From positions 51,770,439 to 51,834,438 of the forward strand of contig NC_063452.1 in assembly GCF_020379485.1 (NCBI RefSeq): a DNA stretch of 64,000 nucleotides, given 5' to 3'. Shown here piece by piece: positions 1 through 64,000 of the stretch; within the stretch, counting starts at the first letter, position 1; each line of letters begins with the position of its first letter. The notes beneath the pieces are model-generated. The model was not told the origin of the DNA. It made no database searches and saw only the letters and a list, made by a program, of their open reading frames with translations. The stretch is from Brassica napus. Its lineage: Eukaryota > Streptophyta > Magnoliopsida > Brassicales > Brassicaceae. Position numbers and translations under genes: made by a program.

Positions 1-182
1 AAAGAGACAAAAATTGTAAATCAAAAGTCAAATCTTTGGTAGTGGTGTATAATAGAATGTTGATGAAGAACAGGAAGAGACGTGGGAGTTGTAGTATGTA
101 TATAAAACTACATTATATAGAATACTCCCAACGACTTTTTTTGGGCGGTAGTCACGGGAAGATGAATCTTGTTCGATAGTAT

Positions 183-1074
183 TTAGGGAATGTTTTCTAT
201 AATTACACAATACGATTTGGGGATAGGAATGTGAAACAGGTTGATCCGTCCCATCCCGTCCCGTATCGCAGCGGGCTCGTCTTCGAGCGGGTCACGGCGG
301 GTCAGGTCCGCGCGGGCTGCGGTCCTCAAAATGGCTGACCAAACCCGTACCGCAAAACATGTAGGCCTTTGCGGATCGACCCGCGGTACATAAATTACAA
401 ACAGACATATGGCTCCTGAACGTTTCAAGACATGATTCAGGACGCTTTATCAGTTTCATGACGCATCAGTAAGTGAGTTTAGTCGAGGATTGAACTGGAT
501 AAGGCAATACCCTTGTTAGTTGAAGATTTTAGTTGGATCAAAACACTAGTTTATTTACTTTTGTTAGACTGCAAACATTTTTAAAATAAACAATACTTTA
601 GTTGTTGAATCCAAATATTATAACTCATAAGTTCATAACAAATGCTTTAGTTTTCTGAATCCAAAATTAAATAAAACAAACACCAAATCAAAAATGCGAA
701 TCCCAAAAATAGATAAAAAAAACACCAATCACACTTCTTGTTCTTCATCTTTATCACCAACAAGCGACAAAAAGATGGAAATTTCTCTTCTTCACCATCA
801 ACTTCATCTTCTGCAAATAAGAATAATAGAAGTTAGTTAAAGATATATTGAAACCTAAAACTCCAAATGTATGATAATGTGAACAAATACATACATGCAA
901 AACTATGAAGAACTCATGGCGGAAACTAGATCTTCTTCTTCGGTGGAAAGTGAGTTTTCAAACTTCTTATGATGACTCGAAGAAGCTCCATTGGTGCAGA
1001 TTGAAGGCGCCTGGGAGACCGGAAGCATCATCGACCCTAAAACCACCATCACCGGAGCTACATAACGTCGAATC

Positions 1075-1113
<39 letters not shown>

Positions 1114-1345
1114 GTTTTAGGCGAAAGCAGAAATAGGGATTTAGGGCTGCGTGTCTTCAAAATCCCGCAGGTTAAGCCCATCCCGCTTTCGACCCGTCCC
1201 GCTTTCGACCCGTCCCACTAGGAACCCGTCCCGCGAGGCCCGCAATTTTGCGGGCTTACCAAATGGAGGCCCAATCCCGCCCCGCAGCAAGCCTTTACGG
1301 GCCAGGCCCGCGGTCCAGGTCCTTGATTGCCATCCCTAAATAAGA
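183..1345. mobile_element. GC-rich relic, possibly hAT-like non-autonomous element
   Basis: Two GC-rich blocks rich in CCCGTCCCG/GCGGG words (about 235-400 and 1160-1340) bracket an AT-rich interior. The outer edges read TATTTAGGGAATG on the plus strand near 180 and TATTTAGGGATGG on the minus strand near 1345, which could be a short imperfect terminal inverted repeat. The two GC blocks resemble each other in the same orientation (both carry CCCGTACCGC/CCCGCCCCGC followed by a GCCTTT...CCCGCGG run), so the layout is not a simple inverted structure. I find no convincing 8-bp target duplication and no coding region. The superfamily is a guess. Confidence 0.3.
1079..1110. repeat. (CT)n microsatellite
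   Basis: Uninterrupted TC dinucleotide run of about 16 units inside the GC-rich relic. It creates spurious Ser-Leu and Arg-Glu reading frames on the two strands. Confidence 0.9.
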
Positions 1346-2453
1346 TATAATTTTATTAAATTTTTTAGGTTTTTACATTTTTAATATATGCATATATAAT
1401 GTTGATGTTAAAAACACATTAAACTCATATATTTACAACAAAAAAAAAATTAAAATGCTAATTTTGAAAATTTAAGCTACTAATTTTTAGATAATATTAT
1501 AAAATTTTGTTTTTTTTAATTTTATTTTTAATGGTAAAACCCCTCAACTATGTTTACTTAATGTAGAAACTCCTAAACTAAAGTTTTACCGGTAGTAGTG
1601 GTAATTATGATCTGTTAGGGTTTAATTCATTAAATAAAATTAGTTTAGGGGTTTTTCGTTAAATACTTAGTTTGAGGCTTTTTTTATCCACAACAAACTT
1701 AGTTAAGAGGTTTTAAAGTTAAAAATCCTATTATTACTTATGTTAACTATCAATAAAGAGCTATTTTCAAAAATACATTTTTCAAAAATAATATTTAAAT
1801 AAATTAAAAATAAAAATAAAAAAGTAAATTTTTATTGTTTTCGAATTATACTTTTTCAAATTCAAACTTTTTTATAAAAAAAATGAAATTCAAAAATTCT
1901 TTTTGAAGCTATTTTTTAAATATTTATTTAAATATTTATTAAAACCTTAAACTCCACATTCCAAAATCTCTACCACATCTCTCAACTCTAAACTTCAAGT
2001 ATAGTAATTAACCCTAGAATTATAAATGTATTTTTCTCTTTTTAAAAGCGAGGATAAAAATAGTTAAAGTAAACATGAAAAGTGGTATTATGAATGTAGT
2101 ATTTTTGGCAATTTTCCTAAGCGAAATCTGAAAATGTGTAAAAAAACTTTCTCATTAAGGTTTGAACAGTCATTTAAAAAAAATACACATATATGAGAAA
2201 TTTGGGTATGTGTTTTCTTCCAGACAATTTACATGGTAAATCGTAAATCGATAACAGACGATCTAGATATCAAAGGAAAGTATTACATACCCGAATTAGA
2301 AAGTATTTTGAAAGGTCCACACTGTATTACTAAGCGTGTTCCTATAAAATTTGACCACATAAACCAATAGCGTATATCATAAAAAAAAAATTTATATTGT
2401 TTTAAGACTTATTCTTGTGTTCACCTCCTAGAGTGAACCTCTAGGTTCACCAA
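1346..2453. other. AT-rich intergenic DNA
   Basis: I see no coding potential or recognisable gene here. The stretch contains one small foldback sequence (listed separately) and, at about 2418-2452, a local palindrome built on GTTCACCTC/GAGTGAACCTCTAGGTTCACC just outside the next foldback element. Confidence 0.6.
1535..1716. repeat. Small foldback/MITE-like inverted repeat
   Basis: TAAAACCCCTCAACTATG at 1535 is mirrored by the reverse complement of the sequence ending at 1716 (TAAAACCTCTTAACTAAG), and inner segments around 1564-1583 and 1650-1680 also pair. The arms are roughly 80 per cent alike by eye. No target duplication could be assigned. Confidence 0.5.
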
Positions 2454-3110
2454 CCAATAGGATTGTGTTATTTCATATTCGATATCTTTAAAAAAAGAAA
2501 ACAAAATATTGCCAAATTATATTATCTTTTTATAATAAAAGGTAAAAAATAAAAAATAGTAATAACTACAAAAAAAAAATATTTTTGACGTCGTCAGCAA
2601 AACATTAAACCCTAAATCCTAATCTCTAAACCCTAAACCCTAAACCCTAAACCCTAAACCCTAAACCCTAAACCCTTGGGTAAACTCTAAACTCTAGGAT
2701 AAATTTTAAACTCTAGGATAAATTTTAAACTCTAGGATAAATCTTAAACTCTAAATGATCAAAATCACTAAACACTAAAACACTCAAGGGTTTAGGGTTT
2801 AGGATTTAGGGTTTAGTGTTTTTATTTAGAGTTTAGGATTTATCCAATGGTTTAGGGTTTACCCAAGGGTTTAGAGTTTACCCAAGGGTTTAGGGTTTAG
2901 CCAAGGGTTTAGGGTTTAGGATTTAGGGTTTAGGGATTAGTATTTAGGGTTTAGTGTTTTGCTGATGACGTTAAAAATATTTTTTTAATTCTTTTTTCTG
3001 TAGCTGCTATTTTCTTTTAATTTTTTTAATTTTAAAAAAATAATATAAATTAATAATATTTTGTTTTCTTTTTTAAATATATCGAATTTGAAATAATAAA
3101 ATCCTATTGG
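2454..3110. mobile_element. Foldback element with telomere-like repeats in its stem
   Basis: Long terminal inverted repeats start CCAATAGGATT at 2454 and end AATCCTATTGG at 3110. They continue through a paired ATATCTTTAAAAAAAG / TTTTTTAAATATAT segment, GACGTCGTCAGCAAAACA at about 2588, and its mirror TGTTTTGCTGATGACG at about 2952. The inner stem is CCCTAAA repeats on the left and TTTAGGG repeats on the right, so the whole element can fold into one hairpin. There is no ORF. It ends about 20 bp from where homology between the two cis-prenyltransferase copies begins, so it forms the distal promoter of the first copy. Confidence 0.75.
2607..2950. repeat. Interstitial telomere-type repeats, opposed orientations
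   Basis: About nine CCCTAAA units on the left (2607-2680, partly perfect) and a degenerate TTTAGGG series on the right (2787-2950) are separated by a degenerate AAACTCTAGGATAAATTTT tandem. The head-to-head arrangement comes from the inverted structure of the foldback element rather than from a chromosome end. Confidence 0.85.
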
Positions 3111-3320
3111 CTAACTTGTTTTAATCATATCAAGAGTCATTGATCACCCATTTTCTCCAGTCCCCTAAAAATCAGCCATATCATATGCTCATGCCATTTG
3201 CATTCCCTCTCAAAAACAAACTTCATATCTCTCTTGTTTATATTTCAATCACATCAAGTATACAAAAATAAAACTTACGTGTTCTTGCCATTCTCCATTC
3301 CCATAACCATATAAGCCGAG

Positions 3321-4133
3321 ATGAATACCCGAGAAGAAGTAGGTGAATTCTCTAAACTCTTCAATGGTTTCATGACTCTAATGAGGAGATTCATATTCAA
3401 AGTTCTATGCGTCGGTCCAATCCCTAACCACATCTCATTCATCATGGATGGAAACCGCAGATTCGCCAAGAAACACAATCTTCAAGACCTAGACGCAGGA
3501 CACAGAGCTGGTTTTGTATCCGTAACACATGTTCTTCAGTACTGCCAAGAGATTGGTGTACCGTACGTCACACTCTACGCCTTTGGCCACGATAATTTCA
3601 GGAGAGAACCTGAAGAAGTCAAGTGTGTGATGGATCTGATGCTTGAGAAAATCGAGCTCACAATCGATCAAGCTATCTCCGGGAATCTAAACAATTTGAA
3701 AGTGATCTTTATTGGTGATTTGAATATGTTAAACGAGCGTCTTAAAGCCGCAGCGCAGAGACTGATGGAAGTTACCGAGGAGAATAGAGGTTTAATGGTT
3801 GTGGTTTGCGTTGCTTACAGCACAAGTCACGAGATTGTTCACGCTATTAGAGAATCTTGTGTAAAGAAGTGTGGTGATGGAGATAGTCAGGTTTTGGAGG
3901 TGAGTGACATTGAAGAGTGTATGTATACATCAATTGTTCCTGATCCTGCTCTTGTAATAAGAACAGGAGGACGAGATCGGCTGAGTAACTTCATGACTTG
4001 GCAGACTTCAAAGTCTCTCCTTCATACCACGGTGGCTCTTTGGCCGGAGTTAGGTCTTTGGCATTTGGTTTGGGCTATTCTTAAATTCCAGAGGATGCAA
4101 AATTACTTGCAGAAGAAGCAAAAACTCGACTAA
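3321..4133 (+). CDS. cis-prenyltransferase (undecaprenyl/dehydrodolichyl diphosphate synthase family), copy 1
   Basis: Single-exon 270-aa protein of the UPP synthetase family, which condenses isopentenyl diphosphate onto an allylic primer in the cis configuration for dolichol-type or shorter polyprenols. The pyrophosphate-binding motif [14 protein letters not shown] is at residues 37-50 with catalytic-type Asp43. The aromatic/acidic core YVTLYAF..DNF is near 82-93. The C-terminal motif [15 protein letters not shown] starts at 214, followed by [19 protein letters not shown]. The usual Glu after GG or SG (RTSGE/RTGGE) is Arg218 here. There is no obvious transit peptide; a hydrophobic/basic stretch covers residues 15-31. 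The start is the first in-frame ATG after a leader conserved with copy 2. It probably corresponds to At5g60500 or At5g60510 (synteny from memory). The family assignment is firm; activity is uncertain because of the substitution. Confidence 0.93.
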
Positions 4134-4499
4134 ATAGGTTTAACTTAAATACTAGCATGGTCGGACAGATTTATGAGGACATAAAACATAGTAATAATTA
4201 ATTTACTTACAAAGTAGAGAACCTATGTATTAGTTTTTAAAATTTTGGGAGCCAGCACGAATGTCTCATTATGCTTTGTCCAAAACCGGTCCCATGAACT
4301 CTTAACACTTATGTCGGAGTTGCATGTTTTTTGTGGCACAAGAAATGATAGATAGGAACGAGAAAACAGAAGAAATCATCCTTATTATGCATTGGATCCA
4401 AACAAAAACCTAAAGACAGATGATCGCGATTCAACGATGCTAAAACACTAAAATTTAAACATATTTCGATAAATAAAAACAAATAAACATTTGAAAATT

Positions 4500-5155
4500 T
4501 TAGAACCTAGCCACACCTTGACCAGGTTTGCCTTGGAACCTGCAGACATTACAGAGAGGTAAGAACAGAGAAAGAATCTGATAATTGTCTTCTCCACCCA
4601 TAGTGGGCATCAGGACTCCAATCTTAACCAGACTAACGTATCCAGGCAGATAGGTTTTCCCAAAACTCCCTCCAGGAGATCACTCAGGTTAAAGAACTTA
4701 AACTGAGTCTCAAGATGAGCAAAAACATCATTTTTTTTGTTTCGAATACCATGAAGTTTGGGGCCGAAGCCCACAATTTCCGCCAAACCCAATATCACAA
4801 CATGTAGTATTAGTTTCGTCCCATCGGGGTCACTCAAACTGGGAGACCTCTGACACAATCGACATAATATTTTCTAATTGAGCTAATCACCTTTCTAGAT
4901 AAGCAAATTAATGACCTTTCCAGATGAGCAAAAACATCATCTTCAGGCAACTGATAGTTACGAACTCTGTCTTCTTCTTTCCCTATTGGTCTATAACCTT
5001 AATATCCATCTGAAAATACCAGATACGCGACTCTCACGTTATTCCTCTCATCTGTTCTCTCAACAACAATTTCTCTTTCTTCAAGATTGATTCTCCCTTC
5101 TGCTTCACCTCCTGTTGGGACGTTCCATCTCACAACCAGAGAGTGGAGAATCAAT
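4500..5155 (-). pseudogene. Truncated root-cap/LEA-related pseudogene (exon 2 relic)
   Basis: On the minus strand this matches the second exon of the intact root-cap gene at 17344-18068, in the same position relative to its cis-prenyltransferase. Homology runs from the C-terminal codons (about 4503) to about 5155, roughly the middle of that exon, then stops. Defects visible by eye include a short deletion near 5123, frame-breaking indels, loss of the upstream half and the signal-peptide exon, and a roughly 190-bp insertion at 4732-4921. No full-length product is possible. It shows that the duplicated unit contained both genes. Confidence 0.85.
4732..4921 (-). mobile_element. Retroposed insertion with 19-bp target duplication and A-tail
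   Basis: The 19-bp sequence AGATGAGCAAAAACATCAT occurs at 4713-4731 and again at 4922-4940, exactly flanking this insert, whereas the intact paralogue has a single site. The insert begins on the plus strand with a run of T, so read on the minus strand it ends in an A-tail. A long target duplication and A-tail are hallmarks of LINE-type target-primed insertion. The body (190 bp) is unidentified; it could be a SINE or a truncated transcript. Confidence 0.75.
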
Positions 5156-5724
5156 TTGGTGAGAATTCCAAAATTAAACGTGCTTAAATTAGAGTAAGAA
5201 TCATGATATATTAGAAAATGATTCTTATACGGTGGGAGGGAAGCCAGAGTACATAAAAAGATTATGAGGTAACCGTAAGAATAATAAATAAGTCTTTGGC
5301 ATTCCAAAAGTTAATACATGGATCATCATACAGGAGAGAGTTACATGATGTTTACATGATGGGTTACTTTGTCATTGACCTTTAACACATTTAGGTACTT
5401 TACACTTGAGGGCGCTGTTTGTTTCTCCATTCAAATGATCCATTCAAATGGAAATGAGCTTCTTGTTTGTTTATACACAAAAAGTACAACTCATTCAAAT
5501 AGCTCATTTGAATGATTTTCGAAAAATTAGGTTTAATTTCAAAAACCAGTTGACTGAACCGAATTGGATCATTTGGCTGGAATTGGTTCAGTCAAAATAT
5601 CAAAATGTCAATTTTGCCCCTCGCCAAATCCTAAAATTACAAACCTAAAATCTAAAGCGTGAAAGATCTCTCTCTCGTATCTCTCTTTGCAGTCTGCGAA
5701 GATCACCATGAAATCACCATAGCT

Positions 5725-5995
5725 TGAGCTCTCTCTCTCTCCGCCGCGTCTCCTCTCCGTCTCTCTCTCCGCCGCGTCTCCTCTCTGTCTCTCTCTCTCC
5801 GCCGCGTCTCCTCTCCGTCTCTCTCTCTCCGCCGCGTCTCCTCTCCGTCTCTCTCTCCGCCGCGTCTCCTCTCCGTCTCTCTCTCTCTGCCGCGTCTCTT
5901 CTCCGTCTCTCTCTCTCTCTCTCTCTCCGCCGCGTCTCCTCTCCGTCTCTCTCTCTCAAGTATATCTCTCCGCCTCTCTCTCTCAAGTATATCTC
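5725..5995 (+). repeat. CT-rich minisatellite in Harbinger 5' leader
   Basis: Imperfect tandem repeats of a roughly 30-bp unit (CTCTCTCTCCGCCGCGTCTCCTCTCCGT) with variable CT runs, followed by two CTCTCAAGTATATCTCTC units. It lies between the left terminus and the first Harbinger gene and looks like an expanded pyrimidine-rich leader. Long open frames on both strands here are composition artefacts. Confidence 0.8.
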
Positions 5996-6199
5996 TCGCA
6001 TACTATTAATGGGTTTGCTTGGTTTGCTAGTTCACTGATGTTGTTCATTGATGGGTTTTATTGTGAATCTCATAGCTTGTGCTTAAGCAAGAGATCTCGT
6101 GATGGGTTTGATTCTGAATCTCATAGCTTGCTAGTTCACTGATGTTGTTCCTTTATTTCCATTTTTGAAGGGCTTTTTACTAAGTTTTTTGAAGGAACT

Positions 6200-6375
6200 A
6201 TATGAACTAGTAGAATCTCATAGCTTGTGAATTATGAATGATGGGTTTGAGTCATAGCTTGTGAAGGAACTATCTGAAGAATTATGAATGATGGGTTTGA
6301 GTCATAGTTTGTAAAGGAACTATCTGAACTAGTAGAATCTGATAGCTTGTGAATTATGAATGATGGGTTTGAGTC
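6200..6375 (+). repeat. Short tandem duplications in Harbinger leader
   Basis: The block GAATTATGAATGATGGGTTT...GAGTCATAGCTTGTGAAGGAACTATCTGAA recurs about three times with small differences. There is no coding signal. It is internal slippage or duplication within the element. Confidence 0.65.
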
Positions 6376-6604
6376 ATGAGATTACTTAAGATGTTAGCTT
6401 TAAGTCTCATGTGGGTTTTAGTATGCTTCAGTGACAACCATTGCTCACTGTCTCCCTAGAGAGTTTATGGGATCTTTTACTACGTTTTTTTATCTTCTTG
6501 TTTGTGGTTTCATATCTCTGAAAATGTATTTCCATCTCATTCTTGATGCTTGTAATATCTGCAGGTGATCTTGTCTCATATTCAGTGACCTGTTTCCAAT
6601 TTCA

Positions 6605-7659
6605 ATGACATCTGTTCCTGGCACCGATGTAAGTTTATTTTTACTCTTAGTTTTGTGTAGCATAGGTTCATAACTGCTTTGTGGTTCCAGACTTTAAAAG
6701 TTCTATTTTCAAAATAAAGTCTCTCGCATGGACTGATGAACAAACCCGGTTCTATCTCCAACTGAGAATTGAGGAGAAGCTGAAAGGAAATGATAGAAAA
6801 CAAAATGTGAATGAAGCTGGGAGACAGTCCATCATCGAAAAATTCTTTGATGCTTATGGAGAAAGGCACCCTTGGAGAAAGTTTGGGATCAAGCACACCA
6901 CTTGCAAGACTCAGTATACTAAATACAAGCGGTTGATTAACAAGAGAACTGGCCTTGGCTTTGATGCATATGGGTTCATAGAAATGTCAGATGACTGGTG
7001 GAATGAACTTTTTAAGGTATAATCAGTTACTTTGTTCTATCTGTATACAATTTGTTTGTGTGTATACAATTTTCTGAACTCTTGTATTGGTTTTTCAGGA
7101 ATGGCCAGCAGCAAGAAAGCTTAAAGAGAAGCCAATAGCAAATATTGACTTGTTGGAAAAAGTGTTTGGATTAGTTCACATTAGTGGAGCTGAAGGATGG
7201 GCTGCTCAACAAGGTGAAGACCATTTGGATCAGCAAAGCGTAGACCATCAGGATCATGATGATGGTGATGCTGAAGAGACAGATGCGACAAATATGCAAA
7301 TTCCTCCTACTCAGGATGCTCCAGCTGAATCAAGAACTGTTGGCCCTTCATCTTCTAGTAGATCAAAAGGTAGCAGGAAAAGATCAAGGGCCACGCAAGT
7401 AGGACAGGCTGTAGCAGATGTTCTTTCTGACAAGAACAAGATGATAAGGAGCCACCCTGAGTTCAGTTGCAACCAGCTTACAGCTATGGAAGCCTTACAC
7501 TCGCTGTCTGCTATCAGGCATTGGTCTCCTTTGTACAAAGCAGCTATCAACCATCTCAAGCAGGACCCAACCAATCGTCAGACCTTCTTGTTCTTTAAAG
7601 ATGATGAGAACAAGGTTCTCTACTTGGAGTTTGCTACTGGTGAAAGCAGAGATGCTTGA
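6605..7659 (+). CDS. Harbinger ORF1, Myb/SANT-like DNA-binding protein
   Basis: Helper protein of PIF/Harbinger elements, which binds the element ends and brings the nuclease to them. The Myb/SANT-like domain runs from about 6723 (SLAWTDEQTRFYLQLRIEEK) to about 7016 (MSDDWWNELFK). A phase-0 intron follows (donor GTATAATC at 7017, acceptor TTCAG before 7100). The second exon continues EWPAARKLKEKP..., an acidic linker, a basic SRSKGSRKRSR nuclear-localisation-like stretch, and a helical C-terminus to TGA at 7657-7659. The first exon is uncertain: a candidate ATG at 6605 with donor GTAAGT at 6629 needs an acceptor near 6720 to stay in frame. No stop codon interrupts the domain exons. Confidence 0.7.
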
Positions 7660-8119
7660 AGACTATCCTACTTCGAGTTTATGTCTTCTAGTTCTATATT
7701 ATCCTACTTGGAGTTTATGTCTTTTAGTTTTATGAGAACCATCTTTTGTTTTGTGAGAATCATCTTTTGTTTTATGAGAATCATCTTTTGTTTTATTTGG
7801 TGTAGTGGTTCTGACACTTCAGGTTTGGTACTGGTTCTGATTTTTTAGGTTTGGTGAAGTAGAGGATACTGTTTGGTGAAGTAGAAGCTTGCTGTGATTG
7901 TTTGGTGTCTGTTTGGTGAAGTAGAAGCTTGCTGTGATGGACAATAATGTAAGCTTGCTGTGTCTTTTATTTAGTTTTTACGTAGGTTGATCAGTAGTTT
8001 CACTGTTGTGATCACTGATTTTCATTAAGTTGACAATGTTGCAAATCGAGCCAGAGCCTACGTTATATACGGTGAAGAGCGACTAGTAGTCAGGATCTAA
8101 CTAAAGATCAATTGTAATT
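7660..8119 (+). other. Inter-ORF spacer of the Harbinger element
   Basis: Non-coding spacer with small internal duplications: GAGTTTATGTCTTYTAGTT twice, ATCTTTTGTTTTRTGAGAATC three times, and GTTTGGTGAAGTAGAAGCTTGCTGTGAT about twice. No further gene is seen. Confidence 0.6.
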
Positions 8120-8124
8120 TTGCA

Positions 8125-9527
8125 GGAAATATTAAGACTTCTCGTTGAAGATGATGAGCTGGATTTGTTGTTTGATGAGAATCAGCACATGTATACTCTT
8201 GTAGAGGAAATGTTTGGAGTGCCAGAAGCTGATACTAATAGGCAATCAGTCAGGACAAACCGAGGTGAAGGTTGGCGACGTGTGCAGCGTTTCATGAACG
8301 GGTCCGAGGTACAATGCTATGAGATTATGCGCATGAACCAGGAAACATTTAAGAGTTTGTGTAAGATGCTATCAGAAAAGTATGGGTTAAAGGAGACTCT
8401 TAATGTCTACGTTGAGGAGAGTGTTTCAATGTTCTTAGAGACGGTTGGACAAGACGTAACTGTACGGGATATATCAGAGCGTTATCAGCATTCAACTAAC
8501 ACTATGTAAAGGAAGCTAGAAGAGGTATTAAGTTCTCTCTTGAAGCTTGGTGTTTGTTCAAATCCTATAGTTCTTATTAATATGAACAGAATACCAACGT
8601 TATTATGGGATTTGATAAAGAGTGGCCTTGTTCTTATTAATATGGTGTTTGTTGTTGTAGGCGCCTTGTTCTAGAATTGCATTTTAACGTTGGTATTATG
8701 TTCTGTTACAGGTATTAAGTTCTCTCTTGAAGCTTGCATCAGACATTGTGAAACCGACTAGGAATGAGTTTGCAACTGCTAGTCCTTTTCTAGAAGGTAA
8801 ACCACAGTATTGGCCTTACTTTAAGAACTGCATAGGTGCTTTAGATGGAACTCATATTGCTGTCCGTCCACCATCTGGGAATAGTGAGCCATTTAGAGGT
8901 AGAAAAGGTTAACCAACCATGAATGTGCTGGCTATTTGTAATTTTGACATGAGGTTCATCTACGCTTATGTTGGAGTTCCCGGGAGAGCACATGACACGA
9001 AGGTGCTAACATACTGTGCTACTGAAGAAGCTTCTTTTCCTCACCCACCAGCTGGAAAATACTACTTGGTCGACTCAGGCTACCCAACCAGAACTGGTTA
9101 CTTAGGTCCTCATCGCAAGACTAGATACCATATAGATCAGTTCAACAGAGAAGGTCCACCATCAAACACTAGGGAATTGTTCAACCGCAAGCACTCCGGT
9201 TTAAGATCAATGATTGAGAGGACTTTTGGTGTTTGGAAAGCCAAGTGGAGAGTTTTAGACAGAAAGCATCCCAAGTATGAGTTGAAGAAATGGATAAAGA
9301 TTGTGACATCAACCATGGCCCTCCACAACTTTATTCGAGATTCACAACATGGAGATACTGATTTTTCTTATTGGGAAGGAGTGGAATCATATGAACAGCA
9401 TGGTGATGATCAAGAAGAGCATGTTGGATACATTCCGCAGGGTGATAGACTGATGGAGAGTGTGCGTCACTGTATTACTATGGAGATGGCAAGAGGAACT
9501 AGACTTCCATACTATACATTTTTTAAA
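8125..9527 (+). pseudogene. PIF/Harbinger DDE nuclease (HARBI1/DDE_Tnp_4 type), nonsense-disrupted
   Basis: The transposase opens after a TTTTGCAG acceptor (8124). It has an N-terminal helix-turn-helix region (GSEVQCYEIMRMNQETFKSL) followed by a DDE_Tnp_4 nuclease. All three catalytic positions are visible: Asp in IGALDGTHI (about 8840-8866), Asp in YYLVDSGYP (about 9060), and Glu in SMIERTFGVWK (about 9210). Two in-frame TAA codons interrupt it, at 8506-8508 (after TNTM, before RKLEE) and at 8910-8912 (in GRKG-stop-PTMNVLA, where the family normally has an aromatic residue). The reading frame is otherwise continuous if 8525-8711 is spliced out. A recent loss of function is inferred. Confidence 0.85.
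8523..8736 (+). repeat. Intron-like insertion flanked by 27-bp direct repeat
   Basis: AGGTATTAAGTTCTCTCTTG (first 20 of 27 bp) occurs at 8523-8549 and again at 8710-8736. Between them is about 160 bp with an imperfect inverted repeat (AGAATACCAACGTTATTA against TAACGTTGGTATTATGTTCT). The first copy begins with AG|GT, a usable donor, and the second is preceded by TTCTGTTACAG, a usable acceptor, so the coding sense KLEE|VLSSLLKLASD is kept after splicing. Confidence 0.6.
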
Positions 9528-10042
9528 TTTCAGTTTTATAAACATTATTGTTGGCATTTGAATATCTACTTTATTTGAATGTCTACTTTGAACTGTTTGA
9601 AAGTTTATTAAAATTTGAATATCTACTTAGAGTTGTTTGAAAGTTTATTAAAAAATTATTAAAATTTGAGTCTATTTTATAAATAAAGTTATATGAAATT
9701 TATATGAAATAAAAATTTATAAATGTCAAAATGCTAATTTTAAAATAATTTCAGTGTAAATATATTTTAGAATGAATAATAAAATTTTCTGTAGTTAAAA
9801 TTGATATCAAATATATGATTAAATCAAAACATGGATATATATGTAATTTGGTTATTAAACTCATTTGAATGATTCATCTAAATGGAGAAACAAACATAAA
9901 ATTCATTCAAATGGTTCATTCAAATGACTCATCCAAATGGAGAAACAAACATGACCAAAAATTTGAATGGATCATTTAGATGGAGCACATAAATGGATCA
10001 GCTGGATGAATTCATCTAAATGAAGAAACAAACAGGGCCGAG

Positions 10043-10827
10043 GTGTACTATTTGACTTACTTTTGGTTTTTCTCTTCTATAAATACCCTTCTAGTGAACA
10101 AATTTGTACTAAATATCATGTTTACTTTTCAACCAAATCTCACATAGTCCGGTCAAGTTTAAAGTATAAAAGTGACCATACTTACATTACTCCTCCGCTT
10201 GCAATAAATTGTTAGATTTATTTTAAAACGAATCGGACAGCTGGCATTACATCAAGTACAAACCTACTAAAAGTGATAACTTAGATGAAGTAATTGCTGG
10301 CCTTTTTTCTTGTTGTGGAAGAATACAATATATGTTCAGTGAAGGTGTGGTAAGGATTCGAAACCTAGATTCAACAGAAACTGGTATCTCTAAGTAATTT
10401 TGCTATTGGTCTCTGCCAATTCCTTGTTCGGTGTGCAGGTCCGCGTGGTCAAGAGATGGAAAGTGTGGTTGGGCGAGTTGTGGTCAGCGGACATGTGTGC
10501 AGGGGAGGCCTGGCCAGGAGAGTTGTGTTGTGGAGAAGTGTGGTTGGGTGAAGTGTGGGTGGGTGAATCGTGGTCGGGTGAAAAATGTATCGGGTATGCG
10601 GAGGTCTGACACACTGGGTTGTATGCAGTGATCGGATCGCTGGTGATGATTTCGTCTGGGTGGTCAGGGTGGTAGAAGCACTTAGGGCACCCTTATCGAT
10701 GGTAGCTAAGAAGGTATTTAAAATTAAAAAGAAAGAAGAGAGAAGAAGAAAATGGTATCGCAGGCGAAGCTCAACAAAAAAGTAGGAGATACTCTTTTCA
10801 TACGTTTGCTAATTATTTTACAACTAA
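10043..10827. other. Intergenic DNA between Harbinger and Helitron
   Basis: No gene recognised. A GT-rich degenerate series (GTGTGGTTGGGTGAAGTGTGG-like, 10460-10590) gives overlapping open frames on both strands that look like composition artefacts. The end (10720-10790) is purine-rich. Confidence 0.5.
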
Positions 10828-11257
10828 TCTATACTATATTAAAAGGGGCTGAGGGAGGCTTTTTAGAGTGTCCACGTCGGACAGGAAAATAGTCCAATCA
10901 GAACATTTCGTTTTGCCACATCACCATGTACTTTTTTTGGTTTATGATTGTACGTATGGGCTCTCTCTAATAGTCAAGGTAGACTTCTGTATGGGCTCTC
11001 TCTAAAAAAAATATTGGCCCACCCAGCTCCTACTTCTTAGTCTTCAAGCTTCGGAAGTCTCTCTCCCGACGATTTCACTTCATCTTCTCCAATCCCTAAT
11101 TTTTTTTTTTGCCGTTATCTTATCATCAATGACTATGTTAAAGCGATTCTTCAATGTTCTGTTCTATCTCTCCTTCATACTTCTCCTATATAAAGCTCTC
11201 TTTCTAAACCTAGATCCATCCTAAATCGAAAAAATTTAATCTGCAGAAACGATATCC

Positions 11258-14200
11258 ATGGCAATGAAATCCACCACGAAGTCTCAGCTAGCCACCGGCA
11301 AATCTTCCGTCGCCATGTACTTCAACGACATCTCGCCGGGACTTTCTGAGTCACAGCTTCGATTCCGATTGATCCATTTTTGGGAGGCAAAGAACATCGC
11401 CAAAGGTGGGACTTTAATTGGAATAGAACTTCTACTCATCGATGAACAGGTGAGTTCTAATCCCCAACTTTTATTATTCCGGATCTCGGACATGTTACAA
11501 CATATCCATGCTTTTTATATTAACCTTGCTTTATATTCTTCTTCTTTGTTTAGTTATTTTGCTTTAAGGGTACAAAAAGCTTTAGCTTATAATTTCCTCC
11601 GTTGGGACTGGGAGTATTATTACAAGTAATTTATATGGAGTATATATATCGAAGTTGGTTAAATATTTAATATCCGAGTTGAAGTCTTAAGTTTTGTACA
11701 ACATGGTCCCAAATCTCATCATTTAAGTATGGTCGTAGTTTCTCTGTTAGAACGTAAGATGTTCAACAATGTAGGCTATTTGAAGTATTGGGACATTTTC
11801 CCCAATTTGTATGCGATTTATTTATTGGGTTTTTGTTTTGTTTTTTACTTAATTTTCTTCACTTGTGATCTACCTATATGCATGCTAGCTGTAACGGTGT
11901 TGAAAAAAGGAAAAAGTAGATGTAACATGTGGATTTATTAGATAGTTTTGGTAACATTCGTAGGAACTTATTTATGATTTATAAAATAAAGGCACATTGT
12001 CTATGTGATGTATACTTAGAGTGTTGTAATTTTTTTTTTTTTTTGGTAAAAGAGTATCGTAAGTCTGAACCGTAAATTTGTAACAGAGCTTCACTATAAT
12101 TTGCAGAAGGAAACAAAGGGTATACTTTGAGTGAGATTTACAATACATATGTATAATGTGTATCTAATATACACTTTAAGAGATATTTTTTGGCATCAGT
12201 GAGACTTTTTAATCTATGAAAACGAATAGTAGATTTTTATTCTATGAGATTTTTTCTTGATACAATGTATTGAGTGATTTTAAACATGAACTATGACTGA
12301 CTACTACATGTATTCTAAACCAGCATCCTTAAACTTGGATTATTTGAACCCCTGCAGGGGACTGTGATGCAAGGTTTCATATCCTCTTATCGTGCTCCAA
12401 CATACCGGCGTCATCTTAAAGCAGGAGCAACTTACACCCTCCAGAATTTTTACGCTGCCACAAGCAAGGAAATTTATCGCGTTGCTGATCAGAGTTTAAC
12501 AGTTTCGTTCTCCAACGGCTCTGTTCTCTCTCCCCTTGACGACATCCCTGTCTCTGTCTCTTTTCCCCCAGACAGGTTCAGGTTCCATACACATGAGGAT
12601 TTCCAAGCTAACCGTGGACTCAGGGGTGACCTCTACGGTAATCTATCTGAATTTAAAAATCAGCGTAGCTCAATGATTTTAGCTTAATAATTTTTAATTG
12701 ATTTCTCTACTGATCTTCATGACCAATGTTGTAGATGTCGTCGGCCACTTGAGGCTGGTGAATGGACAGTCCCTCAGTGACCGCCCCATCCTTGACGAGT
12801 CCGAAATGATCAGCATGCGTCATATTTTGGTGCATTTGCAGACAAAAGAGTATGTGTTTACTGATTTTATGATCACATTCTCATATGTCTAGGATAGCCT
12901 ATTAAAACATACCATGTTTTTAATAAATTTTTGCAGTGGACCAGTTATGAAGCTCTACCTTTGGGACCAAGCTGCAAAAGACTTTTACAAGAAATTCACA
13001 TCCAGTGAAGACACTCCCACCGTTCTTTTGGTCACAACTGTGAACCCAAAAACTGTAGCAGGTAATCAATTTTCCCATTACCATAACCAACCAACTGCTA
13101 ATACAAACGTTTAATGTTTTGCCATGCTGTTTGTTATCGGTTTCTACTGTTTCCTTATTAGTTTGTTTATATGCGGTAACCTAAAACAGGTAACTTAGCT
13201 CTCAGTTCGATGTCATCCTCACGTGTCTTCATAGACAAAGATATCCAGCCCACGATTGATTACTTCAGCTGGTTAGTAATTCTAGATACAGCATGTCAAT
13301 TCCAAGTAGTGTTCTGTTTAGTATTTTTTGAGTGGGCCTTACTAAACTTATGTTTTGTATATTGTCTCAGGTTGAGTTCTAACCCAGAGATTGGAAAGCA
13401 GGTTAATGCAGATGAGGTTACTAGGGTTGAGACAATGACAATTGGGCAGATCTTTGCTTACATCAAGCAGGAATATGCCAAGGTAAATACAACTTTAAGA
13501 TACCTCTGTCAAAAACAAAACATATTCATGTCATCACTAGCTTCAACCCTATTGCAGGAAGCTTCTTTCAACTGCATAGCCACAATTGGTGATGTTAAGC
13601 ATGACAGTCCATGGTACTATATTTCTTGCGGTGGTTGTCACACTAAGGCCACCCGAGGTCCTTCTTCGTTGATGTGCGCCAAGTGTGGCAACACTAACGT
13701 TTCTGGTGAAGCAAAGTATTCATTCTAACCTCGCAGCTTCCTGTTTCATCTTTCTAGAATTTGATTTTTGTATACGTTTATTGTGACAGGTATCGTGCAG
13801 AGATCTCTGTCTATGACAGTAATGACCAGGCTGTTTTCGTCCTACTTGGTGATGCAGGAAGTGAGTTGACAGGGAAGCAAGCAGCAGAATTGGTTGCCAA
13901 CTACTTTGAGGTACCTAGACATCAACTCAAACCCCCTTCCAGTTCATTGAAACTCACTTAGTTCCTCCTTTAATTATTTAGGCTAATCAAGAACTTAGTG
14001 CTGGCCATCAGATGCCTGCCCCCCAAGCTTTAATCGACACTATTGGGCATACACATAAGTTCAGGGTCAAGGTGTCTAAACTCAACTTCACAGGCAAGGT
14101 TCAGTCTATAACTGTTACTAGGATTGTCTCAGCAGAGGATCTGCCACCTGTGCCAAATCCTACTGAAATCCCACTTGCTGCGGAAGATGAAGTAGCTTTG

Positions 14201-14314
14201 CCTACTGCAAGTGTCTTTGATGGCTCTGGATTCAATGCTGAAGGTGGGACTGAAGGTACCAGTGACATGGATGAATCACAGAAGGCTAAGCGTCCTAAAC
14301 GCCATGCATGCTGA
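11258..14314 (+). CDS. Helitron-borne RPA70-like single-stranded DNA-binding protein
   Basis: Nine exons (11258-11449, 12358-12637, 12735-12849, 12937-13061, 13190-13271, 13371-13482, 13558-13715, 13790-13910, 13982-14314), all with GT-AG borders and consistent phases, give a 505-aa protein without internal stops. It resembles the large subunit of replication protein A. The N-terminal OB-fold region contains LRFRLIHFWEAKN..KGGTLIGIELLLIDEQ, the middle OB-fold contains DVVGHLRLVNGQ...VMKLYLWDQAA, and the C-terminal OB-fold has a zinc finger with Cys326, Cys329 (CGGC), Cys342 and Cys345 (CAKC). The tail is acidic then basic (KAKRPKRHAC). RPA-like proteins are common companions of plant Helitrons, where they may protect single-stranded transposition intermediates. 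Its function here is inferred; expression is unknown. Confidence 0.88.
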
Positions 14315-15534
14315 GTGGTCGTCTTCTTTATTTTCAGCTTGAGTGTTTTTTCCCTTATTTAAAACTTTGTTTTGGTTTAATATTTTTGCAAACAGTTTCA
14401 TTATTTGTTTAGTCTTTGACTTCGTTTGAATGTATGATGGTTTTCAGCTTTCAAAAGAAACAAATGTTATTTCATATTATGACTCATATACTTTCCATTA
14501 TATACATAACACAGACATATCTTGCTTACTAATGTCAATTCAAGTTAGAATAAACAAAGCTATATAACATTAAAGCAATGTAAAAAAAAAACGACCGAGG
14601 AAAAAAAAACGAACACATCCAAATAGTCCACCGTCATATATAACATTAAAGCAATGTATTATACTATTTCCTAGACAGAAAGGAGTCTCAAGAGAGTATC
14701 TAAACTCAGATAGTTTTGAGATATCAGATAGCATATGAGTTTTGATCATATAAGAGCCATATTCTCTTAACTTTACCGTGTTTTAGCAACAAAAAAAACT
14801 AAAATTTGGCCAATGTAGGTGTACGTTAAGAGTAAGTGGCAAATCCATACTATGTGAAAATTACATGTTCTGCCAATGGTATAAGCAAAATATAAATCAT
14901 ATTTTTTTAAAATATAAATCATTCTTTTGCATATTAGATTGTTCATCATGTTTTGTAAACCGTAAACAACTATGTTTTTCTATCGATTCTAATACATTCC
15001 TCTTAATGATATTGAAGTACAATAGTTTACTTAAGTATGTGATTATAATATGTTTAATAATATTTGCTTGGTTTAGGTTCCATTAGAAATTTAATTTGAC
15101 AAAACAAAATCCACTTTTCTATTTTTGAAATCCAAACCATGTAACGGGCCGGCCCACGGGCTAAACTCTATTTTATTTCCTAATGCAATTTCGTTGAAAA
15201 AAAAAAAGAAGATGTAGTTGTAGACTATCCATATGTATCTTCATTTAAAATATAAAACATATCTAATTTATCCCAAAATCTTTCAAATATAACATATTTT
15301 AATACAAAATTAAAAATATTAAAGTAAATTTTAAATAAATTATCATGTATATATTTCTTTAATTTCTTTTGCAATAGTCAAATCAATTTAGCTTCATATC
15401 TTCGATAAATAGTTTATTTTCTAAGATATAGTGAAATTATTTTCTAAATTTATGAAACCACATAAAATCCAAATAAACAACCAAACTGCATATTTAAATT
15501 ATATATTAAAATAACTGAAAAATTATAGAAAACC
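14315..15534 (+). other. Non-coding 3' part of the Helitron
   Basis: AT-rich sequence with no recognised gene. It holds the 3' untranslated region of the RPA-like gene and two copies of TATATAACATTAAAGCAATGTA (14560-14582 and about 14637-14658), a small local duplication. Confidence 0.6.
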
Positions 15535-15669
15535 GGCGCGTAGCGCCGGCAAACCCCTAGTAATATTAAAACAACTAGATACTCTTTCCCAAGATATATT
15601 ACCCATTGGTCCATGCTCTTACATTATGTTTTTCAGTAATAAAAATTCTACTTACTGAATTAAGTTATA

Positions 15670-15889
15670 CTCCCTCTGTTTAATTATATTTCCTTAATCC
15701 GTGTGCCGAAACCTAAAACGACAATTATAATTAAAAAAATACTATTACTTATACACCTAACCATATTTCAACCAATAGAAAAATAAATTTTGCATAAAAT
15801 TAATAAATTTTGCTTTGAAAATCGAAAACGACACTTATTTTGTAACAAATTTTTTTTCTAAAACGACACTCAATATGAAACGGAGGGAG
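15670..15889. mobile_element. Stowaway-type MITE, 220 bp
   Basis: Termini CTCCCTCTGTTTAAT at 15670 and AATATGAAACGGAGGGAG at 15889 match the CTCCCTCCGTTTC-type ends of Tc1/mariner Stowaway MITEs. Both sides have the TA target duplication (15668-15669 and 15890-15891). There is no ORF. It lies about 40 bp upstream of where homology to the first cis-prenyltransferase copy starts, so it contributes to the distal promoter of copy 2. Confidence 0.88.
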
Positions 15890-16054
15890 TATTGTTTTAA
15901 GCGGAGACATTACATATTTGTTAAACTAAGAAGAGTCATTGATCAGCCATTTTCTCCCGTTCCAAGAAATCAGCCATATCATATGCTCATTCCATTTACA
16001 TTCCCTCCCAAAAACAAACTACAAATCTCTTGTTTATATTTCACTCACAGCAAC

Positions 16055-16062
16055 TATATAAA
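16055..16062 (+). promoter_or_regulatory. Candidate TATA box of cis-prenyltransferase copy 2
   Basis: TATATAAA lies 63 bp before the ATG at 16125. The equivalent region of copy 1 (about 3255-3275) is conserved around it but reads AGTATACAAAAATAAAA, a weaker TATA-like sequence. The two copies may therefore differ in promoter strength. This is inference from position only. Confidence 0.35.
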
Positions 16063-16124
16063 AAAAAAATCCTAAGTGTTCTCCAATTCTCCATTCCCAT
16101 AGCCATATAAGCCTAGTTTCCGAG

Positions 16125-16940
16125 ATGAGAGAACACGTAGGTAAATCCTCTAAACTCTTCAATGGTTTCACGAGTATAATGAGAAGATTCATATTCAAAG
16201 TTCTATGCGTCGGTCCAATCCCTAACCACATCTCATTCATCATGGATGGTAACCGCAGATTCGCCAAGAAACATAATCTTCAAGGCCCAGACGCAGGACA
16301 CAGAGCCGGTTTCGTATCCGTAACCTATGTTCTTCAGTACTGCCAAGAGATTGGTGTGCCGTACGTCACACTCTACGCCTTTGGTATCGATAATTTCAAG
16401 AGAGAACCTGAAGAAGTCAAGTGTATGATGGATCTGATGCTTGAGAAAATCGAGCTCACAATCGATCAAGCTATCTCCGGGAATCTAAAGGATTTGAAAG
16501 TGATCTTTGCTGGTGATTTGAATTTGCTAAACGAGCGTCTTAAAGTCGCAGCTCAGAGCCTGATGGAACTCACTGAGCAGAATAGAGGTTTAGTGGCTGT
16601 GGTTATCGTTGCGTACAGCACAAGTCACGAGATTGTTCAGGCTATTAGAGAATCTTGTGTAAGGAAGTGTGTGGATGGAGATAGCCCTCTGGTTTTGGAG
16701 ATGAGTGATGTTGAAGAGTGTATGTATACATCAATTGTTCCTGATCCGGATCTTGTAATAAGATCAGGAGGAATAGATCGGCTGAGTAACTTCATGACTT
16801 GGCAGAGTTCAAGGTCTCTTCTTCATACCACGGCAGCTCTTTGGCCGGAGTTAGGTCTTTGGCATTTGGTTTGGGCCATTCTTAAATTCCAGAGGATGCA
16901 CGATTACTTGCAGAAGAAGAAGAAGCAAAAACTCGACTAG
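16125..16940 (+). CDS. cis-prenyltransferase, copy 2
   Basis: Single-exon 271-aa paralogue of the enzyme at 3321-4133, very similar over its full length and in its 5' leader. It has [14 protein letters not shown] with Asp41, [19 protein letters not shown], and a C-terminal [15 protein letters not shown] motif starting at Arg213. The position that is usually Glu is Ile217, and Thr214 of the usual RTSG/RTGG is Ser. It starts [14 protein letters not shown], having lost the first few residues of copy 1 through a start shift. Both paralogues keep long intact frames with mostly conservative differences, so both are probably under selection. The duplicate pair parallels two neighbouring Arabidopsis genes (At5g60500/At5g60510, from memory). 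Product chain length cannot be read from sequence. Confidence 0.93.
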
Positions 16941-17343
16941 ATAAAGTTAAACCATAGTAGAATGAACTTGAGATTATAGGACACAATAAACATTTTAAAT
17001 TAAGTATTAATAAAAAATTGTTTTTACAAAGTAGATGCATAAAACCAATGTATATTAGTTCTTTAAAATTTGGAAAATTTAGATTAGTGTTTCATTACGC
17101 TTTGTCCATAACCCGTCCTGAGCCCTAGCATGAACTATTAATATCTACGTTGGAGTTACATGTTTCTTGTGGTACAAGAAAGGTTGAATATGAACAAGAA
17201 AACAAAACAGAAGAAAATCATTCTTATTAGGTATTGAATCCAAATAAAAACAAAAAGACACAGAACATCTCGATTTAACGATGCTTAAACACTACAATGT
17301 AAACACATTTCGATTAACAAAAAACAAACAGATCTTTGAACAT

Positions 17344-18425
17344 TTAGTACTTAGCCACACCAGGACCAGGTTTGCCTTGGAACCTGCAGACATTACAGAG
17401 AGGTGAGAACAGAGAAGGAGTCTGATACTTGTCTTCTCCACCCATCATTGGCATAGGGACTCCAATCTTAACCGGACTAACGTATCCAGGCCGATATGTT
17501 TTTCCCAAAACACCCTCAACGAGATCACTCAAGCTAAAGAACTTGAACTGAGTCTCAAGATGAGCAAAGACATCACCTTCAGGCAACTGATAGTTATGAA
17601 CTCTGTCTTCCTCTTTCCCTATTGGTCTAACCTTAATATCCATCTGAACAATCCCAGATACCGTGACTCTCACGTTATTCCTCACATCTGTTCTCTCAAC
17701 AACAACTTCCCTTTCTTCAAGATTGATTCTCCACTCTGCTTCACCTCCTGTCGGAACTTCAACTTCTTCCCCGTTCCATCTCACGACAAGAGAGTCTACA
17801 GAGTCGTCCCAAGAGGAAACCTTCTTGGAAGCGATGACTAGGTTGTGAGTATCGAACATGACTGAGAAGGCTTGAACCCATGTGAAGTCTCTGGTTCTAC
17901 CAGCAGGTCTTGTACCGATAAAATGTGCATTGATTTGAAGATTCTCGTCAGAGACGATGGCGAAGTTCCCGTCTTTGTTTCCGTGGAAGTAGAACATCGT
18001 TCCGTCTCCTCCTACAAATCTTGGATCGTAACATAAAGAACCATATCCATTGCAGTTTGCTATCCTCCCTGCTCAAACAACACAAACCAATCAAGATGTG
18101 TTAGGAATCTCACATCCATAAGAGTTACAAAATACATTTTGGGACACTTACATTTGCATGTGACTTCACATTTGCTGCTACAATCGATGAAACAGGCTTT
18201 TTCCTTCTTGTTCATCTGAGGTTTCCTTTGGGGGCATTCCTTGGGACAAGTGAGGATCTTATCGTTACAGTATCCTCTGGCCAAGCATCGAACTCGCTCT
18301 TGGCCCGAGCCAAGTGGAGACAACACCTTGTAGTTCGTTGAAGCTGCATCATAAGCACCTTTCTTTGCTGCTGAAACCGCGGAAACAGAGACAAGAACGA
18401 TGAAAATCACTAGGACTCGTGACAT
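17344..18425 (-). CDS. Secreted root-cap/LEA-related protein 1
   Basis: Two exons on the minus strand (18425-18152 and 18068-17344; 83-bp intron with donor GTAAGT and acceptor GAGCAG) encode 332 aa. Exon 1 holds a signal peptide (MSRVLVIFIVLVSVSAVSA) and a Cys-rich segment with CLARGYCNDK, CPKECP and CKCKW-type motifs. Exon 2 is the conserved root-cap family domain (CNGYGSLCYDPRFVGGDG..MFYFHG..., ending GEDKYQTPSLFSPLCNVCRF). The family is plant-specific and named from root-cap-expressed proteins; the biochemical role is unknown and an extracellular location is inferred from the signal peptide. It is convergent with cis-prenyltransferase copy 2 (about 400 bp apart). Probably the counterpart of At5g60520 (from memory). 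Confidence 0.92.
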
Positions 18426-19866
18426 GTTTCTTGTTCTTCAAGATGCTAACCTCTTGAGAAAAGAAAAGAGTATTTTGTTTTTTTAGATTTATTTGTATTT
18501 TGATTTGAGAGAAGTGGAGGGAGTGTTCTTATAGAGAAGAGAGGCTGAAAGTAAGCAGCAGAGAGCGGCTTAATTAAAGGTCCTGATTTGATCAAACCAC
18601 ATGAAGAAACAGCTTCGACCTTTTGTTTATTAAATCCTTTGGGAGAACCACTACTCGATTCAAAACCTTGACCTGAATATTTTAATTACTCGAGAAAAAG
18701 AAGAAGATAAGTTTGGCAACTACAAAGTGTGAAACTGTGAATCCATTAGACCTTGTTTATACGAGGACGTACGGTTTGCTATTCATCATGAGATTTGGCG
18801 AACCATAAAATAAAAAAGGGTTGGTACTTGGTAGTTTAGAGAAATGTAACGTCAAAAAGTTGATGCATTTATAGAATGTTGTGTTAGTAGATAACTACAA
18901 GTGATATGATTTATTTTCAAGTCACTGAAACGCTTTAGAAACACACGTTTGAACTTGAAATGCGTCTACATCATTTTTTACGTCGATGTATAGTTGTATA
19001 CTTGTAGACAAAACAATACTAATATGTCATGGTGTTCGTGTAAATGTATAGGCGCATTTAACATTTTCACCATATCTGCGTGTCATGGATATACTATATA
19101 TTTCGCCATAAAATCTATTCGTAGATCAAGGGGCTGAGAAGCTAGTGAGAGCCATTGAAGACGGATCTACACATGCAATTTATTCATGATGCCAAGAGTG
19201 GTTGCGGAGTAATCATCATTGCGGAGTTGACATTACATATTATTTCATTTGATTATAATTTTATAAGTAGATTGTTATTTGAAGTCATGTACTCATGTGA
19301 CCTGTAACATAATTTAATTTACTTGGATCACATGAATATCTATGCCTAGAAAATTGCAACCTTATTTTTATTAGTACTGACTTATTTGATTATTTAAATC
19401 TGATTTTTGTTTTTGGTTTATAAGTTCAAACGAAACGAATAGTGTCCTTTAAGCATCTCCAGTTGTTCTTGAAAACCCCCAGAAATACACTTGCTTCCAA
19501 AGTGAAGAAGATACAAAAAAAAACTGGATCCAAGAAATACAATCTCATATTCAAATGCCTGAATATACACACAATATAGTTATTTTGTACTTATTATATA
19601 TATTTAAACGTATTCGTATTGAAACACGCACACAACAAAGCAACAAGGGAAAATTCAGAAATCAAGGGTTTGCTTCTGGCGCAAGAAACGTCTTACATTT
19701 CTTAAACCCTCAAAAACACATCGGAAACTAGCCAAGTATTTTCTTGGCTCTTTATTACATTACTTTTCATGAATATAAATATTTTTCAAACAAAACATAT
19801 AAAATATGAATTTTGCATGAACTTAATAAAAATGATAGAAGTTTTCCATACTTATCTTTCTTCTCA
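18426..19866. other. Intergenic region between the two root-cap genes
   Basis: It contains the promoter and 5' leader of root-cap gene 1 (minus strand) and the 3' flank of root-cap gene 2. No additional gene or transposon could be recognised. The AT-rich stretches have no long open frame. Confidence 0.6.
18528..18536 (-). promoter_or_regulatory. Candidate TATA box of root-cap gene 1
   Basis: On the minus strand CTCTATAAG lies about 105 bp upstream of the ATG at 18425. The paralogue has CTCTATAAAATC at nearly the same distance, supporting a shared core promoter. Confidence 0.5.
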
Positions 19867-21272
19867 TTAGATATCAGCAGAGAGTGGTTGTTCTTGAGGC
19901 TTAAACCTGCAGAGTCTGCAAGTAGGTGAGAACAGAGAAGGCGTTTGGTACTTGTCTTCTCCTCCCATCACAGGCATTGGGACACCAGTCTTGGCCGTGC
20001 TAACGTAATCAGGACGGTAGGTTTTCCCCAAAACACCCTCAACGAGCTCGCTTAGGTCTAAGAACTTGAACTGAGTCTCAAGATGGGCAAAAGCATCATC
20101 CTGAGGCAACTGGTAGTTGTGAACTCTGTCTTCTTCTTTCCCTATAGGCCTCACTTTGATGTCCATCTGAACAAGACCAGAGACAAGTACTCTCACGCTG
20201 TTTCTCTCGTCGGTTCTTTCGATGACGATCTCTCTCTGTCCTGAATTTGCCCTCCATTCGGATTGTTCATCTTCAGGTAGTGTGATGAGTTGGTCGTTGT
20301 ATCTGATGGTAAAGGCGTCGGTGTTTTCATCCCATTGAGTCACTTTATTGGCTGTGATCACGAGCTTGTGGCTTTCGAACATGACGTTTAGGGCTTGAAC
20401 CCATGTGAAGTCTCTGGTTCTTCCAACGGGTCTTGTACCGATGAAATGAGCGTTGATATGGAGGTTGTTGTCTGAAACGATCGCAAAGTTTCCTCCTTTG
20501 GATCCATGGAAATAGAACATTCTACCGTCTCCTCCAACAAATCTAGGGTCGTAGCAGAGAGAACCGTAGCCGTTACAGTTAGTTTTTCTCCCTGTAAAAA
20601 AGAAGTTACTTGGTGTGTAAGCTAACCCCTTCCTTGTACCACAAGTAATCTATATTTATATATGTTCTTGTTACTTGTGTGAGAAGCAAAGGAGACTAAT
20701 TGTAATAGAATGCACTTACATTTGCATGTAGCTTCGCATTTGCTGGTGCAATCAATGAAGCAACCTTTAGTGTTTCTGTTCTTGGTGGGCTTCCTCTTGG
20801 GACATTCACCAGGACAAACGAGAGTCTTGTAATAACATGCACCCCGACCTTGACACATGGCCTGCTCTTGTCCTGTAGGATATGGTGGAAGCATCCTGTA
20901 TCTAGCAGCTGCTTCGCTCTGCTCCTTGTCCCTCTTCTCTTTCTCCTTCCTCTCTTTTTCCTTCTTCTCCTTTTCCTTCCTCTCCTTGTCCTTCTTTGCT
21001 TTTTCCTCCTTATCCTTCTTCTCTTTCTCCTTCCTTTCCTTGTCCTTCTTGTCCTTATCCTTCTTCTCCTTGTCCTTTGGGCCGTTACCGTTACCGTTAC
21101 CATTACCATTACCTTTGCCTTTACCATCATAACCTCCGTTACCCTTGTCTACTTGTCCACCTTGCCCGTTGTTACCGTTGCCTTTGCCGCCATCGCTGGC
21201 AGCAATGACAATGTCGGTCAAGAGGAGAAATGCGAAGAGAGCGACAAGCACATATGACTTTCTGTGCTCCAT
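19867..21272 (-). CDS. Secreted root-cap/LEA-related protein 2 with Lys/Glu-rich insert
   Basis: Two exons on the minus strand (21272-20720 and 20591-19867) encode 425 aa; the second exon is 725 bp, exactly as long as in the paralogue. Order: signal peptide with hydrophobic core VLVALFAFLLLTDIVIAA (about residues 8-25), a Gly/Asn-rich region of about 40 residues ending in GN dipeptides, and a highly charged KDKE/KEK tract of about 70 residues. These are followed by the same Cys-rich segment (CQGRGACYYK, CPGECPKRK, CFIDCTSKCEATCKCKW) and the root-cap domain (CNGYGSLCYDPRF ... GEDKYQTPSLFSPTCRLCRF). The insert accounts for the extra length. Probably the counterpart of At5g60530 (from memory). 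A cell-wall or mucilage role is only inference. Confidence 0.92.
20925..21115 (-). repeat. Coding repeats: KEK/KDK tract and GN repeats in root-cap protein 2
   Basis: Imperfect in-frame repeats of AAGGAGAAGGAAAAG-type codons and of GGTAACGGTAACGG. They produce long false open frames on the opposite strand (Leu/Phe- and Ser/Leu-rich). Length polymorphism between alleles would be expected. Confidence 0.8.
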
Positions 21273-21367
21273 CTCTCAAATTTTAAGTCTTCTTCTTTGG
21301 ATTCTTCTTCTTGAGTTTCTTAAGATGTTTTTTTTTTGTGTGATGGAATGTTGTTGCAGGAAGAAGG

Positions 21368-21379
21368 GATTTTATAGAG
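21368..21379 (-). promoter_or_regulatory. Candidate TATA box of root-cap gene 2
   Basis: Minus-strand CTCTATAAAATC about 100 bp upstream of the ATG at 21272, matching the spacing of the TATA-like element of the paralogue at 18528-18536. Confidence 0.5.
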
Positions 21380-21644
21380 TGAAGAGAGAATTGAGTTGAC
21401 ATTTTAAAACCTCATATGATAATATATCTCTTGCTTCATCTTAAGAAAGAAGCCGACTCCTTTGAGTTCATCTCAAGTCAAAAAGCCCTGCTTGATGAAA
21501 GCGTCAACATCAAAACTATTAGCTAGAAGATTAATTTAATTTTATCAAAAACTTACGTATTTATATGTTCACATTGTTCTTTACCCATTTCTTTAAGCTC
21601 CATGATCAAAACGTTATTTCAAATTACTGACAAGCAAACTAGAC

Positions 21645-21740
21645 TGACATTTTCTTTCCAAAACATCTAAAGAATCTGACACTTTTCTATAGTTTTTTTT
21701 TATTTCAAGAGAAGTGAGTGTCTTCTCTCTAATTTTAGTT
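21645..21740 (-). pseudogene. Duplicated 3' end of PDX2 (last codon, stop and 3' UTR)
   Basis: GCAAACTAGACTGACATTTT and following sequence to TTAGTTACTGA matches 26118-26224 almost base for base in the same orientation. In PDX2 this stretch is the 3' untranslated region, the TAA stop and the last Gln codon; the copy retains CAG-TAA and then diverges. It is flanked on both sides by copies of another sequence (GCGTATTTATATGTTCACATTG at 21556 and 21751). Confidence 0.8.
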
Positions 21741-21787
21741 ACTGACACTTGCGTATTTATATGTTCACATTGTTTTTAACCCATTCC

Positions 21788-22620
21788 GGGTGAACAATCT
21801 ATTTCCTGACAAGAACTCTCGTATAGCATCAGATCTCCACCAAACTATAACCCCTTGCTAAAACTACATGAATTTAAAGTTGTAAACTTATTTCTCTCCA
21901 AATTATAAGTTTTAATCGGTTAACTATTAACCAACCAATTAAACCAATGATCTCAAACTAATTTTTTATTTAAAAAAAAAACTGATTCACACACAAAAAA
22001 AAAGCGATTCCCAAAAAATTTTTTATACCAGCATTTGTACATTCTCCTTCGATCTCAATCACACGTATTAAAGTTGTGTACTTGTGTTTTCTAAACAAAA
22101 CATCACTACTTTCTTAAGCTTCTGTGAACTGTGGGAGGAGGTGAGTTTGAAGGCGGTGGATGAGTGGCGAACTGCTACATGTGAGTTATTCCTCGCAGAT
22201 TGTGGAGGGAGGAGGGCGAGTGGTGACTGTGAGACTAAGCAAAATTAAGAAGTCGTTGGTGTTGCCCGGAAGCTATGTCTGATCGGTATTGAGAGAGATA
22301 TGGACACGATTTAGACAAACAATTTTTTTGGCAATTTTAATTCAATTTTTTGATGAATCAGTTTAAAATAAAATAAAATTAAAAATAAGTTTTTCTTCGG
22401 TTAAATTAGTTTAAAATTGGTGGGTTAATAGTAAACCGATTAAAACCATTGGACAATTTAGTTTCGAATTATAAATTTGGGGAAAAATCAATTTACAACT
22501 TATAATTTGGAAAGAAATAAGTTGACAACTTTAAATTCATGGAGTTTTAATATGGGGTCATAGTTTGGTGGAAATCTGATGCTATACGATAGTTTTTGTG
22601 GGGAAATAGATCGTTCACCC
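21788..22620. mobile_element. Foldback element with 9-bp target duplication (MULE-like)
   Basis: Begins GGGTGAACAATCTATTTCC at 21788 and ends GGAAATAGATCGTTCACCC at 22620. The arms (about 21788-21990 and 22340-22620) are inverted copies, including ATAGCATCAGATCTCCACCAA against TTGGTGGAAATCTGATGCTAT. Flanks are ACCCATTCC (21779-21787) and ACCCATTTC (22621-22629), 8 of 9 identical, the target size of Mutator-like elements. The middle (about 22050-22320) is a unique GC-richer stretch that could be captured sequence; I could not identify it. Confidence 0.75.
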
Positions 22621-22812
22621 ACCCATTTCTTTAAGCTTCATGATCAAAACGTTATTTCATATTTATTCACTTTTCCTGATAAAATTTATAAATTGATCCA
22701 CTATAATAAGGTTGGTAACAATCCAAAATTCATTTCTATTATGTGTTACTTTTGTTTAAAATTCAACATTTTCACTGTTTTTTGTTCAAAATTTTCTTGC
22801 TAAGGTTACGAC

Positions 22813-22816
<4 letters not shown>

Positions 22817-22873
<57 letters not shown>
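22817..22873. repeat. (TA)n microsatellite, left of Helitron 2
   Basis: Near-perfect TA run. A second TA run begins right beyond the other Helitron end (25495-25530). The element therefore landed inside one microsatellite, splitting it. Confidence 0.85.
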
Positions 22874-22877
<4 letters not shown>

Positions 22878-24227
22878 GGTCGGCCCGTCCTACGGGCGGG
22901 ATGTGTTACATTTATATTTTTCATTACGGATATATGATTGTTAATATGCAAATCCAATGGTAGAGTCCCCGGTTCCAGTCGTAAGGAAGGTGGATTCAAC
23001 AGCTTCACAGAAGAATTCTTCAGAGTCAATATCATTAAAGGGAATCAGAATCAACAACTTAATTTAGTGCTACTTTTGGAGAGAATTCTTAGCCTTTTAC
23101 ATATCCATGATTCATACACATTAGCTATTTTACATGGACAAAGACTCGTGATTAGAGATAAGAACATTACAAAAAATGTTTAAAGAAAATCATAATGCCT
23201 CTCCTTGTATTTAATGGTGATGTCAAAAATATTAGGAAAGTTTGTCCCAAACAATGCGGTTACAGCTTATAAATTAAAACCAATTGTCGAAAAGAATTGG
23301 AGAGCCTGCAAACGGGCCAATTAAAATGGTTAAGATCTCATATCGTTAACAGGTTTGAGATCATATAGAAAAATCGTTTAACCTTTTTCTGCTAAATTAT
23401 TTTAAATTTCTATACAAATTTGTAAATATTTAGTTTATTTTCAATAAAAAAAATGACTTTGTTTCTGGTGGTCTATCCACGCTAGCGGACATTATTTCAT
23501 TGTTATTTGAAGAATTTGATGTTTTGCAGTGAGTATGCAAGATTGCGAAGTTGATTTATGGCATATAAAATTAGCCAGGTTAATATATGCATACTTAGAG
23601 AAGTTCTTTAGTTGAGATAGGAAATTCATAAATAATTCATTTGTTGTTGGTTATTATACAGAAGAACTGGCTACAGCTCCATGTGGTTATCATTTATAAA
23701 AGAATACATAGAATTCATGATGATGAGACAGAAGGAAAAACACCAGAATCAATCATATATCAAAAAATAATGAACACTTCAGTCATCATTGAGCTTCTCC
23801 GCCAAGATCTCAACTGAAAGGATAGCAATTGAACTCAAAAGCTTCACATATCTTAAGAAAATTACTTTTTAATCTTTCACCAAAATAGAAGATAATAAAA
23901 TACATGTATCTTCGCCATGAGTATTATTTTAGATCACAATCCAAACTTTAGTATAAATATATATTTTTCTTCAAATCATTCCATGTAGAAATATTCTTGG
24001 CTAGGTAGATCAACAAAACAAAATAAAACAATAGAGGCATAACCAACGTCAAATATAAACATATGCAGATGAGAACGTATAAACTACATATAGAATTTAG
24101 ACTCTAACTTGCAAGCGTTTATGGCGAGGAAATTTATATACATTAAGAAAGCAGTCAAACTCCTGCAATAGAAAAAAGGCTGCACTTTTAATGTCTAAGA
24201 AACTAAGAGTAGAAAATAAGAAGTTAA

Positions 24228-24402
24228 CCTTCTCCCTATAGTTGGGATCAACAACAAACTCCTCAATGACAAACTATCGTGTTAAGATATCTCCCTAGTT
24301 ACGAAAAATATGATCCTCTTGAACACCATAGACTTTTCGTGAGGCTCCAACACAGTGAGGAAGCTTTATTTGCTTTGTTGGATCAATAGACTTCTCCTGT
24401 TA
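24228..24402 (-). pseudogene. Possible captured gene fragment inside Helitron 2
   Basis: One minus-strand frame reads EKSIDPTKQIKLPHCVGASR and continues RKVYGVQEDHIF, then stop, then VIEEFVVDPNYREKVN after further stops. Codon-like composition suggests a degraded exon. I do not recognise the source protein, and chance is possible. Confidence 0.3.
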
Positions 24403-24421
24403 AGAAGGACAGCTTGTAAAG

Positions 24422-24448
24422 GTTTTTTTTTTTTTTTTTTGAAACACA
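24422..24448 (-). mobile_element. Tail-only retroposon insertion (27 bp)
   Basis: The 13-bp sequence ACAGCTTGTAAAG occurs at 24409-24421 and 24449-24461. Between them is only GTTTT...TGAAACACAA, i.e. on the minus strand TTGTGTTTC followed by about 18 A. This is a target duplication around little more than a poly-A tail. Confidence 0.7.
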
Positions 24449-25491
24449 ACAGCTTGTAAAGCTATTTGCAGAAAACACAACTTAAATGGTAAAACAGTAG
24501 CAAATCTCGTACTTTCTGCAGAAAGAGCCTCGAGAGCGTCTTCACCCACTTGTTATGATTCTATCTACCTCTGTTGAGTGGTAACACTTTTATAGGCTGA
24601 AGCAAAAATATCACCAGCCTAGAAAACTCACAACAGACACATGAATGCATAAGATACATATCCAATGCTTTAAGATAACAATTTAAATATGTAATTAGCA
24701 TAATGAAAGTCAAGTCACTTAAATTGTATTGACCAAAGATCATCTATAATACTATATTTTACATAACCACGATTCATAAAGTTGTCAAATTAGTTATGAA
24801 CCAAATGAGGATTCTCTCTCATATTACCTAGTCAAGAAGGAGCTTGTACTCCAAAAGTTACATTGTAAGAGCGCTGTTTCTGGAGCACAATCATTGGAGT
24901 TGATAAGATTTATAAGATACTGCTCAAGTACGACTTTGGATCTTCTTGTTAAGGAAGTCAACGAAAATGGGTACATAAACTACAAAAAAGGATATAAAGA
25001 TTTAACCTTTTTGGATTTCTAGAGTTGTCGAACCCGAAGAAAACGCAGGAGGAGCGATCTCCACCATGTCGGAATCCATTGACGACATTCCTCAAGATTG
25101 ATTCTTTATGCCTCACAAAACAAAACAGATGCAAAAGTGATTCAAAGAGCCGATATAACAATTGCATATGTAAAAATTCAACTCGAACCGTTTCAGAGAT
25201 TTGGAAGAAGCTCAGACGTTTCCAAACGCCGTAGAAAGAAGGAGAGAGACGACCTACGTTTCTTTGCTTCATTAGATTTAGGGTTATCGAGGTCGGGCCG
25301 ACGGACCGCATACATAATCATAAAGTAGTAGCCAAAAACACTATAGATATTCCCCTAACGATAAAAGACCAACAAATTCTCAGATTAAATGAAGTGCTGC
25401 GTTTAATACAGCCGGGACACGTGTCGGCCTGTCAGGCATCGACTTTCCACGTGGCAAAGCAGGAGTGAGGCGAACATATTTTTATATATAT

Positions 25492-25530
<39 letters not shown>

Positions 25531-25532
<2 letters not shown>

Positions 25533-26218
25533 TGAAAGAATTTTAAATTTTATTCCAATAAAAAAAAACCTTGCTACAGATTTGCACTGCATTCTCTATT
25601 TACAATAAAGATTGACATCAATATCTATAACCTTTTATGAAAGATAACATAATTGTTTGTTCTTGATGCCTTTCTGTCCAAGAAACGAGTAAGCTAGCAC
25701 GTGAGGATGCCTTAAATGAAGAAGAAAGCCCTACATGTCTGTAAATGTGTGTATTCCAAGAAACTGTTATTCACTTTTATTGGTCCACAAACCGCCCACT
25801 CCAACAAGCATGCACCTTTCCAAGATACCAAAGAAAAGTCAAACACGCCATAACAGTTGACCGGTTTATAATCAACCATTTAGCATCTAAACTCTTGAAC
25901 CAAACACCAAAACCGAATAATACCATCAAAGTCCTGTCCTGTTTCTTCTGTCTGAGAAGCTGCCAGTTGAATCGGAGGTCTTGGCCAAATAAACAGTCAC
26001 AATTTCACAAGGCACAAACAAAACTGAACCAAGTAAACCGGTTTTATTAAACGGTATACAAAGTTGTGTCAAGAAAACAAGTAGATGATGACTCGTTGTG
26101 AAATTTTCTTGTGTGACAAATGCAAACTAGATTGACATTTTCTTTCCAAAACATCAAAAAGAATCTGACACTTTTCTATTTTATTTCAAGAGAAGTGAGT
26201 GTCTTCTCTCTATTTTAA
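25531..26218. other. Intergenic region downstream of PDX2
   Basis: Contains the 3' flank and 3' UTR of PDX2 (about 26110-26218). No other gene or transposon end was recognised. Confidence 0.55.
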
Positions 26219-27870
26219 TTACTGATATATAGGAATATCAGGCTTAGTTTGCTCGGTACCAACGCTGGTTTCTCCAACAGAAACAATAGTTCCACCACTG
26301 CTTGAAGAAGCTCCTTGTTCCATCTCTTTCGCCATTTTCATGAAATAACTGTGCCTGTGAAAAAATATTGACCATAAAAGCGTAAAAATCAAAGCGTACC
26401 AGATCATAATAAACAACAGCCAAGAAATTTAAAAGACAGGAAATAGAATTAAAGTAAATACCATCGCGTGTCTGCGGTTAACTCGGGATGAAACGCAGTC
26501 GCTAACAAGTTTCTTTGCTTCACCGCAACAATGACGTTCGTCTCTAGAAGAGCATCTTCCTGAAAAGACAGAAAACGAGATAGATACATGTCCTCTCATA
26601 AAAATGAAACGTAATCGTTTTAATGAGCATCGGTGCAGAAACTAAGCAAACCTCTTGGATTTGGACAGTAGAGCTTGAATACAAGACCTTGTTTGATGGG
26701 ACGGGATAATGCGCTAAGACTTCGACATCAGGGCCAACATCGAGAACAGCTGGAGCGCGTATGAAGACTCCTCGGTATGTCTCCGGCCCACCTTCTTTAG
26801 ATGTTAGAATAGGTACAGAGATATCAGCTTCAAAACTTTGAATCTACACATAAACAAGGAAACGTTGATACCAAGCTCTTTATTGTTGAAGAACAGTCTT
26901 GAGATTTGTTTTTACCTGGCTGCCAAAGAAGTTCCTGTGTACGGTGCAGTCAAGGCCACCAACTAGTTCTTGACCTCCCTCTTTCTGACCTGAAAAGTTT
27001 TCAACATTTTCTTGTTTTTTTTTTTTTTTTTTTTTTTTTTAATCATGTCCCAACACAAGTTGATGGAAAGATGAGTCCATTGAGTACCCACCAACTGCTC
27101 TGTCTGCCAAGAAGATAAGACCAGCGCATGTCCCCCAAACAGGTTTCCCCGTCTTGACAAACTCACGTAGAGCCGGGAACTTCAAAGCAGCAAAATGAAA
27201 GACCATCAGAACACATTAGAGACTTGCACAACTACTTGTCCTCAGGACTAACTCCTTCAGATTAGTTTCATCGACTGAGCCATATGGGTCACAGAGACAT
27301 CACATTGGAATGGAACATAAAAAAAAAAAAAAACAGAGAAACCACAAATTGACACATCAGTTATGTACTTGCAAATTAAAAGTCCTCGTTTTTAAATCTC
27401 AAAGCCAAACTGAGTTCTTCTTCAGTAATCAGAGACGATCAAAAAGAAATCATTTCTGCAAAAAGATCAGAACTTTGGAACAAAACAAGTTTAATTGATA
27501 CAAAATCTCAAATTCTAAATTGCCTGATTAGCGATAAACGCCAGATTCGTTTCAACAGACGCATAAAGGAGAAACCTTTCCTTGTTTCAGCAAAGTGGGT
27601 CCTCGTTAAACCAAATATATATTTCAATCCCAGACTATTGGATTACTGAAAAAAAAACAACGTAAGATTCTGGAGAGAGAGAGAGAGGACCAGGTTGTGG
27701 TACTCGGCCAGTTTGGCCATGGTGGTGCTCTCGCCGCCAGGGATTATGAGAGATGAAACGGTGAGAAGCTGCTCCGCCTTCCTAATCTCGATTCCTTGGA
27801 CGCCTAGCCGCCGCAGAGCCGCGATGTGCTCGTTGAAAGAGCCTTGTAAAGCTAATACTCCCACGGTCAT
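26219..27870 (-). CDS. PDX2: Pyridoxal 5'-phosphate synthase glutaminase subunit PDX2
   Basis: Six exons on the minus strand (27870-27691, 27179-27092, 26989-26916, 26843-26652, 26559-26462, 26354-26219) join in frame to 255 aa. The enzyme is the class I glutamine amidotransferase half of the de novo vitamin B6 synthase. It releases ammonia from glutamine and passes it to PDX1, which builds pyridoxal phosphate from a pentose phosphate and glyceraldehyde 3-phosphate. Visible motifs are [12 protein letters not shown] at the N-terminus, the glycine-rich [17 protein letters not shown], the nucleophile Cys78 in GTCAGLIF, and His202 and Glu204 in ATAFHPELT. So the Cys-His-Glu triad is intact. The tail ([16 protein letters not shown]...) is plant-typical. 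Intron 2 holds a poly-T run. It agrees with Arabidopsis PDX2 (At5g60540, from memory) in length. Confidence 0.96.
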
Positions 27871-27883
27871 TGCGGCGGCGTCG

Positions 27884-27888
<5 letters not shown>

Positions 27889-27914
<26 letters not shown>

Positions 27915-27925
27915 TGTGTGTGTGT
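27889..27925. repeat. (GA)n(GT)n microsatellite in the PDX2 5' leader
   Basis: GA repeats followed by GT repeats directly upstream of the ATG at 27870. On the transcript strand this is a CT-rich leader. A second GA run lies just inside intron 1 (about 27673-27688). Confidence 0.75.
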
Positions 27926-28083
27926 CAGATGAACACCACTAAATAGAGCTCTTGTGTGTATGGACTCAGACAAAGGCAAGGTTTTTGTTGTGAGTGGCGA
28001 CAATTTGTTTGCCCCATTTGTTGTGTTTCTTTCGCCGCCCACTATATTAATATTTTCTCCGGAAAATATATTAAAAAATGTAA

Positions 28084-28103
28084 TTTTTTTTTTGAAACAC
28101 AAA
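28084..28103 (-). mobile_element. Tail-only retroposon insertion (about 20 bp)
   Basis: TTAAAAAATGTAA (28071-28083) and TTAAAAATGTAA (28104-28115) flank only TTTTTTTTTTGAAACACAAA. On the minus strand this is TTTGTGTTTC plus poly-A, the same terminal word as the insertion at 24422-24448. Confidence 0.6.
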
Positions 28104-28135
28104 TTAAAAATGTAAGCAAATCCTTTTTATATATA

Positions 28136-31100
28136 CTAGAGATTTTACCGCGCGTAGCGCGGTTTGTTTGTCTATAAAATTTATAATCTTAATTAAAAAA
28201 ATATCTTAATTGTTTTTATAAATATGTATTCACTATTCTTCAAATTATTTTTATATGCATTACCGCGTTATTTTTAATACAATTTTACATTTCAAACTTT
28301 TACCTATTAGATTAAATGGTTTAAAGAAGGGGAGGGTGGAGGGGAAGGGGGAAGCAAGAGCACATTGAGACAAAATAAATATCTGAACTGGTGGAATGTT
28401 ATAAGTAATGCTCAACCCACGTAATTTCTTTACGGAGTGTATTGTTTTATTCCATTTGTTCCGTGCATATAATAAAAGAGTTTTCTTAAGTTTAAAACCC
28501 AGCATTGACATTTCATGTGTACAAATGTGATTGGATACAACTGCCACTATTACCAGTACAATTTTAAGGTAAGTCATCTGGTTCAGAAGTTTGAGCCCCA
28601 TCAAGATATCCTTTCGTGATCTTAAGCTTCCACTTACCAAAGTGATAGATACCAAATATATATCTATAGACGTGGAAACTGAGGAAATTGCAAACTCTAT
28701 CACAAAGTCCATGTGGAACAAATCCAAATCTTACTCGTAGGTGCCCTATCACTTCGTTTCTGCGTTTAAGAAACTAAAGTGTGTGCTAAACAAACACTGC
28801 ATTTAAGAAACTAAAGTGGATGCTTAAAACACTTCCCCTGAATCAAAGTAACACATTTGATATCTGAAGCCTAAAAACAGATTCATTGATTTTTGAGCAG
28901 TCTCGTTCTGACTCTTTGTGACTCGAACATCAGGAAAGAAAACACAAGAAGTTGGCTAAAAAATTTTACAATATCATTGAATGGTAAGTCAATATAACTA
29001 ACAAACATAGAGATGAACTGGTCATGACTATCTTATTGCTCTTTTAGTCACTGAAAGATTCCATCACTCCATCAATACACTTACTGTAGACCACGAACCC
29101 TAATCGTAAGAACAGCAAACTCATATAGTAAAGAGAAAAGAATAAGAAAGAAAGACAAATACATTATGTACGTTTAGTTTTTGAATGTGTTAATGGAACC
29201 CTTGGAGCCTCAGACATCTCTGCTGTCCACTCTTCTCCTCATCCGTCTCTTAATCTATTTCTTAAAATAAAATGCAGACAGCGTAGCCATTTCAGCACAT
29301 GGCTGTACACTGTGCCCATCGCTGGCATAGGTGAAACTCTTGACACTCAGATCCCATATTCCTCTACTCTCAGATTCTTCTACATTTAGACATAAAACTT
29401 GCGAATATAGCAAAAGTTTGAACTACTTAGCAAAAAAAAGTAAGTTTGAACTTGTATAATTGTATTTTTTTTTTTTGCAAGGAAAAAAAAAAGAAAATAC
29501 ATTGACCTTTGTTTGTAATGATGATTGTTACACACTCCAGGGCTTTGGCTTGCAAAAAAAAAATGTTTCATCATATAATTCACATATAAAGACTATAGAT
29601 AACACATATATGTATGAGTGTATATGCTTACTTTATGGCCAGTGAACAAAGGGGCACAGTTTTCCATGTTAAAGAAAGGTTATGGATTTTTGCAATAAGC
29701 GACGAATATATGAGTTGGGAAGAGGATGTGGATGACAGACATAGCCCCAACTCGGAGGAGTGAGTTGAACAAACCCCTCCTCAACTTCTCCTGCCATGTG
29801 ACACCATCGTAGACATCACTTTCTCCAAATCTTTGTCCTCCGCTAAGTTTACATGAACTGGAATTAGAATCACCAGAACTCCACGCGTACCGCGGTCGTA
29901 GTTGCTCATCTAAACAACAAACACAAAACGTCTTAAAGCATATCTTAGAAGGTACTCTTATAAACTGGTACCTGAAAAAATACATCAAAAATATCTTCAA
30001 ATATTATGGAAATGACTAAATTATTATAAACACACACACAGAAAGGGAGTCAGAATAGACTTACCAAAGCAAAGAATCATGGTGATCGGAAGGATCTACA
30101 TTCTCTTCAAACTTCCACATAAACTATAAAGAATACCAAAAATTAAAACAATCAATGCTTAATATTTTTACTGATCTGGCAAGATAGGTCAATTAACTGA
30201 CCTATTATTTTCTAGAAACTAAATTAGAGAGATGGTCACAGATGTATTCAAATTCGATTTTATAAGAAAAGTAAGCTAAGAATTACATAGTTCATGCTTA
30301 TGGAGCTCCGTGAGCAACAGATTCATAGCTAAAGAATGCATAGCGAAAAATAATATATGATCACTTACGTTAATTATTCCTCAATCATAAGATATCTATT
30401 CTCAAATAGGCAAACCTGGATCAATCTTTCTGCACCACAAGTACAGAGAAGAAGACGAATGAAAAAGACCGATAACTTAAAATGGAAATTTATGATTTTG
30501 GAGCTTACACTTGAAGAAACCTAAAATGGAGTTATGGAGCCGCTGCAAAACCAACGGAAAACAAATTGAATTCTGTCAGAAAATAGAGAGTAAGTAGATG
30601 AAACAACAAATAGATGAAACAGAGAAAAATCCAGGGAAACATACGATTGGCTGTTCATAATCCGCTGGAATTATGTAATCACCATGGCTGAGGACGTTTG
30701 AATTTTCTCTGAAGCTTCGGAGAAGAATCAAAACTCTAATAGGAATTCAATTTTGCAGCATTTATGGTCTCCCAAAAAGGATGTCGTTGAAATACAATGC
30801 AAGAGGAGACTTGCTGGAGAATTGAAAGGTCATCGATTGAAGTTGTTGAATATGATTCCGTGAAAGCCTTGTAGATGGTTAATATAGGAGGAGCAGGAGA
30901 GGGAGGTGGAAGGATTTCATCGCTAATGAAGATAATAGTAATGAACATAAATGAACAATTAAGAGTGGATTTTGATTACTACTCAGAAACGGACAAACGG
31001 TTGGAGAGGAATTTGGAACGAAGAAGACGTAGTAGAAGAATCGCAGTGCTCTGGAAATCAGGTTTCGACCGAGGTTTGGGTTTCGTATGGGCCCTTTAGA

Positions 31101-31269
31101 GTGATTTTTTTGGTTTAAAAATTAGCATAGCATCCCTAAAAAAATGACCCATTATTAATCTGCTATCGATTAATGAGAGCATGATGTGGCATCATAGAAC
31201 TTTATGATTGGTGAAATAAAACTGATGACGTGGACGCTCTCCCTGCTAATGGTATTCTCCTTATTGTGA
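28136..31269 (-). mobile_element. Non-autonomous Helitron 3 (minus strand)
   Basis: On the minus strand the 3' end has hairpin CCGCGC-TAC-GCGCGG (about 28163-28149) followed by TAAAATCTCTAG and T at 28136. The likely 5' end is TCACAATAAGGAGAATACC starting at 31269, preceded by A. The 5' end is less certain than the 3' end. No Rep/helicase was found. The interior is AT-rich with several ORFs under 160 aa that I do not recognise. It lies between the divergently transcribed PDX2 and GRIK2. Confidence 0.7.
29425..29441 (+). mobile_element. Tail-only retroposon insertion (17 bp)
   Basis: AAGTTTGAACT at 29414-29424 and 29442-29452 flanks ACTTAGCAAAAAAAAGT. The CTTAGC-poly-A word equals the 3' end of the LINE copy at 40080-40895 (TTCTTAGCAAAAA). 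Confidence 0.5.
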
Positions 31270-31342
31270 TTTGTAAAATAAACACAAGTTTTACAATCTT
31301 ATTCACATGAAAAGCTTAATTAGTTGTAAGTATAGTTTTAGG

Positions 31343-31761
31343 CAGTATTTTGAAAATCAGACCGGATTTCAAATATTAATCTAATTTTAAATTAAATAAA
31401 TATATATAACTATAAAATTATTTTTGATAAAACTTCATATCATTATTAGTATCTAAAAGTGATATAAAAATAAAATGAAAACTTCATAAATAATATAAAA
31501 ATATAATAAAACTAGTTTATTTTTATATATATATATTTTTAAAAAAGTGTGATTTTTATGTAATATTTTTAAAATTTGTAACTTTTTCATTTTTAACTTG
31601 AATTTGAGAAAAACAGAATTTTAATATCAAACCAGATCACCGAGTTTTACCAGGTTTGCCAGTTTAACTCAAATCCAACTTTTAACACAATCCGAAATTG
31701 GTTAGATGAACGAGTCACAGTCCAACCAGTCCGACCGGTCGATCCAGTTTTCAAAACACTG
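31343..31761. mobile_element. hAT-like MITE, about 420 bp
   Basis: The left end is CAGTATTTTGAAAATC; the right end read on the minus strand is CAGTGTTTTGAAAACTGG. CCGG-containing subterminal words occur at both ends. Flanks GTTTTAGG (31335-31342) and GTTTTAAA (31762-31769) are a decayed 8-bp duplication, as expected for hAT. No coding sequence. Confidence 0.65.
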
Positions 31762-31769
31762 GTTTTAAA

Positions 31770-32640
31770 CTATCATGTTTCACACACTAAATCAATTCGT
31801 GAAAAATTCTAAGTTAACAAGCTTGTAAAACATGATTTCTCATAATTTAGAAAATTAAAAAAATAGAATGTAACTTACAATTTTTATTATATAGTGGTAT
31901 ATTTGAAAATATTTATAAAAAAATATTTCATTACATATATATATATGCCTTACAAGAAAATCGTGAATTTTGTAAAATAAGCAATGCTTCATTTTAAGAG
32001 AATTTATAAGTGTAAATTAAATTTATTATTTATATGGTATTAGAACATAAATATTTCAGTTTCAGTTATGGTTTGTTTGTGAATGTTCGGTCAATCAATC
32101 TTACAAATTGTAGTCTCAGATATCCAATTAAAATATGAGAAAAGTGTATTAAAAACCTCACAAAAAAATTAAATATAAATGAAAAAAATTGAAAGTATAA
32201 TAATTTCCAGTTTTCCACTCTTTACTTCATTTGTGAGTGTGAGATAGACCATTACTACTAAAGAATTAAAGATAATCAAATTTTGAATTAAATTATTCTG
32301 TTAATGTTCAAAAACAAACACAAAAACATTAGTGAAACTGAAGTATATATAGAGAGAAATTTATTTAATTCTTCTTCTTTTGGTTAAGAAGATGATATAA
32401 ATCTCTTTAAACAACCTACTTTTTACTTTATAGTTGCTGGATCTGTAAAGAAAAAAACTACTCCAGGTAGGTAGCAGCCTAGCAGGTGGTACTTTTTACT
32501 TTTAGAACAAAAAAAAAAAAAAAAACTGTTCATAAAATATTTGTCACGTTAGCTGGTAAAGTTTGAATATATATAACTCCTCCTTTTCTAAAAATTTAAT
32601 GTAAAAAATATATAAACCCAAAAAAGGGAAAATAAAAAAG
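31770..32640. other. AT-rich region upstream of GRIK2
   Basis: No gene or clear transposon end seen. It probably includes the GRIK2 promoter. The transcribed leader likely begins near 32650, where the sequence becomes pyrimidine-rich (TTCTTCTTCTCCGATCG). Confidence 0.5.
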
Positions 32641-33201
32641 ACACAGAAGGGGAGAGAGAGAGAATATCTCACGACGACGCTCATTTTCTTCTTCTCCGAT
32701 CGAATCCCCAAAGCCAGTCTGAATGTAAGATTCAATCTTTATCTCCGGATATTCTCAATCTCCTTCGTAATCTGCTTCAGGGATTTTTAAGTTTTTCTTC
32801 TTCTGCTACAATCGAGATTCCGAGATTAGGGGTTTCCTCAGGGAGATTCTGGGTTTGTTATATGCTCTCGCATTATTCGATTTACATCTAGACAGTTGAT
32901 TTCGATCGCTTGGATTGAACAAGTTTACACCTTTCTTCGTCTGGGATCATGGATTTACTGACTAATCAATCACAAAGTTATAATTTTTTTTTAATAAAAG
33001 AAGCCGTCTTATTGGTTGACCTCTCTCTTTTTTTTTCTGCAGAAGACTTTATTTCTCATCTTGACTTTATTGGCGGTTGTTGAAGCTCTGTAGCTCTTAA
33101 TTAACTGTGGGGTCAACGAGTTGTTGTTGCTGCTCCTGAACGTGAAGAAGGATATTTAAAAAAACAAAAAATTTCTTCATAAGGTTGCAGTTTCATCACA
33201 C

Positions 33202-33279
33202 ATGTCGCGTTTCGAATGCAGTGGTTATGATCTCTCAAGTTCTTCTGTTCATCTCGCTGAGTGGCATCCTTTGGAATAG
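33202..33279 (+). CDS. Upstream ORF (25 codons) in the GRIK2 leader
   Basis: ATG at 33202 to TAG at 33277-33279 encodes a 25-aa peptide starting MSRFECSGYDLSSSS and ending HLAEWHPLE. It lies after a candidate leader intron and before another (GTAAGAG near 33320 to ACAG near 33406), about 200 bp before the kinase ATG. Its codons look protein-like. It may be a conserved peptide uORF that represses kinase translation; this is inference. Confidence 0.45.
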   Translation: MSRFECSGYDLSSSSVHLAEWHPLE

Positions 33280-33487
33280 CTAAACTTCATCTATACCCCT
33301 TTTCATCTCTTGGGGTAACTGGTAAGAGGCTTTTGTGTGTTTGATTATATTATTATCGATGTTCAAGTTGTCATTATGTTAATTTAATGTCACTTTTTGT
33401 GTACAGGTTCTTCTATTAAATTTCAGCACTTTATATCTTTTAATCAAGAACACATATTGTTTTAATTTTGGGGGAGGAGAGTGGATC

Positions 33488-35614
33488 ATGTTTCGTGATA
33501 ATTTTTGGTTTGCCCGTACCATGGGTTGCTTTGGATGCTTTGGTACTTCCTCTACTAGAACCCGACAATCTCCAGAGCCCTACGATGATGATGCATATTC
33601 GTACTCATGTGATAGTGATGTAACTAGCATTGTGAGAGGAGAAGACGAGGAAGATGATGAGGAAGTTGAGCAGAAGAGCCGCTCTCAACGATCTGAGGAG
33701 ATTTTGAAATATAGATTAGATAATGGATTAATCTGCAGGCAAGTTCCTGTCAAAGAAACTAATGAACTTATCCGTGGAGAGGTAAATGTGACTTCTCTTG
33801 CCTCTCTCTCTCATATTCTTTGCCTAGCAAGGGTTCGCATTTATCTTTATTGTTTGATTTGTTTTCAGGATGAAGATGGTAACAAGATGATCAATGAGTA
33901 TGTTCGCGTGTGTAAAATTGGATCCGGTAGCTATGGTAAAGTGGTAAGTGTGAAACTCATTTACTGTTCTGTCGAATCGTTTTGAAGTCTATCCTCCCAA
34001 AGCATTCGATAACGTTATCTTTTTTTTTTTGGCACTCAGGTTTTATATCGAAGCACCGTAGATGGCCAGCATTATGCTATCAAAGTAAGTTTAATTTGTT
34101 TAGTTTGATCACTTATAGGGGTTAAAGATCTCTGACGTATTTTGTTTTAATACTTGTGTTCTAGGCGTTTCACAAGTCGCATTTAGTAAGGCTAAGGGTT
34201 GCACCTTCAGAGACTGCTATGAGTGATGTTCTTCGTGAGGTATCATGCGTTTTCTGCATCAAAGTTCCATTTTAGAGAAGTTGTGTTTAGACTCCTTTTC
34301 ATCTCAATAACTTTCAGGTTATGATTATGAAAATTTTGGAGCATCCTAACATTGTTAATCTCATTGAGGTGATAGATGACCCAGAAACAGATCATTTTTA
34401 CATGGGTACGCTCATCTTCCTCTTCTCTTTTCTGCCTTTTTGGCTACTTTTAACTCTTCATGGAAAGAGCCTCTTTATATTGTAATGTTTATCTTTCTGG
34501 TTTCACACAGTTCTCGAATACATTGATGGAAAATGGGTTTATGACGGCTCTGGACCGCCGGGTGCACTCGGGGAGAAAACTGCTAGAAAGTATTTGCGGG
34601 ACATAGTTGCTGGCCTCATGTACCTTCATGCTCATGTATGATCTTCTTTGTTTAGCAATTCTTCTCTCGATTCATGGTTCATCACCTAATATGTCTTAAT
34701 ACTATTATATAAACAGAATGTGATTCACGGGGACATTAAACCCGACAATCTGCTGGTTACTAGTAGTGGTACAGTGAAGATAGGAGATTTCAGTGTCAGC
34801 CAAGTATTCAAGGTAATTAAATGTCATTTTAATCATTGATACATGATATGTATAATCCAATTGGTTGTTATTACAGGATGATGATGATCAACTGCGTCGA
34901 TCCCCGGGGACTCCGGTCTTCACTGCTCCAGAATGTTGTTTAGGTCAGCTTCATTTCTAATCTCTTTAAAGCTTGGTCCTAAGTCATTATTTGTGTATAG
35001 AGAGAGAGTATAAGCGAATATCTTTTTTTTTTTTGTTTCCAGTGTCAGGGGTAACGTATAGTGGGAGAGCTGCGGACACATGGGCAGTGGGAGTAACTTT
35101 GTATCATATGATATTGGGACAATACCCGTTTCTTGCTGATACTCTTCAGGACACCTACGACAAGGTAAGGGTTTTTGCCCCTGACCAATGCTTTTCTTGA
35201 GTCTCAAGGAATGTTTTTGAATAGAACCCTAAACGTCCTACTATTAATCTATTAAACAGATTGTTAACAACCCTTTGACCATCCCGGATGGATTGAATCC
35301 TCTCCTAAGAGATTTGATCGAAGGTCTCCTTTGCAAGAGTGAGTTGTTTTCATCATTATTGGTGTAGTTAACTAATAATACCCTGAATTTATGCTAGTGG
35401 ATTAATGGTGGAATATCACCTGGTTGTTGTTGCAGATCCGAGTGAGAGAATGACACTGAAGAATGTGTTGGAGCATCCATGGGTCATGGAAGAAGAAGGG
35501 CATGTCCCTGAGTATATTTGTTTCTGCAAACGACGTAATTCTGCCTTAAAGATTGAGCAAGAAGAAGAAGAAGAAGAAGCTAATGGGATCTCTAACATCT
35601 CAGATGCTAGCTAA
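33488..35614 (+). CDS. GRIK2: SnRK1-activating kinase / geminivirus Rep-interacting kinase (GRIK2 type)
   Basis: Eleven coding exons (33488-33781, 33869-33943, 34040-34084, 34165-34239, 34318-34405, 34511-34635, 34717-34812, 34877-34943, 35043-35164, 35260-35338, 35436-35614) splice in frame to 414 aa. Ser/Thr kinase: Gly-loop IGSGSYGKV (residues 115-123), Lys138 in YAIKAFHK, HGDIKPDN with Asp240, and DFS at 258-260 in place of DFG. The activation segment is SPGTPVFTAPE (275-285), and ADTWAVGVTLY follows. The N-terminus is acidic (EDEEDDEEVEQ) and Cys-rich (GCFGCFG); the C-terminus has a Glu run. The HGD and DFS variants are family-typical as I recall. GRIKs phosphorylate the SnRK1 activation loop and accumulate in young and geminivirus-infected tissue. 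Probable At5g60550 orthologue. Confidence 0.95.
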
Positions 35615-36352
35615 AGAATAGATGCAGAGAATGTCAACGTAAAACTTTGCACTTATTGTTTTTTCCTTTCTTTAATATACTACTATAGATAAGTGTCATG
35701 TTCGTCTTATGTGTTGTTTTATAAGTTTTAAAATGAATTACGAGTGATACTTTGATTTTTAAGGCTCTGAATTTTTGTTTCCATGGACGGGTTTGATATA
35801 TATATATACAAAGATTCATTTGCACCACGTAATAAAGAATGCAACTCTCTTGGTAAAAAACTGCTTTTATGTATGGATCAAAAAGACGCAAAGGTAAGAT
35901 CACTTGCTACAGAGATTTAGTTATGGAGATGGTTTAAACTCTTGCAAAGAATCCAAGGGAAAACACCTTGGCTCCTTCCTTCCTTCCGTTTCTTGAGTGA
36001 GGCGTTTTAGTGTCAGTTGTTTGTTCGTATTTTATTAACTACAAATGTATCTCAAAGTTTCCACCAAATCCTTTCATAAAAAAAACGGGGGGGGGGGGGG
36101 TATAAATTCTTGATTTAGAAAGAAAAAAGGCATAACAAATCTTTTGGGGGGGTCAAAATAGAAATATCAAAAAAGTTTAAGGATTAGAATAAAAGACATA
36201 AACATAAGCTGTTTGCTTGCTTTAGGTACAGCAGTTCTGTCTCTTTTTTTTATTTTCGGCTTGGTCACACCACACACTTGTTTACAACGCAAACCTTCTT
36301 CTCCAAAACCAAGTTTTCAGTTTCTCTCTACCTTTTCTTTTTTATTGACTCC
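35615..36352. other. Intergenic region with poly-G tract
   Basis: 3' flank of GRIK2 and upstream flank of the F-box gene. A run of about 12-14 G at 36087-36100 and a second GGGGGG at about 36144 are unusual in this AT-rich context. No gene. Confidence 0.55.
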
Positions 36353-36385
36353 ATGACGGTCGCCGGCGAAAATTTGAACGGGTAA
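36353..36385 (+). CDS. Possible short uORF upstream of F-box/kelch gene
   Basis: ATGACGGTCGCC opens a 10-codon frame ending TAA, in the pyrimidine-rich presumed leader. Whether it is transcribed with the downstream gene is unknown; an intron could remove it. Confidence 0.25.
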   Translation: MTVAGENLNG

Positions 36386-36786
36386 ATAGTTTCCCCGGAA
36401 TAAGACGGGACAACGAGATCTAATTCAACGAATTGGAACTTTTATTCGGGTAAGCATGTGGAAGTAACCGGTTTGATTTTTTCAATCCTCTTTTCGGTGC
36501 TCCGTTGCTGAGATCCTTAATTTCGGATCTGGGCGGGGCGCATTTCCCAATCTCGGATTTTTTTTTTATTGAGTTTTCAAGTCTCTGATTCGGATCTGCT
36601 TTCTCTTCTTGTTCATTTATTTTTCGGAGTTTTAAGGATCGAACTTGTGCTAAATCCGAATAAAAATATTCGATTTTTGACATTTCTTTCTACTTTTTGT
36701 TTGATTAAACAGCTTTCCAGATTCTGAGTTTGTGTGTGTTTTATTGATTATTACTACAGATTAATTTGGGTTTTGCATTGGTCAGA

Positions 36787-36847
36787 AGTAAAGAGATGGA
36801 GATTGTTTGAGGATTTAATGGAACAAGTAAAGAGATGGAGATTGTTT
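36787..36847 (+). repeat. Short direct duplication in the F-box gene leader
   Basis: AGTAAAGAGATGGAGATTGT occurs at 36787 and again about 40 bp later, separated by TGAGGATTTAATGGAAC. It lies in the presumed 5' untranslated region. Confidence 0.6.
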
Positions 36848-37028
36848 TGGAGCAACTGTCGCAATCTGTCTATTGATACTGGGACACTAGTTTCCCAACT
36901 GAGAATCACCTGTAATGATACCTGAATAAGACTCTTGCCAAAGATTTGTTGTTTGTATTTTTCCCTTCTTTTTTTTTTTTTTGGTCTTTTGGGGTTTTGG
37001 TTGGATTCTTTAGGTTTCTTATCCAATA

Positions 37029-38168
37029 ATGGCGGCTGAGGAACATTCTCCTCAGAGAAGCCAAGTCTCTGCTTCTGCTTCTGTTATAGAGAATGATGCT
37101 CAACGCCTTCGGTTGGGATCAAGCGACTCGCTTCTCCCCGGTCTCATCGACGACGTCGCTCTAAACTGTCTCGCTTGGGTTCCAAGAACAGACTACCCTT
37201 CCCTCTCCTGCGTGAGCAAAAAGTACAACAACCTGATCAAGTCTGGTCACCTCTTTGGCCTCAGAAAGGAGCTGGGGATAGTGGAGTATCTCGTCTTCAT
37301 GGTCTGCGACCCTAGAGGCTGGCTAATGTTCTCTCCCACGAAGAAAAAATGGATGGTCCTTCCCAAAATGCCCTGCGACGAGTGCTTCAACCACGCCGAC
37401 AAAGAGTCTTTGGCCGTGGACGACGAGCTTCTCGTCTTCGGGAGAGAGCTGTTCCAGTTCGCTATATGGAAGTACGGTCTGAGGTCTCGGCGCTGGGTCA
37501 AATGCGAAGGGATGCACCGTCCTCGCTGCTTGTTTGCCTCCGGAAGCTTAGGAGGGATTGCGATAGTCGCCGGAGGGACTGATATGAACGGGAATATATT
37601 AGCGTCTGCTGAGCTTTACGATTCTTCTTCTGGGAGATGGGAGATGCTTCCCAACATGCATTCGCCTCGGAGACTGTGCTCAGGGTTCTTCATGGACGGG
37701 AGATTCTATGTGGTTGGAGGGATGTCGAGCCCTAATGTATCGGTTACTTGCGGAGAAGAGTTTGATCTTGAGACGAGGAAGTGGAGGAAGATCGAAGGGA
37801 TGTATCCGAACGTGAACAGAGCGGCGCAGGCTCCACCTCTCGTTGTGGTGGTGAACAACGAGCTGTTCACGCTGGAGTACTTGACCAACATGGTGAAGAG
37901 GTATGATAAGGAGAGGAACAAGTGGGAAGTGATGGGAAGATTGCCGCCGATGGTGGACTCGTCTAACGGTTGGGGGTTGGCGTTTAAGCCGTGCGGTGAT
38001 CGGTTGTTGGTTGTTTGTGGGCAGAGAGGGAGTAACGGTGAGGGTGTTGTTGTGAATGCTTGGTGTCCGAAGACGGGAGCTAGAGATGGGAACTTGGATT
38101 GGAAAGTGATTGGTGTTAAAGAGAATGTTGGTGTCTTTGTTTATAACTGCGCGGTGATGGGTTGTTAA
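37029..38168 (+). CDS. F-box/kelch-repeat protein
   Basis: Single-exon 379-aa protein. The F-box is at about residues 34-75 ([20 protein letters not shown]... [12 protein letters not shown]), which should bind SKP1 in an SCF ubiquitin ligase. Kelch repeats follow: [34 protein letters not shown] (about 180-220) and [32 protein letters not shown] (about 228-258), with a weaker third around [16 protein letters not shown]. The kelch propeller would choose the substrate, which is unknown. The start is chosen at the first ATG of the long frame; a typical leader with a possible intron lies upstream. It matches the position of At5g60570 (from memory). The coding sequence is more GC-rich than its flanks. 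Confidence 0.93.
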
Positions 38169-39292
38169 AGTAAAAGAAATCAAATCTCTTTTGGTTTCTT
38201 CAACTTGGAAGTTCGGTTCTTTGTATTACAACATCAGATCTTGTCTCTGGTTCGGTCTTCAACTTGGAAGTTTTTGTTGTTTTATTTTCTTCTGCTTGGG
38301 ATTAACATGCTTTTGCGTTTGATTCTGTTTTTAATTTTATTTGTGTAAACTGGAAAAAAGAAAGAAAATTCATTACTCTTCAAAATGTACCTCCTTTTTA
38401 AGCTTATTTTATCATTTTACTTGAATAAAAAGGGAGAAAATTCCCCAGTATGTATATTGATGTAATTGTTTTTGGTGAAAAAATAAAACTATATATGTAA
38501 AAACTGTTTAGTGTTTGCTACAAAATAATATGAACTCTCTGAAACTACTAGCTTCATGATTCACATGTTTAGCCCATCAACAACGGGCTTTGTGAGTTAT
38601 CTATCACTAGCCATATTGGACGTTTAAAACTGGTTTTAATTAATAACATCTACAGTCTACAGTCTACACGATCGAAGTAAGTTTTCTTTTGTCGGCAGTA
38701 TAAAGAATACTTTTAAGATTTGATATCATTTAGAATTCTGTACATCTAAAGTACTTGCTCATCGACAGGTCAGCAGACGTACAAGCGACAAAGTATGATG
38801 TAGATATCGTTTTCATGTCCGAACTTCTCAGTAGTCCCAAAGTTAAGACAATGACGTGTGGGATCTGGTTAATCAATTTGATTTTCGTGTTTACATGATC
38901 TATTGAATTTGATTTTCGTGTTTACATACATGCCTTGTATTTGCTAAACTTTTTTAGTTTATAACATTTGCTTTTTGCATGCGTGAGAAAACTTAACGTG
39001 TGATACGAATTTGAACATACTTTTTTTTTTTTTGCTAAACTGAATTTGAACATACTTGTAAGTAATTCAGCACATGATGAGTTTACGTATGAAAAATAAT
39101 TAATGGGGGAATTTCAAATGTTATGTATTGCCATGGCTAAGAAAAAGAATTGAAATTTGTGGTAGGTTGATGAATTTTACATGGGATTTTTGCTAATTAA
39201 AAGTGAACAAATATATAATAGCTTTAAAGTAAATAAACAAACTATTAATTATGTTAGAGTTTATTATCCAACCTATTTTAAAAACTCTAATG
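38169..39292. other. Intergenic DNA downstream of F-box gene
   Basis: AT-rich, no gene recognised. Contains one tail-only retroposon insertion, listed separately. Confidence 0.6.
39023..39041 (-). mobile_element. Tail-only retroposon insertion (19 bp)
   Basis: GAATTTGAACATACTT is present at 39007-39022 and 39042-39057, a perfect 16-bp duplication. It flanks only TTTTTTTTTTTGCTAAACT (minus strand AGTTTAGC plus poly-A). The word TTTAGC-poly-A resembles the LINE tail at 40880. Confidence 0.7.
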
Positions 39293-39305
39293 AAAGACCA
39301 AAATG

Positions 39306-39559
39306 ATGTCCGGAACATATGGCCCAATGGTAAGGACGAGCTCCTTCCTGCATTCAGGTTGCGAGTTCGAACCCTGCCGGAGGGAACTACCTCATGATGT
39401 CTCTGGACACCCCACACGGATATGGGTCCATGCTGTAGGGCTCATTTGCATACCCGGAGAAAGGGTCTATCCGTGGGCTGCACCTCCCCTTGGGGATTAG
39501 TCTGGGCCCTTCCATAGGTCCGGGATACCCTAGGTTAAAAAAAAAAAAAAAAAAAAAAA
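39306..39559 (+). mobile_element. tRNA-derived SINE
   Basis: Internal RNA polymerase III promoter: box A-like TGGCCCAATGG (39320-39330) and box B GTTCGAACCC (39365-39374). A non-tRNA body of about 160 bp and a run of about 20 A follow. The target duplication AAAGACCAAAATG occurs at 39293-39305 and 39557-39569 (boundary ambiguous within the A-run). The perfect duplication and intact promoter boxes suggest a recent insertion. Confidence 0.9.
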
Positions 39560-39869
39560 GACCAAAATGCTTAATACAGTCCAACAAAGTTACCTTTGAA
39601 ATAATAATTTTGTTAAAAGATAAGAATACATATTTAAAATTTTCGGAAAAGACAAAATTTTATGGGTTCGTCAAAATCCCACTAAGGTCATTTTAATGCA
39701 GGCTTTATTTAAGTCTTATTTTATAGAATCTTGTAGTGGGTGCTTTCTCCCAAACAATGTGGGTCGTCGAGCATGATACGTACTCGCGTCTATGTACATA
39801 ATTAGTCTACCCATGTTACGTTTACTCACACTTTGTTTGTATTATTGTTTATTATTCCTTGTTACTTTG

Positions 39870-39989
39870 TTTTTTTTTTTTTTTTTTTTTTTGTCACTGG
39901 ACGCTCTCTGGAATCCCGGAGGAGTCGAATCCGTGTGCCTTGGGATCCAGTTCACTCTAGTGTTTTACCACTAGGCTATTCTGTCTCGG
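39870..39989 (-). mobile_element. tRNA-derived SINE, short, minus strand
   Basis: On the minus strand: box A-like TAGCCTAGTGGTAAAAC, box B-like GGATTCGACTCC, then a body ending GTCCAGTGAC and poly-A (plus-strand T-run 39870-39892). The target duplication CTTGTTACTTTG is at 39858-39869 and 39990-40001. It is a different SINE type from the one 300 bp upstream. Confidence 0.85.
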
Positions 39990-40079
39990 CTTGTTACTTT
40001 GTTTTAACTATCACTTATACTATACGAAGCTATCTTTTTTCTTTCTGAACCCCATCCAATCGCTCACATCGATAATAAA

Positions 40080-40895
40080 CTGCGACCAATGACTTTCCAC
40101 GGCATGACCTTGCCTCTGTTAGTCTCCCATGTGCTTCTGCTCATGATGATGAATTTTTGTGGCGAGTTGATAATGTAAAACTAGATGCTTTTTCCACAAA
40201 GCTCACGTGGGAGTCATTGAGACCAAGAGCCCCTATCCAACTTTGGACAAGTAATGTTTGGTATAAGGGAGCTATTCCACGCCACGCCTTTCACTTATGG
40301 GTTACCCACTTGAACAGGCTCCCTACTAGATCAAGACTCAAGGCGTGGGGTTTACAGATTCAAACAAGTTGCTGCCTTTGTGATCGGTTTGAAGAAAATA
40401 AAGATCACATCTTCCTCAGGTGTGAAGTTAGCCAGCATCTATGGGCCATGATCATCAGAAGGCTACGGTACAAAACTCTCTCCTTTCACTCTTGGAATGC
40501 TTTTTCTGATTGGTTGGGATCAAAGGATTCAATCTGTCCAACAACTCTAAGAAGACTTGTTGCTCAAGCAGTTATCTACTCTTTGTGGCATGAGAGGAAC
40601 AATAGGCTGCATAACAACATCTCCTCCTCTTCAGAAGTCATCTTTAAACTACTTGATCGCAGAATCAGAGACGCCATTCTCACTCGTAGGAACCGTAAGA
40701 AGTTCAAAAACCTTCTTGCTAAATGGTTAACTTTTGCCTAACAGCAAGGTGATCAATTAGCACTATTTTCTCAGGTTATCTCCATGTTTTATCTTTTTTG
40801 CCATGAAGCTTGTTCCTGACCTGTCTTAAACTCTTTGTAATATGCAAACTGCCCATTCAAGTAATGCAATTCAAATTCTTAGCAAAAAAAAAAAA
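40080..40895 (+). mobile_element. 5'-truncated LINE with RT zinc-binding domain
   Basis: An open frame (about 40083-40741) encodes the C-terminal end of a non-LTR retrotransposon polyprotein. It holds the reverse-transcriptase zinc-binding domain with W/H/C pattern (IPRHAFHLWVTHLNRLPTRSRL...CCLCDRFEENKDHIFLRCEVSQ). It then continues to a 3' UTR and a poly-A tail (40884-40895). The reverse transcriptase and endonuclease are missing. I could not find a target duplication. The ORF has no stop codons in the remaining part, so the insertion may be young. Confidence 0.88.
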
Positions 40896-40993
40896 GATTA
40901 GATCGAATACACACTTATCATTTGTATTATACAGAAACTTATATAGTTTGTCAAAAAGTCATCAATAACTCCTAATTCATGCTACGGAGCTTA

Positions 40994-41142
40994 GAGCACC
41001 TCCAATGGAAGTTTTACCCATTGGAATTCTAAATATGAATATGTATGTATGTATATATTGTATATGTGTATGTATATATTAGGGTTTACTAAATAATGTA
41101 GAACCCTTACTCCAATGGGTAGAACATCCCATTGGAGGTCTC
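40994..41142. mobile_element. Tourist-type MITE, 149 bp
   Basis: Inverted ends GAGCACCTCCAATGG at 40994 and, from 41142 on the minus strand, GAGACCTCCAATGG, followed by paired TTYTACCCATTGGA. TTA target duplication at 40991-40993 and 41143-41145, typical of PIF/Harbinger-derived MITEs. Confidence 0.8.
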
Positions 41143-41145
41143 TTA

Positions 41146-42021
41146 TTCTCATGCATGTAAAGATTTCTACAATCATTACAAAAAGAGAAACATAATCCTA
41201 TAGTGCTATTCATACGTAGAGAGAGAGAGAAAGAGGATGAGCTTTGCCTACCATTTACCAATATGTTTTAATTAGCCTTTGGTGCGTTGGCCAATTCTGG
41301 TGTTAGGTTTAGATGACTTAGGTATGCTACTTTCACGTAGTCGGTAGGTTTGGCCATTCAGATATATTTTCGTATTTATTTTAGGGGTTTTCGTTGTTAC
41401 TTTTTCTGAAAAATGAATTAAGATCGAAACAATTACTGCGGAATTAAGTTAAAAAATTCTCGACTGCAGAGTACTAGAGAAATTTAAAATTACAACTATT
41501 TCCTCTGTTTCAGAAAGTTAAAATACCAGTGGTCTAAAACTAAAGAAAATTAGTATTCGTAGAAAACAATATATTTTATCATTAAAATTTAACATGTTTT
41601 GTGTGAAAGACAAACATATATTAAAAAAGCAGAGAAAGAATTGTTTAGGATTTTTTTTCAAAATTTAGATTTTATTATTTAGGTTGTAGATATCAACATT
41701 ACATAATTAATACATAAGGAAACCATATGAAATTTCACAAGTTCTAAAAAAGTTAATATATATTACTTCATCTGAGAAACCCTAATTAACTGTGTATTCC
41801 GACATTTTTCTAACGCTCTATTTCCAAGATGTAACACACAAGTTTTTATCAACTTACTATTGAAAAAAGTACAGAAGTGTTATTTTCATCAAATTAAAAA
41901 TGTTGAAGAAATTTGCCACACAACAAACTATACTACTTAATTTAGTTTTTATCAAAAAGTCCAACTCATATTCTCATACCTACATTTTACTAGGATAGGA
42001 TTACACTGTGATAGTAACACA
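41146..42021. other. AT-rich intergenic DNA
   Basis: No gene or transposon end recognised between the Tourist MITE and the MULE target site. Confidence 0.55.
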
Positions 42022-42030
42022 TTAATAATA

Positions 42031-45000
42031 GGGAAAATTTCATTTAAATACCCGAACTAAATTTCAATAAGCTTTTTAATACCCCAACTATTTGTCTACC
42101 CAGATTAATATGCCATCTATTTATTTTACCCAAATTAATACTCTAAATATGAATTGTGTTATCATTTTACAGTGTCGAGTTAACTGAGTTAAATGTCACT
42201 ATAAACGGAGTTAAACGGACGTTTATTTGCTGTGAACTCACTAACCATGGTTAAAACGAGACCTATATTATAAATCCCCAATTATAAACCCTAAATTAGT
42301 AAATCGAGCTCTCATAGCAATGAAAAAGATGAATCCTAGTGGATCTTCATTTAGCTCCAACATAAGCAGTGGAGGAACCCAAGAAGTGAGACAAATGAAA
42401 TTGAGAAGCTGAAGCAGAGCTTGCATTGAGCATTGAAAAGAAGAAGCTTTGTCGACAGTTTGTGATAATATCACGGATTGGATTTGTTTATGTCACTGTT
42501 GTGATTATCAATGCTCAAGTAATTTGTAATGGTTTTAGTTGTAGTGTTATGAAAGGATTGAAATATTTTGTTGCTGTGTTCGGACTGAAATGTTGTTTAG
42601 TTGTTATGTTTAGTAATGAAACGCTAGTTTGCTTCTAAAAGGTGTTAAAAAAAAAAGTAATTGATAAAAGTGAGCTTACACATTAAAAAAAAGAAACAAG
42701 TAGAGTTTACAGACAAACAAAACAAAGTACTATATTGAAAACGCTTCCTACTTGCGTGGCTTTGGACCATGTGAAGAGCTTCCTCCAACCTCTCTTGAAG
42801 TACCAAAACATTCAAAAACACGGTCAGAGAAGGGGCACATGTACACTCCAACACCTCTTGGCACTGTCACTTTACGTGATTGTCCTCTTCCTGGAGGTCG
42901 TCCACGACGGCCGCGTCCACGACCAGTAGGTACAGTAGATGGTGGTGGCTGAGATTGTATCCGTGTAGTTGGTTGAGGAGCAGTGCTTGCAGGCTGAGTT
43001 GAAGCTTGTGATTGATTGGGAGTAGATTGTTGATTTGAGGGCTGTGATAGACTAGTCTTGCGCCTTTTTGGTGGGTTAATGCATCCATCAACCTGTTATG
43101 GTGAAGATTGTAACATGTTCAAAACATCTCACAAGCAACTAAAAAAAACAGAGGAACTAATAGTCTTACTTGTATCTTACGAGGTCTTCCACGTTTGCGT
43201 GCTGGACCTTGGACAACAAAAGCATCTTCTTTACATGTTCCACGATTGTGTCCAATCTTCTTACAGTTCCCACACATTATCGTCCTACCATCTCTTGTCA
43301 CTCTATTTGGTTTGGAAGGAGACTCATGAGCTGCTTTTATCCTCTATTTCTTCGGTCTCCCTGACATCTTCCTAAAACCTGGAACTCCTATTGGATCTTT
43401 ACCGGTTTTTGCCCAAAATATTTCTCCATTAACTGGTTTGATGTTGTCGCTGTAGTTCTCTATCCACACATCAGTATTGTAATAGGGATCTACATGGCTG
43501 CATTTAAAGGAATTACAAACATCAGTCTTATATTAGGGATCTACATAAGCAATGTTTTTACTTACTTCTCTGGCTGTTGGTGGTTGTCATTGATGACACA
43601 TATCGCATGACAACAAGGTATCCCAGTTAGGTCCCATTCACGACAAGCACAATGGCGGAGACGAACACTGACCTCATACCCACAACTATGGAGCAGAACT
43701 TCGAACAAGTTGTCTGAACTTATAAATATAGTACAATACTTGCTCTCTCTTCGATTTAATTCTAGGACATCTGCAACCTTCTTCGGGAAAGGCATTATGC
43801 AAGCTCTTGCTTTCTTAAGTCTCCGAGAAATACGGATCATAGCTTGTCTCCTAATGCTTTCCAGCATGTTAATCAATGGTAGTTCTCTTGCTCCCTTGAT
43901 AGTTTTGTTGAAACTCTCGGATAAGTTGTTACAAACCTGACCCGATCTGGCATTTCCCGAGAAGAAAGCAAGACACCAAGTTGTAGGATCAGCTGCCAAC
44001 AAATCATCATGTGCGTGGATATCAAATGATTTCAGTGCTTCAATGTGCAAATCATACTCTCCCTTTGTTTTACTGTAAGCAACATTCCAAAAAAAAAAAG
44101 GGTTTGTAATCAAGATCTCCATATTTCTTTTTCCAGTTGCCATAGACATGCTTAGCACAGTTTTTGTGCTCAGCGTTTGGAAGAACAGTAGCAAGAGCCA
44201 CTTTCAAACCCTGCATACAACACGAAATACAAAAAAAAATGTCAGACCTTATATTCCATATGTGTAAAGAGTAGCAATATTAGACTTTAAAACCCTAAAT
44301 ACCTTTTGTTTGTCTGAAATTAATAAAAGCAATTCCATCTCCTACACCCAAGTCTAAGTCAGCCGACAACTTCTTCATAAACCATTCCCAAGACTCCTTG
44401 TTCTCTCCTCTTACGACAGCCCAAGCAATCGGATAAATCCTGTTTTCCGCATCCCTACCCACTACTGATAATATCTCTCCCTTCAACTCCCACTTTAAGA
44501 ATGCACCATCAAGGCCTATTAAAGGCCTGCAACATTTCTTCCAAATTCTTCGTAGTGGTTCAAAGCAGATATAGAAGCTTTCAAATACATTGATTCTATC
44601 CTTCTCGACAGTCACAATCTCCGTAGTAACATTTTTGTTACTTCTTTTTAACTCAGCCTCATAGTCCCACAGCTTTGCAAACTGCTGTTTCTGAGTATCT
44701 AACACCATATCTAATGCAATTCTTCTCGCTTTTCTGCATTTATATATAGAAACTGATATGTTGTACCTGTGCATCAGCTCATCTTTGATGTCAAAGCTCC
44801 TTATTTCAGGTCTTCGTCTTGTCTCTTCTTTGAACAAACGTGCAATAGCTCCCTGCTGGAGCATCCTTGCTCTTCCTGTTGGCAGATGATTATGATTGTC
44901 CTCATATAATTTGACCATCCATTTCCTAATAGTGAGCAATATATTCTCCATTTGCACTTCTCGTGTGTGCATATTACTGCATACTTTGTTGGTTGCCACT

Positions 45001-45743
45001 TATTCAACTTCACATCATACTGAGTTTTCAACACATACCTCAGTAATTGATCCTTGAACTCATCCCCCTTTGTGAATGTTTGCATCAACCATAAGTAAGG
45101 AGGCTTATCATAACCAGCCTTGCTTTTTCCTTTAAAGCTTCTTCCACGGCCATCCTTCTTCTGCCAGTTATGCCATTCTTCATCAGTATCTTCAGGAGAA
45201 TCTGAATATTCACCAGTGGGAATTGGTTTCTCAGTTTCGACTTCACTATCAGCTGCTTCATCGTCGTCAATATTCACCGCAGGTGGTGCTTCAAAAAGGA
45301 GTGTAAGCGTCTCAGTTTCCACTGATTCAAAAAAGTTTCCAAACCGTGGGTCAGGTTCTCCTTCAGCTAAAATGTCAGACTCGTCCTGTGATTGTACTCC
45401 ACCTTCTTCCTCTCGATGAACTTCTTCCGCTATCTCTTCTTCATCAGTTTCTGCTTCAGGGTTATCCCCATCACTTTCTTCTTGTTCTTCTCTATCATCA
45501 GCATCACTATCTTCTTCATCATCAGCCTTCTCACCATAGGTTAAATATAAGATGGAATCAAAACCGCGTTCACGTTTTCCGTAACCTCTCTTTCGTATAC
45601 GATCGAAAATAAGTATACGGTTTATACTCAGAGTATTAATTTAGGTAAAATAAATAGATGGGGTATTAATCTGGGCAGGTAAATAATTGGGGTATTAAAA
45701 AGCTTATTAAAATTTAGTTTGGGTATTTAAATGGAATTTTCCC
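42031..45743 (-). mobile_element. Mutator-like element (MULE) with about 100-bp TIRs
   Basis: The left end GGGAAAATTTCATTTAAATACC at 42031 and the right end, read on the minus strand from 45743 as GGGAAAATTCCATTTAAATACC, are inverted copies over about 100 bp. A perfect 9-bp target duplication TTAATAATA flanks it (42022-42030 and 45744-45752). It carries a decayed mudrA-type transposase on the minus strand. The region 42230-42640 is non-coding internal sequence. Confidence 0.93.
43119..45612 (-). pseudogene. MULE transposase (mudrA type), degenerate
   Basis: Minus-strand fragments in order: an acidic Glu/Asp-rich N-terminal region (45612-45180); DNA-binding region (LRYVLKTQYDVKLNKWQPTK..CKWRIYCSL); transposase core with first Asp in LIGLDGAFLKWELKGEILS; second Asp in the shifted frame ISDKQKG near 44310; SWIM zinc finger CACREWDLTGIPCCHAI (about 43600-43660); and a CCHC knuckle CGNCKKIGHNRGTC (about 43240-43280). 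Breaks: frame change near 44960, frame change near 44320, a frame change at the A/T homopolymer near 44091-44100, and an in-frame TAG near 43350 (RPKK-stop-RIKAA). It is not functional as read. A canonical intron may interrupt 44295-44215. Confidence 0.88.
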
Positions 45744-45752
45744 TTAATAATA

Positions 45753-47034
45753 CTCTTTCTATTTCATAATACAAGGAGTTTTTTTTTTCAAAATATAAAT
45801 TGTTCACATTTCTATGTAATTTTTTTCATTTATTAAGTATAATGTAGCCAACCAAATTATATATATTTTATGATTAGTTCAATTATATTTAATATATATA
45901 TATATATATATATTAAATGCTACCTTTAAAATAATATTTTAAAATTTGTGTGTTTTAGCTAAATCTACCAATATCTTAAAACAAAGAGAATACTAAAATT
46001 GTGACTGAATAACAAGTCAAGTGAGATGAAAAAAGTTAAACTAAGGAGAAAAAAATAAAAGTGAAACCCAACATAAATCTTTGTTTTCTCTATTAATCTA
46101 GAAAACAAGTTACTTCACTTTATTTCTTTTTAGCGTAACTTGGCTGAAAACATATTTGTTTTCATTGGATAAAAACATAATTATTCAGCTGAAATTTCTT
46201 TACTCTACTTTGTTAACACTAAACATGTCATTGAGTTACATCCTAATAGAAAAGGTGTTTGGTGATCAACCCTAGCTGGCATACTTAATTTGTAAGAATA
46301 ACAACTTTTAAAAAGTGTTGAGAAAATAATACTTTCAGAAAAAGGTTATTAGTTATAGTTTCCCTACCACTAAATTATGTGTTCCTTAATTTTGACTTCC
46401 ATCTTTCATATTTTTGATATGCATCATTGTAGAATACTTATTTTTTATCATAATTATTAGACAAATTAAAAATGACGTGTAAGATGATTTATACAAATAC
46501 AGAGACACAAGTGTTTAACACAAAAGCGTTCAATAAAGAACATATAAAACCTTCAGCTTAACACCTCAGTATTATACTGGCCATCATTTCTAAGCAAATA
46601 AAAAAAACATGTGTAAGATCATTTATACAAATGCAGGGACACAAATCTTCAATAAAGAACGTATAAATCCTCCAGCTTAACACCTTCGATGAAGACTGGC
46701 TGATTTTGAATCCACGTCAAGATAGCTTTAATTCGTGTAAGTGATCATTCCTAAAAAAATTTAAAAGCATTTTTTTTTGTTACAAAACACTGTAGCAGAC
46801 AAATTGAAACTAAACAATACAGGGTAGAAGAAGAAGAGAGCAACACCTATAAAGTAGAGATCAGGCAGGAGCTTGACCGAGAAGAATACATTGCCAAATG
46901 GGGATGTATTTTTGATGAAACATGAGACCACACTGTAGTTTTATAAAGTTTTAAAAGTAGTTATTCTTCTTCGTAAGAAGCAAAATATGTTATAAAGCCA
47001 CTTTCATTTTGGGCATCATTCCAACTCCGAATTA
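45753..47034. other. AT-rich intergenic DNA with a tandem duplication
   Basis: No gene seen. A block beginning TGTAAGATSATTTATACAAAT and ending CCAGCTTAACACC-like is present at about 46477-46570 and again at about 46611-46690, about 85 per cent alike by eye. A TA microsatellite lies at 45893-45912. Confidence 0.6.
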
Positions 47035-47242
47035 GACCATGATTAACCCAATCTCTTAGCTGGAGTTCTTAGCTTTGGATAAGAGACGATTCTTAGTTTT
47101 TCTTAGATTTTAACTAAGAAAAGATAAGAACCGTCTCTTAAATAAGAGATATAAGAATCGTTTCTTAGCCAAAAAATGTAAAAAAAAATATATCAAATCA
47201 TGAGTTAAGAACCCTGGCTAAGAGACCGGATTTAATTATGCC
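47035..47242. mobile_element. Tourist-like MITE, about 208 bp
   Basis: Inverted ends: GACCATGATTAACCCAATCTCTTAG on the left; on the right, read from 47242, GGCATAATTAAATCCGGTCTCTTAG. Inner GTTCTTA words are also paired. TTA precedes the left end; the right flank is TTTA, so the 3-bp target duplication is imperfect. Confidence 0.65.
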
Positions 47243-49584
47243 TTTAGAATAATATATCGTCTTTACTTTTCATAAAATCAGCATTTAAAAGTGTGTAGAA
47301 CACATACAAAAAATAAAAAGAGTAACCATTGTAGCTTCTCTGTATACTTGTAGTTCATAACTTTTTAAATAATAACACACAAAATATGCGAATTTTAATT
47401 TATCTAGTGATACACTGATATAATACTAATGTCACAGTTATCAAAAGATATATACGGTCATCAGACAATAAACAGAAACATAGCTTTTATAGTCAAATAT
47501 GTTTTGTTGTTTTTAATATATCTTAGAAGATTAAAACTGATAAGTACTATTTTATTGACCTAAAATTCATATAATTGGTAAAAACAAATCGTGTAATAAA
47601 TTTGCTATATAAAACTACGGGGTTTTTGCCAAAACTAACCCACAACTTGATTTTAATCCCAAACTTATACTCAAACTTGAATCAAATGCAAAACTAACCT
47701 AAAAGCCTAATGAAATTACAGCTCAACCCCTTGTGACCAAACAAAAAAACAGAAGTCATTTTTACGAATATAGCCCCAGTAAATCGTCTGAGTCGTCTGA
47801 GATGTTGGAAGTCGTCTGGACGACTGAAGTGTAAGTCGTCTGGTACCAGTATATTTTAAAAATAATTTATAAATCTTGTAAAAAAATATTTTGATGCGTG
47901 AAAAATAAAAATCAAGTAATTATAAACAGTTTTAAGTGATATAAATTAAGATATGATAAAATTGATTTGTTTTGAAGATAGATGAGTGGAAGTAGTGAAT
48001 CATGAAATACTTTGGTTTAGGAGTTTGGCAAACATACGTTGTAGTATTGTATGTATTGTTAGGGTTAGATTTTGGAAAACTAAAATGCTTTTTTCAAAAA
48101 TTAGTTTTCACCTATATGTGTTTATTTCTGTGTATAGTAAACACTTTTCAAGTTTGATTTGGTTTTATGAAGTGCTTAATTAGATAAATAAGTTTAGGGG
48201 TTATGTTTAGGGTGTGGACAACTTATATTTCAGTCGTCTGTTGAATAATTTACCCGGACGACGTATATTTTAGTCGTCCACATCGTACCGAACCTTTAAT
48301 TTTACCAATGTACGTTTTAACCTAACCGGATCATTTTACTCGGACGACTTACATTTCAATCGTCTGGTGAAGAAATTAAAACATGTAAGTCGTCCAAATA
48401 TTTCCGCCTAAATTTTTTTTAAAAAATTATTTTCCCGCTTAAATAATTTAAACCAGACGACTTACTTGTAAGTCGTCTGGAAAGTCTTCTATTTTAGTTT
48501 CCCGCTAAAAATATTTAATTTCCCACTAAAAATATTAAACTCTTCTAGACGACTTACATGTAAGTCGTCTGTTTTAATTTCTTCAACAGACGACTGAAAT
48601 GTAAGTCGTCTAGGAAGTCGTCTGAGTCAAAAATATTTAACCTAATTGGATTTTTTGTCTCCCTATATAAAGAAAAATTTACACATTCTCTCTCCTCCTC
48701 TCAAATGGCTGCAACAAAAATGTAATGTTCATCATTCTAAAACTCTCCAACCTCTCTCTAATCTCTTTGAATTGAAAACACCAAACTTTATATGAATTTT
48801 TCAGTTTTGTCTCATGTATTTCTTACTAATCTATCTCTTTTGCAGATTTTTAATCAAATGGTACTCATCTTCCACTAATTGAAAGGTAGATCTATTAATT
48901 TTAGATATGTATTTTTGTGTGTTCTATAAATGTAGATTTATCTAATTTTCCATTCATTTTCTCTATTTTTAAGTCATTTGAACGTTTTTGGATATGCAGG
49001 TTTTTCAGATCTGGATTTGATATGCAGGTTTTTCAGATCTGGAAGACTTTTGAGACGACTTACTTGTTAGTCGTCTGGAAGTCGTCTGGACTTCTTGGAA
49101 GTCTTCTGACAAAGTCGTCTGGACTTCCAGGAAGTCGTCTGGACTTCCAGGAAGTCGTCTGGATTTTTCTGAGCGTTTTGGTAAATTCTTATGTCTGATT
49201 TTTCTTCATTTGGTAACTTCTTGTTGTATAAATTTCTTACTTTTTTCCCAAACTAAAACTCTCCAAACCTACTCTAATCTCTTTGACTTGAAAACACCAA
49301 ACTTTATATGAATTTTTCAGTTTTGTCTCATGTCTTTCTTACTAATCTATCTTTTTTGTAGGTTTTTAATTAGATGGTACTCATCTTCCACTAATTTAAA
49401 GGTAGATCTATTATTTTTAGATATGTATTTTTGTGTGTTCTGTAAAGGTAGATTTATCTAATCTTCCACTCATTTTTCTGTTTTTATGCCATTTGAACGT
49501 TTTTGAATATGCAGGTTTTTCAAATCTGGATTTAATATGCAGGTTTTTCAGATCTCGAAGACTTCTGGGACGACTTACTTGTTA

Positions 49585-49782
49585 GTCGTCTGGAAGTCGT
49601 CTGGAAGTCGTCTGGAAGTCGTCTGAAAGTCGTCTGGAAGTCGTCTGGAAGTCGTCTGGAAGTCGTCTGGAAGTCGTCCAGAAGTCGTCTGGAAGTCATC
49701 TGAAAGTCGTCTGGAAGTCGTCTGGAAGTCGTCTGGAAGTCATCTGGAAGTCGTCCAGAAGTCGTCTGAAAGTCGTTTGGAC
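49585..49782 (+). repeat. 11-bp tandem array, about 18 units of GTCGTCTGGAA
   Basis: Head-to-tail GTCGTCTGGAA units with few variants (GTCGTCTGAAA, GTCGTCCAGAA, GTCATCTGGAA). From 49783 to about 49946 the array continues as longer units GTCGTCTGGACTTCCTAAAA. The 11-bp period is close to one DNA helical turn. Confidence 0.95.
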
Positions 49783-50644
49783 TTCCTAAAAGTCGTCTGG
49801 ACTTCCTAAAAGTCGTCTGGACTTCCTGTAAAGTCGTCTGGAAGTCGTCTGAACTTCCTAAAAGTCTTCTGACAAAGTCGTCTGAACTTCCTGGAAGTCG
49901 TCTGGACTTCTTAGAAGTCGTCTGGACTTCTTAAAAGTCGTCTGGTCTTGTCTACTCAAGTGGAATCCAAGCTTGTCTTTGTAGAGAAATGATCTATAAT
50001 AGTTTTGTTTGTGGTCTGTTTTGTGAATTGCATGTCTACTCTTTTAGTTGTGAATTTTTTGTAAAATCAGTAATAATGTTTTCCAAGATGTATTAAATGT
50101 GCTAACAATGTGTTTACACATTTACAAATCAATGAAATAATAGACTTCAGTAGCCTTTTTCTTATCTTTGGATCTCTCATATGCAATAATAAACTCCAAT
50201 GGCTTTTTCTCATCTTAATAAACAAGAATGTTGGTAGCTTCATATTGATACAACATTTTAAGAAGCATTTAACCCTTCTTCCAACTCATAACAATAGTCA
50301 TCATTATTGTCTATAACAATAATACTTAAGAGATAGAAACAAACAATAGTAACTAGTCAAAGCATATCATATTTTTTTATAAGTTTGCGTTGAAAAACTT
50401 AGTCAAATTTAGTAAAACTAAGGGAGAGAACATATTTTGTAAATATGAGTTTTACATATCTTGAAGTTACTTATCACTCTTAAAAATACAAGTTATTCAA
50501 AAACTAACGTAGAAGACTTAAAAACTAGCAGAGAAGACGCGGACGACTTCAATCTAAGTTGTCCAGATGACTAAACTATACGTCGTCTGGTCAACGCAGA
50601 GGTTATTTTTGCAATTGACTTTGAAATCTGTTATTTCGGACGAC

Positions 50645-51310
50645 TGAAAAATAAGTCTTCTACTATTGTTTGGTTAAAAAAAACTCCAAAAAAGCTAGAC
50701 GACTTACATTTCAGTCGTCATAGGTTAGTTTTGCATTTGACTGGATTATTTCAGAAGTTTGACTTTTCTGGACGACTTACATTTCAGTCGTCTAGTGAAA
50801 ATTAAAATAATAATATTTTTTTTAAAGTAGACGACTTACAGTTAAGTCGTCATAGGTTAGTTTTGCAATTGAAAAAAAAACTTCAAGATTTAATTATATA
50901 CAGACGACTTATAATTCAGTCGTCCACGAGACGACTGAAATGTAAGTCGTCCAGGATTTACGAGGTTTGACCAGAATCTCGGAAAAAAATCCTCGACGAC
51001 TTACAAGTAAGTCGTCTGGTGGATGACTGAATTATAAGTCGTCTGTGTATAATTAAATCTTGAAGTTTTTTTTTTCAATTGCAAAACTAACCTATGACTA
51101 CTTAATTGTAAGTCGTTTACTTTAAAAAAAATATTATTATTTTAATTTTCGACAGACGACTGAAATGTAAGTCGTCTCGGGAAGTCAAACTTCTGTAATT
51201 ATCCAGTCAAATGCAAAACTAACCTATGACGACTGAAATGTAAGTCGTCTAGGTTCTTTGGAAATTTTTTTGAAACCAAACAATAGTAGACGACTTAACT
51301 TTTAGTCGTC
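50645..51310. repeat. Large imperfect hairpin in the non-autonomous MULE
   Basis: The left arm (about 50645-50935) and right arm (about 51015-51310) are inverted copies containing CTACTATTGTTTGGTT/AACCAAACAATAGTAG at the outside and several short GACGACTTA..TAAGTCGTC palindromes. The loop contains GGTTTGACCAGAA. A homologous hairpin is present at 62181-62878. Confidence 0.85.
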
Positions 51311-51971
51311 TCAGGTTACAGATTTCAAAGTTAATTGCAAAAATAACCTTTGCGTTGACCAGACGACTTCCAGGTAAGTCGTCTACAGCCAGACGACTTC
51401 CAGTTAAGTCGTCTACAGCCAGACGACTTCCCAAGTAAGTCGTCTGACGAACAGATCTGGAAAAAAACTCGATGTCATACCTTAAATTGGTGAGATAAGT
51501 TCCTTAGCATACATAAGGCTTCTCCAAGCACACAGAATCACAAACGAAAGTCACCCACCCAGAATCGTTAGCTTCTATGACTCTATGAACCATAAAAATT
51601 TTAGAATCAAAATCTTGGGTTTTTTAGCTCATTGTGGAGAGAAAGTGAGAGATATGTTGTGTTTAGTTCACAAGAATGGAAAAAGAAGAAGGGTAAATCG
51701 ATTTTGGGAGCATTAAGAGCTTCAAATTGGTTGTTCATGGTGGTTGTGGTATTGATGACAATGGCAATCTTGTAATTACTTGAAGATGATGAGGGTGAGA
51801 GAGTAAAGATGTCATTTTCGAAAAAAAAAGAAAAAAAAAATTGATGGCATTTTCGTAAATTATATGAACTTGTGGGGTGAATAGGGCAAAACCAATTTTC
51901 AAAAAAAAAATGGTTAGTTTTGTGTTTGACTTTAAGTTGTAGGTCAATTTTGCAAAAAACCCTAAAACTAC

Positions 51972-53872
51972 TTACATTGAGGATGTTGAAACTAGTGTTT
52001 CAACTGTTGAAAAATAAAACATAAAACAATGAGACTATTGAAAGGTGATTGAAATTCAACCATTTGAATCTTTTTAGCTATTGAATAAACAAAATATGAG
52101 TCCTAATTTTATGACGTGTCTTCTTTTTATTAGGTATGTAGGTTTTGGATCTTATTTTTACTTATGTTATTCAATAATTATTATTTATAATTAAAATAAT
52201 TTATTTATTTATTTTTATATATCAAAATTCGAAATTTATTTTACTTTATAAATAGAGTCTGGTTCATTTGATTTGGATACACAAAAAATATATTTCTTTT
52301 ATAATTTTTTATCATTATATTTTCTAAAATGGATCATGACAATAGTTTCGGTAAAAAAAAATCAGATTTCAAAATAATTTTTTTAATAAAATTTTAAAAA
52401 AAAAAATCAAACTTTTTTCATAAAAGATTGAATTCAAATGTGTATTATTCGAACATAATAATACTAATAAATTTCTATTTATTTACTTTTTGTATATTTA
52501 AATATTTATAAAGTAAGGATATAATAGTTGTTTAAATATATTGAAGTTATTTGAGAAATTTATCCTTTTTTTAGTTAAACTAATTAAAATTTTTATTAAT
52601 ATAAAAAATATGAAATATGGTGTTGAATTTTATTAAATAAAATTATTGTAGAGTATAAAAATGAGTGTGTGTTGAATTATAAGGTGGAATAAAAAAATGA
52701 TGTGGAATGCTAAAAGCAGAAAAAAAGAGTGTTGAATTTTCTGAATTAGTGTACATATAGTCTAAGGCTTAGAAATGAATTAGAATTGGTTGTTTCAACT
52801 TGGAGCATATTAAAGTGAGTTAATAAAAAGACATAGTAAAGTGTCAAATCACATAATATAATCATTTTCCAACAAAAATATTCATATTATAGGTGTAGTC
52901 TAGGAAAACTGTGATGAGATAAGTAGATAACGTGAATGTATTGGATCTCCCAGTACATAACAGCATATGCATATAGTACTGGACATTTTATCCGTTAAAT
53001 TTGATTTGATTCGCTATTTATCTCGATTCGATCCGAAATTTCTGGATATTGGTAAACTTTCGAAGAAAAAAAAAATATTAAAAATCAATATCCGTTAAAA
53101 TCGAAGCAAATCATAAATATCAAAATTTTAGGAAGCGGATATTCGCTTCGATCCGGAAATATATAAATATATATACATCTTGATTATACTTAATGTTTTA
53201 AATGTATAAGTTTATATAATTATTATTATAACATATGATTTGACAAATTATATTCACATTATTACTTATATAAAAGTATTACATAAAAAAAAAGAGAAAT
53301 TTTTTTATAAAATAATTATAACTTTTTTCTTAAGTTTTGTGTTATTATAATTGTTAACTAAGTTTAAAATTTACAAAATATGTATTTTCACTATTTATTT
53401 TTTTTTTTGTATTAATTCCTTGAAACAACCTTTTTAATCTGTAAAATTTTAAAACGATAAAAATATTATTTATATTGATTTTGCCAAACTTTTTAATAGT
53501 TTAACCTAAATAGAAGCCGGAGAAAAAATATTTTACACTGCATGCACTTAGATAATTTCCAATAGTTTATTCTATTTTTTTCTTCAAAATAGAATAACTT
53601 TATAATAAAGTCGTGTTATATCCCAGTAATACTTTATTTTTAGAATTGAAAATAGAGAATATGAACAAAAAATAAATGAATTTTTTATTTATAGAGTGAT
53701 TCCATTTTTATTTTATTATAGAATAAAACACGGAGTATATTGAAAAATTTATAATCTAAGTTCTATTTTAAAATTAAAAATAGAACGAGGTTGAAAATAC
53801 GTTTATGTAAGTGAGCAAACACAAAGCTTAACACCAAAGAAAGAAAACATGTTGAGCATATAAAATGAGAAA
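51972..53872. other. AT-rich intergenic DNA
   Basis: No genes. The segment at about 53010-53165 has repeated CGATTCGATCCG/GAAGCGGATATTCGCTTCGATCC words that look like an old transposon end. 53560-53790 holds TTCTATTTT/AAAATAGAA inverted words of a probable MITE relic. Neither could be delimited. Confidence 0.45.
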
Positions 53873-54335
53873 AAGACAAAAATAGCACTAAATCAAGTTT
53901 ATGTTCCCAAACTAGCACTCAAGGTCAAAAGTCACAAAAATAGCACTTAATGTTTTATCAAAAGTCACAAACTTAGGGTTTAGAGTTAAAGGGTGGGGTT
54001 TAGGATTTAGGGTTTAGGGTTTAGGGTTTAGAGTTTAGGGTTTAGGGTTTAAATTTTAGGGTTTAGGATTTAGGGTTTAGAGTTTAGGGTTTAGGGTTTA
54101 GAGTTTAGGGTTTAGGGTTTAGAGTTTAGGGTTTAGGGTTTATGGCTTAGGGTTTAGGGTTTAGAGTTTAGGGTTTAGGGTTTAGAGTTTAGGGTTTAGG
54201 GTTTAGAGTTGAGAAATGAGGTTTTGGGGATAAGATTTCAAATTTTGAAAAATAAAAAAATTAAAATTTTCAAAGGATAAAATTGGAAAGGTGTTATTTT
54301 GGTCATTTTAGTTTTTGAGTGTTATTTTTGTGGGG
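53873..54335. mobile_element. Telomere-repeat-bearing element fragment, split by a MULE
   Basis: It starts with AAAAATAGCACTAAATCAAG and AAACTAGCACTC words and contains about 200 bp of TTTAGGG-like repeats (53996-54210). It ends AGTTTTTGAGTGTTATTTTTGTGG, an inverted counterpart of its beginning. Sequence resembling its outer end (GCTATTTTGGAGATTTGC) reappears on the far side of the large MULE at 63453-63470. The MULE may therefore have inserted into it. Confidence 0.5.
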
Positions 54336-54494
54336 AGAATTGCCAAGTGTGACTCAAAACTTGGAGTCAAACCCAAAACAATACCCCAATTTGGGTCAAA
54401 GGCAAAAGTAACCTAAAAGTCTATTGAAATTACAACTATCCCCTTGTGACCAAACAAAAAAACAGAATTTTTTTTATGTTTCTACCCCTCGCAA

Positions 54495-55040
54495 GTCGTC
54501 TGTTTAGACGACTTGAAACTAAGTCGTCCAGACGACTTAACTGAAAGTCGTCTGGACAGTTAGTCTTAAACATAATTTAAAAATTTTGTAAAAAATATTT
54601 TGATAAGTGAAAAATGGGAATTATGTAATTAACATATGTCTTAGGAGGTATAAATTAAGATATAACAAATTTCAATTGTTTTCGGCATAGATGAGTGAAA
54701 GTAGTGAGTCATGATATTCTTTAGTTTATGTTTCATCAACATATGTTGTAGTATTGTATGTGTTCTTAGGGTTAGATTTTGGAAAGCATTAAAACCGTAT
54801 TTGAAAATTTTTAAAATTACTTATGCGTGTTCATTTCTGTGTATAGTAAACACTATTTAAGTATAATTTGATTTTATAACGTGGTTAGTTAGTTAATCTA
54901 GTCATTTTAGTTTAGGGGTTCATTTTAGGGTCTAGGACGACTTAATATTTTGTCGTCTGAAAACAGACGACTAAATATTAAGTCGTCTGTTGTACATTAT
55001 CAGCCAGAATAAGTCGTCTAAACCGGACCAAACCTTAAAG
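54495..55040 (+). repeat. 5' subterminal GTCGTC palindromes of the Ulp1-MULE
   Basis: Motifs such as AAGTCGTCTGTTTAGACGACTT, then AAGTCGTCCAGACGACTT, and later pairs near 54935-55020 flank a roughly 330-bp segment shared with the non-autonomous relative. No coding sequence. A CCGCCG-rich leader (55180-55500, with repeats of CTAGCGCCGCCG) follows before the first exon. Confidence 0.8.
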
Positions 55041-55583
55041 TTTACCAATGTACTTTTAAAGCTAACCGGATTATTTACCCAATATATAAGGTGAGTTTTG
55101 TTTTTTTTGTTTCATTTTTCGCGAAATTCATAAACCCTAACAGTTCTCTCTCAAAGGCGATTTCGAATTCCCACGATTTCCGAACAAACCATCGTTCTCA
55201 ACGTCAGCTATCTATCTCACTTCATTCTCACCGTTGTCGCCGCAGCTTCTTCTAACCCTAGCGCCGCCGATTCCTCTAAACCCTAGCGCCGCCGATTCCT
55301 CTAAACCCTAGCGCCGCCGCTTCCACTATTTCCGAACAAACCGTCGCCCTCGCCACCGTGGTCACCAACGTTCTCACCGCCGCTTCCTCTAAACACTAGC
55401 GCCGCCGCTTCTTCTAAACCCTAGCGCCGCCGCTTCTTCTCTGTAAACCTTAGCGCCGTTTCTCTGTAAACCCTAACGCCGCTAAGTCATCAATCTCGAG
55501 GAAAAGATGAACATAAAACGTTGTCTCTATCAATTTACTCATTCTCACCGTTTCACGTTTATTTTTTCAGATCTATAACCGCA

Positions 55584-58500
55584 ATGACGAGTACTCCAAC
55601 TCCTTCTGCGACTGGAAGACTTGTAAGTAATTTAAGTCGTCTGGAAAGTCTTCCAACTGGACGACTTAGTAGATGACTTAAATATAAGTCGTCCATTTGG
55701 AAGACTTTCCAGACGACTTAAATTTAAGTCGTCTACTAAGTCGTCTGGACTTATATTGTTGTCTTTGATTATTTTGCAGACAAAAAGGATGGATATTCCA
55801 GAACTCCCCCGTAGGTTATACACATCAGGGGAAGAGCCAGAAGCCCACAATAGCATTTCGTATCATACGGATAACAGCAAGTTGCATACTGCTCTTAGGA
55901 AAGCTCTTACTGATGACGAATTTGAAGAGCTCAAGGAGTCGAGTTTGGGAGTTTTCATCAAGTTCAAGGAGCAGGGATTTGGTTGGGCTTCAAGGCTGGT
56001 TCACTACATGCTCAGTTTCAAGCTGGACATTAAGAAGAAGTATGAGATGTGGTCTCTCGTTGGTCCAGAACCTTTGAGGTTTTCACTGTTAGAGTTTGAA
56101 AACCTCACTGGTCTAAACTGCGAGTACATCGAGGACCTTGAGACACCAAAATGTGACGTTACCCCAGAGATGGTTTCTTTCTGGGGGATGCTGGGAGTTC
56201 ATCTGGAAGCTGGGCCAACTACTGATCAGATAATAGCAGCACTGAAGAGATGCGGGGATTGGTCCAGGGAAGATCGCAAGCGGCTCGCGTACCTCTCCAT
56301 CTTCACTGGATTCATTGAAGGGAGAAAGTTTTCAACCGCTACACGATCTACTCTGGCAAGGCTAGTGATGGATTTAGAACGGTTTGAGAATTATCCATGG
56401 GGGAGAGTCGCGTTTAAGGTGCTGATGGACTCTTTGTGGAACAAAGAAATTGCTGGCTGTTACACCGTGGATGGGTTTATACAAGTTCTCCAGGTCTGGA
56501 CGTACACAGCTATGCCGGAATTGTGTGCTAGTATTGGTGGTCCCAGAGCAGACAGTCCGTCTCCACCGATACTGGCTTACGAGGGCAGCAGAGGCCGCAG
56601 ATCAATGAAAGCTGCTATCTTGAGTCAGGTATTTACTTCAATCCAAAAGACTGCGCAGATGACTTATAAGTCGTCTGGAAGGTCGTCCAGCTGGACGACT
56701 TATCGGACGACTTAATTAAGTCGTCTGGAAAGTCTTCCCAGCTGGACGACTTATCGGACGACTTAATTAAGTCGTCTGGAAAGTATTCCATCTGGATGAC
56801 TTATTAGACGACTTATTATAAGTCGTCTGGAAGGTCTTCCAGCTGGACGACTTAGTAGACGACTTATAATTAAGTCGTCTATTTAGTATTTTTTTTCAAA
56901 TATCTAACTCGATTCTTCTATTTACTGCAGACCCGCGTGATCAACTTTGTTGAGAAGGACATTAGTGAAATGTGGCCAAAATGGGACTCTGAGGTTGAGG
57001 ACCTGCCCGCGGAGAACATCATTAAAGTCATGTATGAGCGGAGACCGTGGAAGTGGACCATGGATTGCTGGGAAGTCACTGGTACTAAGGTCAATACAAA
57101 ACCTAAGGTTGTGACTCCATCGAAGAAGGCCAAAGAGATGGTTGTGTTGGAGGAGGAGGAGGAGGAGGAGGAAGACAATCCAAGACCTCGGAAGAAAGCT
57201 CGTAAAGAGGCTCCTAAAGTGGCTAGTGAAGAGGCTAGAGAAGAGGCTAGAGGGGTGACCAGAGAGGAGTTGGAAATTATGTTCAAGGGCGTAGCTGACT
57301 GCATGAAAAAAGGGTTTAATAAGTGCATGAGGGAGTTTAGGAAGTTGTCCGATAGATTGGAAGCTGTGGAGAAGAAGGTTGGTGTCACCAATCAGGCTAC
57401 CCCTCCACCTCTAACCAATCAGGCTACCCCTCAAGATAAACAGCCTACCCCTCTTGCCAAAGAAACCGGGGGTAGAAACAAACAGGCTACCCCTCATGCC
57501 AATGAAACCGTGGTTAGTAACCAGCCTCCTCCTCATCAAACCAAACAGCAGCCTCCTCCTCCTCAAAAGAAACAGCAGCAGCCTCCTCCCCTCAAAAGAA
57601 ACAGCCTCCTCCTCAAAAGAAACAGCCTCCTCAAATCAAAGAGGTTAGTATCAAATCCAGGGTTAACTAGTTGTCCAGACGACTGTAAAAGTTGTCTGGA
57701 CGACTAGTTGACCCTGGACGACTTAAACGTAAGTTGTCTGGACGACTAGTTGACCACGGAAGACTTAATTTTAAGTCGTCCAGGGTCAACTAGTCATCCA
57801 GACAACTTTTATTTAAGTCGTCCAGGGTTAACTTGTGTGCAACTTTTATTGCAGAGATGGTTGCCGGAGGATACAGCAACCGAGGCGAACTCGGTAAATA
57901 AGATCTTGCCGGAAGATAAAGCAGATGGTGTCACCTCCAAAGAGATTGTTGCTGTAACTTCCACCGATCACCAACCGAGCCTCGCTTCCACCGATCAACA
58001 ACCGAGCTTCGCTTCCACCGAGCCAAGCGATCCAGTTTCAGAACCGAGCCTGGTTGTATTGGACAAGCGTGCAAAGAGTAAACGAGCGAAGAAACCTGCT
58101 CCCACTGTGAGATCTCCTTATACGGCAGAGAAAAAAAAAGATAAAGTGGCAGCCTATAATCCATTTCCGCCAGTAAACAAAGATAAGTTGAAGGAACTCG
58201 CTGATTGGTTGAAAACTGATCCGTAAGTGAGTGCTTTACCCATAATAGCTTGATTTAGTCGTCCAAAACTGATTGCTTTTTTGTTTGCAGTCATTATTTA
58301 ACTAAGACCGAGGACAAACCACGTACATCACCAACAAGGTGGTACCACTTCCTCCGGACAGCCAGAGGATGGCTGGAAGACTGCGTAAGTCTTCTGCACA
58401 CGATTTAAGTCGTCTACAAAGTCGTCCAAGTAGACTACTTTCCAGACGACTTAAAGATAAATCGTCTGGAAAGTCGTCTACTTGGACGACCACGTAGACG

Positions 58501-59263
58501 ACTTATATTTAAGTCGTCTGGTAACTTCTAACTTGTTATATTTAATATGCAGCATATAGATGCTTGGATTAATGTGCTAAGGCAGAGGTATCAGGAGAAC
58601 CCACAAGCTTTCAGGAGCGAGCGAATGTGCTTCCTGGATCACAACTTTTCCCAGTCTTGGAGAGAGCAGTATCAGCTCTTCAAAACATCGGAACCTGATC
58701 ACAAAGGTTTAGGAAGAGTTCTACCTGGTGGGGCGTCGAATTTTTATGACGGATCAATACCTTCATTTTGCCAATCAAACAAGAAGTGGGGGGAGGACAT
58801 TGATGATATCTATGCGCCAGTGAACTTGAACGACAAGCATTGGGTTGCTATTTGGATATCGATCCCTAAGAGGCACATAGTCGTCTGGGACAGCATACCT
58901 TCATCTAGTGTACCAGACGCATGGGATGCGATAATGGAGCCTTTTCTCCAGATGGTCCCTTATCTGCTTGTTGAGTGCGCAGCCACCGACGAAATACGGG
59001 TCAAATACGGGTTGGAGCCATACACATATGAGAGACCGCTGAAAGGTGTACCCACGGCCAACAATGGTGATTGTGGCGTGTACGCTGTAAAGTACATTGA
59101 ATGTCATGCTCTCGGGGTCTCCTTTGACCCTAAAGACTTTGCTAGGTGCAACGCGAAGAAAATGAGGGATAATATGGCGGTGGATATATGGAAGGAGCTT
59201 GTTGATCAGCATCTGAAAGAAAATGTGGATGGTGATAAGTTCGTGGGCATGTATGATTTTTGA
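55584..59263 (+). CDS. DUF1985-Ulp1 (C48) protease gene carried by the MULE
   Basis: Predicted exons: 55584-55622, 55780-56628, 56931-57643, 57855-58222, 58291-58384, 58553-59263. Exon 2 holds the DUF1985 domain (283 aa, from MDIPELPRRLYTSGEEPE). Exon 3 is acidic then Pro/Gln/Lys-rich. The last exon (236 aa) is a Ulp1-type cysteine protease with His96 (DKHWVAIWI), Asp113 (VVWDSI) and Cys174 (NNGDCGVYAVKYIEC), numbered in that exon. The usual oxyanion Gln before NxxDCG is Thr168. Such enzymes cleave SUMO-type conjugates; the substrate here is unknown. A 1-nt shift near 57585-57591 puts the exon 3 end out of phase with exon 4, so the copy as read is probably interrupted. Four introns carry the palindromic repeat; the 68-bp fourth has only a half site. 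Confidence 0.8.
55627..55746 (+). repeat. Palindromic repeats in intron 1 of the protease gene
   Basis: TAATTTAAGTCGTCTGGAAA, GGACGACTTAGTAGATGACTT, AAGTCGTCCATTTGGAAGAC and similar words occupy nearly the whole intron (55623-55779) between the donor GTAAGT and acceptor TTTTGCAG. Confidence 0.9.
56645..56885 (+). repeat. Palindromic repeats in intron 2 of the protease gene
   Basis: Four to five units of roughly 48 bp (CTGGACGACTTATCGGACGA, TTAATTAAGTCGTCTGGAAA, GTCTTCCCAG) fill the intron 56629-56930. It is the clearest head-to-tail series of palindrome pairs inside an intron. Confidence 0.92.
57665..57835 (+). repeat. Palindromic repeats in intron 3 of the protease gene
   Basis: A variant unit pairs GTCCAGACGACT/AGTCGTCTGGAC-like words with GGTTAACTAGTTGTCC and GGACGACTAGTTGACC, so the motif has merged with a GGTCAACTAG unit. 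It fills intron 57644-57854. Confidence 0.88.
58395..58525 (+). repeat. Palindromic repeats in intron 5 of the protease gene
   Basis: TTTAAGTCGTCTACAAAGTC, TTTCCAGACGACTTAAAGAT and GGACGACCACGTAGACGACTT fill intron 58385-58552. The short intron 4 (58223-58290) holds just one half site (TTAGTCGTCCAAAAC). Confidence 0.88.
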
Positions 59264-59344
59264 ACTTGTCTTTGTATTTGAACATGATTTTTTAACGAGC
59301 GAAGTATTTGTATTTCAACTTGTCTTTGTATAGATTTGTAAATA

Positions 59345-59695
59345 TATAAGTTGTCTGGAAGAAATAAGTCGTCTGGAAGGTTTTCCAACTGGACGACTTA
59401 CAAATAAGTCGTCTAGAAGGTTTGGACGACTTATTATAAGTCGTCTGGAAGGTTTTCCAACTGGACGACTTACACTGGACTTCTAAAAATAAAATACACT
59501 GGACGACTTACACTGGACTTCTAAAAATAAATAAACTGGACGACTTAGTAGAAGGTAGTCTAAAAATAAAATACAATTGAAGGAAGAAATAAGTTGTCTG
59601 GAAGGCTTGGACGACTTATAATTAAGTCGTCTGGTAGGTTTTCCAACTGGACGACTTACAAATAAGTCGTCTGGAAGGTTTTCCAGCTGGACAAC
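59345..59695. repeat. Palindromic repeats between the convergent genes
   Basis: Units such as AAGTCGTCTGGAAGGTTTTC, CAACTGGACGACTTA and AAATAAGTCGTC lie between the protease stop (59263) and the transposase stop (59695), i.e. in the shared 3' untranslated/terminator space. Confidence 0.88.
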
Positions 59696-62104
59696 TAGTC
59701 AACTGGTTGTGTACATTGTGGTTTCGTATGGCCAGTTTCCTTGCAGTTTGAGCATCTCCGTGCCCTGTGTTTCTTCCTAGGTTTGTGTCCTCTCATCCTA
59801 GATAGCTCCAACCAAGATTGCCATCTTGATTTCTTCGGTCTCCCCCGACCACGCTTTAGTTCTGGAGGAAAGCATTCTCGTTCCTCAATATGTTGTGACA
59901 CGATAGGATATATATTCTCTGAGTATCCTGCATACAGATAATTCTTTGAGTACAGTGGACATACAAGTGTGGAGATATGCAAACCAGCATGTGTTCCAGC
60001 AGCTATAGCATGAGAGCAAGGTATTTTCTCCACTCCATAGACACCACAATCACACTTTGCATGTTCCAAATCAACCACACAGTCCATTTTGCCACCTTTG
60101 ACAAAGAAATGCCATCCATCAATTGGTTCGACCGTCATCGTATCCGCTATCTCTTCTCGAACAGCAAGCAAGTATTCAACAGCCCGGCTATGTTCAGTTG
60201 TGAGACTCAAAGCATCTTGTCTCCTTTTCCAATACCATTTTCCTAACTTCTGCCTTATGAACTCCAGCAGGAACGTAATCGGAAATCCTCTTGCTCGCTT
60301 CAGTGCGGAATTAATAGATTCAGCAATGTTGCTTGTTTTTATGTTGAACCTGTTCCCCTTACAATAAACCCTTGACCATAGCCTGACGTCGGCTTTCTCC
60401 AAATACGTTGCAAGTTCCGGGTTTGCACTCCGTATCTCAGCCATGTACCGGTCAAAATCGTAAACCGTGTGAGCATAAGCAGCCCCTTTCACCAAGTACA
60501 TGAGATGTTTCCCTTTAAACTTTTTGACAATGTTATCTTGAAGGTGATAATAACATATTCCTCGGGTTTCCCAAGGAAACACCTTATCACACGCACTTTT
60601 AATGGCCTTGTGCCGGTCGGAGACTATCACCAGAGGCTTGTCATGAGATATACAACTAGCCAATTTTGTGAAAAACCATTCCCAAGAAGGTACATCTTCC
60701 TCATCCATGATCCCAAAAGCCAATGGGAATATCTGAAAATTGCCATCTTGTGCGGCTGCAACTAACATAGTTCCTCCATACTTTCCACTTAGGTGAGTTC
60801 CATCCACCACAATGACCCTTCTCTGATACTTAAAACCTTTGATAGAAGCTCCAAAAGAGAGAAATAGATACTTAAATCTTTTCATAGAATCAAGTTCTAT
60901 CGCCGTGATAGAATCAGGATTTGCAATGGAGATTTGCTCGAGATATGATGCCAGAATACCCTTCTTCTGCTGATCCTCTCACCAATCTTTGTGCATATAA
61001 CAGTGCTCTGTATGAAGTGGTGTAATCAAGCGCCATGCCAAACATGTTCCTCATTGCATCAGTGATATGCTGCGGAGTTATCCCATCAATGATTCCAACA
61101 CGATCAATGAAAAGACTACCTACATACTTCGGAGTACAGTGTCTCCGCTGAGCGATTCGGTCTCCCGCTGAGCATAAATGTTTTTCCACATACTTTGTTA
61201 CCCAAAACGTGTTTGTCCCATGTTTGACACTCGCTCTGACCTTCCATCCACAATAGCTAACCCGACATGTTGCCACAACGAGAGTTTTCGTTGATTTGTA
61301 TAATCTGAAAGAAAACTTACCCCTCACTGCTGCCAACCGCAGCTCTGAAAGCAGTGCACGCTTGCTAACAAAACTCTGGTTGACATAAATACTGGTACCA
61401 TTCGATTTTCCTCCTTCAATAGCATTTGTCTTAGCATATGTCTTTTGGATTTCTTCAAAACAAATATTATCATCATCTTCCTCGTCCTCATCTGGAACCT
61501 TTCCATAAAGACTGTAATCCCCACCATTCTGATCTGTTTCACCAACAATAGAATTATCAGCATCCTCCTCCCCATTTTCCTCCTCCCCATCTTGATTTTC
61601 ATCTTCAACAAACTCATTATCACCAACATCTTCATCATCATCACCAACATCTTCTTCCCATTCACCAGCTTCATCATTATCACCAACATCTTTTTCCCAT
61701 TCACCAGCTTCATCAATATCCCTTTTCTCTGAAACCGTTTCGACCTTGCTGCGGCTTGATACACAAAGACATACTCTATGGGTTTTGAGTATCTCCAGCA
61801 AGTTTCGAACTTGTCTATCACTTGTAACATGAATGGGAAGACTGCCTGGAGCCATCATCATTTCTGCTGGTAATGAGTAGCTAATCTCCACACTCACTGT
61901 TCTCATGTCCAGGTTATAATCTTCTTGAGCCATTGCAACAAGTTCAGCATGTGTTGAATCTTCATTCAATAAAAACAATCTTGCTCCTTTGAGATCATCA
62001 ACCACAAAATCCCAACGGAAATCTCTCAACAACCATTCTCCATACACTGCATGTAACTGAAAAATCATCTGCAAATATTCAAAATAAAACACATTAGTAA
62101 ACAT
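59695..62104 (-). pseudogene. MULE transposase (mudrA/Kaonashi-like), one-base frameshift
   Basis: Minus-strand transposase of about 790 codons if read from the ATG at 62068-62066, or slightly longer from 62104. Order: N-terminal PB1-like/variable region (QLHAVYGEWLLRDFRWDF); a long Asp/Glu-rich linker (DNDEAGEWEEDVGDDDEDVG); an N-terminal DNA-binding region ending RVSYCGWKVRASVKHG; and the MULE core with first Asp in VVDGTHLSGKY, second Asp in IVSDRHKAI and candidate Glu in SNIAESINSALK. A SWIM finger CDCGVYGVEKIPCSHAI, an RGRGRPKKS basic AT-hook-like motif, and CCHC knuckle CSNCKETGHTKPQC close it. One frame change near 60955-60961 (an extra base in a C run on the plus strand) separates the halves; I see no other lesion. 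The frame is otherwise clean, so the loss looks recent. Confidence 0.88.
61455..61735 (-). repeat. Coding repeat: acidic linker of the transposase
   Basis: In-frame repeats of GATGAAGCTGGTGAATGGGA and GTTGGTGATAATGATG encode DEAGEWEEDVGDDDED-like units. The opposite strand shows a false Ile/Phe-rich frame. Confidence 0.75.
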
Positions 62105-62109
62105 AGAGA

Positions 62110-62960
62110 AAATGAAGTCGTCCAGAAGACTTTAAGGTAAGTCGTCTAAAGAGGTCACTTTTGCAATTGAAAATTAAAAAGGACGACTTAATTCTAAGTC
62201 GTCCGGCTTTGTTTGTTAAAAAAAAAACTTCAGACGACTTATATATAAGTCGTCTACGAGAAACGGGCTAGTTTTGCATTTGACCGAATCGTGTCAGATC
62301 TTTGACTATTTCTGGACGACTTATAATTCAGTCGTCTCTGGGAAAGTTAAAATTTCAATATTTTATGAAAACTTGACGACTTACGTGTAAGTCGTCCTAG
62401 GTTAGTTTTGTAATTGAAAAATAAAACTTGAAATTTAACTTTCTCCAGACGACTTAGATGAAAGTCGTCCAGCTAAACGACTTAATTTAAGGTCGTTCGG
62501 GATAAGCAAAGTTTGACCAGAAAATTGGGAAAAATTCTGGACGACTTTGCTTTCCCCGGACGACTTTAAATTAAGTCTTCTGGAGGGACGACTTTATATT
62601 AAGTCGTCTGGTTAAAGTTAAATTATGAAGTTTTATTTTTCAATTACAAAACTAACCTAGGACGACTTACACGTAAGTCGTCAAGTTTTCATAAAATATT
62701 GAAATTTTAACTTTCCCAGAGACGACTGAATTATAAGTCGTCCAGAAATAGTCAAAGATCTGACACGATTCGGTCAAATGCAAAACTAGCCCGTTTCTCG
62801 TAGACGACTTATATATAAGTCGTCTGGAGTGTTTTTTTTTAACAAACAAAGCTGGACGACTTAATTTAAGTCGTCCGTTTGACCAGAAGACTCATCAGTA
62901 AGTCTTCTACATACAGATGACTTACTAGTAAGTCTTCTACGCGAACAGATCTTGAAAAAA
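62110..62960. repeat. 3' subterminal palindromes and large hairpin of the Ulp1-MULE
   Basis: Arms 62181 to about 62490 and about 62590 to 62878 are inverted copies with several internal GACGACTTA..TAAGTCGTC palindromes. The loop contains AGTTTGACCAGAAAATTGGG, similar to the loop of the hairpin at 50645-51310. It is located just upstream of the transposase start, so it may lie in its promoter or leader. Confidence 0.85.
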
Positions 62961-63472
62961 AATTCAAATTTGTACCTTAAACTAGGTGAGATGACTTCGT
63001 TTGCACACAGGGTCTTCTCCAACCACCCAGAACCTCAAACGAAAGCAACCGTTAGTCAAAACGAAAGAAATATGGCTCTGTCAACCATAGCCCATATTTT
63101 GAATCAAAAGCTTGAGTTTTTTGGATGAATATAGAGAGAAAGTGAAAGAAATGTTGTTTTTAGTTCATAACAATTGAAACAGAGAGAGTGTAAAGAGATT
63201 TACGTGCATTAAAGGGCATTAAAAGCTCCAAACAGTTCGTACAAGGTTGTTGCCACTATTCATTGCAGTGGCAATATTGTAAATACTTGAAGAAGATGAG
63301 GTTGAGACAGTAAAACAGCCATTTTCGAAAAAAAAAAATGTTAATGGCATTTTCGTAGATAATATGCAGGTGTAGGGTTAAAATCTCAAAAAAAGAGTCA
63401 AAAGAAAAGGTTAGTTTTCTGTTTGACTCCAAGTTTTGAGTCAACTTAGAAAGATGCTATTTTGGAGATTTG

Positions 63473-64000
63473 CTCATATAAAATTGAGCGTGTTTATAAA
63501 AATACACTTGAAAATAACTCACCACCCGACTCTAAATTAATTTACAGCTAATAGACCAAAAAAAAAAACAGTTAACCTGCCTAATTAGTTGTCTCGTGGA
63601 ACGAATTTCAAAACTATATATGTTATGTATAAATATTTTTGCGAAAAAAAATATTTAAACTGATTCAACTTTCTTTTAGTATTCTATTTATTTAACAACT
63701 TTTCTTTAATTTATTTTACTTTAAATTACTCTCAGTGAGTAAAATTTCACCAATCATGCCCCTTTGCCTGTTACCATGAAGATTTTAATCAAAACTAATT
63801 TCTTCTTCTTTTTTTAAAACCTTTACAAAATGCAGGTGTTACATCAAACTTGGGAGATAGCAAAAGCAAAATCCAAAAGAGAATAAATTGAAAGATATAA
63901 AGAAAGAAAGAATAGAAAGCCACTATACAAAACTACACATGTCATACACAAAATGTAAATTAGATCTTATCGAGTTGGTGCCGCAGCACAGTAGCACACA
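63473..64000. other. AT-rich flank
   Basis: No gene or transposon end recognised between the outer MULE boundary and the end of the window. Confidence 0.5.

Follow-up and report, generated by a model that had tools for sequence, protein, structure and literature searches.

Why should a short palindromic motif fill the introns of a transposon-borne protease gene and be absent from its exons? The gene lies in a 64-kb window of Brassica napus DNA (the whole stretch analysed), in which two related MULE-type elements, E1 and E2, were found. In E1, a DUF1985-Ulp1 gene on the forward strand and a MULE transposase on the reverse strand are arranged convergently. The reading developed here, which we hold to be probable, is that E1 is a Brassica VANDAL-type MULE with a VANC/Kaonashi-type anti-silencing gene, the product of which would have a motif dyad as its target and would counter DNA methylation, with the target arrays also forming hairpins. 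The two elements are composed as follows.

54344..63463: E1, a MULE with two convergent genes; homology to E2 near both ends, ends approximate
54490..55020: subterminal motif zone at the 5' side of E1, with 5 exact half-sites
59340..59694: motif array between the convergent E1 genes; 12 exact half-sites in 59264-59694
59695..62104, - strand: MULE transposase, split between two ORFs that differ in frame; Pfam domains MULE, SWIM, MuDR DNA-binding and a weak zinc knuckle
62110..62950: E1 3' subterminal hairpin (predicted), about 800 nt; inverted repeat 98% over 219 nt; 17 exact half-sites in 62105-63463
47619..51962: E2, non-autonomous relative of E1; 73-77% to E1 in three blocks
47610..47618: E2 left TSD TAAAACTAC; perfect 9 bp, same on both sides
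51963..51971: E2 right TSD TAAAACTAC; perfect 9 bp, same on both sides
49050..49970, + strand: E2 same-direction array of AAGTCGTCTGG, 11-bp steps prominent; 28 + and 2 - sites
50565..51384: E2 subterminal hairpin (predicted), counterpart of the E1 3' hairpin by fold and homology

No clean TSD was found for E1, only near-matches, the longest being an 11-mer with one mismatch; its ends share an inverted match of 35 bp at 91%, the terminal repeats having otherwise been compared by eye. As both E1 genes are frameshifted, this copy is probably not autonomous now, or else the assembly contains errors. E2 has no listed ORF of at least 100 aa. It includes an internal direct duplication (48737-49049 and 49253-49564; 92% over 314 columns), the second copy of which extends to the same-direction array. 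The left end of E1 is adjoined by a degenerate TTTAGGG-like repeat at 53980-54220, recognised by eye. Elsewhere in the window are a MULE remnant (43562-45322) with MULE and SWIM domains in two ORFs and no exact GACGACTTA, a similar pair of prenyltransferase-domain ORFs (3321-4133 and 16125-16940), a similar pair of Root_cap-domain ORFs (17344-17997 and 19867-20520), and an ORF with a DDE_Tnp_4 transposase domain (8919-9578), which we take to be Harbinger-like.

The predicted structure of the DUF1985-Ulp1 gene, on which any statement about its introns depends, is given below; z values compare the predicted RNA fold with shuffled sequence.

55584..55622, + strand: exon 1 (predicted), possibly 5' UTR
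55623..55779, + strand: intron 1, predicted hairpin of inverted motifs, z -10.7; exact small-RNA matches
55780..56628, + strand: exon 2, DUF1985 domain, VANC21-like
56629..56930, + strand: intron 2, 51-bp period array (TRF period 51 x 4.5), predicted hairpins, z -15.5
56931..57643, + strand: exon 3, linker rich in repeats; single-base frameshift
57644..57854, + strand: intron 3, degenerate motif, two long predicted hairpins, z -20.3
57855..58222, + strand: exon 4
58223..58290, + strand: intron 4, one core, no hairpin, z +1.1
58291..58384, + strand: exon 5
58385..58552, + strand: intron 5, near-full-length predicted hairpin, z -13.1; four Bna-miRC small RNAs exact
58553..59263, + strand: exon 6, Ulp1 (C48) protease domain, PF02902 2.1e-35

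The sequence-only reading had proposed this gene model. Its predicted introns are all GT..AG, and junctions 2-5 are collinear with the annotated B. napus protein P0001 (LOC111207285), the best homologue among the matches listed (92% over 98%). Exon 3 is frameshifted; allowing for this, introns 1, 2, 3 and 5 are in phase 0 and intron 4 in phase 2. The homologue search returned 262 matches among 7,989 scored candidates, and the named proteins among the best 120 are from Brassica, Raphanus, Sinapis and Eutrema. Of six homologues compared, five, P0001 among them, start at the exon-2 Met, so that intron 1 is possibly a 5' UTR intron; in a pattern test on the best 120 of the 262 homologues, the exon-2 start pattern was N-terminal in 40 and internal in 13. 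Intron-like peptides occur in 9 of the 120 listed homologues (tblastn, E 0.01), representing array-like sequence modelled as coding, the clearest case being a radish gene model (P0002) in which part of an intron-3-like array is read as coding. Upstream of the coding region, at 55238-55481, are GC-rich tandem repeats with a unit of about 25 bp.

The exact half-site GACGACTTA occurs 84 times on both strands of the window, against an expectation of 0.39 ± 0.60 from 100 dinucleotide shuffles, and every occurrence is non-coding, with 59 in E1 and 25 in E2. Within the introns there are six copies in intron 1 (38/kb), 12 in intron 2 (40/kb), three in intron 3 (14/kb, alongside ten of AGTYGTC), none in intron 4, which has one core, and four in intron 5 (24/kb); the remaining E1 copies are intergenic (12) or lie in the 3' subterminal zone (17) and the 5' flank (5). 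None is found in the 2,774 bp of DUF1985-Ulp1 exons, the 2,410 bp of transposase ORFs, or the 50,543 bp of the window outside the listed E1 and E2 compartments. These counts bear out the initial description of exons free of motif runs, an intron 4 with only a half site, and further copies in both subterminal zones and between the genes. The claim that palindromes fill introns 1, 2, 3 and 5 holds in that all four carry arrays, although the copies in intron 3 are mostly degenerate variants (GTTGTC/GACAAC), and the supposed restriction to one element is true of the rest of the window but not of E2. As the core GTCGTC/GACGAC is close to its first-order expectation in the exons (1 observed, 0.84 expected; 0 and 0.39 in the transposase), the exons are not depleted; it is the non-coding parts that are enriched.

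The GTAAGT donors of introns 1 (55623) and 5 (58385) coincide with degenerate motif half-sites, G plus TAAGTCGTC giving GTAAGT. A role for the motif as an intron maker or splice donor was nevertheless rejected, as exact GTAAGTCGTC is present in 0 of 25 intron half-sites, both strands being alike, so that it is not strand-specific; among the 59 non-intron half-sites, whose copies are not independent of each other, it is present in 29, of which 20 are in E2.

The domains of the two genes indicate which protein might bind such arrays. The E1 transposase has MULE (1.5e-22), SWIM (above cut-off) and MuDR DNA-binding domains, plus a CCHC zinc knuckle that falls below the Pfam cut-off (17.7 of 20.8 bits) but is legible by eye as C-x2-C-x4-H-x4-C. 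SWIM and CCHC together are features of VANDAL transposases in the available text of PMC6446971, where other MULE groups also have SWIM or CCHC. The DUF1985 domain encoded within E1 (PF09331, 6.4e-26) matches VANC21 chain 9lnj at E 1.4e-4, and, as modelled, has the same fold as VANC21, whose solved structure includes DNA. This match rests on single-sequence searches and the structure model; among the matches listed by a profile search of the PDB were six sequences of SENP proteases and not VANC21. Peptidase_C48 (PF02902) is present in 28 of the 30 alignment members, and H, D and C are seen by eye in exon 6 in what we take to be the order of the C48 family. DUF287, which the available part of PMC5735166 displays for VANC proteins, is absent from the Pfam matches of six window pieces (exons 1 and 5 and part of exon 3 lying outside the scan) and from the families of the 30 alignment members.

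The first impression that no described system has this layout did not survive comparison with the literature. In the accessible text of Hosaka 2017 (PMC5735166), VANC21 binds introns, intergenic regions and terminal non-coding parts of VANDAL21 via a short repeated motif, the placement seen here along with absence from exons. Like VANDAL21/VANC21 and VANDAL6/VANC6 of Arabidopsis, as they appear there, E1 combines a MULE with a DUF1985 protein and a short motif in introns, between genes and in terminal non-coding parts; the repeats likewise expand and change together, and the Brassica motif is one base from VANC6 AGTTGTCC. On the same portion of the source, the Brassica case differs in its inverted dyad of 22 bp, both halves of which contain a CG, its long predicted hairpins, the presence of Ulp1 without a detected DUF287, and the two genes seen where VANDAL elements have VANA, VANB and VANC; VANC21 motifs are arrayed in the same orientation, perhaps not a defining trait. 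A VANC-type gene with a captured Ulp1 domain is also a likeness to the Kaonashi (KIU) MULEs, a C48 domain being encoded here in a MULE-borne gene. Such Ulp1-bearing MULEs were reportedly described by Sasaki 2022 in EMBO J. KIU elements recognise motifs in KIU elements, and some VANCs carry Ulp1, in the available text of the review PMC13317346.

By analogy with VANC21, the DUF1985 domain would recognise the dyad GACGACTTA-N4-TAAGTCGTC, and the arrays, lying in introns, in the intergenic space and towards either end, would recruit the protein over the full length of the element, where it would strip or block DNA methylation; the non-autonomous E2 could also be served by an E1-type protein. An array of binding sites for an element-encoded protein, as first suggested, is therefore the best reading, with the VANC21 match making the DUF1985 protein a likelier binder than the transposase. 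That the arrays are instead sites for E1's own transposase, like subterminal repeats elsewhere, with spill-over into introns, seems improbable. Arrays do lie near both ends, the transposase has a MuDR DNA-binding domain, and the gene-less E2 has kept its arrays and has a 9-bp TSD. However, 37 of the 59 exact half-sites in E1 are in introns 1, 2, 3 and 5 and the intergenic region, so the array is not confined to the ends, and exact sites are densest in introns 1 and 2 and in the intergenic space; furthermore, it is the DUF1985 domain that matches a protein solved with DNA, and the motif resembles a VANC motif.

Facing half-site pairs 11-13 bp apart number 20, of which 15 are at 13 bp, which makes a 22-bp dyad whose halves are separated by a spacer of 4 bp. 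With one exact half as anchor, information content is 0.40-0.92 bits per position in the partner half and 0.14-0.55 in the spacer; immediately outside the anchor, three bases (YRG) reach 0.76, 0.57 and 0.39 bits, and the remaining flank positions 0.01-0.39, except for one at 0.60. Orientation is balanced in E1 introns 1, 2, 3 and 5 and the intergenic array (25 + and 23 -). The same-direction E2 array has 14 steps of 11 bp, near one helical turn. When the two elements are aligned, identity within the 3' subterminal block is 94% at E1 motif columns and 96% at E2 motif columns, compared with 74-75% at its other columns; none of 483 and none of 459 circular shifts, respectively, does as well, and a further eight E1 motif columns are gapped. 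In the 5' block the corresponding figures are 81 v 77% for E1 motifs (210 of 551 shifts as high) and 100 v 76% for E2 motifs, the latter from 16 columns (15 of 546). E2 motifs of the terminal block stand at 66 v 73% (419 of 510), and this block has no E1 motifs. Constraint on the motif is thus well shown for the 3' subterminal block only.

The arrays also bear signs of internal amplification, as had been anticipated. A 71-bp stretch is common to introns 1 and 2 (90% identity), and one of 51 bp to intron 2 and the intergenic array (94%). Similarity was found for 33 of 45 compartment pairs unmasked and for 4 of 45 after motif masking, none of the four including an intron, with the mask covering most of the dense arrays. 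The 3' zone of E1 and its counterpart in E2 each fold into a predicted hairpin of approximately 800 nt (MFE -576 and -603; z -55 and -54, 20 shuffles). Arm-to-arm identity is 93% within E1 and 92% within E2, against 74-78% between elements, and among two-against-two site patterns 47 join the arms of one element and none joins like arms across elements. Given a hairpin kept by both elements at homologous positions, this pattern is most simply explained by homogenisation between the arms; independent re-formation in E1 and E2 would be a less simple alternative. On the sequence evidence, the arrays probably expand and homogenise through block copying and arm-to-arm correction.

Such dynamics could be taken to mean that a palindromic word, spread by replication slippage or template switching, merely survives where coding constraint is absent, and has no binding function. 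The tandem and inverted structure, the blocks common to introns and the intergenic array, the homogenised arms, a motif core in exons not below chance, and motif columns not clearly favoured in two of the three E1/E2 blocks would all fit. We nonetheless judge this account unlikely, as the dyad is conserved while most of its flanks are not, motif columns outlast others between the elements in the 3' block, and the motif is similar to a VANC motif.

Under the preferred reading, in which a DUF1985 protein binds the arrays, transcripts of these regions could also form hairpins, because the sites are mostly inverted. Exact identity of published 20-22 nt small RNAs to the window was the test, the papers having been chosen via the motif, such that motif presence in them is not independent. 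Exact matches were found for 8 of 62 B. napus candidates in Table 3 of PMC3599582 (one in intron 2, four in intron 5, two in the E1 3' zone, one in the E2 hairpin), 1 of 44 broccoli entries in Table 2 of PMC4167151 (intron 1), and 6 of 165 distinct sequences in Table 2 of PMC4920421 (three in intron 1, one intergenic, two in exon 2). One of the latter three intron-1 sequences also matches intron 2, and another is identical to the PMC4167151 match. At one or two mismatches, a further 1/62, 3/44 and 11/165 match, several outside the arrays and both elements; reversed and shuffled controls gave none within two mismatches. Neither miR9410 nor miR9411, which carry the motif core, nor the other two of four cabbage miRNAs in the available text of PMC3840582, match the window within two mismatches. 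The intron-1 match TGGACGACTTAGTAGATGACTT has, by eye, the top count in Table 2 of PMC4920421 (2,665 reads), and 'conserved' miR400-3p (10,669 reads), the sole sequence compared of the 84 in Table 1 of that paper, differs by one base from sites of intron 2 and of the intergenic array; reads of matching small RNAs may come from other element copies. As the listed sizes are those kept as miRNAs, they are uninformative on 24-nt siRNAs.

The suggestion that the palindromes generate small RNAs thus gains from 14 distinct exact matches, 12 in arrays, though two fall in exon 2. These two broccoli sequences, TTTGGTTGGGCTTCAAGGCTG (window 55978, count 629) and AGGCTAGTGATGGATTTAGAA (window 56359, count 62), are sense matches within the DUF1985 exon. 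That the hairpins are themselves the functional product, the introns housing microRNA-like genes of host or element and the motif being a by-product, is very improbable: strong predicted hairpins and exact matches, including that with 2,665 reads, would suit it, but the E2 same-direction array is no hairpin design, and the matching small RNAs are several distinct sequences that fall on both strands, a pattern expected of siRNAs. The array hairpins of a DUF1985-bound element would instead be a likely source of diced 20-22 nt small RNAs feeding host silencing of the same regions.

Related systems combine some of these properties. The En/Spm protein TnpA has subterminal arrays of short sites. It is linked to demethylation in the available text of PMC10398659, and so resembles the Brassica case in its repeated short sites and in an element protein tied, here conditionally, to demethylation. 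Unlike those of En/Spm, the Brassica sites also fill introns and the space between genes, and the transposon superfamily is another. In Mu killer-type hairpins, a MULE inverted repeat is the source of siRNAs. The same role, for which the Brassica repeat is a candidate, is described for MULE TIR siRNAs in the accessible part of PMC10398659; unlike Mu killer, the Brassica hairpin is a fixture of both elements, built from the motif array.

These matches suggest that several Brassica miRNAs in the literature, some of them with high counts, are siRNAs derived from this transposon family. Words starting 'transpos' are absent from the texts of PMC3599582, PMC3840582 and PMC4920421, and no link between these miRNAs and a DUF1985 MULE was found in the open-licence literature searched; miR9410 is still studied, and is without clear function information in the available text of a 2023 paper (PMC10113308). 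A more speculative possibility, which we regard as doubtful, is a self-limiting anti-silencing circuit, in which the gene's introns are hairpins of its target sites and each pre-mRNA yields both the antidote and re-silencing small RNAs. If so, the element would meter its own activity, and arm-to-arm correction would keep target and hairpin matched as the motif evolves.

With these arrays, a VANC/KIU protein of a crop genus gains a concrete candidate for its target motif, set in inverted dyads and hairpin introns, a geometry not stated for VANC in the accessible text of Hosaka 2017 (PMC5735166). An arms race between VANC and RNA-directed methylation has been proposed (PMC10398659, in the text available). 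As the binding sites, the anti-silencing gene and a possible small-RNA source would occupy the same bases in this Brassica element, that arms race becomes directly testable.
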